From contig NZ_CP071463.1 of the NCBI RefSeq assembly GCF_017352095.1, positions 992,001 to 1,056,000 on the forward strand: a stretch of 64,000 bases of DNA. Direction: 5' to 3'. This DNA is from Natrinema longum (GTDB taxonomy: Archaea; Halobacteriota; Halobacteria; Halobacteriales; Natrialbaceae). Of this stretch, positions 1-64,000 are shown one piece after another (the first letter of the stretch is position 1; the number at the start of each line of letters is the position of its first letter). Below the pieces are notes generated by a model. It was not told the origin of the DNA. It did not search any database and worked only from the letters and a program-made list of their open reading frames with translations. The translations under genes were made by a program, and so were the position numbers.

Positions 1-1037
1 ACCGCTCCCGCGAGCAACGGGCCGCCGATCAGCGTCGTCGTGGCCGCCAGCACGAGCGCGACGACGATCGTCTCGTCGATCGTCAGCGGCCCCCACGTGT
101 TCTCCCGCCGGACCACTCGAACGACGAGCAGGCCCAGGACCGCGAGGGCGACGACAGCCGCTAGCACACCGTACCAGAGCCGCCCCTCGAGTGGCGGGGT
201 CACGACCGTGACGGCCCGGACGAACCCCACGGCCGTCTCGAGACCGTGGCGGCTCTCCGAGAGCAGCGTCCAGACGGCCGCCGGATCGCCGCCGGTCGCA
301 CGCAGGGCCGCCCAAAGCGAGTCGAGCGCTGCCCGATTCTCGAGGGCGAACTGACCGAGACCGGCCGCGTAGACGAGCACCGACAGCCAGAGCAACGGCA
401 ACGAGAGGTTCCGCCGTCGCCACCAGGCCGCGATCGAGGATTCGGCGTCCGATCGAGACGCGGATCGCGAGCGCGTCCCGCGGGACTGACCGGTTCCGTT
501 CGCAGTCGCGCGGTCCCTGCGCTCGCGTTGACTGCTCGATCCCGATCCGCGACGCCCCGATCCGCCGGTCCCAGTCGACGTCCCACCCGTCGTGCCGGCC
601 GTCGACGTCGACGCGCTCGAACCGGTCGCTGCCGAGGACGAGGTCCCACCCCCCACACCGGCCGCCGATTTCGCGCCGCTCGCGCCGGCCGCCGAGGACG
701 CCGACGCGGATGCCGTCTCCGATTCCGAGTAGCTCAGTTCCGTCCCGTCGGAGTCGTCCTCGTCACCGTCGTCGGTCTTCCAGACGTCGGGAGAGGGGAG
801 CCCGCTGGTCCGTTTCGCGACGTACTCCTCGTGGCCGAGTCGATCGTATGCCTGCCGCTCGACCGGATCGCCGAGAATATCGTACGCCGTCTGAACGGCG
901 GTGAACTGGGCCTGTGCGCGATCGTCGTCGTTCAGGTCGGGGTGGTAGACGCGAACCTGGTCGCGATAGGCGTCCTTGATCTCGTCCTGAGAGGCATCGG
1001 GCGGGATCTCCAGCAGATCGTAGAAATCGTCTGTCAT
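1..1037 (-). CDS. J-domain membrane protein (partial, C-terminus off the left edge)
   Basis: An N-terminal J-domain of about 65 residues is clear, with the diagnostic HPD tripeptide at residues 32-34 (VYHPDLN) between helices rich in Lys, Arg and Glu. This is the surface that stimulates Hsp70/DnaK ATPase in the family. A low-complexity Ser/Thr/Gly/Ala linker follows (about residues 110-185), then an Arg-rich stretch and at least two hydrophobic membrane segments (beginning at WWRRRNLSLPLLWLSVLVY and again near the window edge). It lacks the Gly/Phe and zinc-finger parts of true DnaJ, so it is a type III J-protein tethered to the membrane. The start at 1037 is the only ATG that leaves the J-domain complete. 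The C-terminus lies outside the window. The client and cellular role are unknown. Confidence 0.85.
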   Translation of the reverse strand, partial: MTDDFYDLLEIPPDASQDEIKDAYRDQVRVYHPDLNDDDRAQAQFTAVQTAYDILGDPVERQAYDRLGHEEYVAKRTSGLPSPDVWKTDDGDEDDSDGTELSYSESETASASASSAAGASGAKSAAGVGGGTSSSAATGSSASTSTAGTTGGTSTGTGGSGRRGSGSSSQRERRDRATANGTGQSRGTRSRSASRSDAESSIAAWWRRRNLSLPLLWLSVLVYAAGLGQFALENRAALDSLWAALRATGGDPAAVWTLLSESRHGLETAVGFVRAVTVVTPPLEGRLWYGVLAAVVALAVLGLLVVRVVRRENTWGPLTIDETIVVALVLAATTTLIGGPLLAGA

Positions 1038-1250
1038 ATGAGCGGGGGATCGATGTGGTCTGCTACGGAGATTAGCGGGGAGGGGTTATAATTTCGGTGT
1101 TCTTTCCAGTTCGGTTATACGGCCGAGCGGTCGACATCGAAGGTGTTCGACTGCCCGGCCGGCGACGCTCCCCCGGTGCATAGCCAACGGTGTCGGTTCC
1201 ACGCTCCGGAGCCGGGAGTATTGCGACCGCGTCGGCCGAACGCGCCCCGA

Positions 1251-2528
1251 TTAGGAGAAATCCGCGAGCGACGACTGGCCGGCCGACCGATCGTCGTGGA
1301 CCGGTTCCGGACCCGACTCCGGCGTCGATCCCCCGTCCGGATCGGTGTTCTCATCCGCTCGGTCGCCCTCCCAGCTCTCGAGGCTGGCCTGATCGGCGGC
1401 CGCGAACTCGAGGTTCGCCACGCGGACGCCGAGCTTGCGGACGGGCTCGCGATCGAACTCGGCGAACAGGTCGCGAGCGATGCGGTCGACGAGGTCGGGG
1501 TCGTCGACGGGGCCGGGCAGGGACCGCTCGCGGGTGTTGACGTCGTACGGCGGCGTGACGGCTTTGACTCCGATCGTCCGGTATAGCGCTCCCTCCCGCC
1601 GCGCGCGGTCGGCGACGGCGGCCGCAAGCGTCTCGATCAGGTCGTACTTCGGGGCCGGGTCGTCGACGGGTTCGGCGAACGCCGACTCCCGTGAGAAACT
1701 CTTGGGGTCGCCTTTCGGTTCGACCCGCCGGTCGTCCTCGCCGCGCGCACGGGCGTACAGTTCCCGACCGCGCTCGCCGAATCGCTCGACCAGCGGTTCC
1801 GGGTCGGTCTCGGCGACGTCGCCCGCCGTCTCCAGCCCCAGCTCCCGCAGTTCGCGGGCCGTCACGGGACCGACGCCGTGGAGCAAGTCGACCTCGAGCG
1901 GGGCGAGGAACGCCTGCACACCGTCGGGGTCGACGACGGTGAGCCCGTCTGGCTTGTCGAAGTCGCTGGCGATCTTTGCCGTACTCATCGTGGATGCGAC
2001 GCCGACGCTGACGGTGACGCCGACCTCCCGTCGGATGCGATCTTTCACGTGCCGGGCGAACCCCTCCGCCACCTCCCAGGCCGTCCGTTCGGTCACGTCG
2101 AGGTAGGCCTCGTCGATGCTCTCCTCGCGGACGACGTCGGCGCAGTCGTGGAGGATCTCCCGGACGTCGCTCGCGACCGACTCGTAGTAGTCCATGTCGA
2201 CGGGGCGGTAGTAGCCGGTCTCCTCGCGCTCGAGGCCGTCGGCCTCGCCGGTCTCGAACGCTCCGCGTCGGGGGAGTCGCTCGAGGGCCGTCGAGATCGC
2301 CTGTGCGCTCTCGACGCCGAACTCGCGGGCCTCGTAGCTGGCGGTGGCGACGGCACCGATCGTCTCGCCGGCCTCGTAACCCATGCCGACGACCACGGGT
2401 TCGCCCCGGAGTTCGGGCTCGCGCAGCCGCTCACAGGAAGCGTAGAAGCAATCGGCGTCGACGTGACAGACGATCCGATCCTCGTCGTCCTCGCCCTCGA
2501 CGCCCGGGAGTCGCGGCCCGTCGGACAT
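1251..2528 (-). CDS. dinB: DNA polymerase IV, Y-family translesion polymerase
   Basis: A 425-aa Y-family polymerase of normal length. The first catalytic block is HVDADCFYASCE (near residues 22-33), the second carries the metal-binding acidic pair in ESIDEAYLDV, and a helix-hairpin-helix region (LLHGVGPVTARELRELG) follows as in DinB/Dbh/Dpo4. The C-terminal tail ends in QSSLADFS, which fits a PIP-box for binding the PCNA sliding clamp. It inserts nucleotides opposite damaged bases during replication. It is transcribed alone; the next minus-strand gene lies more than 200 bp away on either side. Assignment to the family is firm. The lesion specificity cannot be read from sequence. Confidence 0.95.
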   Translation of the reverse strand: MSDGPRLPGVEGEDDEDRIVCHVDADCFYASCERLREPELRGEPVVVGMGYEAGETIGAVATASYEAREFGVESAQAISTALERLPRRGAFETGEADGLEREETGYYRPVDMDYYESVASDVREILHDCADVVREESIDEAYLDVTERTAWEVAEGFARHVKDRIRREVGVTVSVGVASTMSTAKIASDFDKPDGLTVVDPDGVQAFLAPLEVDLLHGVGPVTARELRELGLETAGDVAETDPEPLVERFGERGRELYARARGEDDRRVEPKGDPKSFSRESAFAEPVDDPAPKYDLIETLAAAVADRARREGALYRTIGVKAVTPPYDVNTRERSLPGPVDDPDLVDRIARDLFAEFDREPVRKLGVRVANLEFAAADQASLESWEGDRADENTDPDGGSTPESGPEPVHDDRSAGQSSLADFS

Positions 2529-2620
2529 TCGTTACCCGTCGATACGTCCGAACGGACGTGAACGTTGTGCCCCGTGACTGACGGGGAGAAGAAGTCTCGA
2601 ATGTGCACGCCAGACGGCCG

Positions 2621-2950
2621 TCAGTTGTACTCCCGCCAGCGGTACCCACAGTCGGTGCACTTGAAAAACCGCGTCGGCGGTTCGTCGGCCGACGCCGTCT
2701 GCTTGAGCGTGTACCAAGCTTCCTCGGCACCGCACTCGTCGCAGATGATATCCGTCGCCTTCGGTTTGCCCTCGAAGTTGGCCTCCTCGCTCGACTCGAT
2801 CACGTCATCGTCGGTCTGGGACTCCGTCGTGACGAACGCGTCTTCCTGCTCGCGGTCTCGTTCGCTCGAGGCCCCGCAGTCGTCGTTCGTACAGACCATG
2901 CGCTCGCCCTGCGCTTTCATCATCGAACCGCAGTCGTCGCAAAACTGCAT
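2621..2950 (-). CDS. TFS/RPB9-type zinc-ribbon transcription factor (divergent paralogue)
   Basis: 109 aa with two zinc ribbons: N-terminal C4/C7/C20/C25 and C-terminal C70/C73/C98/C101. This is the layout of archaeal TFS (TFIIS-like, stimulates RNA polymerase transcript cleavage) and of RPA12/RPB9 subunits. The acidic hairpin pair D89-E90 that reaches the polymerase active site is kept (ASADEPPTRFF). The Arg that normally precedes it in the R-S/A-A-D-E motif is Ala (A86) here. That suggests the second, divergent haloarchaeal TFS copy rather than the principal cleavage factor, although this is inference. It stands just downstream of the 3010-4231 gene pair on the same strand. Confidence 0.85.
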   Translation of the reverse strand: MQFCDDCGSMMKAQGERMVCTNDDCGASSERDREQEDAFVTTESQTDDDVIESSEEANFEGKPKATDIICDECGAEEAWYTLKQTASADEPPTRFFKCTDCGYRWREYN

Positions 2951-3009
2951 ACTTGCCGTCTACGAACTCGGCACGCAAAAACACACCAGTTGGCCGGCAA
3001 CCAGCAAAC

Positions 3010-3552
3010 TCACTCCGTCCTCTCGAGTACCTCGTCCTCGAGCACGAACGGACAGTCCGCAACGCGGAACGTCGACACGCTGGGCACGGTGAGAATCTCG
3101 GCGTCCTCGTGAGCGCACGCGACATCGGGTGGGTCCGAGAAGTAGTCACAGCCCTGGCAGTAGGATCGCTTCTCGACCTCGCGGATCACCCGACCGTCAG
3201 GCTCGTCCGGTAGCCCGTCCGCGTCGGCGGCCTCGAGTCGTGCCCACAGACGGTCACCGTCGATTTCGCCGGTCTGTTGCCGGTCGAACAGCTCGTCGAA
3301 GTCGGGCGCACTCGATGGTGACCGATCCGAGTCGGTTCCGTCGGCCGCTCCCTCGGCGCTCGCGGCGAGGTCACCGAGTGGAGCGGATCGACGCCCCCCC
3401 TCAGCGTCGGTGTCGCCGCCGGAATCGGCATCCGCCATCGGGTCTGGATCGTCGTCGCCCTCGCCGGGATCGGCAGCCGCCGGCGGGTTCGACTCGTCGG
3501 GATCCGTGAATTCGAAACGGTCCTCGGCCGCAGAATCCGAACGGTCAGTCAT
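3010..3552 (-). CDS. Haloarchaeal hypothetical with Cys-rich C-terminal module
   Basis: 180 aa, not recognised as a named family. The first 90 residues are very acidic and Gly/Ala/Asp-rich, so probably disordered. The second half looks folded: a helical segment with FDELFDRQQTGEIDGDRLW, then a cluster CQGCDYFSDPPDVACAHE with three Cys and a His suited to one zinc ion, then a short beta-rich tail with a further Cys. The start ATG at 3552 overlaps the end of the upstream gene (3545-4231) by 8 bp, so the two are translationally coupled and probably act together. No enzyme signature is visible. Confidence 0.75.
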   Translation of the reverse strand: MTDRSDSAAEDRFEFTDPDESNPPAAADPGEGDDDPDPMADADSGGDTDAEGGRRSAPLGDLAASAEGAADGTDSDRSPSSAPDFDELFDRQQTGEIDGDRLWARLEAADADGLPDEPDGRVIREVEKRSYCQGCDYFSDPPDVACAHEDAEILTVPSVSTFRVADCPFVLEDEVLERTE

Positions 3553-4231
3553 CGAGATGTTCCTCCGTTTCGGTCGGTGAAACCGGCGTCTCGGTGTCGT
3601 CGTCGACGGCTCCGGCGTCGTCGCCGACCGATTCGGCCTCCGCTTCGACGGCCGCGAAGACCGCCGCGGTCGTCGCCCCGTCGTCGGTCTCCACGCGGCC
3701 CTCGAAGGCCGGCGGATCGGCCGTCTGCAGACGGTTGGAGCCGAAGACGGACGGCTTTTTCACGACGTCGGTGAACGCGCTCGCACAGTGGGGACACTCG
3801 GGTGCGGTCAGCAACGCGATGCCGACGCTCGAGCCACAGTCCTCACAGTTCGCCGTCGTGATTCCGAGCCTGTTGGCCGCCAGTTTGAGTCGGTCCGTGG
3901 CGGTTTGCCGGCGCTGTTGTGCGGCGAGTTCCTCGCGCTGCTCCCGGAGATCCACGACCGCCCGAGCGAGCAGCGTCGATCGGTCGGCGAGTTCGTCCGT
4001 CTCCGCGAGGAGGTCGTCGAGGACGATCTCGAAGTTGTCGAACCCACCCTCGACGGTCGATTCGAGGGCCGCAAGGTCCCTGTGGATCGCCTCGAGATCG
4101 TCCGCGGCGGCTCGATCCGGGTGGTGGTGATCGGCCGGGGCTTTGTCGTCGAGTTCCCCCTTGAGTTGTACCACGCGAGCACGGACATCCGCGAGGAGGT
4201 CGGTGAACTCGTCGCGATCCTGACTCGGCAT
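3545..4231 (-). CDS. Coiled-coil protein with a C-terminal zinc ribbon
   Basis: 228 aa. Residues about 1-115 are heptad-like and rich in Leu, Glu, Arg and Ala (for example DLREQREELAAQQRRQTA), which predicts a long coiled coil. A zinc ribbon follows with CEDCGSS and CPHCASAF spaced about 18 residues apart. The tail is acidic and disordered. The stop overlaps the start of the next gene, so it is the first gene of a two-gene operon with 3010-3552. The pattern suggests a small oligomeric scaffold or nucleic-acid/protein-binding protein. No catalytic residues are apparent and no named function can be given. Confidence 0.8.
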   Translation of the reverse strand: MPSQDRDEFTDLLADVRARVVQLKGELDDKAPADHHHPDRAAADDLEAIHRDLAALESTVEGGFDNFEIVLDDLLAETDELADRSTLLARAVVDLREQREELAAQQRRQTATDRLKLAANRLGITTANCEDCGSSVGIALLTAPECPHCASAFTDVVKKPSVFGSNRLQTADPPAFEGRVETDDGATTAAVFAAVEAEAESVGDDAGAVDDDTETPVSPTETEEHLDD

Positions 4232-4304
4232 CTGCTCGTAGTAGGGACATCAACCGTATAAGAGTTTGTGAGAGTTTAGGGCGTCCCCCGATCGAAACCT
4301 GCCG

Positions 4305-5141
4305 TCACCGGATCTTTCGGACGTTACTGATGTCGAAGCCGCCGTCGTGAATCTCCGTTTCGAACCGGACGATGTCCTCGTCCTCGAGTCGAGAGAGCAC
4401 GCCGCGGAACTGCTCGACGACGAGGGTTCTGGCCCGTTCCGAGCCGCCGCTTTCCCACTCGAACAGCAGGGTCCCGTCGGTAGCTTCCTTGAGCCGGCCG
4501 AGCTCGGTCTGCTCGAGGAGCTCCGAGTTGACGAGCAGGAGGATCAAACCGCCCCAGCGATGAGAGGCGCGTTTGAGCCCTTTCAACAGGACGGTCAGGT
4601 CCGACCAGCCGAGCCGGTCGTCGGCCGCCGCGACCAGGTCGGTGACCGAATCGATCACGACCACGCTATCCGCCGCGTGGTCGGTCAGGTACTCCCCCAG
4701 CGCCTCGAGGACGTCGGTCCGGTCGTTGTGACTGCCGAGTTCGGTGATGTCGGCCATGCTCTCGGCGTACCAGTCGGTCGGGACGGGCGTCAGCTGGAAG
4801 TACTCCTCGGCGAACTCGACGTACGTCACGTCGTCCATCCCCGTCCGGACGAGTTCGTCGTCCATGACGAACTCCATCTCGGTGACGACGGCACTCCGTT
4901 CGTCGGTAAACGAGACGTAGTGGACGTCGTCGGGAACCGTCGTGCCGGGCTCGAGGTCGCCGTAGTAGAGATCGAACAGTTCGGGATCGGCACCGATGAG
5001 CCCGGTCATCGCGGCGCTCGTGTAACAGAACTCCCGCGCGCCGGCCCCGGGTTCGCCCGCCAGAAGGACGACGCTCCCGGTCGGTGCCCCTCCACCGATC
5101 ATCCGATCGAGCCGCGAGATTCCCAGCGGCATCCGCTCCAT
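4305..5141 (-). CDS. KaiC/RadA-like RecA-fold protein with degenerate Walker A
   Basis: 278 aa. The opening (GISRLDRMIGGGAPTGSVVLL) is the classic start of a KaiC/RadA-like RecA domain, and a Walker-B-like strand VVVIDSVTDL follows in the middle. The Walker A loop reads GEPGAGAR at residues 29-36, so the invariant Lys and the Ser/Thr are replaced by Ala35 and Arg36. ATP hydrolysis is therefore doubtful. The C-terminal part with VEQFRGVLSRLEDEDIVRFE resembles haloarchaeal 'Htr-like' KaiC relatives. It stands alone, with about 90 bp to either neighbour. It is likely a signalling or regulatory RecA-fold protein; its partner is unknown. Confidence 0.8.
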   Translation of the reverse strand: MERMPLGISRLDRMIGGGAPTGSVVLLAGEPGAGAREFCYTSAAMTGLIGADPELFDLYYGDLEPGTTVPDDVHYVSFTDERSAVVTEMEFVMDDELVRTGMDDVTYVEFAEEYFQLTPVPTDWYAESMADITELGSHNDRTDVLEALGEYLTDHAADSVVVIDSVTDLVAAADDRLGWSDLTVLLKGLKRASHRWGGLILLLVNSELLEQTELGRLKEATDGTLLFEWESGGSERARTLVVEQFRGVLSRLEDEDIVRFETEIHDGGFDISNVRKIR

Positions 5142-5227
5142 ACGTGTCCGTTCAGTCGGATCCGCTTACGTGTTGTGGGCAACTCCCGCTTCGTTGACGG
5201 GCGTCGAGAGCGGGTCGACCGCTGGCG

Positions 5228-6199
5228 TCACTCGTCCGGCCGAACGCGAGCCCCGGTCTCGGTCGCCGCCGTGAGAACGACCGTTCCCTCGAGTCCGCGG
5301 GCCGCGAGCGCGTCTTCGGCCGCAGCCGTGGCCTCGTCGGCGTGGACGGTATCGGTGACGCCGTAGACGACCGGTCCCCACGACGACTGGCCGACCCCCG
5401 AGAGAACCGGACACTCCCGGAGCGATTCGACGAGTTCGCCCGCGGGTGGCCGGAAGACGCCCCCCTGGGCGTCGGCGTACCAGACGCCGTTCTTGCGTCC
5501 GATCTCGGCGATCGCCTCGCCGAACGCCTCGAGGCGGCCAGCCGCCGCGGCCGGGAGCAGTCGTCGAGTGACGACGCCGGCGATCTCGTCGGCGATTGTG
5601 GGATCCGCGCGTTCGACGACCGTCCGCATGCTCGCGTCCTCGTCGTCGCCGCTGCGGCCGGGGTCGGCGTCGGGGACGACGACCAGAAATCGCCAGTCTG
5701 CGGGCAGTTCGTGGCGGGCAACGACCGGGGGGACCGTCCAGTCGCCCGCCGCCGGCGGCTCGGTCGTAAATCGGTTCGTCGGATGGCCGGCGTCGACGAC
5801 GAACCCGCCGCCCTCGAACGTCGCGACCCCGACGCCGCTGCGGCCGCCCCGTCCCATCGCGGGCGCGTGCTCGCGGACTCGTGCCTCGAGACCGTGGGTA
5901 CGCGCCGTCGCCGTGAGTACGGCGAGTGCGAGTTGGGTCCCGCTCCCGAGGCCGACGTGGCGTGGCAGCGACTCCTCGAGCGCGACCGCGACGCCAGGGA
6001 CCTCGAGGACGTCGGCGGCGCGGTTCGCGTACTCCCGGACTAGCGGATCGTCGGCCTCGACGGAAGCGGCGGGGTCGGCGGTGACGGTTACCCGCGGCTC
6101 CGCGAGTCCGATACCGATACCGCCGTAGAGCCGGTCGCGAGCGAGCGAGAGGTTCTGGAAGCCGACGTGGAGTCGCGCACCCGCGCTGACGGTCGCCAT
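5228..6199 (-). CDS. Beta-ribofuranosylaminobenzene 5'-phosphate synthase-like GHMP protein
   Basis: 323 aa when started at the ATG at 6199 (MATVSAGARLHVGFQNL), which is where homologues begin; an in-frame upstream codon at 6226 would add nine unconvincing residues. The GHMP-superfamily ATP/phosphate-binding loop is seen as PRHVGLGSGTQLALAV. The downstream GRGGRSGVGVATFEGGGFVV stretch is typical of beta-RFAP synthase, the enzyme that joins 4-hydroxybenzoate-type or p-aminobenzoate substrates to PRPP in pterin cofactor synthesis. Haloarchaea are not methanogens, so the product here may be another C1-carrier precursor. The family assignment is good, the exact substrate uncertain. Confidence 0.82.
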   Translation of the reverse strand: MATVSAGARLHVGFQNLSLARDRLYGGIGIGLAEPRVTVTADPAASVEADDPLVREYANRAADVLEVPGVAVALEESLPRHVGLGSGTQLALAVLTATARTHGLEARVREHAPAMGRGGRSGVGVATFEGGGFVVDAGHPTNRFTTEPPAAGDWTVPPVVARHELPADWRFLVVVPDADPGRSGDDEDASMRTVVERADPTIADEIAGVVTRRLLPAAAAGRLEAFGEAIAEIGRKNGVWYADAQGGVFRPPAGELVESLRECPVLSGVGQSSWGPVVYGVTDTVHADEATAAAEDALAARGLEGTVVLTAATETGARVRPDE

Positions 6200-6287
6200 A
6201 TCGCGGCGTAGGGGAAGCGCCGCCAAGGGGATTGCGACGGTGGCAACGAATGAGACGGTTTACTGTGCCGATGTCCCGGACGACTCG

Positions 6288-6680
6288 CTACGCGTCGTCG
6301 TCCTCGAGTCGGCGGCTCACTCGCTGTAAGACGTCGGTCGCGCGTTTGACGTCGGCACCGCGTTCGACGAAGACGAGCGTTCGTGGCGGGGTCGTCGCCG
6401 TCGGTCGTACCCGAAGATCGAGTTCCCTGGCCGTCTCGGCCGCTGTCTCCTGCCCGGCCTCGAACTCGAGGCGGGCGCGATCCTCGTGGACGAACACGCG
6501 AGCGAGTCGGTCGTCGCGGCGAGCGATGTCGTAGGCGCGAGCGCCGTCGGGCGTCGGTTCGACGTCTCGATCGGCGTTCCTCACGTCGAAGGACGCGAGT
6601 TGGCCGTCCTCGCGGCCGTCGACTTCGCTCGAGAGGAGTTCGGCGATCCGGCGACCGTCGGTGATCCGATCCTCGACCAT
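6288..6680 (-). CDS. Conserved haloarchaeal hypothetical protein
   Basis: 130 aa, unnamed. It begins MVEDRITDGRRIAELLSSEV and is built of alternating short helices and strands, with many Asp, Glu and Arg and no Cys, transmembrane segment or nucleotide motif. It lies 23 bp downstream of the DUF2240 gene on the same strand, and the two are probably co-transcribed. Codon use (GC-rich third positions) fits a real gene. No function can be inferred from sequence alone. Confidence 0.72.
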   Translation of the reverse strand: MVEDRITDGRRIAELLSSEVDGREDGQLASFDVRNADRDVEPTPDGARAYDIARRDDRLARVFVHEDRARLEFEAGQETAAETARELDLRVRPTATTPPRTLVFVERGADVKRATDVLQRVSRRLEDDDA

Positions 6681-6703
6681 GTCCGTCGCTCGGTCCCGCG
6701 GGA

Positions 6704-7162
6704 TTAACCGTCTTCGGTGTCGCGGACGGCCGACCGGGCGATCGGGACGAGATCGTCGACGTCGATGCCTTCGCGGCGGGCGTAGACCACCGCGGCGGCC
6801 TCGATCGTCAGCCCGAGTTCCCGCTGGAGGGTGTTAATCGCGCCGACGGCCTCGTGTTTCTCCATCCCCTCGGCGACCAGCGAATCGAGCACCCGTTCGA
6901 ACGCCGACCGTTCCCGCAGAAGGTCCTCGTCGGGGACGAACTCCTCGGGCACCGATACGCCGACGGGATCGAACGTGACCGCGAGGCCGTCGTCGTCGCG
7001 CTCGAGGAGCCCCTCCTTGGTCGCGATATCGATCAGTCGCTTGGCCTGATCGGGGGAGAACCAGTCCCGATCGAGCGAGAGGGCGACGACGAACTCGTTT
7101 TCCTTGAGGCGACGGGTCCCGTTCTGGATGAACGGGGCGGCAACCGCGACGCGAAGGCTCAT
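6704..7162 (-). CDS. DUF2240 family protein
   Basis: 152 aa when started at the ATG at 7162 (MSLRVAVAAPFIQNGTRRLKENEF); the open frame continues upstream without homologous character. The order of a short hydrophobic start, a winged-helix-like block (DWFSPDQAKRLIDIATKEGLL) and a C-terminal helical block ending AAAVVYARREGIDVDDLVPIARS matches the archaeal DUF2240 family. The middle block resembles a DNA-binding fold, but a specific role is not established. It is the first gene of a likely pair with 6288-6680 and starts about 80 bp downstream of the RNase H gene. Confidence 0.82.
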   Translation of the reverse strand: MSLRVAVAAPFIQNGTRRLKENEFVVALSLDRDWFSPDQAKRLIDIATKEGLLERDDDGLAVTFDPVGVSVPEEFVPDEDLLRERSAFERVLDSLVAEGMEKHEAVGAINTLQRELGLTIEAAAVVYARREGIDVDDLVPIARSAVRDTEDG

Positions 7163-7244
7163 CGGAGACGACTTGCTCGAGCGGTGAGAAAACGATGGCG
7201 GTTCCGGTCGATTCGGGATCGAACGGAGCGCCGACGGGTGGCGA

Positions 7245-7886
7245 TCAGTCGGACGCGCGACCGCCGCCACCGCCGTTTCGGTCCGCCCGGGACGGTGGGG
7301 GGAACTCGGCGGCAGTCGGCTCCGGTACGTCGGGGAGGACACAGCGGTCGGGTTCGCGGTTGACGTGGCGGTACTGGTCCGGCGCGTTCGCGAGCGGGTG
7401 GGCGGGGTTTTGGTCGCTGTCGATCCGGGCGGCCCGCACTTCGTCGAACCCGTTGAGTCGGGCCCGAATGCCGCGCCAGTGATACCGCGTCGCGGTCGGG
7501 ATGGAGACGGGACGCGGCGGCTTCCCGTCCGGATGTCGCGTCGCGAGGATGGCACTGTTGACGTTACTGGCGAGCGCGTCGTGGTCGATGAGGACGCCGA
7601 CCGAGGCGTCTCGTGGCGCTCGCGCGGCGAGGACGTCCAGTCCGAGGTGGAGCGCCCGATACTCCGCGACGTTGTTGTCCGGCGGCGTGTCCGCAGTCGC
7701 GACGCGTGCGACGCGGGTGCCGTCGCGCGTTTCGATAACGGCGCCCAGTCCGCCGCCCGGTCCCCGGAAGGACCCGTCGGTAGCGACGTAGAAGTCACGA
7801 TGGTGGGTCCGCGGGGGATGAGCGATGTGGGGCGTGGGCGACTCGTCGAACAAGTCCCGCAGTGCGGGCCGGCCGTGAGCGGCCAT
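7245..7886 (-). CDS. rnhA: Ribonuclease HI
   Basis: 213 aa. The RNase H fold carries the expected acidic catalytic residues: D37 in VATDGSFRG, E75 in NNVAEYRALHLGLD and D101 in VLIDHDALASN, with a probable fourth metal ligand in DSDQNPAHPLANA. It cleaves the RNA strand of RNA-DNA hybrids, for example primers and R-loops. The start ATG at 7886 lies about 24 nt from a TATA-like element (ACTTTAAG on the minus strand, 7909-7917), as expected for a leaderless haloarchaeal transcript. An upstream in-frame extension to 8150 looks non-coding. The C-terminus is a Gly/Arg-rich tail. Confidence 0.9.
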   Translation of the reverse strand: MAAHGRPALRDLFDESPTPHIAHPPRTHHRDFYVATDGSFRGPGGGLGAVIETRDGTRVARVATADTPPDNNVAEYRALHLGLDVLAARAPRDASVGVLIDHDALASNVNSAILATRHPDGKPPRPVSIPTATRYHWRGIRARLNGFDEVRAARIDSDQNPAHPLANAPDQYRHVNREPDRCVLPDVPEPTAAEFPPPSRADRNGGGGGRASD

Positions 7887-7919
7887 ACCAGTAATAGGCG
7901 GTGTAGGTTTCTTAAAGTT

Positions 7920-8162
7920 ATGCCAGTACTCGGTCCGTGCGACGAACTCGCCCCGAGAGGCGCTCCTCGACGACCGTTCGAGGAGTTCGACCGTCCCGAC
8001 TCCCCGATCGGCCACGACCACACCGGGATTCGCCACGTCCCCGACCGCGCCACCGTGCTGTGTCTCGGCGGACCCGTCGAGCACGCGGCCCTCGAGGACG
8101 AGCCTCGCTGTCCGTCGGTGAACGCTCGCTCGCGGACCGGCGGCCACCACCGGAGCGTCTGA
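7920..8162 (+). CDS. Possible small protein, unassigned
   Basis: An 80-codon plus-strand frame beginning MPVLGPCDELAPRG. Third positions are strongly GC-rich and the product is Asp/Glu/His-rich, as in real haloarchaeal genes and unlike the Arg/Ser-rich shadow frames. It contains two Cys (residues 7 and 48) and a His-rich middle. Against it, its ATG lies inside the probable TATA region of the divergent RNase H gene and no homologue is recalled. It is offered as a possible gene only. Confidence 0.3.
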   Translation: MPVLGPCDELAPRGAPRRPFEEFDRPDSPIGHDHTGIRHVPDRATVLCLGGPVEHAALEDEPRCPSVNARSRTGGHHRSV

Positions 8163-8389
8163 CAGCGCGGACGCGAGCGGACGACCGACCGGCCTCGATT
8201 CGTAGCGCTGACTGACAATTATCGAGCATCGAAACAGTCTCGAGACGGAGTATACGTCCCGAATTCGACGAAATCGATGGGTTCGACGTTCACAACCGAG
8301 GTACTCGCGGACGGTGTCGGATCGGCCGGGATCGGACCCCCAATCTGTGTTGGCAGTAGGTGTAATATCACCCGGTACCTGGAGAGTGT

Positions 8390-8755
8390 ATGAACCAGAC
8401 GACTGCCAGCCGGATGGAAGCGGCCTGTGCGCTCCTCGCGGAATCCGAACGCCGGTTCCTGCTCTACCAGTTGGCCGACGATCGAACGGTGAACCTCGAA
8501 GACGTCGTCACGCAGGTCGCAGCCTGGGAGTGCGACGCCCGTGCCGACGCGATCGACAAAGGCGTTCGACAGCGCGTCTACGTTTCGCTGGTCCACAACC
8601 ACCTGCCGCGGCTCGCGGATTACGACATCATCGAGTACGACCTGCGCAGCGGTGACATCGTCCTTGCGGACGGGTTCGACGACATCAAGCCCCTGCTCGA
8701 GCAGTTCAGACAGACCGAAGAGAAGCCCGAGATCCGCGAACGGGCACCGCTCTGA
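8390..8755 (+). CDS. DUF7344-type winged-helix protein
   Basis: 121 aa. The sequence pattern (ESERRFLLYQLADDRTVNLED, then RQRVYVSLVHNHLPRLADY and IIEYDLRSGDIVLAD) is the small winged-helix module common in haloarchaea and annotated as DUF7344. It is expected to bind DNA as a transcription regulator; the target is unknown. A TATA-like element (TGTAATATC, 8361-8369) lies about 21-29 nt before the ATG, so the mRNA is probably leaderless. It stands alone, with a 350-bp gap downstream. Confidence 0.82.
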   Translation: MNQTTASRMEAACALLAESERRFLLYQLADDRTVNLEDVVTQVAAWECDARADAIDKGVRQRVYVSLVHNHLPRLADYDIIEYDLRSGDIVLADGFDDIKPLLEQFRQTEEKPEIRERAPL

Positions 8756-9109
8756 GTCGGCCGGCGAAGTGGCTGCGTAGCTGTTTTGTCCGTGGTTTCG
8801 TTTCTAGCGTCGGGAAGCGAACGCCTCGTCGCCTCGGTTCGGCGTCTCCTGTCTCCGAGTGAGATGACTCGCCAACGCCCCAACGGTTCTCACGAAGCGA
8901 GTAGTAGCACATACTACGGATTTCAGCTTTCGAAACGAATCCGGGATCGAAGAACGGTAGTCTGAGAGACGAGGGTCGTAACGATGCCGAACAGACAACA
9001 AGACGGAGAGCCGCCACCAGTACGAGAGGTCGACGTTGCATTCAGTAGAGAGGGGAATCGTGAAGCGTAGCGAGCGGCGAGATCATCGTGGTCCTGGATA
9101 GGCGCTTGG
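8756..9109 (+). other. Intergenic region without a recognised gene
   Basis: A stretch of 354 bp between two genes that converge here. The frames in it have mixed third positions and no recognisable product. I see no tRNA, repeat array or strong hairpin. It may hold the 3' ends and terminators of the flanking genes. Confidence 0.5.
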
Positions 9110-9901
9110 TTACTCAGTAGCTGCAGTATCGAGACCGTGACTGGCTTCCAGGCGTTCGCTGAGGCGTTGGACGAACCGTGTGGCTGGCGCTCCGTCAACG
9201 ACGTCGTGGTCGAAGGTAACGGTCAGACTCAGGAACTCCCGGGAACGGAGTTCGCCGTCGATCAGGCGCGGTTTCGTGCCGATGCCACCGACAGTGAGTT
9301 GGAGGGTATAGTTCGTGGGACTGATGGCCCAGCCGTTTCCGGTGCCGAACATGCCGACAGAGGTGACCGCGACGCTGCCGGCGAGGCGCTTCCACCGTGT
9401 CGGGAACCACTGGGGGAGCCGCCAGATTTGGCGGCGTAGAACGCCGGGAAGGCGGCGTGCGAGTCTGGCGGGCCCGGGCTCTGGGTGATCCGTCGTGTCT
9501 GTTTCGACGCGTCGAATTTCGTCGTGAATCGACCGAACTGTCCGTTGATTCGCTTGTCGAATGACGTGGGGGATGCCGATTCGTTCGCCGTCGGTTTCCC
9601 GTTCGATGAGGACGTTCACATCGACGTCCTCGAATTCGTGGATTCGCCCCCGCCAATCACGGTACCGTTGGATGTGCGGTTGTTCCTCGACACAGGTAGC
9701 CAGACACGAGACGACGAAGGCGGTGAACGAGAGTTTCGTTCCGGTCGCTTCCTCGATCGTCCGGATGCGCTCTCTGGCGTCGGTGACGTCGACCTCGACG
9801 AGTCCGTGAACGTTACTCCGGTGTCCCGCCATCTGCATGTAGTCCACCGTCAACTGCTGCTGTGGAGACACACGCTCGCCATCAGCGCCACTATCGCTCA
9901 T
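9110..9901 (-). CDS. Stand-alone 2-oxoacid dehydrogenase E2 catalytic-domain protein
   Basis: 263 aa. The C-terminal HDVVDG at residues 232-237 is the H-x3-D-G active-site motif of the E2 (dihydrolipoyl acyltransferase/CAT-like) fold, and the N-terminal half (TGTKLSFTAFVVSCLATCV, VDVNVLIERETDGERIGIP) also matches that domain. The lipoyl domain and the E1/E3-binding domain of a normal E2 are missing, and no E1 or E3 gene is nearby. It may therefore act as a free acyltransferase on a soluble acyl donor, or be a regulatory relative. An internal stretch of about 50 residues (PARLARRLPGVLRRQIWRL) is Arg-rich and unusual for E2. Confidence 0.8.
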   Translation of the reverse strand: MSDSGADGERVSPQQQLTVDYMQMAGHRSNVHGLVEVDVTDARERIRTIEEATGTKLSFTAFVVSCLATCVEEQPHIQRYRDWRGRIHEFEDVDVNVLIERETDGERIGIPHVIRQANQRTVRSIHDEIRRVETDTTDHPEPGPARLARRLPGVLRRQIWRLPQWFPTRWKRLAGSVAVTSVGMFGTGNGWAISPTNYTLQLTVGGIGTKPRLIDGELRSREFLSLTVTFDHDVVDGAPATRFVQRLSERLEASHGLDTAATE

Positions 9902-10008
9902 AGCCTATCATGAAGCGCCGGAACTAAATCCGTACTCGCTTCGCGGGAGTCGTTCACTCGTACGACGACCGAACGATACCGGTACTGACAGTAGAGACCG
10001 ATTCTCGG

Positions 10009-12744
10009 CTAGCGGCGAGCCCACTCGAGCATTCGTTCGTAGACCGGATCGGACGCCAGCGCCGCCGCGTCGCCGACCAGCACCAGCGCGCGCTTGGGTC
10101 GGGTGAGGGCGACGTTGATCCGTCGGTAGTCCTCGAAGATCGGCCCCTCGAGCGAGCCGGTCGCGGTAAAGGAGACGACGATGACTTCCTGGCTCGAGCC
10201 TTGAAAGCGATCGACGGTGTCGACGGCGACGTCGTCGGGCACGTGCGTCGAGATTTCCGAGACCTGCGCGCGGAAGGGGGCGATGACGCCGATCTCCGAG
10301 CGCTCGAGGCCCGCCGCCTCGTAGGCCTCGATCAGCGCCGCGATCCGCGCGGCCTCCGCGCTGTCGGTGTACTGGCCTCGATCGCCCTCGACGTCGACGA
10401 ACGAGACCGGATCCTGCAGCGACTCGTGGAGGCGATCCCGGGAGACGCCCTCGAGGTCGTCCAGGGTCCGCGCCGCGACGTCGGGCGTCGCGGGCCGGAG
10501 TTGGCCGTCGTAGAACTCGTTCGAGGCGAAGGCCTGGATCCGCTGGTTCATCCGGTACTGGTGGGTCAACATGACGCCGGCCTCGGGATGAAGGTCGACG
10601 AGTCGCTCGAACAGCGACTCGGTGAGGTCGTTTTCGGCGCGGACGACCGGCGGGAGCTGTTCGTGATCGCCGACCAGAACGAACCGCTCGGCCAGGTTGA
10701 TCGCCGCACACGTCCCGGGTTCGGTCAGCTGGGCGGCCTCGTCGACCAGCGCGGCGTCGAACGACTGCTCTTTCATCACCCGCGAGCCACAGGTCGCGGT
10801 CGTCGCCGCCACCACCTGCGCGTCCTCGAGTTCGGCGACCCGATCCGCAGGCTCGCCAGCGCGCTCGAGCCGGTAGGGCTCCATCCCGTCGCTGACCCCG
10901 CTCTCAGACCCCACGCGGACGACCCGGTCCGCGTCGAGGGCGTCCGCGTCCTCGAGTTGCTCGAGCAAGGCCTCGAGCGCGTTGTCGACGGCGCGATTGG
11001 TAAAGGCCGACAGCAGGACCCGCTCGCCGCGCTCGACCATCGCGCGGATGGCCCGAGCGATGGTGTAGGTCTTCCCGGTCCCCGGCGGCCCGTGGATCAG
11101 TGCGCAGTCGTTCGCGCTGACCGCCTTCGTGACGGCCTCGTTCTGGCGGTCGTTGTTGGAGATGAACGTCTCCTCGATCTCCGCGAATTCGGAGTCCGCG
11201 CGGCCGAACAGGATATCCTTGCGCCGCTCGTCGCCTTTCAGGAGCGCGTCGTGCATCGCGACGAGCAGGCGATCGGTCGTCAGCTCCGACGGATAGACGT
11301 CGAGCCGGGTGACCTCGACGGGTTCGTCAGCCGTGAGGACGATTTCGTCGTCCAACCGCTCGATTCGGGCGAGTTCGGAGCTCCCACGAACCGGATCCCC
11401 GTCGCTTGCCAGCACCAGATCCCCCTCCCGAAGTTTCGAGTTCGCGCCGCCTGGTCGGCGGGCCCGCAGTTCCCAGCGGCCGCCCTCGAGGGGCCGCTTC
11501 TCGAGGAACTCGAGATCGATCAGCGCGCGGTCGTCGTCGGCCCGCTCCTCGGCCGTCTGCTCCCAGAGTTTGGCGTACTCGCGGTGGACCTCGCGACGCT
11601 CCTCCTCGATCGCCCGATAGAACCGATCGAAGTACTCGAGTTCCTCGTCGGGCAGCGACTGGCCGATCTGGCCGGCCTTCGACTCCTGATCCAGCCGACC
11701 GGAGACGACCATGCAGGTGTCCTGCTCGAAGCAGTACTCGCACTTCGCGTCGGCCTCGTAGCCGGTCGGAATCTCGCCCGCCGTCTCCATCGCCGCGATC
11801 TCGTTGCGCAGGCGGACGACGTACTTCAGGAGGCCATCGCCCATCGTGAACTCCTTTGCGGGGGTCAGGTCGCCGGTCTCCTCGTTGCGATCCAGCGCCG
11901 AGTTCTTCGTGTAGAGGAGGGTGCCGATGTCGACGTCGCCGCCGTGTTCCTCGAGCAACAGCGCGTAACAGGCGGCCTGTACCTTGTCCTTGAAGCGGGG
12001 CTCTTTCTTCAGGTTCTTGCCCGTCTTGAGTTCGACCGGCGCGCCGCGGCGAACGGCGTCGGCCCGGCCCCGGATGCCGAACGTCTCGCTGATCAGGAGC
12101 TGTTCCGACCGCCAGCTGTCTTCTTCGGTCAGCCGACCCTGCTCGAGCCAGCCCTCGATGGCCGTCGCGTTCTCCCTGATCTCCTCTTTCACGGCGTCGG
12201 GCGTCTCCCCGAGCAGGCCGAGCTGGAGCCCGCGTTCCTCGACGCGAGCGTCGATCGATTCCTCGAGGTCGCGGCCACGAAGCAGGTCGCCGAAGACCTC
12301 GTGGACGAGGGTCCCCTTGACGACGGGATAGTTCAGTGGCACTCCCGAGAGCTTGTTCAGGTAGTAGAGTCGGGGACACTCGACCCAGTTACGGATCGAC
12401 GTCACGCTCACGAGAAAGGAGGGTTCGACGACGACGTAGGAGTCGCCCGTCGTCGCGTACTGCGTCTCCCCCTGGTACTCCTCTGCTTTGGCGTTCGTCA
12501 CGAGCAGGTCCATCCCCGGCTCGAGCAGCTCGGCCGATTCGGTCCACTTGTTCCACAGCGTTACCGTCGTCGTCTCGCGGCCGTCCGCGACGGTCGCCGT
12601 CCCGCCGTCGCCGCGAGCGGGTGACTCGCCGATCCCTGCGTCGTCGGCCGACCGAAGCGGCACCTCCGCGAGTTCGCTCTCACCGTAGCTCGTGGCTACC
12701 GACCGCACGTCGACCTCGCCCGCGACGGTTCCGCGTACGTGCAC
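10009..12744 (-). CDS. Dna2-like nuclease-helicase
   Basis: 911 aa from the GTG at 12744; a TTG at 12771 would add nine residues. The order is OB-like N-terminus, Cas4/RecB-type nuclease, linker, SF1 helicase. Nuclease residues are H148, D229 and the E238-x-K240 pair. Cys 123, 335, 338 and 344 form the 4Fe-4S staple typical of Dna2/Cas4/AddB. The helicase has Walker A GPPGTGKT (552-559), DEAAQ as motif II, and motifs down to RINVALTRPKRALVLVGD near the C-terminus. Dna2-type enzymes trim 5' flaps and resect DNA ends. It is monocistronic. The family is firm; the exact role (Okazaki processing or break repair) is inferred. Confidence 0.92.
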   Translation of the reverse strand: MHVRGTVAGEVDVRSVATSYGESELAEVPLRSADDAGIGESPARGDGGTATVADGRETTTVTLWNKWTESAELLEPGMDLLVTNAKAEEYQGETQYATTGDSYVVVEPSFLVSVTSIRNWVECPRLYYLNKLSGVPLNYPVVKGTLVHEVFGDLLRGRDLEESIDARVEERGLQLGLLGETPDAVKEEIRENATAIEGWLEQGRLTEEDSWRSEQLLISETFGIRGRADAVRRGAPVELKTGKNLKKEPRFKDKVQAACYALLLEEHGGDVDIGTLLYTKNSALDRNEETGDLTPAKEFTMGDGLLKYVVRLRNEIAAMETAGEIPTGYEADAKCEYCFEQDTCMVVSGRLDQESKAGQIGQSLPDEELEYFDRFYRAIEEERREVHREYAKLWEQTAEERADDDRALIDLEFLEKRPLEGGRWELRARRPGGANSKLREGDLVLASDGDPVRGSSELARIERLDDEIVLTADEPVEVTRLDVYPSELTTDRLLVAMHDALLKGDERRKDILFGRADSEFAEIEETFISNNDRQNEAVTKAVSANDCALIHGPPGTGKTYTIARAIRAMVERGERVLLSAFTNRAVDNALEALLEQLEDADALDADRVVRVGSESGVSDGMEPYRLERAGEPADRVAELEDAQVVAATTATCGSRVMKEQSFDAALVDEAAQLTEPGTCAAINLAERFVLVGDHEQLPPVVRAENDLTESLFERLVDLHPEAGVMLTHQYRMNQRIQAFASNEFYDGQLRPATPDVAARTLDDLEGVSRDRLHESLQDPVSFVDVEGDRGQYTDSAEAARIAALIEAYEAAGLERSEIGVIAPFRAQVSEISTHVPDDVAVDTVDRFQGSSQEVIVVSFTATGSLEGPIFEDYRRINVALTRPKRALVLVGDAAALASDPVYERMLEWARR

Positions 12745-12942
12745 AGCTATCGTCAACGGTCGAGCGATCAAAAACGCTATCGGTCACGGGATCCCGATCG
12801 AGCAACCGGCTCGAACCCGTCCGTCGCCCGGCGCTCGATCCCGGTAACAGCGCTTTACCGACGGTTTCGATCTCGCTCGAGCGATTACGGTGGCCGGAAC
12901 GGACACGGCGCTTTTGGGATCGCGAACCCTACGTTCGATGGC

Positions 12943-13518
12943 ATGAGTGACCCGAACGGCGACGATCGTCGGACGAACGACGAGTCCGAACCGGGAGTCG
13001 ATACCGGGACCGACGCTCCCGACGGCCCGCCCAACCGACGGGAAGAAGCGTCCGCCGATATCGACTCCGGCACCGGCGTCGGGGACCGGACCGAGACGGG
13101 GAGCGACCCGCGCCACGACTCCACCCAGGTCGCAAACGAGGAGCGCCGGCGCGGCACGTCGATCCTGAGCCTCCTCGTCGCCGTGTTCGGCGCGTGGATC
13201 GCCCTCTCGGTGCTGGTCTTCGACGCCGGGGCCGCGTCGCTGTGGAACAACGTCCTGGTCGGCCTCGTCGTCGTCGTCGCCGCCGGCTACAACTACTACC
13301 GGGTGAAAAACGACGTCCCGCTCAGCGCCGGCATCGCCTCGCTGCTCGCTCTCGTCGGGGTCTGGGTGATCGTCTCAGCCGCACTGCTCGGGATGACCGG
13401 CGGGCTGTTCTGGAGTACGCTCGCCACCGGGCTCTTGATCGCCGGACTGGCGGGGTACAACGCCTACGAGGCCCGCGAAGCCCGAACCGTCGCGACCGAA
13501 TCCGGACCGGGTGCTTAG
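12943..13518 (+). CDS. SPW-repeat integral membrane protein
   Basis: 191 aa. The first 70 residues are an acidic, disordered cytoplasmic-type segment. Four hydrophobic segments follow in two repeats of the SPW pattern (AVFGAWIALSVLVF with WNNVLVGLVVVVAAGYNYYR, then LVGVWVIVSAALLG with WSTLATGLLIAGLAGYNAYE). SPW-repeat proteins are small membrane proteins of unknown activity. The start ATG at 12943 gives the acidic N-terminus usual in haloarchaea. The stop overlaps the end of the convergent small gene at 13515-13760. Confidence 0.85.
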   Translation: MSDPNGDDRRTNDESEPGVDTGTDAPDGPPNRREEASADIDSGTGVGDRTETGSDPRHDSTQVANEERRRGTSILSLLVAVFGAWIALSVLVFDAGAASLWNNVLVGLVVVVAAGYNYYRVKNDVPLSAGIASLLALVGVWVIVSAALLGMTGGLFWSTLATGLLIAGLAGYNAYEAREARTVATESGPGA

Positions 13519-13760
13519 AACCCGTACTCGGTCTCGAGGCGCTGGACGCGGTGTTCGGCGGCGTGGTGACCCATCGCGACGACGGAAAAGCCGACCATGA
13601 TGATGGCGAAGGTAATCGAGACCGCCGGCGAGACGCCGTTGACGTAACTATTGCATACCTGGCCGAGCGCCAGCGAGAGCGGGGCCAGCGTCAGCAGCGC
13701 GCTCTTGGCGGGGGTGGCCCGAAACAGTTCGACGAACGAGAGTGAGTGGCGACCGGACAT
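13515..13760 (-). CDS. Small two-TM membrane protein
   Basis: 81 aa with two hydrophobic stretches (LLTLAPLSLALGQVC and AVSITFAIIMVGFSVVAMG) flanked by a basic N-terminus and a His-rich segment (MGHHAAEHRVQRLE). It is convergent with the SPW gene and overlaps its last 4 bases. No named family is recognised; similar small proteins of unknown function are frequent in haloarchaea. Confidence 0.65.
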   Translation of the reverse strand: MSGRHSLSFVELFRATPAKSALLTLAPLSLALGQVCNSYVNGVSPAVSITFAIIMVGFSVVAMGHHAAEHRVQRLETEYGF

Positions 13761-13914
13761 AGGGAAAGCGTCGGTTACGCTCACTTCGGGGGAGCCAACG
13801 TATTCCTTTTGATTCGCGTGGCTCGAATCGGCTGTTGGAAGACCGAACAGTCCACGTCCGGTTCCGTTCGGTGCAATCGATACGTTCATTCTGCCGGCAG
13901 TCCAACCCTCGTGT

Positions 13915-14466
13915 ATGCGGATTCGCGAGTGGCAGGATATACTCGAAGACGTCACCGAACGGACCGTCGATCCGGAGGACTGGCGTGCAGTCGCCGGCGA
14001 CCGTGCCGGCGGCGTCGGCGAAGACATGTATCTCGCGCATCCTCGGGCCGGCGTCTTCTTCCTGAAGACGTACGCGAAGAACCCCTTCGAGGTTCGCGGC
14101 GTCGGCACGCACGTCGCCCGCAACCTCGACGACGAGATCGGCTCGTTCATGCCCGAACGCGATTCCGGCGGGCGCTTTGCGGTCCAGTCGCCCCCCGAGG
14201 ACGAGGAGCAGGCCGAGACGGTCGGGAAGCGCCTCGAGACCGTCCTCGAGACCCACGCGGACGCACCGACCCGCCCACAGGACCTCTTCGACGACGTGAT
14301 GGACGCCCTCGAGAGCCCCGCCTTCGGGCCGATGGAGTACGACCAGTACGACCGGCCCGACGAACTCGAGGAACTCGCCGAGCGATTCGAGGAGGCCGAC
14401 GACCTGCTGAACGCGGAACTCGAGGACCTGATCGAGACCGACGAGGTCGATCGAGGCTTCATGTGA
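13915..14466 (+). CDS. Conserved haloarchaeal hypothetical protein
   Basis: 183 aa, strongly acidic and soluble, beginning MRIREWQDILEDVTERTVDP. The first 100 residues have a mixed alpha/beta pattern (YLAHPRAGVFFLKTYAKNPF). The C-terminal third is a Glu/Asp-rich helix (DELEELAERFEEADDLLNAE) likely to form a coiled coil. No catalytic motif, Cys or membrane segment is present. The composition is fully native. No specific function can be offered. Confidence 0.75.
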   Translation: MRIREWQDILEDVTERTVDPEDWRAVAGDRAGGVGEDMYLAHPRAGVFFLKTYAKNPFEVRGVGTHVARNLDDEIGSFMPERDSGGRFAVQSPPEDEEQAETVGKRLETVLETHADAPTRPQDLFDDVMDALESPAFGPMEYDQYDRPDELEELAERFEEADDLLNAELEDLIETDEVDRGFM

Positions 14467-14566
14467 GCGGGGTCCGACTCGGCAGGTCGCCAGCGACGCC
14501 CGACCGCCCTCGTCGCCTGCGTCTGCGTCCGATGACTCTTTGAGAGCGGGCTTCGACGGTAAAGCC

Positions 14567-14971
14567 ATGCCACCGAGCGCAAGCGCCGAGGCCGTCGTCC
14601 GCGACTACTACGACGCACTCCGCGATGGCGACCCGCTTTCCCCCTACTTTTCGGACGCCGACTCGACCGTCAAGTTCGGCATCAGCGAGTCCCTGTTCGG
14701 CGGTGACGACGTCGCCGCGGCCCTCGAGACACAGACCGAGACGACCGACGAGTGGGTCGTCGAGAGCGGCCACCTCGTCGTCACCGAACGCGACGGGTTC
14801 GCGACGGTCGCCGACGAGGTGGTGATGGCCTGGACGGAGACGACGACCGGCGAACGCTACCGGTTCGACAGCCGCTGGAGCGCCACGGTAGTCGAACGCG
14901 ATCCGGACGACTCGAGCGAGACCGACTGGGCCTTTATCACGATGCACGTCAGCGCACCACACGACCTATGA
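14567..14971 (+). CDS. SnoaL/NTF2-like domain protein
   Basis: 134 aa from ATG 14567; nine in-frame codons upstream are less likely. The opening AEAVVRDYYDALRDGDP, the mid-part GGDDVAAALETQTE and a beta-rich second half (GFATVADEVVMAWTE, YRFDSRWSATVVE) give the cone-shaped SnoaL/NTF2-like pattern. The family includes small isomerases, cyclases and binding proteins. Its stop overlaps the start of the next gene in ATGA fashion, so the pair is co-translated. Confidence 0.72.
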   Translation: MPPSASAEAVVRDYYDALRDGDPLSPYFSDADSTVKFGISESLFGGDDVAAALETQTETTDEWVVESGHLVVTERDGFATVADEVVMAWTETTTGERYRFDSRWSATVVERDPDDSSETDWAFITMHVSAPHDL

Positions 14972-15192
14972 GCCGAGGTCGCGGTTCGGGACGTGGCCCC
15001 CCACGCTCGAGCGGAGTGACTGACGGGGCCGGTCAACTCAAGGCCGTCTTCGTCCTGTTGGTCGGACTCTCAGGCGGCTCGATCGCCCTCCAGAGCGGCG
15101 CTTCCCCGCCAGTCATCGGGGCGGCGATACTCGGTGGCGTCGCCGCCGGGAGCGCGTTGCTCTGGTATCTGCTCTGGATTACGACCGAGTGA
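14968..15192 (+). CDS. Small two-TM membrane protein
   Basis: 74 aa. A basic Gly/Arg/Ser-rich N-terminus is followed by two hydrophobic helices (LKAVFVLLVGLSGGSIAL and VIGAAILGGVAAGSALLWYLLW). The start ATG overlaps the stop of the SnoaL-like gene, indicating translational coupling. Its function is unknown; it may anchor or accompany the upstream protein. Confidence 0.65.
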   Translation: MSRGRGSGRGPPRSSGVTDGAGQLKAVFVLLVGLSGGSIALQSGASPPVIGAAILGGVAAGSALLWYLLWITTE

Positions 15193-15354
15193 CCGCGAGT
15201 CTGAACTGGCTCCCGGGTTTGTGGCCTACGGCGACAAACGCTGACGATCACGCGAAACTCGTTTCGCTCGCTCTCAACGTCTTCGTCTACGACTCAGACG
15301 TTGCCGATCAGCCAAGACTCCTTGCAGTCGTCTTGCTTGCTCCCAGAGTTCGCC

Positions 15355-16659
15355 CTACGGGCTCAGCCGCTGCCGGTCTCGCGGGAAGAGGACCGCTTCT
15401 CGGATGTTGTCCAGTCCGAGGATCGTCATGATGAGGCGTTCGCCGCCGAGCCCGAAGCCGGCGTGGGGCGGCATGCCGTACTTGAACATCTTCGTGTAGT
15501 ATTCGAACTGATCGGGATCGAGCCCCTGCTGTTCGAAGCCCTCGATGAGCTTCTCGTGGCGGTGTTCGCGCTGGCCGCCCGAGACCAGTTCCATGCGCGG
15601 ATGCATCAGGTCGAAGCCGGTCGACAGCTGCGGATCGTCGTCGTGATCCTTGATGTAGAAGGGCTTGATCTCGCTTGGCCAGTCCGTGATGAAGTAGTGG
15701 CCGCCGACGTCGTCGCCCAGCGCCTTCTCGGCCTCCGTCGAGAGGTCGTCGCCCCAGACGAGCTGTTCGTCGAGTTCGCCCGTCGCGTTGATCCGCTCGA
15801 TGGCGTCCTCGTAGCTGATACGTGGGAACGACTCCTCGGGTGCGCTGAATTCGTCTTCGAGGCCCAGCGCCTCGAGTTCGTCGGCGCAGTTGTCCGCCAC
15901 CGCTTCGTAGGCGGCGCGGACGACGCCCTCGACGACGTCCATGGCGTCGTTCTGGTCGCAGAAGGCACCCTCGAAGTCGATCGAGGTCGCCTCGTTGAGG
16001 TGGCGGGGCGTGTTGTGTTCCTCGGCGCGGAAGATCGGGCCGATTTCGAAGACCCGCTCGACGTTCGATCCGGCGATCAGCTGCTTGAACAGCTGGGGCG
16101 ATTGGTTCATGAAGGCCTCCTCGCCGAAGTAGGTGATCGGGAAGAGTTCGGTGCCGCCCTCGGTGCCGGTCGCGACGATCTTCGGCGTGTTGATCTCCGT
16201 ACAGCGGAACTCGCGGAACTGCTCGCGCACGGCGCGCAGGATCTCCGAGCGGATCTCGAAGACGGCCTGCACCTCGTCCTTGCGCAGGTCGAGGGTGCGG
16301 TTGTCGAGTCGCGTCGAGAGGTCGGCGTCGACCTTGCCCGAGGGATCGAGCGGCAGTTCGGGGTCGGCGGGCGCGATGACCTCGACGGACTCGGGCGTGA
16401 CCTCGACGCCCGTCGGTGCGCGCGGCTCTTCCTCGACGGCACCGGAGACTTCGACGACGCTCTCGCGGGAGGCGTCGAGCCCCGTTTCGACGAGCTCGTC
16501 GTCCATCTCGTCTTTCTCGAACTTGATCTGGATCTTACCCGAGGTATCCCGGAGAATCAGGAAGGCGATGCCCCCGAGATCGCGGATCTCGTGGACCCAG
16601 CCGGCGACCGTCACGTCGTCGCCCGGCTCGGCGTCGGCAGTGTAGGTTCTATCCTGCAT
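15355..16659 (-). CDS. aspS: Aspartate-tRNA ligase, archaeal type, probably non-discriminating (Asp/Asn)
   Basis: 434 aa from ATG 16659. An OB anticodon-binding domain is followed by a class II catalytic core with motif 2 [14 protein letters not shown] and motif 3 [11 protein letters not shown]. In the anticodon-binding domain H23 ([11 protein letters not shown]) and the Pro of RAPTGVEV occupy the positions that in archaeal enzymes mark the form charging both tRNA-Asp and tRNA-Asn; discriminating enzymes have Trp and Lys there. This fits haloarchaea, which make Asn-tRNA through GatCAB. A TATA-like GCTTAAG lies about 25 nt upstream. The specificity call is inference from those two residues. 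Confidence 0.93.
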
Positions 16660-16679
16660 ACCACCCGATTGACGCAGGC

Positions 16680-16689
16680 GCAACTTAAG
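16680..16689 (-). promoter_or_regulatory. TATA-like element for aspS
   Basis: On the minus strand the AT-rich GGCTTAAGTT centred about 25 nt before the aspS ATG is the only AT-rich block in a GC-rich leader. That is the spacing expected for a leaderless haloarchaeal promoter. Confidence 0.4.
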
Positions 16690-16830
16690 CCCAGCCGTTC
16701 GGAGTCGCGCTCGTCTCGCCGATCGGATTCACTCCTCGAGCGATCCCACGCGTTCGACCAGCGGCTCCACATCGGTCGACAAATGTCCTCGTCCGTCCTA
16801 TTTTTGTCGCCTCACGCACTGTTTGGAAGT

Positions 16831-17625
16831 ATGGGCGACCTCGAGCGACTCGCCGACGACGTCCGCCGGGCAGACACGGTCGTCGCCTTCACCGGGGCCG
16901 GTATCTCGGCTCCCTCGGGCGTGCCGACGTTCCGGGGCGACGACGGCGTCTGGGAACGATTCGACGAGAGACAGTTCGCCTACGGCCGGTTCCAGCGCGA
17001 TCCCGAGGGGTTCTGGGAAGACCGCGTCGAGTTACAGCGGACGATGTTCGACGGCGATTTCGAACCGAACGCGGCTCACGAAGTGCTGGCCGCGATGGAA
17101 CGGGACGGCGACCTCGAGGCCATCCTCACCCAGAACACGGACGGATTACACGGCGAGGCAGCGGCGGCGGTCGGCGACGAGACGACCGACCCCAACACTG
17201 CGCGCGACGCGGAACCGACCGTCCTCGAGCTTCACGGCAACTCCCAGCGGGTCCGCTGTACCGACTGCGGGAACAGCCGGGACGGCGATCCGATCTTCGA
17301 ACGGGCAGCCGACGGCGACCTGCCGCCGACCTGTGACTGCGGTGGCGTGTTCAAACCCGACGTCGTCCTCTTCGGCGAGCAGCTCCCGGGGGCGGTCATC
17401 CAGCGGGCCCGGTCGCTCGCCCGCGAGAGCGACGTCTTCCTCGCGATCGGCTCCTCGCTCGTCGTCGAGCCCGCCGCCTCGCTCCCGCGACTCGCCGCAT
17501 CGACCGGCGCGACCGTCGGCATCCTCAACCTCGAGTCGACGCCGGTCGACGGGATCGCGGACGTCGTCTCTCGCGAAGACGTGACGGACAGCCTCCCTCG
17601 ATTACGGGACCTCGTCCTCGAGTGA
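16831..17625 (+). CDS. Sir2-family NAD-dependent protein deacylase
   Basis: 264 aa. The sirtuin Rossmann signature GAGIS (22-26) with PTFRGDDGVW, the QNTDGLH motif (101-107), the catalytic H135 in LELHGN, a zinc site C143/C146/C168/C170, and GSSLVVEPAASLP are all intact. It removes acetyl or other acyl groups from lysines with NAD+. In archaea likely targets include Alba or metabolic enzymes, but haloarchaeal targets are not evident here. A TATA-like TATTTTTG (about 16799-16806) stands about 28 nt upstream of the ATG, so the transcript is probably leaderless. Confidence 0.93.
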   Translation: MGDLERLADDVRRADTVVAFTGAGISAPSGVPTFRGDDGVWERFDERQFAYGRFQRDPEGFWEDRVELQRTMFDGDFEPNAAHEVLAAMERDGDLEAILTQNTDGLHGEAAAAVGDETTDPNTARDAEPTVLELHGNSQRVRCTDCGNSRDGDPIFERAADGDLPPTCDCGGVFKPDVVLFGEQLPGAVIQRARSLARESDVFLAIGSSLVVEPAASLPRLAASTGATVGILNLESTPVDGIADVVSREDVTDSLPRLRDLVLE

Positions 17626-17741
17626 CGGAGCGTTCGAGGCGCTCGCTCGCGCACCCGACGGAGAGTGGCGTCGCCGTCGCGTCGTGGCAAAACAGTCGCA
17701 ACCGGTGAAGGGATGCGCTCGGACGGAATCGGAGGCGTGCG

Positions 17742-18443
17742 TCAGGCGTCGTTGGCCGCTTCGACGGTTTCCCGAACCGCCTCGATGCCCTCGTCGTGTG
17801 CGAGGTCGCCGACGACGATCACGTCGGCGTGCTGGGCCATCGAATACGCGGAGTCGTAGTCGTGAATCCCGCCGCCGTAGAACAGCGTCGATTCGTCGGT
17901 GGCGTGAGCCGCGGCCTCGACGACGCCCTCGTCGCCGAGGGTGCCCGAGTACTCGACGTAGACGATCTCCTGCCCGAACATGTGCTCGGCGACCGTCGCG
18001 TAGGCGGCGACGTCGTCCGCGCCGAGATCGCAGTTGGCCTCCGTTAGCTCCGCGACGTCGGCCTCGGGGTTCATCACGATGTAGGCCTCCGTCGTCGTCC
18101 GTTCCCAGTCGAGGTCGCCCTCGAGGCGGACCCATTCCTTGTGGGCCTCGGTGATCCAGAACGGCGAGCCGGCGTTGAAGACGGTCGGAATGAGATAGCC
18201 GTCCAGCGCGTCGTCCTCGAGGACGACCTCGGGGTTGGAGGGCTCCTGATAGAGCGCGACGTCGTGTTCGGCACAGGCCTCGATGACGGCGCTCATGTTC
18301 TCTTCGGTGATGCCCATGGTGCCGCCGACTTCGATCGCGTCGGTGCCCGTCGCACAGAGATCGCCATAGGTCACACCATCCGGTAACTCCTTGTCCGGAT
18401 CGAGCTTGAGAATATGGTTCCAGTCATCCCAGGGGGTAGTCAT
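17742..18443 (-). CDS. Geranylgeranylglyceryl phosphate synthase
   Basis: 233 aa from ATG 18443 ([20 protein letters not shown]), a TIM-barrel prenyltransferase of the PcrB/GGGPS family. Recognisable blocks are the phosphate-binding [12 protein letters not shown] near the N-terminus, [26 protein letters not shown] and [13 protein letters not shown]. It joins geranylgeranyl diphosphate to sn-glycerol-1-phosphate, the first committed step of archaeal ether lipids. It converges with the sirtuin gene. A T-rich TATA-like element (CGTTTTTGC on the minus strand, near 18467-18475) sits about 27 nt upstream. Confidence 0.93.
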
Positions 18444-18692
18444 ACCGCGTCGTTTCCCGACAACCAGCAAAAACGCTACGGAACGGCCCCGTTCCGAGTC
18501 CCATCATCGAGACGGGCGTCGAAACGATCCGTCGATCGTCTCGGGGCGACGGGCAGGGGGAGCCGCCCCCGACCACGGTCGACGACCGAGACCGATCGAA
18601 ACGCCTCGCGAGGGCGGGGATCAGTGCTCGTGAGACGGAGCCAGCGAGGTCGGGGGTCCAGAGTGGGTCGGCGCGTCGATGACGCCGTCAGG

Positions 18693-18866
18693 TCACAGCT
18701 GTTCGGCACTGACAGCGCGGAGCGAGCTGTCGTTTTCGACTTCCCAGATCCGCAACACGAGGTGGGCCTTGCAGTAGTATTCGGCGGTCTCGAGACCGGT
18801 CTCTCCGTTCTCGAGGACGAGCTGGCAGGTACCCCCGTTCGAACACTCTGGTGAATGTTCACACAT
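18693..18866 (-). CDS. Small Cys-rich protein
   Basis: 57 codons on the minus strand: MCEHSPECSNGG, then TCQLVLENGETG, ending SLRAVSAEQL. Cys at 2, 8, 14 and 32 with His 4 and 34 could bind one metal ion. Third positions are GC-rich (CTC GTC CTC GAG), which supports coding. The ATG-to-stop span is clean and lies alone between GGGP synthase and the threonine-synthase-like gene. Small proteins of this kind are common and little studied in haloarchaea. Its function is unknown. Confidence 0.5.
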   Translation of the reverse strand: MCEHSPECSNGGTCQLVLENGETGLETAEYYCKAHLVLRIWEVENDSSLRAVSAEQL

Positions 18867-19088
18867 TTGAACTCGGTTGAACTACTCGTCTCCCGGTCAA
18901 GACTTTGTCGGTGAAAGAGTTCGGTCGTCGCGGTCGAAGTGGACCCGTGCTATCGATTCGACCCGTCATACTCGGGGATATCACCGGCTACTAACGGTGC
19001 TCGAACCGAGACGTTCGCGAGCGCCGACAGCACGGTCGAGGTGACGGCGTGGGTGGGTTCGACTCTGCAGTGCGGGCGTGGACCGCCA

Positions 19089-20279
19089 CTAGACGCCCTG
19101 ACTCATCAGATGGCTGCGCAACACGTCGGCCTCCTTGTTCCCGGAGCCGGTGTTGACGATGACGACGGTTTCGTCGCCGTCGAACGCGCCGCGTTCGGCG
19201 AGCTCCCACGCGCCGCTCGCGGCCGCCCCTGCGCTGGGGATCAGTTCGAGGCCCGTCGTCTGGGCCACCCGGACGGCGGCCTCGAGGATGTCGGGGTCGT
19301 CGGTCGCGACCGCGCCGCCGTCGGTCTCGCGGATCGCCTCGAGCACCCGCGCGCTCGCAGTCGGGTCCGGTACCTCCAGTTCGCCACAGATCGTGTCCGG
19401 GTGGTCGACCGGTTCGTGTTCGTCGCGGCCGTCCTCGAGGGCATCGACGATCGGCGCACAGCCGGACGCTTGCGCGGCGTAGAGCGCCGGCGTCTCGTCG
19501 ATCAGGCCCAGTTCTCGGAACTCCCGTGTGGCCTTGGCGAGGCCGACGAGTCCGGTGCCGGTTCCCGTCGGATAACAGATCGCGTCGGGCACCGCCCACT
19601 CGAGCTGTTCGGCGAGTTCGTAGAACAGCGTCTTCGCGCCCTCGTGACGGTAGGGAGTGTCGAACGACCGGAGCGAGTACCAGTCGTCGTGTTCGGCCAG
19701 CCCCTCCTCGAACGCAGCGGCGGCGTCGTCGAAGCGACCGCCGACGACGTTCATGTCGCCGCCGTGGACGTTGACCATCGCCTTGTTCGTAAAGCCGGAC
19801 CGCGAGGGGAGATACGCGTGTGCCTCGAGTCCCGCGCGGGCCGCGTAGGCCGCGGCGGCCTGGCCGCCGTTGCCCGTCGAGGGGAGCGCGACGTCGGTCG
19901 CGCCGTCCTCGAGTGCTGCCGTCACGGCCACCGACGCGCCGCGATCCGTGACCGAGCCCGTCGGGTTCCGGGCCTCGTCTTTGATCAGGACGCGTCCGAC
20001 GCCGAGTTCGTCGGCAAGATCGGGACAGTCGACCAGCGGCGTGGCTCCTTCCGCCGTCGTCACCGCGGACTCGCGGGCGAAGGGCAGCAGTTCCGCGTAG
20101 CGCCACTGCGAGTCGAACGGCCGAGACGCGAGCCGCTCGCGATCGAGGTCGATCGCGTCGTACTCGTAGGTCGGATCGAGCGCCCCGCCACACGCCGGAC
20201 ACTGGTGTGACTCGGCGGCGTCGACGGTGGCCCCGCAGTCGACACACTCGAGGCCGTCAAAGGCGGCTGTCGGGTTCAT
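19089..20279 (-). CDS. Threonine synthase-like fold-type II protein lacking the PLP lysine
   Basis: 396 aa with the layout of long archaeal threonine synthases. A zinc ribbon (C12, C15, C27, C30) is followed by the fold-type II PLP domain with VLIKDEARNPTGS, a Ser/Thr-Gly-Asn phosphate loop (PSTGNGGQ) and a Gly-rich PTGTGTGLVG. The family's NPTGSFKDRG motif, whose Lys forms the Schiff base with PLP, reads NPTGSVTDRG here (Thr111). I checked the codons: GTC ACG GAT. Normal threonine synthase activity is therefore unlikely. It may be a non-catalytic paralogue or use another residue. It lies downstream of the LSm/L37e pair on the same strand. Confidence 0.8.
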   Translation of the reverse strand: MNPTAAFDGLECVDCGATVDAAESHQCPACGGALDPTYEYDAIDLDRERLASRPFDSQWRYAELLPFARESAVTTAEGATPLVDCPDLADELGVGRVLIKDEARNPTGSVTDRGASVAVTAALEDGATDVALPSTGNGGQAAAAYAARAGLEAHAYLPSRSGFTNKAMVNVHGGDMNVVGGRFDDAAAAFEEGLAEHDDWYSLRSFDTPYRHEGAKTLFYELAEQLEWAVPDAICYPTGTGTGLVGLAKATREFRELGLIDETPALYAAQASGCAPIVDALEDGRDEHEPVDHPDTICGELEVPDPTASARVLEAIRETDGGAVATDDPDILEAAVRVAQTTGLELIPSAGAAASGAWELAERGAFDGDETVVIVNTGSGNKEADVLRSHLMSQGV

Positions 20280-20412
20280 ACTGGGATGTTCGCGGCTCCG
20301 AACTAAGGGTTGTCCATCGACGGCTCAGTCCGACGCGGGGATCAGCGATCGATCGCGATCGAAGCGAGCGGTGAGTCTCGGAGTCGGTGACCCGAACGAG
20401 AGAACGAAGAGA

Positions 20413-20589
20413 TCAGTTGTCGCCGGTCTTCGACTGCCACTCGTAGTCGCGGCGTTTGGCGGACTTGCCGAAGCCACACGACGAGCAAACTTTCTTTTTC
20501 GTGTGATAGGACTTCTCTCCGCAGCGACGACACTTGGTGTGGGTCGTCTTGTTCTTCTTTCCTTGGCTTGGGGTTCCTGCACCAGTCAT
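20413..20589 (-). CDS. rpl37e: 50S ribosomal protein L37e (eL37)
   Basis: 58 aa, basic, starting [21 protein letters not shown] zinc ribbon C-x2-C (CRRCGEK) and C-x2-C (CSSCGFG) is followed by [11 protein letters not shown], as in eL37 of archaea and eukaryotes. It binds 23S rRNA in the large subunit. The start codon overlaps the stop of the LSm gene (ATGA), so the two form an operon, an arrangement known from many archaea. Confidence 0.95.
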
Positions 20590-20813
20590 GGAGTGATCGA
20601 GACGACGTTATCGCCGCGTATAATGGTTGTGTCTTCGACTGGGGCCTCGTCGTCGATGCCGCCCTCGACGGGGATCGTGACGTCCTCGAGGACCAGGTTC
20701 ATGTGTTGATCGTAGCCGGCGAGTTCGCCGACGTACTCGTCGCCACTTTTGAGCCGCACCGAAACGCGTTCGCCGAGCGACGCCTCGAGGACGTCCAGCG
20801 GTCGTCCACTCAT
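20586..20813 (-). CDS. LSm/Sm-like archaeal RNA-binding protein
   Basis: 75 aa. Sm1 motif: [29 protein letters not shown] is recognisable in parts ([22 protein letters not shown]), and Sm2 ends [12 protein letters not shown]. These residues form the RNA-binding pocket of the heptameric ring, which acts in RNA metabolism. It is the first gene of the LSm-L37e operon. A TATA-like ATTAAGTATCC on the minus strand (20833-20843) stands about 25 nt upstream of the ATG. Confidence 0.95.
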
Positions 20814-21018
20814 ACGCAACACCGCAGGAGATGGATACTTAATCGTACCGGTCCGGACTCCGTCGTCTGACGGCGAGAGGACGCTACTCCCTGCCGTGGC
20901 CCGGCGAGACACGGGGTGACGTTCGACGGTCATCTCGAGTCCGTGACCACGACGAGGGGACGGTATCGTCCCGCTGGCGAACCAAACGGCTAAGTGTACA
21001 CTCGTTGACCGACTGGTC

Positions 21019-21330
21019 ATGGGAGACAAGAAATTCACCATCATCGAGTTGCACTTCGACGGCGACACGCAGTTCGGACCCGGAACGATCGGCGAGGCGC
21101 TCCCGATCGGCGGAACGAGTTCGACAGCGGAGACGGACGCCGAGACGGAGACCGAACCGGACGAGAGCGCGGCCGCGGACGAATCCGGCGGCAAAGGAAA
21201 GAGCGCCGCCGGCGCACTGATCGCACTGGTCGTCCTCGTCGGGATCGCCGCCGCCGTCAGGAAGTTCCGGGGCGACGACGAGGAGCCGGAACTCGAGCCC
21301 GAAGAGGAGCCCGACGTCATCGTCAACTGA
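21019..21330 (+). CDS. Single-TM acidic membrane protein
   Basis: 103 aa. An N-terminal beta-like segment (MGDKKFTIIELHFDGDTQF), an acidic linker of Thr/Glu/Asp, one membrane helix (AAGALIALVVLVGIAAAV) followed by a basic RKFRG, and an acidic tail ending EEEPDVIVN. The positive residues after the helix suggest an outside N-terminus. No family is recognised. It is co-directional with the metalloprotease-like gene downstream, about 95 bp apart. Confidence 0.7.
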   Translation: MGDKKFTIIELHFDGDTQFGPGTIGEALPIGGTSSTAETDAETETEPDESAAADESGGKGKSAAGALIALVVLVGIAAAVRKFRGDDEEPELEPEEEPDVIVN

Positions 21331-21425
21331 CCGCCGACCGTCCGGCGACGGCCCGCCAACCGGCCGACGGCACCGGGACCCGACCGAGCCGAACGCTTTT
21401 GCGCTTCCTTCCCGTACCCGTAGTC

Positions 21426-22385
21426 GTGAACCTCTATCGTAGCGCTCGGGCCGTCGCCGGAGCGTCCGGTGACGACGCGATCGACTGGCGCTCGGCCGCC
21501 GACGCCGCCAAGGCGGCGACCGATCCCGGCTCGCTCGCCCTCGAGTCCGGCGAACGCGAGGCCTACGCACGCGACGTCCGTGACGCGCGAGCGGCCGTCC
21601 GAACGGTCTCCGGCGTCGAGTTCGACGTTCCCGAGACCGTCGAGATCCAGAACCGCCACCACTGGATCGACGCCAACGTCGCCACCTTCGAGCGCGTCAT
21701 GAGCACCCTCGAGACCCACACCGGCGCGTTCCCCGGCGTCGCCCGGACGATCAACACGGGAACGATGACCGTCCTTCTCTCGTTTCTCGGGCGGAACGTC
21801 CTCGGCCAGTACGATCCGCTCTTGCTCGCCGACGCGCCCGCGAACGACCACGCCCTGTACTTCGTCCGGCCGAACATCCTCAACGCCGCCGAGAAACTCG
21901 ACGTCGACGCCGATCGGTTCCGCCGCTGGATCGCGTTCCACGAGGTGACCCACGCCGCCGAGTTCGGGGCCGCACCGTGGCTCTCCGATCACCTCGAGAC
22001 TCGCATGGAGGAGGGGATCGCGACGCTCTCGAAGGGCTCGTTCGACCGGGAGGCGTTCCGCGATCTCGACGCGGCGATGACCGTCGTCGAGGGGTACGCC
22101 GAACTCCTGATGGACCACGCCTTCGACGAGGAGTACGAGGACCTCCGGCGCAAACTCGACGAGCGACGGCAGGGGCGGGGCCCGCTCCAGAAACTCTTCC
22201 GTCGCCTGCTCGGGCTCGGGCTGAAGGAACGCCAGTACGAACGCGGGAAGAACTTCTTCGAGCACGTCGTCGCGGTTCGCGACCTCGAGACGGCGAGTCT
22301 CGTCTGGGAGGGGCCCGAGTATCTGCCGAGTCACGACGAACTCGACGCGCCGGGGTCGTGGGTCCGCCGGGTCGATCGCCGATAG
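21426..22385 (+). CDS. Zincin-like metallohydrolase (DUF2342 / F420-associated family)
   Basis: 319 aa from the GTG at 21426; a TTG at 21399 is the alternative. The zinc signature HEVTH lies in RRWIAFHEVTHAAEFGAAPW, followed by a Glu-rich helix (MEEGIATLSKG) and a second Glu-containing helix (MTVVEGYAELLMDHAF), which are the usual third-ligand regions of the family. This is the 'coenzyme F420 biosynthesis-associated' zinc-dependent family whose substrate is unknown. C-terminal LKERQYERGKNFFEHV is also typical. It is not next to F420 genes here. Confidence 0.85.
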   Translation: MNLYRSARAVAGASGDDAIDWRSAADAAKAATDPGSLALESGEREAYARDVRDARAAVRTVSGVEFDVPETVEIQNRHHWIDANVATFERVMSTLETHTGAFPGVARTINTGTMTVLLSFLGRNVLGQYDPLLLADAPANDHALYFVRPNILNAAEKLDVDADRFRRWIAFHEVTHAAEFGAAPWLSDHLETRMEEGIATLSKGSFDREAFRDLDAAMTVVEGYAELLMDHAFDEEYEDLRRKLDERRQGRGPLQKLFRRLLGLGLKERQYERGKNFFEHVVAVRDLETASLVWEGPEYLPSHDELDAPGSWVRRVDRR

Positions 22386-22505
22386 GAGACCGCGTCCGAG
22401 CGATCGGGATCTAATAGGTTTTCCAACAGTTTCGGGCGGGCTGCCTGCCGAAACGGCGAGTGGAACCTTCAACGTTATATCGGTCGGGCCGAAAGCGTGG
22501 CGGTA

Positions 22506-23333
22506 ATGCGCGAGGAGGCGACGGCGTTCGTCCCCGGCCACGTTACGGGCTTTTTTAGCACGCACCCGGACGAGGATCCGACGAAAGCCGGCTCACGGGG
22601 AGCGGGACTAACGCTTACTGACGGTGTCGAAGTAACGGTCGAACCGGCGGAGGAATCAACCATCGTCCTCGACGGGGCCGAAACCGACGTCGAACCGGTG
22701 ACGACCGTCCTCGAGACCCTCGAGGTGACCGCCCGCGTCGAGGCCGACTCCGAGCTACCGATCGGGGCAGGGTTTGGCGTCTCCGGTGCGATGGCGCTTG
22801 GCACGGCACTCGCGGCCAACCGCGTGTTCGAGCGCAAACTCTCCGCGAACGAACTCGTGACGGTCGCTCACGGTGCCGAAGTCCAGGCCGGGACGGGACT
22901 GGGCGACGTCGTCGCCCAGGCACACGGCGGCGTTCCGATCCGCCTCGAACCGGGTGGGCCACAGGACAACAAACTCGACGCGATTCCGTCGCGGGCGCGC
23001 GTCGAATACATTTCGTTCGGCGAACTCTCGACGGCCGACGTGCTCTCGGGGGAGACCGAGGAACTGACGGCCGCCGGGACGGAGGCGCTCTCCCGGCTGG
23101 TCGAGGAGCCGACGCTGCTGTCGTTCATGTATGCGTCGCGGCTGTTCGCACGCGACGCCGGCCTCCTCACGGAGCGGGTCACGGAGGCGATCACCGACGT
23201 CTCGTCGGTCGACGGCCAGGCGTCGATGGCCATGCTCGGTGAGACCGTCTTCGCGCTCGGAACGGGACTGTCCGATGCGGGGTACGATCCGTCGGTCTGT
23301 GCGACGCATCCGGCCGGTGCGGTGTTGAAGTAG
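22506..23333 (+). CDS. Pantoate kinase (archaeal CoA pathway)
   Basis: 275 aa from ATG 22506, preceded by a TATA-like ACGTTATATC about 30 nt upstream; a GTG at 22497 would add three residues. It is a GHMP-fold kinase: VPGHVTGFFSTHPDEDPTKAGS at the start, the phosphate loop ELPIGAGFGVSGAMAL, and the third motif near GTGLGDVVAQAHGG. Archaeal PoK phosphorylates pantoate, which the next gene's enzyme condenses with beta-alanine; together they replace bacterial PanC/PanK. The next gene, phosphopantothenate synthetase, follows 148 bp downstream, which supports the call. Confidence 0.9.
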   Translation: MREEATAFVPGHVTGFFSTHPDEDPTKAGSRGAGLTLTDGVEVTVEPAEESTIVLDGAETDVEPVTTVLETLEVTARVEADSELPIGAGFGVSGAMALGTALAANRVFERKLSANELVTVAHGAEVQAGTGLGDVVAQAHGGVPIRLEPGGPQDNKLDAIPSRARVEYISFGELSTADVLSGETEELTAAGTEALSRLVEEPTLLSFMYASRLFARDAGLLTERVTEAITDVSSVDGQASMAMLGETVFALGTGLSDAGYDPSVCATHPAGAVLK

Positions 23334-23450
23334 GCGCTCGCTCGAGCGGGCCGACGCGATCGCGTTCGGCTGGTCTCGGACCGGCCCCCAGCGGCGGTGT
23401 GTCACGCGAGCGATCGGCTGAGCGGTTCGCGGCCGCCGACCGATCGGGCC

Positions 23451-23460
23451 GCTTTTTATC
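23451..23460 (+). promoter_or_regulatory. TATA-like element for phosphopantothenate synthetase
   Basis: GCTTTTTATC lies 22-31 nt before the GTG start at 23482, the right distance for its own leaderless promoter even though pantoate kinase is just upstream. Confidence 0.45.
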
Positions 23461-23481
23461 GACCCAATCCAGTAATCGATC

Positions 23482-24264
23482 GTGAGCGACTACGACACCG
23501 TCTCCGCCGACGTCGAACACGAGGAGGAGATCCCGGAGGACCACCCCAGATATCAGGACCTACTCACCCGACATCGGATCGAGAAGGGCGTCGAAAAAGG
23601 GATCACCCACCTCCAGGGAATGCACGCCGAGGGGCGGGGCAGCGCCTTCGATTACCTGCTGGGCGAGGAAACCCTTCCCAGCGCCGATGCGGCCGAACGG
23701 ACCGCCGCAGCCCACCTCCTGCTGGCGGAGCATCCCGTCCTCTCGATCAACGGCAACGTCGCGGCGCTGGTTCCCGGCGAAATGGCCGCCCTCGCCGACG
23801 CCGTCGACGCCGACCTCGAGGTCAACCTCTTCAACCGCACGCCCGAGCGGGTCGAAGCCATCGCCGACCACCTCCGGGAGCACGGCGCTGCCGACGTGAA
23901 GGGACTCGAGGCCGACGCGCGCATCCCGAACCTGGATCACAAGCGGGCGAAAGTCGACGCCGACGGCATCTACGAGGCCGACGTGGTGCTCGTCCCCCTC
24001 GAGGACGGCGACCGCGCCGAAGCGCTCGACGAGATGGGGAAGACCGAAATCGTGATCGATCTCAATCCGCTCTCGCGCTCGCCACAGGTCGCCGACGTGC
24101 CGATCGTCGACAACATCATCCGTGCGATCCCCACCGTGACCGACCACGCGCGCGAGCTGGCGGACGCGGACGAGGCACGGCTGCGAGCGATTATCGACGA
24201 CTTCGACCGGGAGCGGGCACTCGAGGAAGCCGAGACCCGCATTCGGAACGGCATCGATCGGTAG
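23482..24264 (+). CDS. 4-phosphopantoate-beta-alanine ligase (phosphopantothenate synthetase)
   Basis: 260 aa from GTG 23482. The family blocks are clear: HPRYQDLLTRHRIEKGVEKG, LSINGNVAALVPGEMAAL, VNLFNRTPERVEAIADHL and a conserved core EIVIDLNPLSRSPQ and VPIVDNIIRAIPTV (the former DUF137 family). It condenses 4-phosphopantoate with beta-alanine using ATP, to give 4'-phosphopantothenate for CoA. It works directly after the pantoate kinase encoded 148 bp upstream. Confidence 0.92.
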   Translation: MSDYDTVSADVEHEEEIPEDHPRYQDLLTRHRIEKGVEKGITHLQGMHAEGRGSAFDYLLGEETLPSADAAERTAAAHLLLAEHPVLSINGNVAALVPGEMAALADAVDADLEVNLFNRTPERVEAIADHLREHGAADVKGLEADARIPNLDHKRAKVDADGIYEADVVLVPLEDGDRAEALDEMGKTEIVIDLNPLSRSPQVADVPIVDNIIRAIPTVTDHARELADADEARLRAIIDDFDRERALEEAETRIRNGIDR

Positions 24265-24738
24265 CGAGGCTCATCGTCGAACGGGCGACGCTGTAGCGCT
24301 GGTTCTCGATGCGTTCGACGTGGTATCGGATCGGTCTGGTCACTACTCGGGAGTTCCCACGCCGGAACCCGGATTCGATATATCGTCTTTTAGTTTACCA
24401 GGAGAGGGCGACAGCGTGCTCGTCCGATCGTTCGACGGCGAACGACCGCGAGAACGGCGTTCGCGTCGCTGCACGCTCGAGTACCCGGCAGTCTGTGCTC
24501 GAAAGACACTCCGCCGTTCCTCGAGGAGTAGCGGTCGCGAGTTATCGGGAAGAGGACTTTCGGGTTCCACTATCGGAGGCGGAGAAACTCGGCGAACCTC
24601 CTCTCGACGGCGGGCCAACCTCGGTTCGCAGGCCGCGCGACTGCGGCCAGTCTATGAATCGGTTCAGGTACTAGAACCGGCCTTGGCTCCCACCAGTTGC
24701 TTCTTATATCGAGATCCGAATGAGAGACGTAGATCTCG
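24265..24738 (+). other. Long intergenic region, no clear gene
   Basis: 474 bp. All frames show mixed third positions and Arg/Ser-rich translations, so no gene is supported. A small AT-rich patch (CGATATATCGTCTTTTAG, about 24374-24391) could be a promoter or the remnant of one. The last 40 bp contain the MaoC promoter. It could be decayed coding DNA; I see no inverted repeats or transposase. Confidence 0.4.
24701..24710 (+). promoter_or_regulatory. TATA-like element for the MaoC-family gene
   Basis: TTCTTATATC is centred about 33 nt before the ATG at 24739, matching a leaderless haloarchaeal promoter. Confidence 0.55.
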
Positions 24739-25125
24739 ATGACTCAGCCAATCGAGGGCGAGACGAGAACGTTCGAGCGAACGTTCACGGTCGAAGACGT
24801 CCAGCAGTTCGCAGCGCTCTCCGGTGATGACCAACCCCGACACACCGAACCGGACGAGGACGGGCGAGTGATGGTACAGGGATTGTTGACCGCGACCCTG
24901 CCGACGAAAATGGGGAGCGATGCCGAAGTGTTGGCCAGTACGATGGAGTTTAACTTCCACCAGCCAGTCTACACTGGCGAATCGATCACGTGTCGATCGA
25001 CGTACGACACAGTCGTCGAACGAGCGGACCGCTACGAATTCACCTCGGACGTCGTTTGTGAGAACGAGGCCGGTGAGACCGTGTTGACCGCGACGACCGA
25101 GGGAATCATTCTGAAGGACGCGTGA
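24739..25125 (+). CDS. MaoC-like (R)-hydratase, hot-dog fold
   Basis: 128 aa. The hydratase-2 active-site motif is seen as ALSGDDQPRHTEPD, with D30 and H35 in the D-x4-H arrangement, followed by GRVMVQGLLTATLPTKMG, the typical second conserved block, and FHQPVYTGESITCRSTY. MaoC enzymes hydrate trans-2-enoyl-CoA to (R)-3-hydroxyacyl-CoA in fatty-acid or polyhydroxyalkanoate metabolism. It is monocistronic with its own promoter, so the pathway cannot be read from neighbours. Confidence 0.88.
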   Translation: MTQPIEGETRTFERTFTVEDVQQFAALSGDDQPRHTEPDEDGRVMVQGLLTATLPTKMGSDAEVLASTMEFNFHQPVYTGESITCRSTYDTVVERADRYEFTSDVVCENEAGETVLTATTEGIILKDA

Positions 25126-25330
25126 CCGGCCGGCCATACGGACGGCCGCCGTCATACGGGTTGCTGGCCCGGGTGACCGGCGACCCACAGACGAGTTGTG
25201 GGGTCGCCGGCACTGACTGACAGCGGTCCGTATCGGTTCTCGAGTGCTGTCCACGGAGGATGGGGCCGTGAGTACGTCGCGAGCTACGACCGTCGAATCG
25301 CTTATCGCTCCTCGGCAGGTTGTCACGTGT

Positions 25331-25495
25331 ATGACCCGCACGACCTACCAGTGTCCGTGTGGTGCCCGCATCGAATTCAGACACGACCTCGAGAAAGAGC
25401 GGGGAACGGTAACGCCGAGCTGGAAGTGTACGGACTGTGGGACGCCGGTTCCAGGGATGACCGCGGAGAAAATCAGACACCAGCACCCGTCCTGA
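25331..25495 (+). CDS. Small zinc-ribbon protein
   Basis: 54 aa: MTRTTYQCPCGARIEFRHDL, then SWKCTDCGTPVPGM. C8-x-C10 and C34-x2-C37 give a single zinc ribbon. The start is the ATG at 25331. Proteins like this are widespread in archaea with unknown roles, probably nucleic-acid or protein binding. Native codon use supports a real gene. Confidence 0.7.
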   Translation: MTRTTYQCPCGARIEFRHDLEKERGTVTPSWKCTDCGTPVPGMTAEKIRHQHPS

Positions 25496-25556
25496 GCCGT
25501 CGACTCGGTGTGGAGCGACCCGTTCGTGAGAACTGTCGTCGAAAAGACACATACAC

Positions 25557-25572
25557 GATATATCGATATATC
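25557..25572. repeat. 16-bp perfect palindrome
   Basis: GATATATCGATATATC reads the same on both strands. It is the only AT-rich block between the zinc-ribbon gene and the recombinase-like gene, so it could be an operator combined with a TATA element, or a recombination site. Confidence 0.8.
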
Positions 25573-25576
25573 AAAT

Positions 25577-25616
25577 CCGCCGGCCGGCCCGGAGGTGTGG
25601 CGCTTCCGGCCGGCGG
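25577..25616. repeat. Strong inverted repeat (11-bp stem)
   Basis: CCGCCGGCCGG (25577-25587) pairs perfectly with CCGGCCGGCGG (25606-25616) around an 18-nt loop. The GC-only stem would be very stable in RNA or cruciform DNA. It begins 4 bp after the palindrome at 25557 and ends 69 bp before the small ORF at 25686. Confidence 0.75.
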
Positions 25617-25685
25617 CGCTCGTCCGTTTCCGACCCCGTGAGACCGAAACACGGATTTAGCCTCGTGAAACTACTATCGGACGAG

Positions 25686-25760
25686 ATGATCCGTGGTGGC
25701 ACGCTCACGATCCGTCTCGGCCGTGGTGGGGAGCGCCTCGAGCAGGTGATCGGCCCGTGA
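25686..25760 (+). CDS. Possible 24-aa leader peptide
   Basis: ATG at 25686 opens MIRGGTLTIRLGRGGERLEQ and stops at 25758-25760. The stop overlaps the GTG start of the recombinase-like gene (CCGTGA), the arrangement of translational coupling. GC-rich third positions fit. It may be a real microprotein, or only the means by which ribosomes reach the GTG start. Confidence 0.4.
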   Translation: MIRGGTLTIRLGRGGERLEQVIGP

Positions 25761-26881
25761 CCGCGGTCGCGATCACGGACGCGGTCGACGCCTATCTCCA
25801 GCGAAAGGCCGTCGGCGATCCCGATAGTTCGGGTGCGGGTGCCTACGCCGCCAACGCCGAATCGATCCTCCGGCGATGGGCCGAGTGGCTCGAGCGAGAA
25901 CACGAGATCGGCTCGATCGTCGCGCTGTCGGTCGAGCACATGCGCGCCTACGCCACGGAACTGCGTCGTCGAACCGAACGCGGGGAGTACACTGCGTCGA
26001 CCGCCGACACCTACTACGCCGTGGTGCGGGCGTTTCTCTCGTGGTGTGTCCGCGGCGGGATCCTCGAGGACAATCCCGCGGCGCGCGACCGCGCCGAGGC
26101 TGCGCTACCGACGGCCGAGACGCGGTCGCCGAACGACTCCTGGACGGCCGATCGACGCCGCGAACTCGAAGGATACGTCAGGGAGCGGGCGATCGAGGCC
26201 GGCACGCGTTCGACGAGGGAGCGACGCACGCGGTTGCGCGAGTACGCGATGGTGGCCGTCCTCGCCCACTCGAGCGTCCGCGGGGCCGAACTGTTCCGAG
26301 CGCCCGAAGACGACCGACGCACGGGGGCGACTTGGGACGACGTCGACTTCTATACCGGGACGATCCGCGTGCTGGGGAAGTCCCAGCGCCTCGAGGACGT
26401 TCCCCTCCCCGCCCGTGCCCGGACGCCGTTGCGTCGGTACCGGGTCGTGCTCGATCCGCCGTCGAACGACTGGCCGCTGTTTCCCACGGGGCACGCGCCG
26501 TCGATCGCGAGTCAGGTGCGAGCGAGCCTGCGCGAACGGGGGTACGACGAGAGCGAGATCGACGCCCTGTTCGCGGACGCGACGGCGGTGGAACTCGCAC
26601 GCGAGCGGTCGATCGCGCCGCCAGCGATCACGACCGAGGGTGCCCGATCGGTGTTGAAGCGCCTCTGTGAAGGGGCCGGCGTCGACGTCGACGGGAACTA
26701 CCTGACGCCACGGGGCGTCCGTCGAGCGGAGACGGACGATCCGTATCGACGCGAGGCGACGGCATCGAAGCCGACGCTTCGGGCATCGGTACTCGAGCAG
26801 TCGATCGCCGTGCCGGCAGACCGGCCGTTGATTCGCGATATCGACGCGGGGTCCCACGACGAGTCGACGGAAACCGACTGA
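25757..26881 (+). CDS. Tyrosine-recombinase-like protein with lost catalytic residues
   Basis: 374 aa from GTG 25757. The N-terminal SAM-like core-binding domain (ESILRRWAEWLEREHEIGSI, SWCVRGGILEDNPAA) and a catalytic-type domain follow the XerC/phage integrase plan. R175 in SSVRGAELFR and a beta-hairpin Lys (K208) are kept. The expected H-x2-R box reads TPRGVRR, so His is Arg319 while Arg322 remains, and no Tyr stands at the usual nucleophile site (RPLIRDI near 356-362). Cleavage is therefore improbable. It may serve as a DNA-binding or architectural factor. It is preceded by a tiny overlapping ORF and two inverted repeats. Confidence 0.75.
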   Translation: MTAVAITDAVDAYLQRKAVGDPDSSGAGAYAANAESILRRWAEWLEREHEIGSIVALSVEHMRAYATELRRRTERGEYTASTADTYYAVVRAFLSWCVRGGILEDNPAARDRAEAALPTAETRSPNDSWTADRRRELEGYVRERAIEAGTRSTRERRTRLREYAMVAVLAHSSVRGAELFRAPEDDRRTGATWDDVDFYTGTIRVLGKSQRLEDVPLPARARTPLRRYRVVLDPPSNDWPLFPTGHAPSIASQVRASLRERGYDESEIDALFADATAVELARERSIAPPAITTEGARSVLKRLCEGAGVDVDGNYLTPRGVRRAETDDPYRREATASKPTLRASVLEQSIAVPADRPLIRDIDAGSHDESTETD

Positions 26882-26973
26882 CGAAAGCACCGGGTTGCTG
26901 TCGGCGGGGTCGCTAGTCGGCTCGCCGCAGGAAGAGGCGGCTCGGGTTGGAGGAGCGGGTCGGTTCCGACGCT

Positions 26974-28806
26974 CTAGACGAGCAGCCAGAGGAGCACCGT
27001 CAGGAGGAGCGTCAAGAGGAGGACGGTCGTCCCGATGCCCGTCCGGAGGTGGATCGTGGACGGGCGACCGCCGTCGGTCGGCTGGCGCTCGTCGACGTCG
27101 ACCAGCCAGTTTGGAAGCCGGCCGGCGGCCGCGTCGACCGCGAGGACGGGATTGTTGCCGATCCAGTAACAGCGCGTGACCGCGCCCACGACGGCCCGGT
27201 CCACGGCAGCGTAGGTCTCGGTAACGGCGAGCATCGTCCAGCGGCTGACGCTGTAGGTCGCCGGGTAGACGACCATCGCCGGATCGCCGAGATCGAGCTT
27301 CGAGAGCGGTTTCCGGACGACGACGAAGACGACCGCTGCCACCCCCGTCAGGATCCCCGCTGTCTCGAGGTGAGACGGACTGTAAGGGTGGAGGTGGCCC
27401 TCGCCGCCGGAGTACGCGAAGGCGAAATCGCTCCCGTGAATCGTCGGCGCGAGGTCGGCCAGTCCCTGCCACCAGACGCCAAAGAGGAGACAGGCACCGC
27501 CCAACCCGAGCATCGCGACGGTCTGGCCGGGTTTGGCGTCGGCGACCTCGAGATCGCTTTCGCCGTGGAAGAAGACGTAGTAGCCGAGCTTGATAAAGGA
27601 AAGTAGGGTTCCGATCGCACCGAGCCAGAGCAGCCAGTACAGCGCCTGGTACTCGGGCTGGCCGTAGTAGCCCGGATCGGCGGCGTCGAAGATCATCCCC
27701 TTACTGACGTAGCCGTTGAAGCCGGGGATCGCAGTGATCGAGAGCGCCCCGAGGCCGAACCCGACCGCGGTCAGTGGCATCTCGCGCCAGAGCCCGCCGA
27801 GGTCGTACAGATCCTCTTTACCCGTGCGGTAGATGACCACGCCGACGGCCATGAACAGCAGGCTCTTGAAGAGGATATTGTTGAAGAGGTGGCTCATCGC
27901 GCCGGCGACGGCGAGATTGGAGCCGATCCCGATCGCGGCGACGATGTAGCCGAGCTGGGCCTGGATGTGATAGGACAACAGCGCCCGCATGTCGTGTTGG
28001 AGCAAGGCGAAGGTCGCGCCGTAGACGGCCATCAGGCCGCCCATGTAGGCGACGTAGATCGAGAGATCGCTCTCGCTCCCGACGGGGAACGCCCGGTAGA
28101 GGACGAACGCGCTCGTCTTGGTCGTATAGACCGAGAGGAACACCGACGCCGCGATGTGGGGTCGCGGGTAGGTGTCGGGGAGCCACGTGTGGACGCCGAT
28201 GAAGGCGACGTTGACGCCCATCCCGAGTACGGCGAGCAAGGCCGGAACGCCGTCAGCGATACCGCCCGCGTCGTAGACGAACGTGCCCGCCTGGATGTAG
28301 TGGACGGCGACCGCCATCATCACGAGTACACCGCCGGTGCCGTGGAACAGCGCGTACCGGAAGCCAGCCCGAACCGCCTCGCCGCCGTAGTGCCAGACCA
28401 CGAGCGTGCTGGTGACGGCCATCAACTCCCACATGAACAGGAGGACGAGCCAGTCGCCGGCGAAGGCCGCCCCGATCGACGAGGCGACGTAGACGAGCGC
28501 GAACGCGACCAGCGTCTTACTGGCCTCGCTCGAGTAGGCGTAGATGACGCTACAGACCCCGAGGAAACCGAGGCCGAGGCCGACCATCCGGGAGAAGTCG
28601 TCGACGTAGAAGGGGACGACCTCGAAGCCGAGGAAGGTCCCGGCCAGATGCTGGCCCTCGGGTGCGACGAGCGAGACCGCCAGGACGGCCGCGAGGCTGA
28701 GCGCGCCGACGGCGAAGCCGGCGATTCGGGGGAGGACGAGCACGAGCACCGCCGCCGCGAAGACGAGCAACGGCGGGTAGGCCATCGACAGGACGTCGAG
28801 TGCCAT
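26974..28806 (-). CDS. mrpD: Mrp-type Na+/H+ antiporter, third NuoL/M/N-like (MrpD) subunit
   Basis: 610 aa, with about 14-16 hydrophobic segments. The proton-translocating core shows the family's conserved Glu and Lys helices (LLFMWELMAVTSTLVVWHYG; HTWLPDTYPRPHIAASVFLS). It is the last gene of the antiporter operon. Its ATG at 28806 overlaps the stop of the preceding MrpD-like gene (TAATG). Together the three paralogues should form the proton/sodium channels of the complex. A separate His-bearing loop (GEGHLHPYSPSH) precedes the C-terminal segments. Confidence 0.88.
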   Translation of the reverse strand: MALDVLSMAYPPLLVFAAAVLVLVLPRIAGFAVGALSLAAVLAVSLVAPEGQHLAGTFLGFEVVPFYVDDFSRMVGLGLGFLGVCSVIYAYSSEASKTLVAFALVYVASSIGAAFAGDWLVLLFMWELMAVTSTLVVWHYGGEAVRAGFRYALFHGTGGVLVMMAVAVHYIQAGTFVYDAGGIADGVPALLAVLGMGVNVAFIGVHTWLPDTYPRPHIAASVFLSVYTTKTSAFVLYRAFPVGSESDLSIYVAYMGGLMAVYGATFALLQHDMRALLSYHIQAQLGYIVAAIGIGSNLAVAGAMSHLFNNILFKSLLFMAVGVVIYRTGKEDLYDLGGLWREMPLTAVGFGLGALSITAIPGFNGYVSKGMIFDAADPGYYGQPEYQALYWLLWLGAIGTLLSFIKLGYYVFFHGESDLEVADAKPGQTVAMLGLGGACLLFGVWWQGLADLAPTIHGSDFAFAYSGGEGHLHPYSPSHLETAGILTGVAAVVFVVVRKPLSKLDLGDPAMVVYPATYSVSRWTMLAVTETYAAVDRAVVGAVTRCYWIGNNPVLAVDAAAGRLPNWLVDVDERQPTDGGRPSTIHLRTGIGTTVLLLTLLLTVLLWLLV

Positions 28807-30833
28807 TAGTCGGTCACCTCCGTCACGAGTTCGTCGAGGGGAACGGTTCCTAGCTCCTCGAACGGCATCCCGAAGACGCCCTCGACGATCCGGGTCGCTA
28901 ACTCGAGGAAGACGGCGTAATCGGGGCCGATCCCGAGGACGATCGCGCCGGTCGCGATCACGGCGATCGGCGCGAGCATGAGCCACGTACTCTCGGTAAC
29001 CGGCGAGTGTCGTTGCCAGCCGTCGGCGGGCGGCCCGCCCGTGAGGTGATCGTCGCGGTCGCCGTGGTGGTCGACGACGCCGACGGCGTCGTCGTGGTGG
29101 TCGGCAGCGTCGTCCTGATCGACGGCGTCGTCGTGGCCCGTGCGGTCGTCGTCACCGGGGCGATCGGCGGCGGAAGTTGTATCGGTCGACGCGTCCCCCG
29201 CGTCGGCGGTTGTGTGATCGCTCGGGTATTTGTCGACGGCGTACTCGGCGTCGCCGTCCGGTTGGGCTGTGGGTTCCGTATCGGACACCTCCGGGGAGTC
29301 CGTCGGTTCCCGGTCGGGTCGGCCCTTCTCACCGCCATCCGTAGCGATGCCGTCGTCCGGTTGATCGGGACCGTACGAACGGCGCAGGCCGCCTCGGGGG
29401 AACTCGAGGAGCGGTTTCGCGTCGTGGCGGTCCTCGCTCTCGAAGAACGCGGTGTAGACGACCGGCCAGAAGTACGCGACGTTGAGGACCGCCGAGAGGA
29501 GCAATGCGGCGGCGAACAGCCAGTACTCGCCGCCCATGGCACCGGCACCGATCAGCATGTAGAACTTGCTGACGAAGCCGGCGATCGGGGGCAGCCCGGC
29601 CATGCCGGCCGCACCGACCGTAAAGGCAGCCATCGTCAGCGGCATCCGTTTGCCGATGCCGGCCATCTCGCTGATGTAGTCGGTGTGGGTCTCGACGTGG
29701 ATCGCGCCGGCACAGAAGAACAGGGTGAGCTTCGCGAAGGCGTGTGCCGGAATGTGGAAGAGAGCCCCCACCATCGCGTAGGGATGGAGCATCGAGAGCC
29801 CGAGGACGATGTAGGACAGCTGTGCCGTCGTCGAGTAGGCGAGCCGGCGCTTGAGGTGATCCTTGCGCATCGCGATGATGCTCGCAGCGGTCAGCGTGAA
29901 CGCGGCGACGAGCGCGACCGGAATGTTCAACCCGACCTCGCCGATACCTGGCACGTCCAGTGGCAGGTCGTGAATCAGTCCGGGCCCGTAGACCTCGAGG
30001 ATGACCCGAGCGATGCCGAACGCACCGGATTTGACGACTGCGACGGCGTGGAGCAGCCCGGAGACGGGGGTGGGCGCGACCATCGCGTCGGCGAGCCACG
30101 AGTGTAAGGGCATCAGCGCGGCCTTGACGCCGAAGCCGGCGATCAGGAGGAAGAAGGCGGCCTGTGCGTAGACCGGTTCTGCCTGGGCAGCCGCCGCGAG
30201 TGCCTCCATCCCGCCGGCCTCGAAGGCCAGCGTCGGGTCGCCGACCACGCTCGTCAGCCAATAGATCATGACCGTGCCGGCGAGCAGGAAGACCCCGCCG
30301 CCGAAGAACGTGTACGTGAGGTACTTCCGGCCGGCGATGCGGGCCTCGCTGTCCTCGTTGTGGGCGACCAGCGGGTAGGTCACCAGCGACAGCAGTTCGT
30401 AGAAGACGAAGATGGTCACCAGGTTCGCGGCGAACGCGATCCCGACGGCGGCCGAGAGGCTAGCCGCGAAGGAAGCGAAAAAGCGCGTCTGGGAGTGTTC
30501 GTCGAGCCCGCGCATGTAGCCCGTTGCATAAAAGGACGTGAAGATCCAGAGGAAACTCGCGAGCAAGGCGAAGAAGATCCCCAGTGGATCGGCACGCAGG
30601 GCGAAGTCGACTCCCGCGAGGAACTGGATCCCCGTCGAGTCGGCGAGACTCCACCGGAAGGTTTCGCCGCCCATGACCGCGGGGAGCATGCTGACGACGA
30701 TCCCGAACTTCGTGAGTGCGGCCAGCACGGACCATCCTTCGCGGAGGTTCGGCCGGCGATGCGACGCGACGATCAGGGCGATGGCGACCGCCGACACCAA
30801 CACGGCGGCGAGCGGTCGGATGTCTTCGACCAT
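28806..30833 (-). CDS. mrpD: Mrp-type antiporter, second MrpD-like subunit with an acidic His-rich loop
   Basis: 675 aa, about 130 longer than the other D-type subunits. The membrane core matches the NuoN/MrpD family (FYELLSLVTYPLVAHNEDSE; PLHSWLADAMVAPTPVSGLL; KDHLKRRLAYSTTAQ). Between the penultimate and last hydrophobic segments, roughly residues 490-620, lies an insert very rich in Asp and His (DDAADHHDDAVGVVDHHGDR). It could bind metal or buffer charge on the membrane surface. The gene overlaps both neighbours through TAATG junctions. Confidence 0.88.
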   Translation of the reverse strand: MVEDIRPLAAVLVSAVAIALIVASHRRPNLREGWSVLAALTKFGIVVSMLPAVMGGETFRWSLADSTGIQFLAGVDFALRADPLGIFFALLASFLWIFTSFYATGYMRGLDEHSQTRFFASFAASLSAAVGIAFAANLVTIFVFYELLSLVTYPLVAHNEDSEARIAGRKYLTYTFFGGGVFLLAGTVMIYWLTSVVGDPTLAFEAGGMEALAAAAQAEPVYAQAAFFLLIAGFGVKAALMPLHSWLADAMVAPTPVSGLLHAVAVVKSGAFGIARVILEVYGPGLIHDLPLDVPGIGEVGLNIPVALVAAFTLTAASIIAMRKDHLKRRLAYSTTAQLSYIVLGLSMLHPYAMVGALFHIPAHAFAKLTLFFCAGAIHVETHTDYISEMAGIGKRMPLTMAAFTVGAAGMAGLPPIAGFVSKFYMLIGAGAMGGEYWLFAAALLLSAVLNVAYFWPVVYTAFFESEDRHDAKPLLEFPRGGLRRSYGPDQPDDGIATDGGEKGRPDREPTDSPEVSDTEPTAQPDGDAEYAVDKYPSDHTTADAGDASTDTTSAADRPGDDDRTGHDDAVDQDDAADHHDDAVGVVDHHGDRDDHLTGGPPADGWQRHSPVTESTWLMLAPIAVIATGAIVLGIGPDYAVFLELATRIVEGVFGMPFEELGTVPLDELVTEVTD

Positions 30834-32374
30834 TAGTTGAACACCTCCGTCAGGAACGGCTCGAGTAGGTCGGCGAACGCACCACCCGAGAAGCCGAGGG
30901 CAACGGCACCGAGCGCGGCGACGACGACGACCGCGATCATGCCGATCGAAACGGCGTCTGCGCGGTCGGTCTCGGCCGCGGCGTCGACCTCACCGCCGTC
31001 CGTCGCGACCGAGCCCGACGCGTGTGGCGATTCGACGGCCGCGGGCGGCGTGAAGTACATCTTCTCGAGCAGACGGGCGGCGTAGGCGAGGGTGAGCATT
31101 GTACTGAGGAAGATCACGGCGGCGACTGGCCAGAGCTGGGACTCGACGGCACCCAGCGCGATGTACCACTTGCCGACGAAGCCGACGCCCGGCGGGACGC
31201 CGACCAGCGAGAGCAAGAGGACGGCCATCGAACCGGCGACGATCGGCCGCGCTTTCGCGAGGCCGGCGTACTCGTCGACGGTGCGAGCCCCGTAGCTCGC
31301 GGCGACGAGCGCGGCCCCGAGGAAGAGCCCAGCCTTCAACAGCCCGTGGCCGACGAGGTGGATCGCGGCCCCGATCAGCGCCGTCTCGGAGCTGCCGGCG
31401 ACGACGACACCGTAGGCGGCGATGACCAGCCCGAACTGCGAGACCGAGGAGTACGCGAGCATCCGTTTGACCTCGGTCTGGATCACGGCCAGCACCGTGC
31501 CCGCGAGGACGCTCACGCAGCCGACGGTGAGGACGATCGCGGCCGCGTTCGACACGCCCGCCAGATACTCGACTTCGAAGACGGTGACGATCAGCCGGCC
31601 GAAGGCGTACGCCGAGGCCGTCGAGACGAGCGCCGCGATCAGCGGCGTCACGCCGTCGGGGGCCTGCTGGTAGGCGCTTGGCTGCCAGGTGTGCAGCGGC
31701 CACTGGGCGACCTTGACGGCGAAGCCGACGACGATGAACGCGAAGCCGGTCCGGATCAGCGTCTGACTCTCCGCAGCAGGAATCGCGTCGGCGAGTTCGA
31801 GCATGTTCAGCGTCCCCGTCGCCATGAAGACGAACGCGACGCCGATCAGGTACATCGACGCGGCGATCGTCCCCAGAATCAGGTACTTCAGGGCAGCGAC
31901 TGCCGACTCGGGGCCGTCGCCGCTGGCGACCAAGGCGTAGGTCGCGAGGCTCGTGATCTCGAGGAAGACGAACAGGTTGAACACGTCGCCGGTCAGCGAG
32001 ATGCCAAGCAGCCCGCCGACGAGCAGCAGGTAGGCGGTGTAGAACGTGTTCCCGCGCGGGCCGCCGCGTCGCGTGTACGCGAGGACGCCGGTGGCGACGG
32101 CGGTCACGAGCAGGACGATCAGCATCGAGAACTCGTCGGCGACGAGTTCGATCCCGTACGTCCGTGGATAGCCACCGAGCTTGTGAGACACCTCCTCTCC
32201 GCCGCTGTAGACGACGCTCGCGAGGGAGACGGCTGCGCCGAACAGGCCGAGCGTCGTGAGTCCGGCGACGGACCAGCCGGTCCGCTCGAACCACAGTCCC
32301 AGCGCGATCGGGAGCGTCGCCGCGAGGATCGGGGCGACGATCAGCAGTGGCAAGAGCAGGTCGACGCTACTCAT
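30833..32374 (-). CDS. mrpD: Mrp-type antiporter, first MrpD subunit
   Basis: 513 aa, the most typical MrpD of the three: VFNLFVFLEITSLATYALVASG contains the key membrane Glu, and PLHTWQPSAYQQAPDGVTPLIAAL the second signature. The start ATG at 32374 lies inside the end of mrpC (8-bp overlap). A short acidic loop precedes the last helix (VATDGGEVDAAAETDRADAV). It forms one of the proton-conducting modules of the complex. Confidence 0.9.
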   Translation of the reverse strand: MSSVDLLLPLLIVAPILAATLPIALGLWFERTGWSVAGLTTLGLFGAAVSLASVVYSGGEEVSHKLGGYPRTYGIELVADEFSMLIVLLVTAVATGVLAYTRRGGPRGNTFYTAYLLLVGGLLGISLTGDVFNLFVFLEITSLATYALVASGDGPESAVAALKYLILGTIAASMYLIGVAFVFMATGTLNMLELADAIPAAESQTLIRTGFAFIVVGFAVKVAQWPLHTWQPSAYQQAPDGVTPLIAALVSTASAYAFGRLIVTVFEVEYLAGVSNAAAIVLTVGCVSVLAGTVLAVIQTEVKRMLAYSSVSQFGLVIAAYGVVVAGSSETALIGAAIHLVGHGLLKAGLFLGAALVAASYGARTVDEYAGLAKARPIVAGSMAVLLLSLVGVPPGVGFVGKWYIALGAVESQLWPVAAVIFLSTMLTLAYAARLLEKMYFTPPAAVESPHASGSVATDGGEVDAAAETDRADAVSIGMIAVVVVAALGAVALGFSGGAFADLLEPFLTEVFN

Positions 32375-32738
32375 CGGCACGCACCTCCCTGAGGGTGTCC
32401 TCGCGGAGCGTCCCGTACTCCGCGTAGATGCGGATGATCAGCGCCAGGCCGACCGCGGTCAGCGCGATGCCGACGACGATGGCGGTTAACACGATGACCT
32501 GGGGCAGCGGGCTCGCGACCATGACCTCCAGGGGGACCCCATCGTGGGGGACGATCGGTGCCGATCCTCCCTCGACGTAGGCCATCGAGATGAAAAACAG
32601 GAAGATAGCCGTCTGGAAGAGGTTGACGCCGATCAGCTTCTTCACGAGGTTCTCGCTGGCGATCACCATGTAGAGCCCGATCCCCAGGATGACGACCATC
32701 AGCACGTACGTGTAGTAGTTCGAAAGGAACTCAATCAT
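32367..32738 (-). CDS. mrpC: Mrp-type antiporter subunit C (NuoK-like)
   Basis: 123 aa with three transmembrane helices. LYMVIASENLVKKLIGVNLFQ and VLTAIVVGIALTAVGLALII are the NuoK/MrpC signatures, the first with the conserved Glu region. It overlaps mrpB upstream (8 bp) and mrpD downstream. Assignment is firm from length, topology and position. Confidence 0.92.
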   Translation of the reverse strand: MIEFLSNYYTYVLMVVILGIGLYMVIASENLVKKLIGVNLFQTAIFLFFISMAYVEGGSAPIVPHDGVPLEVMVASPLPQVIVLTAIVVGIALTAVGLALIIRIYAEYGTLREDTLREVRADE

Positions 32739-33261
32739 CGTCGCTCACCTCCACGTCGGTCGAGTCGAAACTCTCGTCGGCGGTGTCGGTCTCGCGGACA
32801 CCGCCGGTTCCGCTGGGCCGCTCGGGCGTAAAGCCCGCCGCCATCGTGAAGAAGAGGCTGATGATGACCCCCGAGACGATCAGCGAGATGCCGCCGATCT
32901 CGACGGCCTCGAGCCCCCACTTTGGCTTGACGTGGAAGACCTCTTCGAGCATCGTGAACTCGAGGAACTCCCCGCCGAGGGCGACCATCGCGAGACCGAT
33001 CGCGCCGAAAATGACGACGCCGCCAGTGACGAGGCCGACGAGGAAGGAATTTCGAAGCCACTGTCGGGTCGGTTCGATACCGAAGGCGAAGGCGAGCATG
33101 AGGACCGTGACGCCGACGATGGTCCCGCCCTGGAAGCCGCCGCCGGGGGCGTCGCCCCCGTGGAAGGTCATGAACAGCCCGTAGGTGAGCGTAAACGGTG
33201 CGATGATCTTGACGGCGGTCATGATCACCTGACTCTCGGTGTAGGTATCGTCGACGGACAT
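32731..33261 (-). CDS. mrpB: Mrp-type antiporter subunit B
   Basis: 176 aa. Four hydrophobic segments and the family block YGLFMTFHGGDAPGGGFQGG match MrpB (the His/Gly/Asp-rich loop is its hallmark). A soluble acidic tail of about 30 residues ends SFDSTDVEVSDDD. The start ATG at 33261 shares its A with the stop of the DUF4040 gene (TAATG). Confidence 0.92.
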   Translation of the reverse strand: MSVDDTYTESQVIMTAVKIIAPFTLTYGLFMTFHGGDAPGGGFQGGTIVGVTVLMLAFAFGIEPTRQWLRNSFLVGLVTGGVVIFGAIGLAMVALGGEFLEFTMLEEVFHVKPKWGLEAVEIGGISLIVSGVIISLFFTMAAGFTPERPSGTGGVRETDTADESFDSTDVEVSDDD

Positions 33262-33800
33262 TAGGCGAACACCTCGCGTTTCAGGACGACGAGCGTCGAG
33301 ACGCCGGCGGCGAAGACGACGACCGCCTCGCCGAAGGTGTCGAAGCCACGGTAGGCCGCGAGCACGGCTGTGACCGCGTTCTCGACGCGGGTGTCGTTGT
33401 ACGTCTCCGTGATGTAGTGTTGGGTGACGTCGAGGTTCGACCAGACCGGCGTCGCCGTGCTGCCGACCGGGTACATTTCGGGCACGACCGCAGTACACAC
33501 CAGGAGGACGAACGCGCCGACGACGGCGACCGCCGGCAGGTGGATCCGCTCTCTGAGCCGATCGGTCGTGGGTCTGGTCGTGCGTGCGATCGTTAACAAG
33601 AGCAAGAGCGTGGTCACGCCGGCTCCGATCGCGGCCTCGGTCATCGCCACGTCGGGAGCCAGCAGGAACGTGTAGAGGATGGCCATCCCGAGGCTGTAGG
33701 CTCCGAAGACGACGATCACCGATAGCACGTCCCGGAACAGCGCCGTCGCGACGGCCGTCGCGAGGACGAAGGCCACCAGTGAATAGGCGAACAGACTCAT
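33261..33800 (-). CDS. DUF4040 subunit (detached C-terminal part of MrpA)
   Basis: 179 aa. LSVIVVFGAYSLGMAILYTFLLAPDVAMTEAAIG carries the DUF4040 (MbhD/MrpA C-terminal) pattern, including the Asp and Glu in the membrane (APDVAMTEA), and the second half resembles the following MbhE-like helices. In bacteria this part is fused to the large MrpA; here it is a separate gene, as in other archaeal Mrp/Mbh clusters. ATGA overlap with mrpG upstream. Confidence 0.85.
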   Translation of the reverse strand: MSLFAYSLVAFVLATAVATALFRDVLSVIVVFGAYSLGMAILYTFLLAPDVAMTEAAIGAGVTTLLLLLTIARTTRPTTDRLRERIHLPAVAVVGAFVLLVCTAVVPEMYPVGSTATPVWSNLDVTQHYITETYNDTRVENAVTAVLAAYRGFDTFGEAVVVFAAGVSTLVVLKREVFA

Positions 33801-34150
33801 GTCGTTTCACCGTCCGTTTCGTCCGTCTCCGCGTCCGTTCCCTCCTCTGCGAGGATCGGTTCGACGCCGGTTTCCGCGGCCGAGCGGGCAATCGCGTGGG
33901 CCGCCGTCGGGTTCGTGATGAACACGAAGAACAACAGGAGGACGGTGTAGATCGCCCCCTGTTTCCAGCCGAAGGCCACTGCGACGCCGGCGAGTGCAAA
34001 GCCCGCGCCGAGCGTGTCCGTCTGGGAGGCGGTGTGGGCCCGTGCGTAGATGTCCGGGAGCCGAACGACGCCGATCGTCGAGACGAGCGTGAAGAACACG
34101 CCCAGTCCCAGCAGGACGACGATCGTCCAGAACCGGATCGTCTCGATCAC
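33797..34150 (-). CDS. mrpG: Mrp-type antiporter subunit G
   Basis: 117 aa from GTG 34150, which overlaps the mrpF stop (GTGA). Three hydrophobic helices with the MrpG block STIGVVRLPDIYARAHTASQ and TDTLGAGFALAG. The acidic tail (EEGTDAETDETDGETT) is typical for a haloarchaeal cytosolic end. Confidence 0.92.
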   Translation of the reverse strand: MIETIRFWTIVVLLGLGVFFTLVSTIGVVRLPDIYARAHTASQTDTLGAGFALAGVAVAFGWKQGAIYTVLLLFFVFITNPTAAHAIARSAAETGVEPILAEEGTDAETDETDGETT

Positions 34151-34428
34151 AACACACCACCCCGTTCGACGGTGAACTTCGAGATGGCGATCGACATCAG
34201 GAAGTTCAGCAGGGCGTAGATCAACGCGACGTCGAGGAACCACGCCTGGTCGAGTCCCGCCGCCAGCAACGCGAGAATGACGACCGTGTTCGTCCCGAGG
34301 ACGTTGACCGCCAGCAGTCGGTCCTGCGTCGTCGGACCGACGACGGCGCGATAGAACACCGCGATCGCCAGCACGACGAACAGCCCGGCCGCAGCGAGGA
34401 AGACGTCCTCGAGCGAGACCGGCGTCAC
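34147..34428 (-). CDS. mrpF: Mrp-type antiporter subunit F
   Basis: 93 aa from GTG 34428. Three helices with VVGPTTQDRLLAVNVLGTN, the MrpF loop, and LDVALIYALLNFLMSIAISK. The start overlaps the stop of mrpE and its own stop overlaps the start of mrpG, so translation is chained. Confidence 0.92.
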   Translation of the reverse strand: MTPVSLEDVFLAAAGLFVVLAIAVFYRAVVGPTTQDRLLAVNVLGTNTVVILALLAAGLDQAWFLDVALIYALLNFLMSIAISKFTVERGGVL

Positions 34429-35459
34429 AGCTCGTCACCTCCGACGATCTCCGCGTCGTCGCGCTCTCGCGGCGAGGGGATCGCCGCCGAAGCGCGGCCG
34501 TAGAAGACGAAGCGGATCGCCCGCTCCAGGCCGCCATCGAAGAGGTCCTCGCGCGCGGCGGGGATCAGCGTGTGGACGAGCAGCTGCTGGTTGTTGGCCC
34601 GGACCGTCAGCGTCCCCGGCGTGAGCGTGATGCTGTTGGCTAACGCGGTCAGGGGCAGTCCGCTTCGCACGCGGGAGTTGACCCGCGTCAGCGTCGGCTC
34701 GATCGGCATCGACGGCCGGAGGATCACGGCCGAAACCGCGATGTTGGCCTTGACGATCTCCCAGAGGAGATACGGGATGTAGAAAACGAACCGGACGACC
34801 CGCAGCGGAGACTGAACGAGATCGAGGGGCACGGCAAACGTCACCCGTGCGAGCGAGACGGCGACGATACCGGCGACCGCCGCGCCGGTCACGAGATCGA
34901 ACCAGTAGGTCGGATCGCCGAGCACGAGATAGAAGCCATAGGAGATCAGGAATGTCGCGAACAGCCGACCGAAGTCTTCGGTGCCGCCGGCGAGGCGTCC
35001 GCGGCGAGCCGATCGCTCGACCGGTGCCTCGTCGTAGGCCAGCCCGATGCGATCGAGTTCGCGCTCGAGGGGCTGGAGCAACTGAGCGGTGACGCCGGGC
35101 TGGTACTCCGGATCGAGGACGACGCGGTCGATCCCGTGGTCGTCGGCGTAGGCGTCGAAGATCTCCGCGTAGTCGCGGGGACCGAAGAGGTACTCGTCGG
35201 CACCGAGTCGTGTCGTTTCGATCGTCACGTCGGCCTCGCCCGCGTCCTCCTCGACCCAGTTGCGCGCTCGCGAGAGCAGTCCGTCGGCGTCCTCGCGGTA
35301 CTGGTCGCTCTCGGGGACATCGGCGTCGTAGGGCATCGCGACGACGAGGTGGCATTCGAGCGAGTCGGCCCCCTCGAGCCCCGACTGGACGGCATAGCTA
35401 ACCGTCTGCCGGACGGTCACCGTGTCCGACAGCGGAACGAGCAGGCGTTCAACCGCCAC
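34425..35459 (-). CDS. mrpE: Mrp-type antiporter subunit E fused to a universal-stress-like domain
   Basis: 344 aa, twice the usual MrpE length. Residues 1-150 read like a UspA-type alpha/beta domain (VERLLVPLSDTVTVRQTVSY; a repeated beta-alpha pattern to IDRVVLDPEYQPG). Residues 170-300 are MrpE: FLISYGFYLVLGDPTYWFDL, PYLLWEIVKANIAVSAVIL and SITLTPGTLTVRANNQQLLVHTL. The start is GTG 35459 with a strong ribosome-binding site 6 nt before it. It is the first gene of the antiporter operon. The UspA part may sense nucleotides and regulate the complex, which is inference. Confidence 0.88.
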   Translation of the reverse strand: MAVERLLVPLSDTVTVRQTVSYAVQSGLEGADSLECHLVVAMPYDADVPESDQYREDADGLLSRARNWVEEDAGEADVTIETTRLGADEYLFGPRDYAEIFDAYADDHGIDRVVLDPEYQPGVTAQLLQPLERELDRIGLAYDEAPVERSARRGRLAGGTEDFGRLFATFLISYGFYLVLGDPTYWFDLVTGAAVAGIVAVSLARVTFAVPLDLVQSPLRVVRFVFYIPYLLWEIVKANIAVSAVILRPSMPIEPTLTRVNSRVRSGLPLTALANSITLTPGTLTVRANNQQLLVHTLIPAAREDLFDGGLERAIRFVFYGRASAAIPSPRERDDAEIVGGDEL

Positions 35460-35464
35460 GGCGT

Positions 35465-35473
35465 CTCCCTCCT
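35465..35473 (-). promoter_or_regulatory. Strong Shine-Dalgarno before mrpE
   Basis: AGGAGGGAG on the minus strand ends 6 nt before the GTG at 35459. Most single genes here look leaderless, so a strong site supports this GTG as the true start of the operon's first gene. An ATG at 35495, in another frame, opens a 15-codon frame upstream. Confidence 0.65.
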
Positions 35474-35665
35474 GGTGACCGTCGTTGGATACTCATAGCA
35501 CTCGTTGGTACTCGAGTCAAGCGGTAGCCGTAGGAAAACGATTTCGTTATCCACCAGTTGCCCCCCATTTCCGTGCCGTTCCCTGAAACGATCGTGACAT
35601 TCAGGCCCCGTTCGTGCCGAACGGTCGGCAGAAATGAAATCCGCCCCCGTCGACGGGCGATCGGT

Positions 35666-35675
35666 AGTTTTACAA
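35666..35675 (+). promoter_or_regulatory. TATA-like element for cbtB
   Basis: AGTTTTACAA lies 31-40 nt before the ATG at 35706, consistent with a short-leader or leaderless transcript of the cbtB-cbtA-ferredoxin operon. Confidence 0.4.
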
Positions 35676-35705
35676 TCCGAGTTTCAGTAGACCAAGCTAA
35701 CTTGC

Positions 35706-35891
35706 ATGACGACAACCGAAACCGTTCACGATCGAATCGGAACCGCACGTAACGAACTCACGACCGCACAGCTACTGGCCGTTTTCGCACTCGCCGCGGC
35801 GTTGCTGTTTACGCTGCTGTTCCTGCAGGAGCCACTGGCCCACGACTCGATGCACAACTTCCGACACGCGGCCGGCGTCGTCTGTCACTGA
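35706..35891 (+). CDS. cbtB: CbtB, small subunit of a predicted cobalt transporter
   Basis: 61 aa with one membrane helix (LLAVFALAAALLFTLLFLQ) and the defining His-rich C-terminus EPLAHDSMHNFRHAAGVVCH. CbtB occurs with CbtA in cobalamin-linked cobalt uptake. The cbtA start follows 4 bp after the stop, so the two are co-translated. Confidence 0.9.
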   Translation: MTTTETVHDRIGTARNELTTAQLLAVFALAAALLFTLLFLQEPLAHDSMHNFRHAAGVVCH

Positions 35892-35895
35892 GACC

Positions 35896-36681
35896 ATGCT
35901 CGTCGACTACCTCGAGCGGGGCGTGCTCGCCGGTTCGATCGCCGGCATCGCATACGGAGCGTACATGACGTTCGTCGCAAATCCACTGATCGGCCACATG
36001 GAGGGACTCGCCGACGGTGGTGAAGCCGAGGGCCACGCTCACGGAGCGGGTGAACACGCCCACGCTGCCGGCGGCCACGCTCACGAGGCGGGCGAACACG
36101 CCCACGCGGTAAGCGAAGCGACCACCGCTGCCGTGAGTATCGGCAGCGGCGTTCTCTGGGGGATCCTGCTCGGTGGGATCTTCGCGCTCGCGTTCTACTT
36201 CCTCGAACCGGCCCTGCCCGGCCGCGGGCGAGCCAAGACCTACGTGCTGGCCGGGGCCGGTTTTCTCACTGCCTCGGTCGCGCCGTGGCTGGTGCTCCCC
36301 CCGACGACGCCCGGTGCCGAACAGGCGTTCGATCCCACGCTCCGGATCGCGATGTACGCCGGGATGATGGCCGTCGGTGCGGTCGTCGCTGCACTCTCGA
36401 TCGACGGCTACAAGCGCGTCTCGAAGCGGAGTCGACCACTCGGCGGCATCACCGCTGCGGTCCCGATCGTCGCGCTCGTTGCGGTCACCACGGTCGCAGC
36501 GCCGGCGATCGTCGACTCCGGCGCGATGCCGGCCGATCTCGTGGCTGCGTTCCGCGGACTGACCGTGCTGAGCCAGGCCGCGCTTTGGGCGCTCGTCGCC
36601 GGCTCGTTCGGCTGGCTCCAGACGCGGGCCGGCGTTCGATCGGCGACCGATCGACGCGACGACCTCCTGGCCAGTCCATGA
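35896..36681 (+). CDS. cbtA: CbtA, membrane subunit of a predicted cobalt transporter
   Basis: 261 aa with five to six membrane helices. After the first helix there is a loop of repeated His-Ala-His units (GHAHGAGEHAHAAGGHAHEA), likely to capture divalent metal outside the membrane. CbtA/CbtB pairs are predicted cobalt importers often controlled with cobalamin synthesis. No B12 riboswitch is evident here. The gene stop overlaps the ferredoxin start (CCATGA). Confidence 0.88.
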   Translation: MLVDYLERGVLAGSIAGIAYGAYMTFVANPLIGHMEGLADGGEAEGHAHGAGEHAHAAGGHAHEAGEHAHAVSEATTAAVSIGSGVLWGILLGGIFALAFYFLEPALPGRGRAKTYVLAGAGFLTASVAPWLVLPPTTPGAEQAFDPTLRIAMYAGMMAVGAVVAALSIDGYKRVSKRSRPLGGITAAVPIVALVAVTTVAAPAIVDSGAMPADLVAAFRGLTVLSQAALWALVAGSFGWLQTRAGVRSATDRRDDLLASP

Positions 36682-37010
36682 AGAACCGTACCGAGGAACA
36701 TCGCGAACGCCTCGACGCACACGTCTTCGTCTGTACGAACGACCGCGACTCCGAGTACGCGAGCTGTGGCACGGCCGGTGCCGAGGAGACGGTCACGGCG
36801 GTCAAATCGTGGCTCCGAGAACGGGATGCGTTCTGGACGGCGGTGTCGGTCAGCGAAACCTCGTGTCTGGGGCTGTGCAGCGAGGACGGGACCGCGATGA
36901 CGATCCAGCCCCGAAACACCTGGTACTCGGACGTGACGCCCGAAACGGTTCCCGAACTGCTCGAGTCGGCGTTCGGACCGGACGCCGAACGGACCGACGA
37001 GAAGCGCTGA
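36678..37010 (+). CDS. [2Fe-2S] thioredoxin-like ferredoxin
   Basis: 110 aa. C19, C30, C63 and C67 give the C-x10-C ... C-x3-C pattern of thioredoxin-fold [2Fe-2S] ferredoxins (VFVCTNDRDSEYASCG; ETSCLGLCSEDG). A ferredoxin of this type is often found beside cobalamin genes in haloarchaea, where it may supply electrons for cobalt reduction; here it is translationally coupled to cbtA, which supports that link. The partner enzyme is not in the window. Confidence 0.85.
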   Translation: MKNRTEEHRERLDAHVFVCTNDRDSEYASCGTAGAEETVTAVKSWLRERDAFWTAVSVSETSCLGLCSEDGTAMTIQPRNTWYSDVTPETVPELLESAFGPDAERTDEKR

Positions 37011-37025
37011 GACGGGCGATAGTAG

Positions 37026-37220
37026 TCACTGAAAGTCGATACACATCCGATCGCCGGAGGACATTTCGATCGGTGTCTCAATCATTTCAGTGGGTAGTGT
37101 GACCGACCCGAACGACGAGATCGACTGGAACCGTTCTCCCCAGGACCGGAGACGGACCGTCTTACGGTCTACCGTACCGATGGGCCGGCGCAACCGCGAC
37201 CCGTCGTATGGATTGCACAC
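37026..37220 (-). CDS. Possible small AbrB-like protein
   Basis: A 64-codon frame on the minus strand. The C-terminal half, SFGSVTLPTEMIETPIEMSS followed by GDRMCIDFQ, looks like the swapped-hairpin AbrB/MazE motif (VTLP...GD). GC-rich third positions support coding (GTC CGT CTC CGG TCC). The true start is unclear; the ATG at 37220 gives an odd beginning. No toxin partner is apparent. It is a tentative call. Confidence 0.35.
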   Translation of the reverse strand: MCNPYDGSRLRRPIGTVDRKTVRLRSWGERFQSISSFGSVTLPTEMIETPIEMSSGDRMCIDFQ

Positions 37221-37291
37221 CGACTGGCAGGAGTCCCTATCAGCGGGGGACCCGTTCTAACAGTCAAGTACGTCCACCCCCTACGGTCGGT

Positions 37292-37570
37292 GTGTTCATC
37301 GACCCCGATCGACTCGAGACACGGCTGCGCGAGGAATTCGGCGGGACGAGCGGCGAATCGCGGGTCGTCGTGCGACAGGCCGTCGATCTCGCGGATTCCG
37401 GCCAGTACGAAGCCGACGCCGAGACCACGCTGACGAACGACTTTCTCATCGACGAACTGGCGGACGCTCCCGACGGGGGACCGTCCGAGCGGTGGAACTG
37501 GTGGATCGGATCGCTCGAGGCTGCATACGGCGGCTACGACCGGTTCGGGATCCGTACGTACAGGAAGTGA
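37292..37570 (+). CDS. Small haloarchaeal hypothetical protein
   Basis: 92 aa from GTG 37292: VFIDPDRLETRLREEFGG, SRVVVRQAVDLADSGQYE, ending AAYGGYDRFGIRTYRK. Acidic, soluble and native in codon use. No motif allows a function. It lies close to the next gene (about 50 bp) and may be co-transcribed. Confidence 0.65.
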   Translation: MFIDPDRLETRLREEFGGTSGESRVVVRQAVDLADSGQYEADAETTLTNDFLIDELADAPDGGPSERWNWWIGSLEAAYGGYDRFGIRTYRK

Positions 37571-37622
37571 TCGATCCGTACCGATGGCAACACCGATTAG
37601 CGTCCACGACGTAGGTACGGCC

Positions 37623-37964
37623 ATGAGCGAACTGTCACGACCCGTCTGGCCGTCGTACCCGCTGTCGGCGCTCGTCGCCGGGCTCGGCCACTGCTACCTC
37701 GGGCGGTGGAAGCGCGGCGTGATCTGGTTCGTCTGCTACGGGCTCGCCCTCGCGTTCCTGAGCGCACGGTCGCTCTCGGGCGCACTCGAGCCGGGCGACC
37801 CCTTCGTCGTGACGGCACTGCAGTTCGACGCGGTGAGCTATACCGAGGTCGCCGTTCCGCTCGCGATCCTGTTGATCTGCCTGCTCGACGTCTATCTCAT
37901 CGGACTGACCGAGCGGACCGAGGCGCTGGCGACCGGCCCCGACGAGATTCACTCGCGGACGTAA
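37623..37964 (+). CDS. Small membrane protein (TM2-like layout)
   Basis: 113 aa from ATG 37623; an in-frame ATG at 37584 would add 13 residues. Three hydrophobic segments (YPLSALVAGLGHCYLGRWKR is the first, amphipathic; then GVIWFVCYGLALAFLSA and VAVPLAILLICLLDVYLIGL). The GHCYLGRWKRG turn resembles TM2-domain loops. No activity is known. Confidence 0.68.
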   Translation: MSELSRPVWPSYPLSALVAGLGHCYLGRWKRGVIWFVCYGLALAFLSARSLSGALEPGDPFVVTALQFDAVSYTEVAVPLAILLICLLDVYLIGLTERTEALATGPDEIHSRT

Positions 37965-38077
37965 GCGGCTCCCGACCGCGGGGTCGTGATCGATCGCCTC
38001 AGTATCGGGCTCCCGAGCCGTGACCGTCGCGTTCCCCGCCCCGCGTGGTTTTTGTATCCATCGGCCGAACGTCGCGT

Positions 38078-38482
38078 ATGGGACGACTCAGTTCCGTCCT
38101 GCTGAAGGGCATCGGCGTGCTCGTACTCGCGTTCGTCGTGTTGAGCGTCGTCGGGGCGATCGTCGGTATCGCGCTCTCGGTCCTCGCAACCGTCCTCTCG
38201 GTGATCGTGACGGTCGCCGTCCTGGCCGTGTTCGTCCTGGCGATCGTCGGATTGGGCTCTATCCTCGGAAGCAGTGCCGAACCCGAACGCGACCCGCAGA
38301 CACCACGGCGGTCCGAGGAGCGAGCCGACCGGAAAGAACGCCTTCGCTCGCAGTACGTCGCCGGCGAACTCGACGACGCGGAGTTCGAACGGGAACTCGA
38401 GCGGGTGCTCGACGCGGACGATTTCGGTGCCGAAGACGGCCTCGAGACTGATCGTTCGCGTCGTCGACACCGGGAGCGGTAG
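38078..38482 (+). CDS. SHOCT-domain membrane protein
   Basis: 134 aa. The N-terminal two hydrophobic helices (VLVLAFVVLSVVGAIVGIAL; TVLSVIVTVAVLAVFVLAIV) are followed by a basic segment and a C-terminal SHOCT motif (RLRSQYVAGELDDAEFEREL). SHOCT modules are small oligomerisation units at protein ends. A TATA-like GGTTTTTGTA (38047-38056) stands about 22-31 nt before the ATG at 38078. Confidence 0.8.
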   Translation: MGRLSSVLLKGIGVLVLAFVVLSVVGAIVGIALSVLATVLSVIVTVAVLAVFVLAIVGLGSILGSSAEPERDPQTPRRSEERADRKERLRSQYVAGELDDAEFERELERVLDADDFGAEDGLETDRSRRRHRER

Positions 38483-38548
38483 TGGAAACGGACGAAAATG
38501 GAAGGGAAGGGGTCGATGAGCGGTTCCGGCCGATCGCGGACGGATCCG

Positions 38549-39955
38549 TTACTCGTCTAGGGCTTCTATTCTGCTCACCACTTCGTCGGCCGTTTCGACC
38601 GATGTCTCGCCCGAGAACGCGTACAGGACGACCCCGAGGACGCACCAGCCGAGGACGATGAGCCACTCGTAGGGCCACAGCAGTGCGGATTGACCGCCCG
38701 GCAGATAGAGCGAGATAAAAATCGCCGTCGTCACGAAGCCGACGATCCCGACGACTGGACCCGCCGGGACTTCGTATGGCCGATCCATGTCCGGTTCACG
38801 ATAGCGCAAGACCAGGAACGAGACGACGACGATGAACCAGGCGACGACGATACCGAGGCCGCCCGCGTTGACGATCCACGTGAGCATCTGTTCGCCGAAA
38901 AACGGCGCGAGCGCGGACAGACCGCCGACCAGCAAGATCGCGTTACTCGGAGTGTTGTGTTCCGGATGGACTTTCGAGAGCGGTGCCGGAATCATTCCCG
39001 ACTCGGAGAGAGCAAAGAGGGCTCGACTGCCACCGATGATGAACGCGTTCCAACTCGTGAGAATGCCCGCAACACCCGCGAGAGCCATGATTTGGCCGGC
39101 GGCTGGACTGTCGTACAGTTCGGCCATCGCCGCCGCCGCAGGGAGCGAACTATCGATCAAGGCGCTCCCAGGGAGCGCGCGACTCGAGCCCCAGATGACG
39201 GCGATGTAAAACAGTGCGGCCAGCCCGACGGAGAGGATGATCAACAGCCCCAGCGTTCGCGCCGGAACGTCGGCTTCTTCGGCCGACTGCGGAATGACGT
39301 CGAAGCCGACGAACATAAACGGCGTCATCAACACGACGGTGAAGATGCCAGCGGTCCCTGCACCGAACGCGCTATCCGGTGACGGATGTCCGTTGGTAAT
39401 CGCCCCGGAGATCAAGACGACGCCGGCGAACGCGATGATGAGAGTCATGATGATCTGGAACTGTGCGGCGATCCGAATGCCGATATAGTTCAGGTACGTG
39501 ATGCCGATCGTCCCGAGGACGCCGACGAGAACCCACGTCGCGTACACCGGTTCACCGGCGATATCCCAGAGCGGGACTGCATTGAAGCCGGGGATAATGA
39601 AGGCCATCGCGGACGGGAGCGCAACTGCTTCGAACGCGGCGACGGTGACGTATCCGAAGATGATCGCCCACGTACAGACGAACGAGCCGATCGGCCCGAG
39701 AGCGCGGAGACTGTAGACGTGTTCGCCCCCGACTAACGGCATCGAGGCGGCGAGTTCGCTGTAAATTATCGCGACGATCCCGACGACGAACGCACCGCCG
39801 AGAAACGCGACGATCGCTCCCAGCGGGCCCCCTTCGTGGATCCAGTCACCGGCGAGGATGATCCATCCCCACCCGATCATCGCGCCGAACGCCAGAATCA
39901 GCATCTCTTTTCTCCCCAGTGCCTTCTCCAGGCCGCTCTGTGTGGTCTCTGACAT
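38549..39955 (-). CDS. APC-superfamily amino acid permease
   Basis: 468 aa with 12 predicted membrane helices. The start LGRKEMLILAFGAMIGWGWI carries the GxG-type loop of helix 1 that binds amino acids in the APC fold, and YSELAASMPLVGGEHVYSLR the conserved helix 2-3 region. It is divergent from the aminotransferase gene across a 350-bp AT-rich regulatory region. With the aminotransferase, glutaryl-CoA dehydrogenase and Lrp genes beyond it, the substrate may be lysine or a related amine; that is inferred from position only. Confidence 0.9.
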   Translation of the reverse strand: MSETTQSGLEKALGRKEMLILAFGAMIGWGWIILAGDWIHEGGPLGAIVAFLGGAFVVGIVAIIYSELAASMPLVGGEHVYSLRALGPIGSFVCTWAIIFGYVTVAAFEAVALPSAMAFIIPGFNAVPLWDIAGEPVYATWVLVGVLGTIGITYLNYIGIRIAAQFQIIMTLIIAFAGVVLISGAITNGHPSPDSAFGAGTAGIFTVVLMTPFMFVGFDVIPQSAEEADVPARTLGLLIILSVGLAALFYIAVIWGSSRALPGSALIDSSLPAAAAMAELYDSPAAGQIMALAGVAGILTSWNAFIIGGSRALFALSESGMIPAPLSKVHPEHNTPSNAILLVGGLSALAPFFGEQMLTWIVNAGGLGIVVAWFIVVVSFLVLRYREPDMDRPYEVPAGPVVGIVGFVTTAIFISLYLPGGQSALLWPYEWLIVLGWCVLGVVLYAFSGETSVETADEVVSRIEALDE

Positions 39956-40305
39956 GGTATTGCTTGTGATACCGTAGCATATGTCGCATAAATACGATTG
40001 TACTTATACTTTTCGCTGGCGTTGTATATATAACAAATACAGCACTAGATAATGGCCGACATCCAACTTACACCACCTATATTGTACATAATATAGCATC
40101 CAGATGCCAGCGGTGGGACTCCTCGGCGGAAGCGGGCAACCAACAGCGCTCGAAAACAGTTGCTCGAGGGCTATCGCCCAACCGATCGCTTCCCCAACAT
40201 GTCTGTACTATACCCAACACAAGAATCTATATTGTATAATTTCCCATTTATAACCACTAAAATAGGAACCGAACCAAATATACCCTAGGAGTGGGACTGT
40301 TACCC
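39956..40305. promoter_or_regulatory. AT-rich divergent promoter region
   Basis: 350 bp between the permease and aminotransferase starts, strikingly AT-rich for this genome (TTGTATATATAACAAATAC at 40022-40040 and further TATAT blocks). It holds no gene. It carries an exact inverted repeat at 40077-40096 and a second half-copy CTATATTGTA at 40228-40237, so it is very likely the control region for both genes, presumably bound by the Lrp-family regulator nearby. Confidence 0.65.
40077..40096. repeat. Operator-like inverted repeat
   Basis: CTATATT and AATATAG flank a 6-bp centre GTACAT. The left half with its extension (CTATATTGTA) recurs at 40228-40237. Paired half-sites at a distance are typical of Lrp/AsnC operators. 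Confidence 0.6.
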
Positions 40306-41679
40306 ATGGCCGTAGGCCCATCGATCGACGACCTTCACTTCGCGACCGAACCATCGGTCGACGAGGTGCCGGGACCGAACTCACGGACACTACTGAAACG
40401 CCAACGAGAGATCGATAGCAACGCAGTGGCGTATCCGCGACGCGTTCCCGTCGCGCTCGAGGAGGCGCGGGGGGCTACGATCCGGGACGTCGACGGCAAC
40501 ACCTTCCTCGACTTCTTCGCGGGGATCGGCGTCCTGAACGTCGGTCACTCCAACCCCTACGTTCTCGAGGGGACCCAGGAGCAACTCGAGTCGATCGCGC
40601 ACACGATCGACTTCCCGACCGAGGCGCGGGTCGATCTCATCGAGAAACTGCGAACGATCGCCCCGGGCGGCCTGGCCGGCTCGAGCAACGTCGTGTTCGG
40701 CGGTCCAAGCGGGAGCGATGCGATCGAGGGATCGATCAAACTCGCCAAACACAACACCGGACGCCACGGGATTCTGGGCTTCGAGGGTGCGTATCACGGG
40801 ACGACCGCCGGCGCGCTCAGTCTCACCGCGGGCAAGAAGTACAAAGAGGGGTACGGGCCGCTACTGGCGGACGCCGTTCACGTCCCGTACCCGACGCGGG
40901 ACGCGGGCGCGGGCGGTCGAGAGGCCTGTGAGCGGTGTCTCGATGCCGTCAAGCGGAAGTTCGAGGCACCCTACGGCGGTCACGAAACGCCCGCCGGAAT
41001 CTGGGTCGAGCCGATCCAGGGCGAGGGCGGCGTCGTCGTCCCTCCGGAGGGCTTCCTCCAGGGGCTTCGTGACATCGCGGACGACAACGACGCGATGTTG
41101 ATCGTCGACGAGATCCAGACCGGGCTGGGGCGAACCGGCGAGTGGTTCGCGACCGACCACTTCGACGTGACCCCCGACGCGATCACGATGGCGAAGGCAC
41201 TGGGCGGGACCGGCCTGCCGATCGGGGCGATGCTCTATCACGAGGACTTCGACACGTGGGGGCCCGGCGGCCACGTCGGGACCTTCCGCGGCAACGCGCC
41301 GGCGATGGTCGGCGGGCTGCGAGCGATCGAGTACATCGAATCTCACGACCTGCTGTCCCACGCGACGGCGCTCGGACAGTACCTCCGCGACCGACTCGAC
41401 GAGGTCGCGGAGACGACGCCGGAACTGGTGGACGTACGGGGCAAAGGACTCTTCGTCGGCGCGGAGTTCGTCGACGCCGACGGCGACCCCGACGCCGACC
41501 TGGTCGAAGCGATCCAGACCCGCTGTTACGAGAACGGGCTCCTCGTCTGGAACGCCGGGCGACACGGGAACGTCTTGCGGCTGATACCGCCGCTCGTCCT
41601 CACCCGTGACCAGGCGGAAGTCGGGATGGACATCCTCTGCAACGCGATTCGAGCGAGTGCCACGGAGGGGACGAACTGA
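40306..41679 (+). CDS. Class-III PLP aminotransferase
   Basis: 457 aa. The class-III blocks are intact: DGNTFLDFFAGIGVLNVGHS, the PLP-phosphate loop GGPSGSDAIEGSIKLAK, IVDEIQTGLGRTGEWFATDH with the cofactor Asp and Gln, and the Schiff-base Lys297 in TMAKALGGTGLPIGAM. These enzymes transfer omega-amino groups (lysine, ornithine, 4-aminobutyrate, 5-aminovalerate) or act as broad racemases. The stop overlaps the start of the glutaryl-CoA dehydrogenase gene, which points to lysine or 5-aminovalerate breakdown. The exact substrate is open. Confidence 0.88.
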   Translation: MAVGPSIDDLHFATEPSVDEVPGPNSRTLLKRQREIDSNAVAYPRRVPVALEEARGATIRDVDGNTFLDFFAGIGVLNVGHSNPYVLEGTQEQLESIAHTIDFPTEARVDLIEKLRTIAPGGLAGSSNVVFGGPSGSDAIEGSIKLAKHNTGRHGILGFEGAYHGTTAGALSLTAGKKYKEGYGPLLADAVHVPYPTRDAGAGGREACERCLDAVKRKFEAPYGGHETPAGIWVEPIQGEGGVVVPPEGFLQGLRDIADDNDAMLIVDEIQTGLGRTGEWFATDHFDVTPDAITMAKALGGTGLPIGAMLYHEDFDTWGPGGHVGTFRGNAPAMVGGLRAIEYIESHDLLSHATALGQYLRDRLDEVAETTPELVDVRGKGLFVGAEFVDADGDPDADLVEAIQTRCYENGLLVWNAGRHGNVLRLIPPLVLTRDQAEVGMDILCNAIRASATEGTN

Positions 41680-42842
41680 TGTTCGATTTCCTCGACCTCG
41701 AGTCGGAACTCACGGACGAAGAGCGCCTGATCCGGGACACCGCACGCGAGTTCGTCGACGACCGGATACGCCCGGACATCGGCGACCACTTCGAGAACGG
41801 CACCTTCCCCACCGAGCTGATTCCGGAGATGGGCGAGATGGGGTTTTACGCACCCAATCTCGAGGGCTACGGCTCGCCCAACGTCTCCGAGACGGCCTAC
41901 GGGCTCTTGATGCGGGAACTCGAGGCCTGTGACTCGGGGCTGCGGTCGATGGCGTCGGTACAGGGCGCGCTCGTGATGTACCCGATCCACACCTACGGCT
42001 CAGAGACGCAGAAGGAAGCATGGCTGCCGAAACTCGGCAACGGCGAGGCCGTCGGCTGTTTCGGGCTGACCGAACCCGAACACGGCTCGAACCCGTCGGC
42101 GATGGAGACCCGCGCCGAAGCCGACGGCGACGGCTACGTGCTGCACGGCTCCAAAACCTGGATCACGAACTCGCCGATCGCTGATGTGGCTATCGTCTGG
42201 GCCCGCGACACGTCGGCCGAGGACGACCCGGTCCGCGGGTTCCTCGTCGAGACCGACCGCGACGGCGTCACGACAAACAAGATCAACGACAAACTCTCGC
42301 TGCGTGCCTCGATCACGGGCGAAATCGGGCTCAACGACGTCTACGTTCCCGGAGAGAACGTTCTGCCCGGTGTCTCCGGGATGAAAGGGCCGCTGTCCTG
42401 CCTGACGCAGGCTCGCTTCGGCATCGCCTGGGGTGCCGTCGGTGCCGCTCGGGACTGCTTCGAGGAGGCGCGCCAGTACGCGAAAGACCGCGACCAGTTC
42501 GGCGGTCCGATCGGCCGGTTCCAGCTCCAACAGCGCAAGCTCGCGGAGATGGGGACCCAGATCACGCTGGCCCAACTGCTCGTCTCCCGTCTGACCGAAC
42601 TCAAAGAACGCGGCGAGTTGCGTCCCCAGCACGTCTCGATGGCCAAACGCAACAACGTTCGGATGGCGCGCAACCAGTCACGGGTCGCCCGTGAGATGCT
42701 CGGCGGCAACGGCATCACCACCGACTACTCGCCGATGCGTCACATGGCCAACCTCGAGACGGTCTACACCTACGAAGGGACCCACGACATCCACACCCTC
42801 GTGCTCGGCGAGGAATTCACCGGGATCCCCGCCTACGAGTGA
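41679..42842 (+). CDS. Glutaryl-CoA dehydrogenase-like acyl-CoA dehydrogenase
   Basis: 387 aa. The active-site Glu366 lies in YTYEGTHDIHTLVLG, the pattern of glutaryl-CoA dehydrogenase, and VGCFGLTEPEHGSNPSAMET with the following GSKTWITNSPIADVAIVW are FAD-binding blocks of that subgroup. It oxidises and decarboxylates glutaryl-CoA to crotonyl-CoA. The gene shares its first base with the end of the aminotransferase gene, so the two are co-translated. Glutaryl-CoA arises from lysine, which fits the permease and aminotransferase context. Confidence 0.9.
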   Translation: MFDFLDLESELTDEERLIRDTAREFVDDRIRPDIGDHFENGTFPTELIPEMGEMGFYAPNLEGYGSPNVSETAYGLLMRELEACDSGLRSMASVQGALVMYPIHTYGSETQKEAWLPKLGNGEAVGCFGLTEPEHGSNPSAMETRAEADGDGYVLHGSKTWITNSPIADVAIVWARDTSAEDDPVRGFLVETDRDGVTTNKINDKLSLRASITGEIGLNDVYVPGENVLPGVSGMKGPLSCLTQARFGIAWGAVGAARDCFEEARQYAKDRDQFGGPIGRFQLQQRKLAEMGTQITLAQLLVSRLTELKERGELRPQHVSMAKRNNVRMARNQSRVAREMLGGNGITTDYSPMRHMANLETVYTYEGTHDIHTLVLGEEFTGIPAYE

Positions 42843-42896
42843 GCGGCCGATCGACGAGGGGACCGCCGGAATCAACGCGTGCGGACGCGAGGCGTG

Positions 42897-43415
42897 CTAC
42901 TCCTCGTCGGCCGACAGGCCGTGTGCCTCGAGAAACGAGTCGAGCCCGTAATCGCGCAGCGTACCGATTCCCTCGCTCGTCTTGATCGTCGAGATGACGA
43001 ACTTCGAACTCGTTCGGGTGATCTCGTCGATCGATTCGTAGTCTTCGACGAGTCCCTCGACCATATCCCGCGAGGTCAGCCGCCCGATGACGATGAAGTC
43101 GGTATCCCCCATCGTGAAATACACCTGGTTGACGCCCTCGATAGCGGCGAGTTGCTCGCCGACTCGCTCTTGATACCCTTCACCGAACTCCGCCCAGATC
43201 TCGGAGATGACGGTCAGCCCCAAACCGACCTCGTCGAGGTCGAGTTCGTACAGATCGTTCGTGATGACGCCCTCCTCCTTGAGGTTCTGCAAGCGGTAAT
43301 GAACCGTCGACTTCGGGATGCCCGTCTCCTCGTGGAGCACTTCCGTATTGTCGGTCTCCCGATCAGCGATCGCAAAGAGAATCTTGATATCCCGCTCGTC
43401 GAGTGTGTTGTTCAT
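42897..43415 (-). CDS. Lrp/AsnC-family transcription regulator
   Basis: 172 aa. N-terminal wHTH (LDERDIKILFAIADRETDNT, then KSTVHYRLQNLKEEGVIT) and a C-terminal RAM ligand-binding domain of beta-alpha-beta-beta-alpha-beta pattern (VNQVYFTMGDTDFIVIGRLT). Lrp-family proteins bind DNA as dimers to octamers in response to amino acids. It converges with glutaryl-CoA dehydrogenase and probably controls the divergent promoter at 39.96-40.3 kb, which carries matching inverted repeats. Confidence 0.92.
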   Translation of the reverse strand: MNNTLDERDIKILFAIADRETDNTEVLHEETGIPKSTVHYRLQNLKEEGVITNDLYELDLDEVGLGLTVISEIWAEFGEGYQERVGEQLAAIEGVNQVYFTMGDTDFIVIGRLTSRDMVEGLVEDYESIDEITRTSSKFVISTIKTSEGIGTLRDYGLDSFLEAHGLSADEE

Positions 43416-43653
43416 TCGTGCGTTCGTTTGACGTACCCGAACCTATTCTCTTTCGGTGACCACTCCGCCGGAGCCGGTTCTCGAAGGCGATTCCACTCGG
43501 CCGAGCGTGGCCGGTGTCCTCGCGTTCCGCCTGCCCGACCGGGACGTCGATCGTCGGCCGCAACGGATGGACGGAGTGCTCGCGCGCTGATCGATGAGAA
43601 AGACGGGGCAGTAACCGATGGCATCAAACGGTCCGGGCCATTACCGCTCGGTA

Positions 43654-44583
43654 ATGGACGTACGGTTTCTCGGCGGTGCCGGCGAGATCGGTCGGAGCGC
43701 GCTCTGTATCGACGAGACGCTCGTTTTCGATTTCGGGATGGACTCGGGGAACCCGCCGTCGTTTCCGATCGGCGACGTCGATCCCGAGGCCGTCGTCGTC
43801 AGTCACGGCCACCTCGATCACGTCGGCTCGGTGCCGGCGCTGCTGTCCGGCGACGCGCGCCCCGAAGTTCACTGGACGCCCCCGACGTACGACCTCGCCA
43901 TGGTACTCGCTCGGGACACGCTGAAGCTCCACGGCGGCAGCTACGACTGCCCGTTCACCGAGGCGGAGCTCGCCCGCGTCGGGGAAGTCTCCGAGACCCA
44001 CGGCTACGAAGAGTCCTTCGAGGCCGCGGGCTACGAGATTTCCTTCTTCGACGCCGGCCACGTCCCCGGCAGCGCCCACGTGCTGGTCGACGACGGCACG
44101 ACTCGACTGCTCTACACCGGCGACTTCCACACCGAGGAGCAACGGCTGCTCGCCGGAACGACCGCACGGCCCGACGCCGACGTCGTCGTCTGTGAGAGTA
44201 CGTACTCGGACGCGACTCGACCGCCCCGCGAGGAGATCGAACGCGAATTCGCCGAGAGTCTCCGGACGACGATCTGGGAGGGGGGTACCGTCGTCGTCCC
44301 CGCCTTCGGCATCGGCCGGACTCAGGAAGTCCTCTGCATCTGCGAGGCGTACGACCTCGAGTGCTACGTCGACGGAATGGGCAAACGCGTCACGGAACTG
44401 TTCTTGCGCGATCGGAACCGCGAGTTCCTTCGCGATCCGGAGCTGTTGCGCCGAGCGAAGGCCAACGCCCGGTTCGTCGACGGGCGCGACGGCCAGCGCG
44501 AGCGGATCGCCGAACAAAATACGGTCATCGTCACGACGAGTGGGATGCTCGGAAACGAAGATTCGCTAGCAGTCGCTGACTAA
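43654..44583 (+). pseudogene. Beta-CASP metallo-beta-lactamase nuclease, truncated by the island
   Basis: 309 aa remain; family members of this kind are about 400 aa. The metallo-beta-lactamase core is intact (HGHLDH at residues 51-56, GHVPGSAHVLVDD, TGDFHTEEQ) as is the start of the beta-CASP domain (CESTYSDATRP, VVVPAFGIGRTQE). Just after NTVIVTTSGML the family sequence ends and a foreign tail GNEDSLAVAD and stop follow. The missing part contains later beta-CASP motifs and the final metal ligand, so the product is probably inactive. The joint near 44,550 is the left end of the integrated island. Confidence 0.82.
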
Positions 44584-44659
44584 TCCAATTCTTCTGGAGG
44601 CATAGGTCATTGGTTTTGATAGCATAAGTTCTATTGCTTGTCAATCAGTGGTTCCGATA

Positions 44660-45706
44660 ATGCCCGTTGGACGGTACTTTCGGGGCCTCACGTCATTTGA
44701 TCTATTGGGAAACCTGATTCCAGGTCTGCTAACGCTTGTTGCGGTACTACTATTTCTTCCAGGACCGAGACTCCCGTCAACTCTTCTTGGGTACTCTTTA
44801 TTTGTGGTCCTAGCTTTTGTGGTTGGGTCAGTGGTTCAGGGACATGCTTCGAAGGCCGGTGGTGAACGAACGAGTTTTGACAAAACAATGACCGCAGCGG
44901 AATCGCTTCCAGGCCTTTCAAAGTCTCAACCTTCTTCGGGCGGAAGTGGCGAAGCGGGAGATAGCGAAGCAGGGGATGGCGAAGCAACCTCTGACTCAGA
45001 GTCATCGAAAGGAATGAGGTATGTCGCTGGCGGATTTCTCCATGCCGTTCTCGGACCGCTTCTTTGGTGGTGGCGTCTCCCAGAGCGAGGAGAACGTCTT
45101 GATGACGCTATCCTGATCAATCGAATTTGGAGTCACCTGTCCTCCACATACAGTATTCCCGATAATACAGATTCACTAGGCGTCCTTTATCACCTCATGT
45201 CTAGTCGAGTAGATAATATTCAATCTCCATCTCGTGCTGTGCGTATGCAGGCGATCCGCAATTTTCAGCGGGGTCTTTGGATTGCGGCTTGGTATTCTAC
45301 CGTACTGGTTACTGTAGCAATTATAATGGATCTGATTTTCCAGCCCGGAGATCAAATCTACCCAGGCGTGGTCTACGCGCGTCCAGCGTACTATACGTAC
45401 TGGACACCGGTGTGGAATCTAGCAATAGTGGGGATTGTTGCTGTAGTTCTCTTCTGGTGGCTCTTTGAATCATTTGAGGAGGATTATGTCGAGTATCTCT
45501 TTGTAGACTATGCGATTGGGATTCAGACACCGAGCCAAGAACTCCGGTTCTCAAATGACGATGTGCTTCAACTATCTGGTTCACTGACCAGCGAACTTAC
45601 AGTGGACTCACAATCTCTGAACGGTTTAGATTCAAAGTCTAATTCCCCAGATACACAGGGATCTCCTGATAACGATGAGTCCCCCAACGAAAGCCAAGAA
45701 AATTAG
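44660..45706 (+). CDS. Island membrane protein of unknown function
   Basis: 348 aa from ATG 44660; a GTG at 44648 is the alternative. Membrane segments: LLGNLIPGLLTLVAVLLFLP, GYSLFVVLAFVVGSVV, GLWIAAWYSTVLVTVAIIMD and LAIVGIVAVVLFWWLFES. A Ser/Gly/Glu/Asp-rich loop lies between the second and third, and the C-terminal tail is Ser/Asn-rich. Codon use is AT-rich, unlike the chromosome to the left. It is the first gene inside the island. Four-helix proteins in such islands may be membrane effectors, but nothing in the sequence proves that. Confidence 0.7.
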   Translation: MPVGRYFRGLTSFDLLGNLIPGLLTLVAVLLFLPGPRLPSTLLGYSLFVVLAFVVGSVVQGHASKAGGERTSFDKTMTAAESLPGLSKSQPSSGGSGEAGDSEAGDGEATSDSESSKGMRYVAGGFLHAVLGPLLWWWRLPERGERLDDAILINRIWSHLSSTYSIPDNTDSLGVLYHLMSSRVDNIQSPSRAVRMQAIRNFQRGLWIAAWYSTVLVTVAIIMDLIFQPGDQIYPGVVYARPAYYTYWTPVWNLAIVGIVAVVLFWWLFESFEEDYVEYLFVDYAIGIQTPSQELRFSNDDVLQLSGSLTSELTVDSQSLNGLDSKSNSPDTQGSPDNDESPNESQEN

Positions 45707-46005
45707 CCTGACAGTCCAACAGAGTTCAGATTACGAGCAGAGGAGTTCTGAACGCTCTCGTCAACTTCAAGAATATCCACCACTCGCCAATCTGGAGCAG
45801 TTTCTGAGCTGCTCTGGAGGGTTACTTTACATTGATCACCAACAGATAGGGATCTAAGTCGTCCCGTTAGGTCTCGGTCATACTCCTCATGGACGACTGG
45901 CACGGAAATCCGGCGACCTTGATCCTGGCCAGTCTGGACTTGCAGCCAGAGATTTCCGTTCTGTCTGCCGACGACTTTGAACCAGGCCGGTTCCGTGACT
46001 AGCAT
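45703..46005 (-). CDS. Island small hypothetical protein
   Basis: 100 aa: MLVTEPAWFKVVGRQNGNLW, then a beta-rich core (RRISVPVVHEEYDRDLTGRL; GDQCKVTLQSSS; WRVVDILEVDES). The strand-turn rhythm suggests a small barrel, perhaps OB-like. It converges with the membrane-protein gene and overlaps it by 4 bp. No family name can be given. Confidence 0.6.
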   Translation of the reverse strand: MLVTEPAWFKVVGRQNGNLWLQVQTGQDQGRRISVPVVHEEYDRDLTGRLRSLSVGDQCKVTLQSSSETAPDWRVVDILEVDESVQNSSARNLNSVGLSG

Positions 46006-46139
46006 GGGATTGGCTATTCTGTCCCTCCACTATTAAAATTGTGTGCTATCCATTGGCTGTTCACAGTCATCCTTGCACTATTAGTGGAGAGAACGATTTG
46101 AAGCTATCAGTGCCTTCTCAATTGAGATGTAGATGTATT

Positions 46140-47285
46140 TCAGTATGGTCCAATACCTAGCTTAAATACGTTCTCACGATAGATGTTCTCGATGTCGTCG
46201 TAGTACGTGTGGAGATACACGTCGATTGCTTCGCCGTAGTCGACTGCTGCGTCGCCGATCGCGTCTCCGCGCATGTATTTGACTAGTTCTCGGTTGAGGT
46301 CCTGGTCGATACGCCAGAAGCTGGAGAACCAGTGTCGTCCGAAGTGACTCGTCACTGCTTCGTGGTGCTCGGTTTCGGCGTACTTGGGATGGAACCCGGT
46401 CTTCCACGCCTCGTTGATCCTTTTAGGCCATAACTTGTCATGGCGCTGGTCGGAGAGGAACATCCACGGCTCACCGTTGTCGGGTCGAATGAGCAGCCAC
46501 TGGACGAGGAGTTGACGCATTTCGTCGTCCAGCGGCAGGACGCGCCCTCGTTTGGACTTGTTCCTATCCCGCTCGTCTGCGGGCGGGATGTAGATTGCAT
46601 TTTCGTAGTCACGAACCTGAGGATGCGTTCCCAGCTCCGGATAGCTCTCTTCGATTCCGGGGTGCTGGATGCTCACGTCTTTGAGCTTACTGTTGCAGAC
46701 TGCTCCTGCTCGCATCCCCAACTTGAGTTGCGCGCAGACAAAGCATCTGTCTCTGATGTGCTTGATCGCCCAGATCCCCTCTCGTAGGTCTTCGAGGGGG
46801 ACATTCGGGTGATCCTTATCTGATTCCTCTTTCTTCCACTCACGGAACGGAATCTTCTCGCGAGCAGCCTCAATCGGGTTGAAATCTTCACCGTGAGGAA
46901 ACACCGATTCACGCTGCCAATACTGATATGCACCGTTCAACACTCGCAGCTGCGGTTTGATAGTCCCGACATCATGGTCTCGATCTGTCCGCTGCGCTTC
47001 GGCGAAGCTCGTGATGTGGCTCGTGTTTGCGCAGGCGTAGTGCCGACCCTGCTCTTCCATGTGCTCTTTGAACTGCCGGAAGATCCTTCGATAGTCGTTT
47101 TCCCGCTGGCTCGAGAGCCCTCGTGACTCAATCACCTCTTTCATGTATACCTCGAGAGGGTCGACATCGAGGATCTGAAACTGTTCTTCGTACTTCGCGA
47201 GCGGATCAGCCTCTAGGTCGAACGCGTCAGCGAAGGCCTGTCGCTGTGCGTCGATACCGTCGTTATTCCTGTTTTCATTACTCAT
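46140..47285 (-). CDS. Tyrosine recombinase (island integrase)
   Basis: 381 aa from ATG 47285 (MSNENRNNDGIDAQ). The core-binding domain includes NDYRRIFRQFKEHMEEQG; the catalytic domain has R192 (KLGMRAGAVCNSKL), a basic beta-hairpin with GRVLPLDDEMRQLL, H314-x2-R317 (SHFGRHWF) and a Tyr pair at 361/362 (HTYYDDI) as nucleophile. All catalytic elements are recognisable, so it should be active in integrating and excising the island. It is the last gene of a four-gene minus-strand module (48,546 to 46,140) with overlaps or short gaps. Confidence 0.88.
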   Translation of the reverse strand: MSNENRNNDGIDAQRQAFADAFDLEADPLAKYEEQFQILDVDPLEVYMKEVIESRGLSSQRENDYRRIFRQFKEHMEEQGRHYACANTSHITSFAEAQRTDRDHDVGTIKPQLRVLNGAYQYWQRESVFPHGEDFNPIEAAREKIPFREWKKEESDKDHPNVPLEDLREGIWAIKHIRDRCFVCAQLKLGMRAGAVCNSKLKDVSIQHPGIEESYPELGTHPQVRDYENAIYIPPADERDRNKSKRGRVLPLDDEMRQLLVQWLLIRPDNGEPWMFLSDQRHDKLWPKRINEAWKTGFHPKYAETEHHEAVTSHFGRHWFSSFWRIDQDLNRELVKYMRGDAIGDAAVDYGEAIDVYLHTYYDDIENIYRENVFKLGIGPY

Positions 47286-47290
47286 GGGTG

Positions 47291-47752
47291 TTACCTCGAA
47301 CTGACTTTTGCGTCCCAAATTCGGCCAGCGGTATCGTACTCCACCGCAGCCATCAGGAACGGCTGGTAAACATGAGGATGATCAGTTCGTGCGAGCAGCC
47401 AACTGTAAAACCGCTCTAAACGAACCCAGTAATGGTTGTACACCGTCCTGACGTTCCGTCGGTCCAGTAGTGATTTACACCACTGGTCGACGTCAGCAGG
47501 GGTCGCGAGTGCGTGGTGGCGACCACGATCGGCCATGTGTTCCTTCCAGAGCTGTCCCGCACGGCAAGTGTCCTGCCGATACCGATCACTCGAATACTGC
47601 GGGAACAGATGGTCCTCAAGGAACGTCTCCCAGACGTCTTTGTCGCGGTACGCAGCAGCGTGCTGATTCAGGCGGTACCGCGAAGGCACCTCCTCGAGAC
47701 GCTTGTAGACGCCGAGGCGGTCTTTCGGGTCTTCGGAGAGTTCACGCGGCAT
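47291..47752 (-). CDS. Stand-alone recombinase core-binding-domain-like protein
   Basis: 153 aa. It reads like the N-terminal half of the neighbouring integrase: both have a helix ending in an acidic/basic EHM segment followed by GRHHALATPADVDQW here and GRHYACANTSHITSF there. Then comes NVRTVYNHYWVRLERFYSWL, the fourth helix of a SAM-like core-binding domain, and HPHVYQPFLMAAV where a catalytic domain would begin. No Arg/His/Arg/Tyr catalytic set follows. The integrase starts 5 bp after its stop. It probably modulates integrase binding or direction. Confidence 0.7.
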   Translation of the reverse strand: MPRELSEDPKDRLGVYKRLEEVPSRYRLNQHAAAYRDKDVWETFLEDHLFPQYSSDRYRQDTCRAGQLWKEHMADRGRHHALATPADVDQWCKSLLDRRNVRTVYNHYWVRLERFYSWLLARTDHPHVYQPFLMAAVEYDTAGRIWDAKVSSR

Positions 47753-48200
47753 CCGCGACCCCCTCCTGTGGCTTCATCGTTGCAGGATAGTACCGATCAC
47801 CAACGGTCTCTATCGAGTCGCCCTGCAACGCATCCAGATGCCCGTTTATACGATCTGGAGCAGTGTCGATGATATGCTGCGTGACTTCCTCGTATGTTGC
47901 TCCAGGGTTTTTCTCGACGTAGGTCCGGATCGTCTCGCGTTCCGTCCCATGGAGTTGATCCTCTAGCGTGTCGATGCGGTCTCGGGCGCGTTCGAGTTCG
48001 TCTTTTATATCGTTACGTTGCTCTCGCAGCTCACGATGAGATTCGTCCGGTTCAACGCGAGCATCGAACTTCTTCAATCCGGCCTCCACCATCGCTTGAA
48101 TAAATTCGCTGATGCTCATCCCGTACTCTTCCGCACGGTCTGCCCAGCGATCGTACTGCTCTTCGGTCGGATATGCGGTAGCGGGTTGCGACTCAGACAT
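47742..48200 (-). CDS. Island DNA-binding-like protein (RHH + coiled coil + wHTH layout)
   Basis: 152 aa. Residues 8-45 (ATAYPTEEQYDRWADRAEEY, GMSISEFIQAMVEAGLKKF) resemble a ribbon-helix-helix unit. Residues 50-90 form a charged coiled coil (ELREQRNDIKDELERARDRI), and the C-terminus (TIRTYVEKNPGATYEEVTQH) looks like a winged helix. It overlaps both neighbours by about 8-10 bp. It is likely a regulator or directionality factor for the integrase. The function is inferred from position. Confidence 0.65.
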   Translation of the reverse strand: MSESQPATAYPTEEQYDRWADRAEEYGMSISEFIQAMVEAGLKKFDARVEPDESHRELREQRNDIKDELERARDRIDTLEDQLHGTERETIRTYVEKNPGATYEEVTQHIIDTAPDRINGHLDALQGDSIETVGDRYYPATMKPQEGVADAA

Positions 48201-48546
48201 CCTTCCGAGGTTCTGGACCGGTACGTGACGATCTCACTTCGGCAAATCGAAGCTGGCCGTTCTCTACCCAGTAATCGAGGGCACGGACGCCGTCAAGCTC
48301 GACTCCAAGCAGATGCAACTCGGCAGCACTCAGCGTAATCGCGATACCGAGAGGATCTCCGTTCGCGTCTCGATTTACGGTTGCTTGCCGTTGGTCCGAA
48401 CCGTTTCCGATGGCCTGTACTTTGGACCAATCGTCTGGATCGCCGTAGGGACTGTTCGTGCACTCGTTACTGGGAGACCAATCTGGCCAGGCTACCTGCT
48501 CCTCCGTATCGTACCAGGTCCCAGAAGAGCCGATTTCACTCCCCAC
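48193..48546 (-). CDS. Island small hypothetical protein
   Basis: 117 aa from GTG 48546. Trp/Asp/Ser/Asn-rich start (GTWYDTEEQVAWPDWSPSNE), then a short alpha/beta part (PLGIAITLSAAELHLLGVEL, RALDYWVENGQLRFAEVR). The stop overlaps the next gene by 8 bp. It is the first gene of the integrase module. No motif is recognised. Confidence 0.55.
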   Translation of the reverse strand: MGSEIGSSGTWYDTEEQVAWPDWSPSNECTNSPYGDPDDWSKVQAIGNGSDQRQATVNRDANGDPLGIAITLSAAELHLLGVELDGVRALDYWVENGQLRFAEVRSSRTGPEPRKDV

Positions 48547-48730
48547 AGCCTATTTCACCTCTATTCAGGGTACATCGATTATCTTCATACATCGTTTCCA
48601 TCCCCAGATTATGGCCAGCGATATATAAAAGTGGCCCACTATTTGGTCATATAGATAGAGAATATAATGGCCACAACTGCGAATCGATAGGGGACACTAA
48701 TAAAAAGGCAACGTGCGTACGATTGCGAAA

Positions 48731-49324
48731 ATGCGTCGTATCCAGCCGAACTGGCTGAATGAAAACGATGATCTAATCCTCGAATTACTGGGAAAGAGCG
48801 GTGTTGCTCTCAATAAGCGAGGGATTGAGTTGAACCTCGAACTTAGCGACAAGTCCGTCTCGTATTCGACGATCAAGAGGCGAATCGATAAATTGGCTGA
48901 AGCAGGCTTTGTAGAACAAGCTCGCGAGGAGGGGTCCTATTATCGCATCACGGGGAAAGGGGTCAGCTATCTCACTGGTTCACCATATGGGGCGTCCACA
49001 GCGGGAGATGAACCCGTAGAAGTAACAGAGATTGAGCCACTAGATTATGAAATTCTCGATGCGATTCATAGCAGTGACGAGCCCCCAGAAGTTGACGAAA
49101 TCATTGCGGTTGTCTCCGCTAATCCCGAGCGTATACGGGATCGAATAGAGGATCTCATCTCGGATGGAACCGTTACTGAAACGTCAGAGAACCAGCTCAA
49201 ATTGTCGCTCGGAGGTCAGTATATACTTCAAATGTTCCGATTGGGCTCGGATGTAGAAGGACAGATAGACCGATACGGCGTCGTAGATTTAGACGATGGA
49301 ACGAACCAACATCAGAGGGGATAA
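48731..49324 (+). CDS. Winged-helix repressor, haloviral PhiH1-repressor type
   Basis: 197 aa. The N-terminal 90 residues (QPNWLNENDDLILELLGKSG, YSTIKRRIDKLAEAGFVEQA, YYRITGKGVSYLTG) match the wHTH family of phage PhiH1 repressor-like proteins. A second wHTH-like unit follows (EPLDYEILDAIHSSDEPPEV to LISDGTVTETS). The start ATG at 48731 was preferred over an in-frame codon 18 bp earlier because an AT-rich element (CTAATAAAAAGG) lies just upstream. It is divergent from the integrase module and probably keeps it silent. Confidence 0.75.
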   Translation: MRRIQPNWLNENDDLILELLGKSGVALNKRGIELNLELSDKSVSYSTIKRRIDKLAEAGFVEQAREEGSYYRITGKGVSYLTGSPYGASTAGDEPVEVTEIEPLDYEILDAIHSSDEPPEVDEIIAVVSANPERIRDRIEDLISDGTVTETSENQLKLSLGGQYILQMFRLGSDVEGQIDRYGVVDLDDGTNQHQRG

Positions 49325-49326
49325 TA

Positions 49327-49980
49327 TCAGATAGGAATAGAAGTTCTTGTTTTTAGGAAAACCCGTCCACTATCAGTTATATCGACAGTTTTACTCCTTC
49401 CATCCTTTCTGGTGTGTACGAACCCCTCAGATTCTAGGCTATTAATATGGCGCGCGATTGTACTCTTCGACTTATCAAACTCATCTGCTATCTCACTTAT
49501 TGATAAAACTGCATCCAAATCGTGGAGGTCGGCGAGAAGAGTCGCTTCGGCGTCCGAAACTTCCCCGCGAAGATTCAAGCGTGGTAACCGTCGGACGCTG
49601 CTATCTATATCGCCTACTTGGAGCACTGTGTCGATATTTGCACCACTAGTGAATGTCGCGACTGTTAGTGGCAACAGTAATTCTCGCGCACCACCACCCA
49701 AAATAACGATGGTGTCCCCTTCCGATGCTTGGATGAGATCAGCACAGTACAACGTTGTCTCGACAAAGTCTGTGTACGGTAGATGCTCTGTTTCTAAGTC
49801 TAGGTCCGGGACTACCTGTGTCAGGACATTTTGAACTTCCTGAAAAGCATCCTCTCCTCTATCGGAACTGCTTGCGGGTTGCAGTAATACGACTCGATCT
49901 CCTGTTTCTATGCCTTCACTCAAAACTGGTCTGACTACTCGTCGACTATCGAATCCCAATGGAGCGAGGTATGTGCGCAT
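49327..49980 (-). CDS. csa3: Csa3-like CARF-HTH transcription regulator
   Basis: 217 aa from ATG 49980 (MRTYLAPLGFDSRRVVRPVL); the open frame continues upstream to 50043 but homologues start here. Residues 1-140 form a Rossmann-like CARF domain with LSEGIETGDRVVLLQPA and the Gly-rich ligand loop IVILGGGARELLLPLTVATF. The C-terminal winged helix has SISEIADEFDKSKSTIARHI and LESEGFVHTRKDGRSKTVDI. Csa3 proteins bind cyclic oligoadenylates in type I/III CRISPR systems, but no cas effector or CRISPR array is present here. It faces away from the defence-like operon, with 437 bp between the starts. Confidence 0.82.
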   Translation of the reverse strand: MRTYLAPLGFDSRRVVRPVLSEGIETGDRVVLLQPASSSDRGEDAFQEVQNVLTQVVPDLDLETEHLPYTDFVETTLYCADLIQASEGDTIVILGGGARELLLPLTVATFTSGANIDTVLQVGDIDSSVRRLPRLNLRGEVSDAEATLLADLHDLDAVLSISEIADEFDKSKSTIARHINSLESEGFVHTRKDGRSKTVDITDSGRVFLKTRTSIPI

Positions 49981-50417
49981 ATCGATAGTATCTGCTCGAA
50001 GCCTCGTTACTGTTCCGGAATAGTGCAACAGTACGCACCGCATCCGAACAGAAACGACGAGAAAGGGTCAGAAATCACTGGTATATCGGATGTCTTGATT
50101 TAGTTCCCGACGTGCCGCATTACATTATCGCAACTCACGACGAACTGTTTCATCGCCGATAATTATATGATGATTCGACAGAGAGTGTGAAGTGTTCGCT
50201 CATCTCGCCGGCGGGGCGAGTAGAGGCATCTGCGTAATTATAATCTCTCCGACAGTTTTATGTGGGTCCCGGTCAGACTGCTATGCGTCCGCATCCTACG
50301 TTCACGGCCTGAGAAGGCTGAGAACGACGTAGTGATAGCTACGGTCAATGGGTGCGTGCAGACGGCGTCCATCCCACACCGACGCCGAAACCAACTCCCA
50401 AGCGATCACCCAGAACG
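49981..50417. promoter_or_regulatory. Shared control region of the CARF regulator and the helicase operon
   Basis: 437 bp with no convincing gene. AT-rich blocks (ATAATTATATGATG about 50158-50171; GTAATTATAATC at 50233-50244) suit promoters on the plus strand. A hairpin with a 6-bp stem, CTCGCC/GGCGAG, lies at 50204-50220. The first operon gene may start at ATG 50418 or at GTG 50352, so the leader is about 110-180 nt if transcription begins near 50,240-50,270. Confidence 0.5.
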
Positions 50418-51284
50418 ATGCACGATCCACCCGACTCAGAGACGCCAGCATTAGCGGACTTCATCGGAACACGGGATTCGTTTCTCGTGATTCGGGATCC
50501 GCAACTAGCAAAGACTGGTTCGCAAGCACGTGCGCAACTCAGGTCGTTGCCGTTCCTCGCCGAATTCGGCCTCGATAGAGTTTCACATCCGGAGATATAC
50601 GATAACGGGTTGCGACTCGTTGAGTACGAACTGTTTCCGAACGAGGACCTCCGAGAGCATGGGGTGGGTGGTGTCGAGTTTCCACTAGTTCACTACGTCA
50701 GCCAAGAGATGCTGACGGGAGAACTACGGGACGAAGACAGCACATTCGACGATCAAGACGTTATTCGGCGGCTGCTGCGGAAGCGCCCGGAAAGTCTGCC
50801 ATATGTGCTCGTCACTGACACGAGCACACCAAAGATGCCCCGTCATACGAAAAAACCAGGGAAATCGTTCATCGACGAGTTCGAGTGCACGGTCACCGAT
50901 TACAAAGGACTGCTAAAGCGGTACATACAGTACAACCTCGATTCGGATCTACCGCTATCAACGACGCAGAATCTGTTCTTCCATCAGATTTCTGCGCATC
51001 ACAAACAGGAAGGTCTCGAGGCAGGCTCGATTCCGGTACTCTTCGATTACACGCAGATTCCGGCTGACAGTCCCGCCTGGGCACCCCTCTACTACCTCAT
51101 TCGAGAGGACGTAGACCGTGTACTGGAAGATTACTCCGAGCGCATCAGAGAGGCGCTCCGTTCGTGGACTGAGCGCGGGCCCACGCAGAAAGTCGCGAAC
51201 AGCATGCTCGACATGCTCGAACGTGTAGAATTCGAGGAAGATCGATTAGACAGTTATCGTTATCGCCACCAGGAGGACATATGA
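50418..51284 (+). CDS. Defence-like operon gene A, unknown
   Basis: 288 aa from ATG 50418; GTG 50352 would add 22 Pro/Thr-rich residues. It begins MHDPPDSETPALADFIGT. Conserved-looking blocks are GLRLVEYELFPNEDLREHGV, PLVHYVSQEMLTGELRDEDS, a basic SFIDEFECTVTDYKGLLKRY and FHQISAHHKQEGLEAGSIPV. No membrane helix, P-loop or clear nuclease triad is seen. ATGA overlap with gene B shows the operon is translated as a chain. The function is unknown; substrate recognition or a nuclease role cannot be excluded. Confidence 0.75.
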   Translation: MHDPPDSETPALADFIGTRDSFLVIRDPQLAKTGSQARAQLRSLPFLAEFGLDRVSHPEIYDNGLRLVEYELFPNEDLREHGVGGVEFPLVHYVSQEMLTGELRDEDSTFDDQDVIRRLLRKRPESLPYVLVTDTSTPKMPRHTKKPGKSFIDEFECTVTDYKGLLKRYIQYNLDSDLPLSTTQNLFFHQISAHHKQEGLEAGSIPVLFDYTQIPADSPAWAPLYYLIREDVDRVLEDYSERIREALRSWTERGPTQKVANSMLDMLERVEFEEDRLDSYRYRHQEDI

Positions 51285-52210
51285 GTACAACATACACACC
51301 GGCGACCAACAAGCCGGACAAACTACTCACCGGGTTCATCTCGGTGCGAGCACCGGAGCTAAAACACATCTACGGCTCACTTCAGGGGACCACCAGTGTC
51401 TCGGAAGTCACGAGCAAATTCGGTCGACCAGCCACCGGCGGTGAGGTGAAAACCGATCACGTCGAAGGGTCACTTCGTTTCCTGAATGCGGTCGACCTTG
51501 TCGAGAGTCCGACCGGGGACATCAAAGATACGGTCGAACCCATTAACGAGCGGCACTTCGAGGGCCTCCCTTTCGAAGCACGGTTGCTATACCACTGCAA
51601 TCAGCAGGACGGTCGTCAGTCCCACTTTGGGGATGTTCACCGTGCCCTATTGAGTGAGGGGAGCCGAACGGTGAACGCTGGCCGAGACAACCTTCGAACC
51701 ATCCTGAAGCGCGAGACTGACTACGACTTCAGTTGGACTGACGAGAAGATCGACATGTGGGTGACGTTGTGCGAGCAACTGGGTCTTGTGTCGGAGACCG
51801 AGGACGGTCTCGTGCTGAGCCCCTGTCGGGCAATGATGTACGACGCGCTCGTACTCGCCCCAACTAGTTCAGGAGAGGACGCAGGCTACGACGGAGAGAC
51901 AGTTGAAAACGGTGAATTCCGACGCGCACTCAACTGGATCAACGACAACCTGTTCACCGTCTACAAGGCACGAACTGGAACGCCGCGGCTTCACCCTGCA
52001 ATCGCTGACGTCCTCCGTAACATGGAGGAAGATGGGGTCCTGTCCCTGTCTGCACCCGGCGACGCGCAGAACCAGGTAGAAGTGCCACCAGCAGACCTCG
52101 ACGATGACGTCCGCGGAAACAGACGAAGCGTGACGCACGTTTCGATTCATTCTCGACCGGACGAAACGGCGTATCAGTACCCTCTCGACCAACTTCTTAC
52201 TCACCAATGA
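51281..52210 (+). CDS. Defence-like operon gene B, unknown (DpdG-sized)
   Basis: 309 aa. It begins MSTTYTPATNKPDKLLTGFI. Residues about 30-75 (HIYGSLQGTTSVSEVTSKFG, SLRFLNAVDLVESPTG) have a winged-helix look, and a second such unit may lie at LWTVTLC-type residues near 160-185 (MWVTLCEQLGLVSETEDGLV). The middle contains LLYHCNQQDGRQSHFGDVHR. Its start overlaps gene A and its stop overlaps gene C by 4 bp. The position before a 1000-aa ATPase and the length recall DpdG of 7-deazaguanine systems; sequence homology could not be tested. Confidence 0.75.
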   Translation: MSTTYTPATNKPDKLLTGFISVRAPELKHIYGSLQGTTSVSEVTSKFGRPATGGEVKTDHVEGSLRFLNAVDLVESPTGDIKDTVEPINERHFEGLPFEARLLYHCNQQDGRQSHFGDVHRALLSEGSRTVNAGRDNLRTILKRETDYDFSWTDEKIDMWVTLCEQLGLVSETEDGLVLSPCRAMMYDALVLAPTSSGEDAGYDGETVENGEFRRALNWINDNLFTVYKARTGTPRLHPAIADVLRNMEEDGVLSLSAPGDAQNQVEVPPADLDDDVRGNRRSVTHVSIHSRPDETAYQYPLDQLLTHQ

Positions 52211-55200
52211 GCCAGCAAACCGAAGATTCACCGGCCAGCGGAGAGATGCCCCACTACTGGGACGACGACGAAGTCGACCACTTCATCACGTCGGAAGCCC
52301 ACACGAAGAAGAAGACGCCCGAACAGTTCCGAGAGACCCACGTCGACATCGATCGTATTTACGCAGACACGCTGACCCCACTCGGTATCTCGGGCGACTT
52401 CGTCACCCAAGAGAACGTACTCGACGCGATTACTGCCTCGAATATCGACGACCCGAACCGTATTTTCATCCTCCGTGGTGAACCAGGGTCGGGGAAAAGC
52501 CAGCTCTGTGAGTGGACGAAGTACCAGATAAATGGGTACGGCAAGGATGACGACGGTGTTGAAGACTACGTCGCCCTGCACGTCTCCCGTAGCCAGACCC
52601 GAATGGATCAGATCATCGATGTCCTCACTGAGCCACTCGATGTCGACACCGATGTCAGAAACATCGATGATCTCGACCCTGCCGATGCGGCGAGTGCTAT
52701 CGTCGAGTATATGCGCGGCATCTGGTCAACCGAGCACTTTTCGGACCAAGAGATACAGGAGCTGACCGAGAACAGAGGCGATAATAGCGACCTGCGAGAA
52801 ATCTTCGCCAAGAATATCAGGGAGTATCAGGAGGCTCTCGATTCTCGTGACGAGAATCCTGACTTCAATCTGCTAACCCGCGCAGATTTCCGTACTCTAC
52901 GCCTGCAACTGAGCTTCAGTACGAAGCTCACGGAGAACAAAGACGTTCTGTACTCTGTCCTGAAGAACGAGGCTCACGAATACCTTTCCCGCAATCTCGT
53001 GGGCGACTTCAAGGAACAGCTACAGCAATACTCGGAGATGTATCAGGAGCGAGGTATCCGGCCGGTACTCATCTGTGAGGACCTCACGACGTTCAGCGTC
53101 CTGAAAGAGCAACTTCTGGATCACATCTTCGAACTCAGTAGTAGCAGCTACGACATCGTTCTCGGTTGGACGGTCGGCTGGGAGCAGGACAACATCGACG
53201 ACGCCCTCGCTCGCGAAGACGCAGCGACGTACATGCAAGGGCGATCCGAGGGGTACCTAACGATGACCGACGAGAACGGCGAGGCGTACTTCCTCGACGA
53301 CGATGCTTCGGTAGCTCTCGCCCGATCGTATCTAGGTGCCATCAAACGGAATTCTGATGCGGCAGACGCGCCTCAGGACGTCGCAGAAGCTTTCGACGGT
53401 TTGTACCCGTTCAACGAGCGCTTCATACACGTCGCTTATCGACAGCTAAACGACGAAGGAAGCAACCGGAAGACGCCTCGACTGTTGCTTCTTCGAGTGG
53501 TCAAGCACTGTCTCAAGTCGACGTGGGCACCTTACGAAGCGATGAAGTCGAACTCGTTCGTCGACACGCCGACCTTCGAGATCGACATGAAATACGACCA
53601 AATCTACCAAGACGTCAGCCGCTGGTACGGAGTACCTGTCGAGGACGGCGTCGGGGTCAAGGTCGGCATCTTCGAAACGTTCGGCATCGAACTACCGGAC
53701 GACGACATTGCCGCTGTGAAAGGCGATTACGTCGTGTTCGACAAGGGCAAAGGGAGTGCGGTACTCGATAAGATCAAGAATCCGCCGGTACCGGATCACG
53801 AGGTCGATACCGAGGACGACGAAGACGACAAAGAAAGCAACTCTCCTGAGGGCGAAGAAGGCAAAGAAGCAGCAGACGACGAGGAGCCAGAAGACGAGCA
53901 GGTTGAGGTCATCGACGAACCAGAACTGAGCGAGGAAGAACGCGAGCGACAGCGAAAATTCCAAGAGTTCCAAGACTGGGTCACGAGCGGCGAGGAGTAT
54001 CCCAGTTCGGACACGCTCCACGACGGCGCAGTCGCCGTTCTCAAACGGTGGCACAACCCCACACGCCTGAGTAATCCGAACTCCTCGACGCGGTCGGTCG
54101 GTGGGATCTACTACGCTCGCGGCGACAGTATCCCGGTCTCCATTCAGGGGGACCAACAACGTCAGGCTAGCGTCGACATCGAACTCGAATGGGGTGCAGA
54201 ACACGCCGATCTCTATACTCCGATGCTGGAGTACGGACTGTTCGATATGTTCGATCCAACGACGACGAACTTCGATCAGCTCCGTGCGTGGGCAGACACT
54301 AACGTCGCCCAGTTTCAGCATGAAATGCGCGAAGAGATCGAGGACTGTCTACCCGAGGAGCTCACGATAGAGAAAACGCTGGTCCTCGCACAGTTCTTCC
54401 TTATCAACGCTGCCCGTGGTGTGGAGGTCGACGACGATCAGATTCCCACAGAAATCGCCTTCGAGGAGTACGACAGCAACCAGTCGTACGGTAAACCGAT
54501 CGTCGAAAACTTCGATCGAGATAGCGCGTTTGGACAGGCGTTCACCAACCTCACCGTGTCGTCGGGAGATATTAGTGACCTCATCGAGGGGTTCTTCCTC
54601 CTCAAATCGAACGTCGTAGACTACGAGCGCCTGTCTGAAGCACGTAGGGAGGTTGCCGAAGACCTAGAGGCACACGTCGACGCTGCGATGGTCATCGATA
54701 CCGACGAACTCGCTGACGCGTACAAAGTCGGAACGACGCGAAATAACGCCAATACCAAGGTATCGAGTCTCTTCGATCGGATTTCGGATTACGCAGCAGA
54801 ACTCCAGCGGCTCACGGTCGACGACGACGCATCACACATCCAAAAGGCGCTTGAACCCGTTGAACGGTGGTACGACAGCGGCCATACGGTCGATCAGCTC
54901 GCAGAGTGGTTCGAGACGTTGTATCAGTGCGCAGGTGCGATGGACGTGCCGATCAAGTCGAGTTACGAGGACGCCTACGAACTGCTCACCGAATCACCGG
55001 AGGAAGTGAAGCTCACGGCCTTCCGTGATGACGTCGAGCAGTTCCGGAACATGGGCGACGCAACCGGTGTGACGTTCATCGCCCGACTTCACGACTTCGC
55101 CCGGAGCCAGGACGAACAAGCAGCGTGGGAGATATACGGGGCGTTCGACTCGCTGATCAGCGATCTCCAAGATCAGGAACACGCTACCGGGGCCGATCTC

Positions 55201-55284
55201 GAACATCGCATCAAGCAACTCAGCGAGTACAGTAACTACGAGCAGAAGCGCCAGTCGATCGTCTCTCTGACGGAGGATCTGTAA
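52207..55284 (+). CDS. Defence-like operon gene C, large P-loop ATPase (DpdH/BrxC-like layout)
   Basis: 1025 aa. Walker A GEPGSGKS at residues 91-98 and a Walker-B-like strand PVLICED at 286-292, followed by SYDIVLGWTVGWE as a sensor-like strand, define an AAA+/STAND-type ATPase in the first 350 residues. Residues about 527-590 are a very acidic linker (TEDDEDDKESNSPEGEEGKE). The C-terminal 400 residues are helical, with no known catalytic motif. It is coupled to gene B by an ATGA-type overlap and lies 1 bp from gene D. It probably powers assembly or movement on DNA. Named homology is not established. Confidence 0.82.
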   Translation: MSQQTEDSPASGEMPHYWDDDEVDHFITSEAHTKKKTPEQFRETHVDIDRIYADTLTPLGISGDFVTQENVLDAITASNIDDPNRIFILRGEPGSGKSQLCEWTKYQINGYGKDDDGVEDYVALHVSRSQTRMDQIIDVLTEPLDVDTDVRNIDDLDPADAASAIVEYMRGIWSTEHFSDQEIQELTENRGDNSDLREIFAKNIREYQEALDSRDENPDFNLLTRADFRTLRLQLSFSTKLTENKDVLYSVLKNEAHEYLSRNLVGDFKEQLQQYSEMYQERGIRPVLICEDLTTFSVLKEQLLDHIFELSSSSYDIVLGWTVGWEQDNIDDALAREDAATYMQGRSEGYLTMTDENGEAYFLDDDASVALARSYLGAIKRNSDAADAPQDVAEAFDGLYPFNERFIHVAYRQLNDEGSNRKTPRLLLLRVVKHCLKSTWAPYEAMKSNSFVDTPTFEIDMKYDQIYQDVSRWYGVPVEDGVGVKVGIFETFGIELPDDDIAAVKGDYVVFDKGKGSAVLDKIKNPPVPDHEVDTEDDEDDKESNSPEGEEGKEAADDEEPEDEQVEVIDEPELSEEERERQRKFQEFQDWVTSGEEYPSSDTLHDGAVAVLKRWHNPTRLSNPNSSTRSVGGIYYARGDSIPVSIQGDQQRQASVDIELEWGAEHADLYTPMLEYGLFDMFDPTTTNFDQLRAWADTNVAQFQHEMREEIEDCLPEELTIEKTLVLAQFFLINAARGVEVDDDQIPTEIAFEEYDSNQSYGKPIVENFDRDSAFGQAFTNLTVSSGDISDLIEGFFLLKSNVVDYERLSEARREVAEDLEAHVDAAMVIDTDELADAYKVGTTRNNANTKVSSLFDRISDYAAELQRLTVDDDASHIQKALEPVERWYDSGHTVDQLAEWFETLYQCAGAMDVPIKSSYEDAYELLTESPEEVKLTAFRDDVEQFRNMGDATGVTFIARLHDFARSQDEQAAWEIYGAFDSLISDLQDQEHATGADLEHRIKQLSEYSNYEQKRQSIVSLTEDL

Positions 55285-55285
55285 A

Positions 55286-56122
55286 ATGAGCGAATCGAAA
55301 TCACTACCGACGGCTGTTGACGCCCTCGAAGACAAGGCTCGAGAACACAAGCAGGCACAGAACACGCAGTATCACGTCTCTGTCGCGCGGCACAACATCA
55401 GTGAGGTGAACGACGAACTCGACGAACTCGCTGAGCGCCTTCGAGACCTAAAATACTACAAGACAGTGCTTGAGGAGGCCTTCGACGGTTCCGCGCCATC
55501 GATGACCAGTAGTGCGGTTCAGGTGGCGGAGAAAGGGGTCGAGGTGACTCAAGAGGATCTGCTCGAGAACGTCCAGAGCGACGATATGGGCGAGGGGAAC
55601 GCAGAACTCGACGATCTTGGCGCAGACGGTCAGAACGACCTCGAAGTCCAACTGACACCGGACGTCGAGACGCAGATCAAGCAGATTCGGTCGGCGAAGA
55701 AGCAGGTAAAGAACGTCACCGAAACCATTGAGGGTCAACTCGACAGCAAGCGCGACGAGTGGAGTACAAAGGTCGCAGCGGCAGAGGAACTCCAGAAGAT
55801 CCTCGGTGGGCAGGACTCGGACTTCGCGCGTACACTCAACCACATGCACACGTTGCTGACACGAGAGTTGATGGACTTGAGCGGAAGCGCCACGAGTTTC
55901 GTGTCAAAGTGGGATAACGCCACCAGCGACTGGGAGAAACATCAATCGCTCCAGAGCTTCGACGACTTTCAAGAGAAACACGACCTCTCAGACTCCACAA
56001 TCGAGGACGTAAAGACGCTCAGTAAGTCACAACAGCTTACGTTGGCGGATGTCTCGCTCGACTCGCTCGAGGAGATGAAGCGCGTGGATGAACTGGAGTC
56101 GGCGGTGGAACTCAACCTGTAA
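55286..56122 (+). CDS. Defence-like operon gene D, coiled-coil protein
   Basis: 278 aa, almost entirely helical and acidic. Heptad regions lie at residues about 25-65 (NISEVNDELDELAERLRDLK) and 125-175 (QIKQIRSAKKQVKNVTETIE). A Gly/Asp-rich hinge separates them. No enzyme motif is present. It sits between the ATPase and the helicase, 1 bp and 2 bp from its neighbours, and probably bridges them. A protein of this size and place (DpdI) exists in Dpd systems; the match is positional only. Confidence 0.78.
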   Translation: MSESKSLPTAVDALEDKAREHKQAQNTQYHVSVARHNISEVNDELDELAERLRDLKYYKTVLEEAFDGSAPSMTSSAVQVAEKGVEVTQEDLLENVQSDDMGEGNAELDDLGADGQNDLEVQLTPDVETQIKQIRSAKKQVKNVTETIEGQLDSKRDEWSTKVAAAEELQKILGGQDSDFARTLNHMHTLLTRELMDLSGSATSFVSKWDNATSDWEKHQSLQSFDDFQEKHDLSDSTIEDVKTLSKSQQLTLADVSLDSLEEMKRVDELESAVELNL

Positions 56123-56124
56123 CG

Positions 56125-59100
56125 ATGAAGGATCCCGTCGCCAGCGCGGAACAAATGCAGGCTGCATACCACGACTACTTTATCGGTCGTGGGGGACGAG
56201 CTGCGCGTAGTGTCGCTAATCGCCTGGCGGACGGCGAGGACGACATCACGGGGATGCGCGGCCCCTACCTTCAGGCACTCGACATCCCGAACTGGAGCGG
56301 CCGTTCGTGGGACGCGTTCGCCAGGTCGGCACGTCTCGAGCCGCATATCCGCCGGGCTTTCTCGAAGATCGGCTTCGAGCGGCTCTACGACTTCCAGGAG
56401 CGTAGTATCGAGGCCATTCTCGAGGGAAATGATACCGTCATTACTGCCGCGACGGGACGAGGAAAAACTGAAGCGTGGCTCATTCCTATCCTCAACCGCA
56501 TCCTCGAAGACAAACGGCACAGTGACGGGGGAGACGACACGAGCGTCAAGGCTACGCTCATCTATCCAACAAAGGCACTTGCGCAGGACCAGTTGAAACG
56601 TCTCCTCCAGTACCTCTACCTCATCAACAACCACCTACGGTCGGAACAACAGATCACCGTCGGTATTTACGACGGTGATACCCCGCGGAATGTCGGCGAA
56701 TCAGGCTCCGAAGGGTACCTCAATGCGACCTTCCGTCACTTCGAGTGCCCTGGGTACAATGACGAACTCGACAAATGCCAAGACTGCGGTGGTGGTGTTC
56801 GGATCCGAAACACCGGCGCTCGGTTCAAACTCATTCCAGAGAAAGCGCACTGTGAAGACGATGAACCGCACGACGTTCCGCTCGATTTCCTGCGGCTAAC
56901 GAAGAACGACATCCTCGAGAACGGCGTTGACATCCTGCTCACCAACCCGGACACGATCAACTACCGACTCATCAACACTAACGCCGAAGACGAACACGAG
57001 CGGTTCGTCTACGAACCCGAGTTCCTCGTCTTCGACGAGGTCCACACCTACGACGGCCTGTTCGGGAGCTACACGTCGACGCTGATGAAGCGAATCCAGT
57101 CGCTCCGCGAGGAACGCGGCCTTGACGACTTACAACTCGTCGCGAGCAGTGCGACCGTCGAGAACGACGTCGAGTTGTTCCAGAAGGTTAGCGGTGCCGT
57201 CGATGTCAAACAGGTGAGTGAGTCACCACGCGACCTCGATGGGGAGGTTCCGGACGATGTTCCGGAAGAGCTAATGTCGCACAGTCTGTCCGTCGACCGC
57301 ATTCTGCGTGCGACGGCCGCGCCGGACGACGTTGTTCCGGGCCTCGATGCGTTCGACTACACGCTGGAGGATGCATCGAGTTACGACCGTGACCGCCGGG
57401 AGACGCTAGTGAGTGACGCTCTCTTCGACCATCTCACCGAGGTCGAGGATGACCTCGGCGCACAGGTCGTTCGCTACGTCCACCAGTTGCTGTACGACGA
57501 GCCGCTCACACGGTCCCAACTACACGACGAGTTAGCGACGACGCTGAATCTCGACACCGATGAAGCATCGAAACTGGTGTCGAACGTCCGGACCCTCGGT
57601 GAGTTTTCCGGTATGCTGGAGAACCGAAGTCACGTGTTCTCTTGGCCGATCGACGGCTTCTATACGTGTCCATCGTGTGACGCGACGTACCGCTCCCCAC
57701 AGGACGACTGTAACGAGTGTGGATTCGACTTCGTCACGCGCTCTACCTACTGCCGACACTGTAGCGACGAACACCTTGTCGGATGGTACTGTCCAGGCTG
57801 CGACCAACTAGAGCCGTACACGCCGACCGAACACGGGACGATCGACCAAGACGAGGAACACGTCTGCCGCCGATGTGAGGAAGCGCGCGACGATGTCGTC
57901 CAGATGGTTCGTACGACGTTCCAGCCGTTCCTCGAGTGCCTCGACTGTGGACTCCGAACCGAGCGAACGACGACCCGTGACTGTCCCGAGTGCGGTTCCA
58001 AGACCGTCAGGACCGACGATAAGACGTTCACCTGCGTTAATCCGAAGTGTGAGTCGGCTCACGAGATCGAGCGAGTCTGCGACAGCTGTGACGGGTCCGA
58101 CTTCGGACTAGCTACTGTTGCGAATCGATTCGATTGCCCGGAATGTGGCGCGACTTACGAACACCCCGAGCAGGCCCCTGACCAGTGTGTCGACTGTGGT
58201 TCCTCACTCACCTCGACGAGGTTCCTTCCCTGGGTCTGTGGGAGCGACGATTGTAGCCGGGTCCTCTTCGATGATTCCCCCAATCAATGCGACTGTGGCA
58301 CATCGTCGTTCGTAAAGCGCGGACTCTTCGAGATTCACGACGACCAACACTGCCGTTCGTGTGAGACGGCATTCCTCGGCGACGAGGGTTGCAACTGTGA
58401 CGATCCGGACATTCATCCGCGGACCGGTCACCATCAGGCCTACAAGACGATCGACACCAGTGGGTGGATTCACACGATGAGTTCGCAGCCGTCGGCTGTC
58501 CCGTGCCCGCATCCGTATGCCCGGTACGAGATTGACCGCCGGTTCGACGAACTGATGCGAGGTCCGAGCAACCTCGCGGTGACCACCTCGCAGTACATGT
58601 TGCGCCGCGTGGCCGACGAGGAAGGCCAACAGGCGGCGAAGCTCCTGTCGTTCGCTGACTCTCACCGTGACATGAAGGAGCTCAGTCGTGACTTCTCGGA
58701 ACCAGAGGTCGAGACCCTTCTCGATCAACTGTTAATCGAAAGTGCGTCGTCCCGTAATGACGGGAACGACTGGACACCGTTTAATCAAGTCCTCGAGGAT
58801 GCGGCGAACATCGTCGACGAGGTAAACGATGCACTGGAACCGCCGCGAGTCGCGAGGAGTGTCGAGTTTGACCTGAAGTCACGATTGAAAGATCAGCCCC
58901 GAAAGCGCTGGGACGACGATGACGCGCTTCGGGATCGACTCACCCGACGCGCACTCGAACACACCTACAGCCAGCGTTTGGGCGAGCGGGACGGCTCCCT
59001 CACCGAAGAAGGACTGCTCGATGTCCGCTTTGCCCCAGGTCTCGACGAACTCGATGGTGATGAGCGCGCTATCGTCCGCGAACTCGCCGACGAAGGCAAT

Positions 59101-61653
59101 GACTATCGTGTCGCAAACTTCGACCATCCGAGTCCCGACAGGCCCGCCGAAGCAGTCGTCGACGAACTGGTCGACCGCAATATCCTCTCCTACGGGCACT
59201 CTGATGACTACGTCTCGTTCGATCCGTCGGCGCTCGCTGTTACGGTTGCGGGCGACGGTGATGGTATTCGGTTCGACCCTGATACTGAGCGGTACTACAC
59301 GATGCTCCAGCACCAGTTTGGTCTAGATACGCAGTCCACTGTTCAGTCCGGAACGTCGCTCGCCGAACGTGCCTCGACCTCCCATCCCCGGTTCACACAG
59401 CGTGCCCACCGTGCCGAATACTCAGAGACGCGGATTCTCATCTCTGAGGAGTATCTCGGGGCGACGAATAAGCGCAAACGTCGGGAGTTAGAGTACCTCT
59501 TCCGCGAGGAGAACTACCCCCACCACCTCTCTTCGGGACCGACGATGGAACTCGGAGTCGACATCGGCGACCTCGACGCACTCCTGCTGTATGGGACGCC
59601 GCCGAACATGAACGCGTACCTCCAGCGGGTCGGGCGTGCGGGGCGCAGCTCCCATTCTTCGATGGTTCACTCGGTCAGTCAGCGCAACCCGATCGACTAC
59701 TACTACTACGACCACCCGGACGAACTCATCGACACCGATCCGACTCCAGTACCGCTCAACGAACACAACGAGGAGGTCCTACGCGTTTCGCTGTCGTGGG
59801 GGATCTTCGACTACGTGGCGGCTAACTTCACTATTCCGTGGGATGTCAGTCGACACGGTAGCGCGCGGTCGATCGATGGTGGAGATACCTATCACCGTCG
59901 GAGCATGCTTAACGAGAGCGAACGTGACGACGCCAGTAAACTGACCCACGTCATGTCCCTCGGTGCCGACACGCTGTCGCTCGGCAGCGACGACTCAAAA
60001 CTCGACGTACTCGGCGAAGTCGTCGACGACTACGAACGAGACATCGCCGACTACCTTGAATCTCTCCTCGACTACCGCTACTGCGAAGAATGTGAGCGGC
60101 GGTACGCTACTGACGACGACCGCGAAACGTGTACCAACAGTGACTGTGATGGAGAAATCCTGCACGCTCAGAGCGAGTTCGGCCACCTTGTCGACGACGT
60201 TCTCGCGAACTTTGACGAGCGCTACATCACTGGATACCGTGAATACAAACGGGGACTGGAAAGTGAGTTGTCCGACCTGAAACGACGTAACTCTCGATTG
60301 CGTCGTGACCAGCAGCGGGCCGGGTCAGACGAACGGGCACGCATCATGCGCGAACGCCGGGGCCTCAAGGACCGCATCGAGGTTCTCGAGGACTACCTCT
60401 CTGATCTGGGTGGTGCGAGCTACTTCGACTTCCTCAGAGAGTCCCGTGAAAGCAAATACGACTTCTCGATGCGGAGCGTCGCCACGACGGCCGGTCTGTC
60501 CCTGGTCGACGAAGGGTACAACCGCCGGAACGTCGGCGATCAGGGGAGCGGCCGCGCGATGCAGATGGCGCTCTCAGAACTCCACCCCGGTGCCGCCTAC
60601 CTTGACGGCGGGGAGACGTACACCGTCTCGCGCGTCCGACTCGACGACAAGGCTAGCTCGGACCTCCGTGATACCGTGAGCGAAGCCGTCGACGGAGATC
60701 ACCTGGCCGAGGAACTCGTCTGTCCGGCGTGCCACACCTCGCACGACCTCGACGCTGACGGGTGTGATTGCGATAACGATGTGCCGCTCAAGCGACGCCG
60801 ACTGGCGGTACTCGATTCGGTCGATGCCTACCACGACAACCTCAAACTGACCGCAGAGGGTGACGAAGCGCGCTACCTCCACGACGAACCGAACAAACCG
60901 ATCCAGAACACGTACGCCGAGCGGGAGACGTCGATACTCGAGTTCGACTCTGAACGGACGTTCGAACTCCAGGATGCCGATGGCGATCCTCTCGGGACGA
61001 TCGAGTACGGCGATTACTCGGTCCTGCTGCATACGAAGAGCTACAAGACGAAGTACAAGTCCGGTGAGGTCGATCCGAGGCCGACAGCCTTCGAGGTATG
61101 CGGTGAAGAGAACTGTCCAGGCGTCATCTATCGTGACGATGACGACGAGCGTCGGTGCAGCGCCGACTCCGACCACTTCCCTAACGGCCGCGGGGCTGAC
61201 TCCGAGTTCATCCGCCTTGGATACCAGTACGATACTCAGGGTGTCCGAGTTGACCTCAATGACCGCGACCTGTCGCACACGTTGGCACATGGCCTCCGAG
61301 TCGCGCTGCAATACCTCGGCGGCGTCAACATTCGTGACCTCGCCGAATATGTCGGCGAGGAGCATGTAGATGTCTTCGAGTCTCAGGAAGGCGGGTCCGA
61401 TGTCGCGCGTCTCCTCTTCGAGCGGACGGACGGAGAGTTCCGGGCGTTCCACCGTGCAGTCGGGCTTATGCGCGATCAGTTCGACTGTGACTGCGAGAAC
61501 GGGTGTCCGTCCTGTCTCTACCAATACGGCTGTGACGTCAGGAACGACCAGCGGTCGTTCGACCGAGAACGTCTTCGAGACATCCTCGCCAACGGTAGCG
61601 TGATCATTCAACCGATCACGAACCACGAAATCGACGAACAGCTCACCGACTGA
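56125..61653 (+). CDS. Defence-like operon gene E, giant DUF1998-type helicase with a zinc-knuckle array
   Basis: 1842 aa. SF2 motifs: Q91 (YDFQERS), motif I ATGRGKT (109-115), motif Ia YPTKALAQDQ, motif II DEVH (304-307), motif III SSATVE, then the second RecA lobe with ELGVDIGDLDALLLYG and motif VI QRVGRAGR (1167-1174). The C-terminus has the Cys cluster of the DUF1998/MrfA family (C1788, C1790, C1794, C1797, C1803). Between the lobes, residues about 515-757, lie about eight pairs of zinc knuckles (for example CRHCSDEHLVGWYCPGC). It is presumably a DNA translocase or helicase. It is preceded by gene D at 2 bp and followed by a paralogue. Confidence 0.88.
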   Translation: MKDPVASAEQMQAAYHDYFIGRGGRAARSVANRLADGEDDITGMRGPYLQALDIPNWSGRSWDAFARSARLEPHIRRAFSKIGFERLYDFQERSIEAILEGNDTVITAATGRGKTEAWLIPILNRILEDKRHSDGGDDTSVKATLIYPTKALAQDQLKRLLQYLYLINNHLRSEQQITVGIYDGDTPRNVGESGSEGYLNATFRHFECPGYNDELDKCQDCGGGVRIRNTGARFKLIPEKAHCEDDEPHDVPLDFLRLTKNDILENGVDILLTNPDTINYRLINTNAEDEHERFVYEPEFLVFDEVHTYDGLFGSYTSTLMKRIQSLREERGLDDLQLVASSATVENDVELFQKVSGAVDVKQVSESPRDLDGEVPDDVPEELMSHSLSVDRILRATAAPDDVVPGLDAFDYTLEDASSYDRDRRETLVSDALFDHLTEVEDDLGAQVVRYVHQLLYDEPLTRSQLHDELATTLNLDTDEASKLVSNVRTLGEFSGMLENRSHVFSWPIDGFYTCPSCDATYRSPQDDCNECGFDFVTRSTYCRHCSDEHLVGWYCPGCDQLEPYTPTEHGTIDQDEEHVCRRCEEARDDVVQMVRTTFQPFLECLDCGLRTERTTTRDCPECGSKTVRTDDKTFTCVNPKCESAHEIERVCDSCDGSDFGLATVANRFDCPECGATYEHPEQAPDQCVDCGSSLTSTRFLPWVCGSDDCSRVLFDDSPNQCDCGTSSFVKRGLFEIHDDQHCRSCETAFLGDEGCNCDDPDIHPRTGHHQAYKTIDTSGWIHTMSSQPSAVPCPHPYARYEIDRRFDELMRGPSNLAVTTSQYMLRRVADEEGQQAAKLLSFADSHRDMKELSRDFSEPEVETLLDQLLIESASSRNDGNDWTPFNQVLEDAANIVDEVNDALEPPRVARSVEFDLKSRLKDQPRKRWDDDDALRDRLTRRALEHTYSQRLGERDGSLTEEGLLDVRFAPGLDELDGDERAIVRELADEGNDYRVANFDHPSPDRPAEAVVDELVDRNILSYGHSDDYVSFDPSALAVTVAGDGDGIRFDPDTERYYTMLQHQFGLDTQSTVQSGTSLAERASTSHPRFTQRAHRAEYSETRILISEEYLGATNKRKRRELEYLFREENYPHHLSSGPTMELGVDIGDLDALLLYGTPPNMNAYLQRVGRAGRSSHSSMVHSVSQRNPIDYYYYDHPDELIDTDPTPVPLNEHNEEVLRVSLSWGIFDYVAANFTIPWDVSRHGSARSIDGGDTYHRRSMLNESERDDASKLTHVMSLGADTLSLGSDDSKLDVLGEVVDDYERDIADYLESLLDYRYCEECERRYATDDDRETCTNSDCDGEILHAQSEFGHLVDDVLANFDERYITGYREYKRGLESELSDLKRRNSRLRRDQQRAGSDERARIMRERRGLKDRIEVLEDYLSDLGGASYFDFLRESRESKYDFSMRSVATTAGLSLVDEGYNRRNVGDQGSGRAMQMALSELHPGAAYLDGGETYTVSRVRLDDKASSDLRDTVSEAVDGDHLAEELVCPACHTSHDLDADGCDCDNDVPLKRRRLAVLDSVDAYHDNLKLTAEGDEARYLHDEPNKPIQNTYAERETSILEFDSERTFELQDADGDPLGTIEYGDYSVLLHTKSYKTKYKSGEVDPRPTAFEVCGEENCPGVIYRDDDDERRCSADSDHFPNGRGADSEFIRLGYQYDTQGVRVDLNDRDLSHTLAHGLRVALQYLGGVNIRDLAEYVGEEHVDVFESQEGGSDVARLLFERTDGEFRAFHRAVGLMRDQFDCDCENGCPSCLYQYGCDVRNDQRSFDRERLRDILANGSVIIQPITNHEIDEQLTD

Positions 61654-61679
61654 CCAACATCCCACACCAATTGCCACCG

Positions 61680-64000
61680 ATGGATTTCGACCCACTCGAA
61701 CTCGCGAACTCGATGCGCGAATCGTACGCTGAACACTACGCCGGCTCCCAGCCACAGCGAGCCGTCAAGAACCTCGTCTCGCGGTACCACGACGGGTCTG
61801 GCGAGTCACTGGAGGACGACCTTCCTGAGTTCATCCGGACGAAGGGACCCTACCTCCAGGTGCTGGATCTTCCACGGATGAGCGACACCTCTTGGGAGAC
61901 GTTCGCCAGCAACCACGGCCTCCACGACGATGTCACCGAAACGTTCTCTGAGGCCGGGTTCCGATCGCTGTATGAATTTCAGGAGTCAGCGGTCGAATCG
62001 GTTCTTGAGGACCACCACACGCTCCTGACCGCAAGTACGGGTCGGGGAAAGACCGAGGGATGGCTCATCCCCATCCTCCAGTTCATTACTGAAGCAAAAG
62101 CGGGCCAGCACGACGACCATCCACCGGACAGTGTCAAGTGCGTCCTCACATACCCGACAAAAGCACTCGCACAGGACCAGTTGAAACGATTAATCGATTA
62201 CCTCTTCACGCTCAACCGGGATCGATCGCCGGACGAGCAAGTAACCGTCGGTATCTACGACGGAGACACTAAGCGTCGCGACCCCGACGAACTCGCGTAC
62301 CTCCAGACCACGTTCCAATACTTCGACTGCCCGTGCGACGAGTGTGATTCGTCGCTGACGGTTAGGCAGCGTGACGACGACTCGTTCGTCGTCGAACCGA
62401 TGGTGGAACACGAGGACGACCTCACGTTCGATTTCATCAAGGTCACTCGTGACGCCATCGTCGAATCGCCAGCGGACATCCTGTTGACGAACCCGGACAC
62501 GATCAACTACAGGCTCTTCAACGTCAACGGTGACGAGGAACAGCAGCGCTTCGTCGCCGAGCCGAAATACTTCGTGTTCGATGAGATCCACGAGTATTCC
62601 GAACTCTTCGGTTCGTTCACGTCGACGCTCATGCGCCGGTATATTCGAGAGCGGCAGGAACTCAACGGGTACGAGAGTGAGGCAGACGACGATCTCACCA
62701 TCGTCGGTGCGTCGGCGACCGTGGAGAACAAACGGACGGTCTTCCAGCGCATCAATCCATTCGTCGACCCTGACATCGAAGTTGTCGAAGAAGACGAGCG
62801 TACCCTCGACGCACCGTTCCCCGTCGACATCCCCGACGAATTTGTTTCGGCAGAAATGAGCGAAGAGGATCTACGTGCCGGGGACACCGATGCCGCGAGG
62901 CAAGCACTTGACGCCGCTGCCGTAGAGGACGGTAGTGAGGACGTTGATGATGCGCTCTACGAACATTTAGTCGAGGACGAAGGCGGGCCCCTTGAGTTCG
63001 TCCGCGGGATCTACGCGGCGCTTCGTGAGACCCCACTTCGGCCAGTCGGTCTTCGGGACCGCCTGATCGACGAGACTGGGCTTTCCGAGTCCCAGGCGGA
63101 GACAGTCGTAGCGAACTTCATGACTATCGGCGAGGTGTCGGGTATTCTCGAGCGCCGCGCACACTTGTTCAGTTGGCCGCTCGACGGTTACTATACGTGT
63201 ATTAACTGCGGGACTGTCTACGACACCCCGCAGTCGTCCTGTACTGAGTGCGACCACCACTTCGTAACGAAACTCTCACTATGCAACGAGTGTGGTGAAG
63301 AGTCGCTTGAATCGTGGTTCTGCCCGAACTGTGAGCGTCTCGCACCTCATACCGTCACGTCGGAAGAGGGCCGTTTCGAGTATTTCCAACGAAGAGAATG
63401 TCAGTGTGAAACCGTCGACGGCGAAACACCGGAGATGGTTCGGATTTACTGGCGACCGTACTACGAGTGTACGGACTGTGGCGAGCGTCAGAAGATTGAC
63501 CACCAGCATGACTGTCCCGACTGCGACGCCGCGATGGTCCTCGACGATTCGATGGAGAAGCACGTCTGCACCAACCCAGACTGTGACGGCGAACTCACGG
63601 TTGAGGAAGCACGGGAACCCGAATGTCATTCCTGCCATTCCACTGCGTTAGAGCCGCTTGCAGACGAGGATGTTCAGTATTGCACCGAGTGTGGAGAAGT
63701 CTACGAAGATCCGGAGGGTCAGGAGTGCACTACGGACGACTGTGACGGCGAGCTCACGCCCAAACGGTTCCTCGGATGGACGTGCAGCGACCCCGGGTGC
63801 GACGAAGTGTATTTCGGTAATCCACCCGCATCGTGCAGCTGCAATAAACGGAAACTCGTTCGATCCGCGCTGTTCGACATCAACATGGTCGACGAGTGTC
63901 AGTCCTGCGGGCACGAGTTCCTTCCTAACGGCCCACACAACTGCAACTGCGACGATCCCGAGATTAGCCGCCGGGCGAAGGGCTACGGGAACTTTCGGAT
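61680..64000 (+). CDS. Defence-like operon gene F, paralogous giant helicase (partial, 3' end off the right edge)
   Basis: At least 773 aa from ATG 61680, 26 bp after gene E. It repeats gene E's plan: DFDPLELANSMRESYAEHYA at the start, Q motif YEFQESA, motif I STGRGKT (119-125), YPTKALAQDQLKRL, motif II DEIH (301-304), GASATVEN, and a zinc-knuckle region at about 506-757 (CINCGTVYDTPQSSCTEC; CQSCGHEFLPNGPHNCNC). Motif and array positions match gene E within about 10 residues, so it arose by duplication. The second helicase lobe and DUF1998 part lie beyond the window. It has its own intact catalytic motifs so far. Confidence 0.85.
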   Translation, partial: MDFDPLELANSMRESYAEHYAGSQPQRAVKNLVSRYHDGSGESLEDDLPEFIRTKGPYLQVLDLPRMSDTSWETFASNHGLHDDVTETFSEAGFRSLYEFQESAVESVLEDHHTLLTASTGRGKTEGWLIPILQFITEAKAGQHDDHPPDSVKCVLTYPTKALAQDQLKRLIDYLFTLNRDRSPDEQVTVGIYDGDTKRRDPDELAYLQTTFQYFDCPCDECDSSLTVRQRDDDSFVVEPMVEHEDDLTFDFIKVTRDAIVESPADILLTNPDTINYRLFNVNGDEEQQRFVAEPKYFVFDEIHEYSELFGSFTSTLMRRYIRERQELNGYESEADDDLTIVGASATVENKRTVFQRINPFVDPDIEVVEEDERTLDAPFPVDIPDEFVSAEMSEEDLRAGDTDAARQALDAAAVEDGSEDVDDALYEHLVEDEGGPLEFVRGIYAALRETPLRPVGLRDRLIDETGLSESQAETVVANFMTIGEVSGILERRAHLFSWPLDGYYTCINCGTVYDTPQSSCTECDHHFVTKLSLCNECGEESLESWFCPNCERLAPHTVTSEEGRFEYFQRRECQCETVDGETPEMVRIYWRPYYECTDCGERQKIDHQHDCPDCDAAMVLDDSMEKHVCTNPDCDGELTVEEAREPECHSCHSTALEPLADEDVQYCTECGEVYEDPEGQECTTDDCDGELTPKRFLGWTCSDPGCDEVYFGNPPASCSCNKRKLVRSALFDINMVDECQSCGHEFLPNGPHNCNCDDPEISRRAKGYGNFR

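Follow-up and report, generated by a model that had tools for sequence, protein, structure and literature searches.

Within a 64,000-nucleotide stretch of the Natrinema longum genome (the window) there is a gene, which we will call P, for a tyrosine-recombinase homologue without the usual histidine and tyrosine of the active site. The gene begins inside the stop codon of a short upstream ORF (uORF). What does such a protein do for its host, and why is its gene arranged in this way? An earlier note, made from the sequence of the window, had viewed P as a domesticated, non-cutting DNA-binding protein whose translation is coupled to that of the small ORF. We propose that P was recruited by the host from a tyrosine recombinase in the ancestor of most Natrialbaceae, and that it has since been domesticated and is catalytically dead. 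Its simplest role would be that of a DNA-binding protein such as the prophage repressor MrpR (probability roughly 0.7 for this explanation as a whole). The features of the locus are listed in Table 1.

Table 1. Features of the P locus, in window coordinates.
Feature	Position	Strand	Remarks
Promoter box CCGAAACACGGATTTA	25644..25659	+	BRE CGAAA at 25645-25649; TATA-like TTTA at 25656-25659
uORF	25686..25760	+	24 codons + TGA; ATG start, probably leaderless; 4-nt overlap with P start
Shine-Dalgarno-like AGGTGATC	25744..25751	+	from the sequence; precedes P start
P, tyrosine-recombinase homologue, predicted to be catalytically dead	25757..26881	+	374 aa; GTG start
R175 codon (Arg-I)	26279..26281	+	R in 83/83 orthologues and 23/23 active-type sequences
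K208 codon (beta-hairpin Lys)	26378..26380	+	83 orthologues: K 63, R 12, T 7, S 1
C-terminal tail, residues 317-374, replacing the His/Trp-III and Tyr helices	26705..26878	+	from the alignment; family motif LR....EQSIAV
Degenerate HxxR box RGVR (R319 for His; R322 = Arg-II)	26711..26722	+	from the orthologue alignment
Na+/H+ antiporter (Mrp/Mnh-type) subunit ORF	26974..28986	-	Pfam PF00361; convergent, usual neighbour of P

Fold and catalytic residues of P

In HMM libraries, the tyrosine-recombinase match of P stops at about residue 231-239 because its catalytic end has diverged. The XerC model from NCBIfam matches residues 38-231 only (E = 8.1e-11), far under its cut-off, and the Pfam hits to Phage_int_SAM_1 (6.7e-4) and Phage_integrase (0.074) are both under theirs. 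A profile search of PDB sequences with P gave nothing significant (XerD, E = 0.24).

The predicted structure of P is more informative. An AF2 model from 22 P sequences and three active paralogues has a pLDDT of 77.1, and it leans on those paralogues: a model from orthologues only was poor (pLDDT 59.7). In the better model, P is ordered to about residue 316 and is predicted to be disordered from 317 on, with pLDDT under 50 throughout the tail. Foldseek's best match to this model has E = 5.3e-6, and recombinases were still on top with the poor model. With VIA-align, P aligned to Cre (5crx; Z 13.9, rmsd 4.2, 251 aligned) and to the Tn1549 Int (6en2; Z 13.8, rmsd 3.7, 252 aligned). The best Xer, Cre, and Int structures have Z of 13-15, and their alignments mostly reach about residue 333, which is short of the Tyr helix. 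By its predicted structure and by its homologues, P has the core-binding and catalytic domains of the superfamily. The recombinase fold, which the earlier note had assumed along with the first arginine, is well supported.

To locate the catalytic columns, we aligned 106 sequences: 83 orthologues (bit score of 390 or above), three f17 relatives, and 20 others. A fragment (L032) and identical ORFs were taken out beforehand. We use "active type" in a sense defined by residues: Arg-I, Lys, HxxR, and Tyr are present in 23/23 of these sequences, and His-III in 21/23. Against the 23 active-type relatives, Arg-I corresponds to R175 of P, Lys to K208, the histidine of HxxR to R319, and Arg-II to R322.

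Arg-II is conserved in 74/83 orthologues. The HxxR histidine is nearly always replaced (R in 71, S in 5, G in 3, V in 2, and H in just 2); the earlier note had seen this arginine in P. The nucleophile column has Tyr in 23/23 active-type sequences versus 1/83 orthologues (L092), and P itself has no Tyr there. The position of the active His-III holds A, T, E, V, or S in the orthologues. The R of LR in the family's tail motif is kept in 82/83, and otherwise the tail and the HxxR region differ from genus to genus.

Could a tyrosine at a shifted position take over, as the earlier note allowed? No Tyr is found past the HxxR column in 27/83 orthologues. The one recurrent Tyr column (52/83) aligns with another Tyr of the active enzymes, not with the nucleophile. 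Among the 83 orthologues there is no conserved substitute, and the same losses recur across them.

Two orthologues, L082 and L086, still carry the HxxR histidine, and at the place of the LRHxSI...Y of active enzymes their sequences are LRETFLEQSIVV and LRSTFLEQSIAV. Since they have HxxR and not the LRH...Y, the nucleophile end was probably lost first, and the HxxR histidine later. The P family is a graded series of catalytic losses.

Of the defining features of integrases, P has Arg-I and lacks both the nucleophile Tyr and the HxxR box. Because two defining features fail, we do not class P as an integrase. From the residues it has lost, P is predicted to have no recombination activity, and that it does not cut DNA is a well-supported reading.

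Conservation and selection

The earlier note raised the possibility that related strains might not conserve P. On the contrary, orthologues (55% identity or above) are found in 114 of 125 Natrialbaceae genomes and in 26 of 29 genera, counting one fragment (G036) among the 114. Any match at all is found in 124/125. The 11 genomes without an orthologue include every member of three genera; ten of the 11 have weaker matches only (G001-G006, G013, G014, G020, and G120; best E from 1e-39 to 6e-77), and the family search found no match in G035, which is 77% complete. The closest named relative of P, from Natrinema ejinorense, is 97% identical. Across the family and order searches there are also homologues at 37-52% identity, and the top-scoring match outside of Natrialbaceae, among 392 genomes of the order, is 52% identical.

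The best-scoring relatives outside the family are active-type haloarchaeal integrases (L104-L106, from G279, G228, and G153; 48-52% identical). They are collinear with P up to the LR before His-III. Unlike P, they have the full set of Arg-I, Lys, HxxR, His-III, and Tyr. No match to the antiporter cluster was found around them within the 9 kb fetched. As for a viral origin, three pattern-led scans of the viral_contigs collection found no relative of P there, and tblastn found no match to P within the phage collection.

In a midpoint-rooted tree of 68 chosen sequences, a branch of length 0.92 with support 100/100 sets the P sequences (45 of the 83 orthologues, hand-picked) apart from 20 active-type sequences and the three f17 relatives. 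We also computed dN/dS for 21 close pairs, which were hand-picked and have some members in common. The core of P (codons 1-315) has a ratio of 0.13, its tail one of 0.30, and the uORF, excluding its last three codons, one of 0.80. Because the losses in P are common to the whole family and the core has a dN/dS of 0.13, they are not the result of chance or decay.

The downstream neighbourhood is stable. A homologue of the antiporter subunit lies downstream of P on the opposite strand in 68 of the 83 orthologue loci, within the fetched stretch; the homologue in L094 (from G084) is on the same strand as P and upstream of it. For the other 14 loci, there is none inside the fetched stretch: 12 have one no more than about 4.2 kb away, the only one in G079 is about 200 kb off, and G124 carries its homologue on another contig. 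The gap between P and the antiporter is about 2.5-4.2 kb in G119, G085, G099, G007, and others.

The upstream side is variable. Over 22 loci, the distance from a zinc-ribbon gene to the promoter box ranges from 63 to 5589 nt. In five loci, an integrase gene lies on the opposite strand about 1.4-5.2 kb upstream of P (L015, L016, L017, L067, and, on pHTUR04, L154:10119-11390). The first four of these integrases show active-type residues, and the one in L154 is known from its annotation alone. This side of P looks insertion-prone in other genera. We searched the window and 27 loci for tRNAs with ARAGORN, found none, and rejected a tRNA-borne attachment site.

The short ORF and the promoter upstream of P

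As described in the earlier note, the GTG of P overlaps the TGA of the uORF (GTGA at 25757-25760). Of 77 testable orthologues, 74 have a uORF whose stop overlaps the start of P (68 by 4 nt and 6 by 8 nt), although this fraction overstates the number of independent cases because the genomes are related. If the intervening stretch is shuffled with a random indel, 18.5/77 overlaps are expected by chance. An overlap that is conserved beyond chance is a hallmark of termination-reinitiation, and the frame test also speaks against the overlap being a by-product of any GTGA or ATGA start with a Shine-Dalgarno (SD) motif. An SD-like string (at least 5 nt) stands ahead of the chosen P start in 64/82 orthologues, a count that is biased upward because our script favoured starts with an SD.

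The exceptions are few. Six of 83 sequences have no box or ATG by our rule (L048, L082, L086, L098, L100, and L101). Nonetheless, an overlapping ATG frame is listed for L082, L086, L098, and L101, and in L048 the script misplaced the start of P and the promoter box is present. The three failures among the 77 are L092, with the stop 7 nt ahead of the start, and L030 and L102, where the rule picked the wrong ATG and another ATG gives an overlapping frame of 26 codons.

The uORF varies from 14 to 81 codons. Because its length and residues drift and its frame and overlap do not, the coupling seems to be what is selected, and the uORF seems to be conserved as an architecture and hardly as a peptide. 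The earlier suggestion that orthologues might share the small ORF therefore holds for its frame and overlap and fails for its peptide, given the dN/dS above. That P is probably made by reinitiation from the uORF, in keeping with the coupling that the earlier note suggested, is well supported by these comparisons, and we infer that the uORF itself has a leaderless start.

In Haloferax volcanii, 72% of transcripts are reported to be leaderless (PMC4983044), and the SD motif is reported not to be used for initiation at a 5'-UTR (PMC3986360). Coupling was reported for 13/14 overlapping gene pairs (PMC6728339). As described there, such termination-reinitiation pairs share with P the 4-nt overlap of stop and start and the SD before the second start. 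In those pairs both frames are genes, whereas at P the first frame is a drifting and probably leaderless uORF. For archaea, where SD reportedly did not drive 5'-UTR initiation (PMC3986360), the uORF provides a natural and replicated case for separating reinitiation architecture from peptide function.

The promoter box upstream of P has the consensus AcCGAAACACaGATTTA (from 59 of 74 sequences with at most 2 mismatches). It lies 24-30 nt before the ATG of the uORF (28 nt in 46/74), and it outscores 20 shuffles in 62/82 upstream regions. Haloarchaeal promoter motifs are reported to be BRE CGAAA and TATA TTWT (PMC4983044); the TTTA of the box resembles TTWT, inexactly. Of 29 Natrinema genomes, 28 have the exact box upstream of P and G061 has it with 1 mismatch; the exact box is at no other site in these genomes. 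Allowing one mismatch gives 23 further sites in the 29 genomes versus 5 for a reversed control, and allowing three gives 40 sites in N. longum's own genome versus 3 for the control. Since exact copies in these genomes are found only at P, the box is a candidate operator for P. It may instead be a plain strong core promoter. One of the one-mismatch copies, CGAAACATAGATTTA, is at G000:C1:2236601-2236615 on the minus strand, and likewise in G060, G063, and G069. A different variant, GGAAACACCGATTTA, is shared by G057, G058, G059, G071, and G074.

The earlier note had pointed to 25557-25616 as the region that P might bind. We rejected this region for its lack of conservation alongside P: of 82 upstream regions, 9 beat 20 shuffles with its left part and 5 with its right part, versus 62 with the promoter box. 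The right part scores best in the near-identical N. ejinorense, which shares part of it.

An AT-rich element like CGATATATC follows the zinc-ribbon gene of the window (element at 25550-25577; gene at 25244-25495). Similar AT-rich stretches lie behind the zinc-ribbon gene in L004, L006, L007, L009, and L044, even where the gene is over 1 kb from P. In L004, L006, and L007, the element is 1.4-1.6 kb from P's box.

The role of P

A dead recombinase can be a repressor: MrpR (YopR) is described as the master repressor of the Bacillus prophage SPbeta (PMC10516654). According to the same report, MrpR (PDB 8A0A) has the tyrosine-recombinase fold, as P does, and it lost its recombinase function and binds DNA. 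VIA-align matches MrpR (8a0a) to P with Z 9.9 and rmsd 17.3 over 236 aligned residues. The two proteins differ in what was lost. In MrpR, Arg-I, His, and Trp/His-III are replaced and Lys169 and Tyr304 are kept (Table 3 of that report), while P retains Arg-I, Lys, and Arg-II and has lost His and Tyr. Also, MrpR is encoded by a bacterial prophage, whereas P is a family-wide archaeal gene with a uORF. SroF, the repressor of phage phi3T (PDB 9RD5 and 9RGL, bound to DNA), is another fold match (9rd5; Z 11.8, rmsd 6.7, 250 aligned). Judging from the titles of the structure entries, SroF is unlike P in being a phage protein with an antirepressor.

Haloarchaeal integrases are described as a major part of the archaeal tyrosine recombinases in a review with 17 families (PMC8371274), and neither "inactivated" nor "domesticat" appears in its main text. 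In the open-licence text of PMC, we recognised no report of the P family, and none of a uORF conserved in this way. Dead recombinases that act as repressors were already known, as with MrpR; P differs in which residues were lost, in the spread of the gene across an archaeal family, and in its uORF.

P orthologues form a single group under purifying selection, in a stable neighbourhood, with the Tyr end gone and the HxxR histidine nearly always gone. The fold and the retained phosphate-contacting residues suggest that P binds specific DNA. We predict that P clamps its site with the core-binding domain and the truncated catalytic domain, without cutting. It would act as a regulator or as a site-occupying protein, most simply as a repressor of its own conserved promoter, so P may be autoregulated. 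From the comparative anatomy of the locus, the transcript would begin at or near the ATG of the uORF. Ribosomes would translate the leaderless uORF and halt at the overlapping TGA; the SD-like AGGTGATC would then hold them until they reinitiate at the GTG of P. The uORF would be a runway for ribosomes whose peptide is not itself selected.

A bolder version is that P is a core sequence-specific regulator of the family, controls itself via an operator-promoter, and is made only through a uORF conserved purely as an entry ramp for ribosomes. We put this forward tentatively, as less likely than not. If true, it would be a reinitiation device with selection on the frame and the overlap and not on the peptide.

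Could P instead be the non-catalytic partner in a recombination synapse, providing DNA binding or architecture while an active paralogue cuts? Arg-I, Lys, and Arg-II are mostly kept, many genomes of the family have two or more matches, and an active-type relative lies upstream of P in L015, L016, L017, and L067. Yet the genome of the window keeps P with just one further match (E = 0.003, 28% identity, residues 34-122). Also, in the tyrosine-recombinase fold the C-terminal end is exchanged between protomers, and this is the end that is replaced in P. We consider a partner role unlikely. A role in immunity, in which P would guard an attachment-like site and block integration by related mobile elements, seems no more probable: it fits with the variable DNA upstream of P and with the integrase genes in five loci, but those integrase genes adjoin an open P.

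It is quite improbable that the uORF is a coding gene for a small protein that works with P. It is in the same place in 74/77 orthologues, and there is some preference for residues at positions 3-6 (R 37, G 36, V 30, and D 31 of 74). However, a dN/dS of 0.80 speaks against a conserved small protein, as does its range of lengths, and uORF peptides have 19% Arg and 11% Asp+Glu versus 14% and 17% in P. Least credible of all is that P is a decaying integrase pseudogene. Catalytic losses and a less conserved tail would be expected of one, but not a gene that is found in 114/125 genomes with an open frame (374 codons in the window), a core dN/dS of 0.13, and Arg-I in every aligned orthologue. We therefore favour a domesticated, non-cutting protein, as the earlier note did, with DNA binding suggested by the fold.

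The 12 plasmid records with a match to P at over 60% identity call the orthologue a "recombinase XerD", a "site-specific integrase", or a "hypothetical protein". Such labels likely mask a regulatory or structural DNA-binding protein. Annotations place the antiporter cluster next to P on the 172-kb pHTUR04 of Haloterrigena turkmenica and on a 207-kb plasmid of Natronorubrum aibiense. In several genera, P is on plasmid records of 160-400 kb (one of 987 kb), versus a contig of 3.59 Mb here, a pattern that hints at a conserved chromid or at replicon fusion.

Follow-up and report, generated by a model that had tools for sequence, protein, structure and literature searches.

A 42-kb integrative element in the haloarchaeon Natrinema longum (genome G000) probably disrupts a conserved beta-CASP gene and supplies a whole replacement copy of it, a reading to which we give a probability of about 80% from the sequence comparisons described below. 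The DNA analysed, hereafter the window, is the 64,000-nt stretch G000:C1:992001-1056000, and positions given without a prefix refer to it. The resident open reading frame, an aCPSF2-like beta-CASP gene, begins with ATG at 43654 and is 87–92% identical over residues 1–301 to uninterrupted homologues, which are ~412 aa in length. A preliminary description of the window had proposed that this gene runs normally to TTSGML and then ends in a short unrelated tail, that base composition shifts at the same point, and that an island boundary therefore lies near 44,550, in a coding gene and not at a tRNA. Each of these points was confirmed. The break falls after codon 299 (TTSGML), at GATGCTC (44544–44550, forward strand); nucleotide identity with relatives ends at ...GGGATGCTC, window position 44550, and G+C drops from ~62–67% before this position to 47–53% past it. 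The homologous part is followed by an unrelated, island-encoded tail of ten codons, GNEDSLAVAD-stop (44551–44583, forward strand), and the window contains no tRNA in its 64,000 nt. The boundary and core sit in a conserved part of the beta-CASP gene, in agreement with the earlier suggestion that the recombination site occupies a conserved stretch.

The remaining 5′ piece comprises 299 codons (43654–44550, forward strand). The supposed loss of the C-terminal third is real in kind but smaller in size, amounting to a quarter of the protein (113 of 412 aa). Two beta-CASP motifs, DFSAHAD and NHGD, fall in the lost part, and because these are gone the split resident piece is predicted to be inactive. 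The proposal that the host gene is inactivated thus holds for the resident copy, but the island contains an intact divergent copy, and loss of the cell's function is therefore probably not the outcome.

Two features anticipated for the right end of the island, the 3′ part of the beta-CASP gene and a matching core repeat, were both located. The 3′ piece occupies G000:C1:1078520-1078859, beyond the window and 41,976 bp from the 5′ piece, with the missing part of the gene at C1:1078530-1078859. The island itself is 41,976 bp in size; its left part occupies 44551–64000, and it runs on to G000:C1:1078519. The 7-bp core GATGCTC is present at both ends, and the same 12-bp arm stands beside each in opposite orientation: the left end reads ...GTGG-GATGCTC-GGAAACGAAGAT, and the right end, with the 12-mer inverted and ahead of the core, reads ATCTTCGTTTCC-GATGCTC-CACGG. 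The 19-bp core-plus-arm string has an exact inverted counterpart at the other end, which was the sole zero-mismatch hit in the 45-kb region scanned. Because inverted 12-bp arms flank the 7-bp core, a circular form of the element would carry a palindromic tyrosine-recombinase site, ATCTTCGTTTCC-GATGCTC-GGAAACGAAGAT; dyad symmetry is strong in the element's site and, judged by eye, weak in the host site. A search of viral contigs for the attP pattern returned none, and no circular form was found. One viral contig with an attL-like 18-mer was set aside as a chance match.

Uninterrupted homologues, which the preliminary description had proposed for comparison, were found in relatives, among them the conspecific genome G268, which contains one whole beta-CASP gene of the resident type. 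When the G000 flanks were joined with a single core, the resulting sequence was 95% identical to G268 and aligned without a gap over the junction, and the outer flanks were collinear. The locus thus has the identical short core at both ends and the single-core empty site expected of a tyrosine-recombinase element.

An integrase operon is situated 1.6 kb in from the island's left end. Its tyrosine recombinase (392 aa; 46140–47318, reverse strand) matches PF00589 with an E-value of 7.7e-08 and has the catalytic-type stretches GMRAG and TSHFGRHW as well as the C-terminal Tyr, so that a Phage_integrase domain with catalytic residues is found near one end, as in other elements of this kind. The second gene encodes a stand-alone 153-aa partner (47291–47752, reverse strand) that resembles the integrase's own N-terminal core-binding region (BLASTP E 2e-05 to the integrase), and the third a winged-helix-like protein of 152 aa (47742–48200, reverse strand) with weak, sub-cut-off Pfam matches. 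Both are kept in G079 (Halorussus litoreus) and G183 (Halobacterium bonnevillei), where relatives of the integrase, at 93% and 78% respectively, occupy the same left end. Integrases of at least 78% identity were found only in G000, G079, G183 and, as a pseudogene, G138, each within ~3 kb of the left end; plasmids and phages gave distant matches only, or none. In seven other genomes with integrases of 43–49% identity, a split gene with a spare copy was absent from the stretches read, and the trait therefore seems confined to this integrase subclade.

The island contains a second, complete beta-CASP gene, the spare, which encodes 410 aa and is 67% identical to the broken gene. It lies outside the window at G000:C1:1073380-1074609 (equivalent to window 81380–82609, forward strand), 3.9 kb inside the right end, and has its own upstream region, a similar one being present in G079. 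The spare and an aCPSF1 paralogue at C1:627887 are the only intact family members in G000. Both the spare and the broken gene are KH-less and CPSF73-like, 410–412 aa long, and align only to the catalytic regions of CPSF73/FttA; a beta-CASP domain with its motifs and no N-terminal KH domains places them among aCPSF2-like proteins. The G000 and G079 spares differ by 90 synonymous and 28 nonsynonymous codon changes, and the spare is thus under purifying constraint. An IS1595-family transposase (G000:C1:1074710-1075642) lies 98 bp past the spare and is not in the Halorussus island.

We scanned a 392-genome sample of the order for the left-end sequence. Exact matches inside a beta-CASP gene were found in G000, G079, G183, G190 (Halomicrobium katesii) and G260, against a chance expectation of ~0.2 exact matches for the whole sample, estimated from sequence length; a genus set added left ends in G018 and, in decayed form, G014. 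A further exact match in G189 was taken as chance, the sequence diverging directly after the pattern. Eight left ends have GATGCTC-GGAAACGAAGAT-YC-GCTAGC in common. The inner arm (GGAAACGAAGAT followed by TCGCTAGCAGT; 44551–44573, forward strand) is found in these eight and, inverted, in four right ends, which when read inward present a close variant of the left arm. We also considered that the junction in G000 might be an assembly artefact or a chance rearrangement without site-specific integration. The junction is known from assembled sequence, but G000 is a single contig and the left junction is identical to the base in G079, G183, G260, G190 and G018, which makes this explanation extremely improbable.

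The full layout is present in G079, in the order 5′ piece, 38.7 kb, spare (93% identical), 2.4 kb and 3′ piece, and the joined flanks of this genome gave a gapless alignment to a congener. In the draft assembly of G183, the site, arms, integrase and spare are spread over three contigs; G098 has the spare and the right end, and partial versions of the layout occur in further genomes. Nearly all cargo is common to G000 and G079, mostly at 94–99% identity although the families differ, which points to recent transfer. With G183 the overlap consists of the spare, the integrase operon and a regulator, and on the contigs read little other cargo matches. At 49327–50043 the G000 island has a CARF/Csa3-like regulator (PADLOC E 1e-85), which lies away from any CRISPR genes observed. 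A larger part of the G000 cargo, at 52207–64000 and G000:C1:1056001-1070623, resembles a Dpd (7-deazaguanine DNA modification) system, with DpdA (3.8e-73), a TGT-domain protein, DpdJ-like giant helicases, a weak DpdH and a BrxC/D-like ATPase; the gene set is incomplete relative to the known Dpd system.

Phylogenetic trees of the two parts of the gene separate resident from element-borne sequence. In the N-part tree the broken pieces fall beside relatives of their hosts (G000 with G268, G079 with G138, and G260 with its congener G251), and the spares of G000, G079, G260 and G003 form a moderately supported cluster that spans families (SH-aLRT 82–89). In the C-part tree the 3′ piece of G000 groups with G268. 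A paralogue of host origin, the first copy having become a pseudogene where the island happened to land, would also place two related genes within 42 kb, yet we consider it highly improbable: identity of the second copy is 67% to the first vs 93% to the Halorussus island copy, the two fall in different groups of the trees, and G268 has a single copy, of the resident type.

The C-part tree further places the copies of G001, G005, G014, G018 and G349 with their genus (99), their N-parts being placed elsewhere, and the G260 copy with its congener (96). These differing placements indicate that several genomes hold a chimera of an element-derived N-part and a host-derived C-part. Several genomes retain no more than decayed pieces of the old gene and, beside them, a spare joined to the host's 3′ end; in several, no whole copy exists apart from the spare or its chimera. 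The chimera breakpoints lie within ~75 nt of the core, only three of them being well placed: estimates using imperfect proxies fall 50–64 nt before the core in G005, G014, G018 and G349, and the others fall 22–75 nt after it in G001, G013 and G260. The idea that the integrase made the chimeras of the former four genomes exactly at the core was dropped on account of this offset.

The spare lacks an intact core and reads AATGCTG in its place, the changes being synonymous. At this site, 71 of 95 other copies have GGG-ATG-CTC, and in six copies from genomes with split-gene pieces the codon ahead of ATG is GGA or GGT and the codon behind it CTG or CTA, again all synonymous; the copy of G260 differs from the core by a single base. 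The core is altered in 6/6 linked copies vs 24/95 others (Fisher p 0.0005, with no correction for shared ancestry, which the spares do have). Among 164 sites of 33 resident genes, CTC ranked tenth and GGG 21st in uniformity of synonymous choice, and from the codon usage of the spares themselves an intact core is expected only 7–30% of the time. Codon drift could account for the altered core of the spare, and escape from the integrase by way of that alteration is plausible.

Under a further alternative, the spare would be ordinary cargo: an additional RNase, of use in its own right, that the island happens to carry and that has no connection with the broken gene. Islands this large bear many unrelated genes, and the host gene may be dispensable. 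In G190 (stretch L113) the beta-CASP gene is likewise split; its left end is standard, but the right arm differs and the two pieces enclose other genes. Since no whole copy was found in that genome, the gene is not strictly essential. We nonetheless judge this alternative unlikely. Among the cargo genes a single one is homologous to the target, and it is this one that recurs at the same site in G000, G079, G183, G098 and G260, even where little further cargo is common, and the spare or its chimera serves as the only whole copy in several genomes, as described above. Two left-end matches were found outside beta-CASP genes. On contig 5 of G013 (stretch L116, near position 9230) the left-end sequence GATGCTCGGAAACGAAGATCCGCTAGCAGT lies outside any beta-CASP gene; on contig 10 of G138 (stretch L117, near position 9930) there is a decayed relative of the island with an integrase pseudogene and DpdA/TGT genes. 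Both may represent a secondary site or loss of a flank. The G138 relative has no visible spare, and the resident gene is whole, a single case that fits the idea of replacement.

Replacement of the disrupted gene by the element's own copy, the reading we favor, could proceed as follows. The 42-kb element would enter when a tyrosine recombinase crosses its palindromic site with GATGCTC in codons 297–299 of the resident aCPSF2-like gene, which the insertion would split; the presumably active integrase and its two partners would carry out this step. A complete divergent copy with its own upstream region would ride on the opposite side of the attachment site from the integrase, and because attP lies between them in the circle, the two would travel together more readily. 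Since the exact core is absent from the spare, it should be immune to the integrase, and if expressed it may take over the function of the split gene. The island would later decay, and in some lineages the spare would recombine with the host 3′ remnant, leaving a chimeric gene as the sole intact copy. Tentatively, and with less than even confidence, we suggest that this amounts to a natural break-and-replace device: on entry the element inactivates a conserved gene and provides an integrase-proof whole copy, and once the split resident gene decays the element itself is hard to lose. A mobile element would in this way exchange a core RNA-processing gene across archaeal families. In synthetic cleave-and-rescue cassettes, one cassette inactivates a resident gene and bears a recoded version of it. 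The present element likewise both breaks the resident gene and brings an altered version; here, however, inactivation would be by insertion, with no nuclease acting in trans, and the likeness carries no claim of an advantage in spread.

This case shows how an element can exploit a mid-gene site in a conserved protein gene with no lasting loss, and it offers a concrete route for replacing a core gene by a foreign one; attachment site, spare and integrase form a compact set. Past replacements are recorded in the chimeras of several genomes, and the phylogeny of this gene is accordingly not purely vertical. The supply of part of a target gene, namely its 5′ end, is already known; a non-exhaustive literature search found no whole-gene replacement by an element, and the whole separate copy appears to be new. 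SXT, which inserts in prfC, and the dusA islands provide their target with a new N-terminus by in-frame fusion at the junction (PMC8409611). The present element resembles these in that integrase-driven insertion in a conserved protein gene is compensated by the element's coding sequence. It differs in that the compensating sequence is an entire gene, separate from the target, which has an upstream region of its own and lies 3.9 kb inside the island, and in that the right junctions of G000 and G079 join a non-coding arm to the 3′ piece, with no in-frame fusion.

Integrated elements in archaeal protein-coding genes are also known, and those described in the relevant sections of PMC6563490 and PMC8371274 likewise combine a tyrosine recombinase with short core repeats; no replacement gene is described in those sections. 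The Thaumarchaeota elements treated there use 3′-distal gene ends, whereas the present site is internal and symmetric. The haloarchaeal SNJ2, as described in PMC8371274, similarly has its integrase in an operon with two small, possibly assisting genes, but its site of 13–14 bp lacks a stem-loop, and by description the present partners differ in that one is homologous to the core-binding region of the integrase itself. In its discussion of archaeal protein-gene sites, the same review leaves their dyad symmetry open, and the palindromic attP predicted here bears directly on that question.
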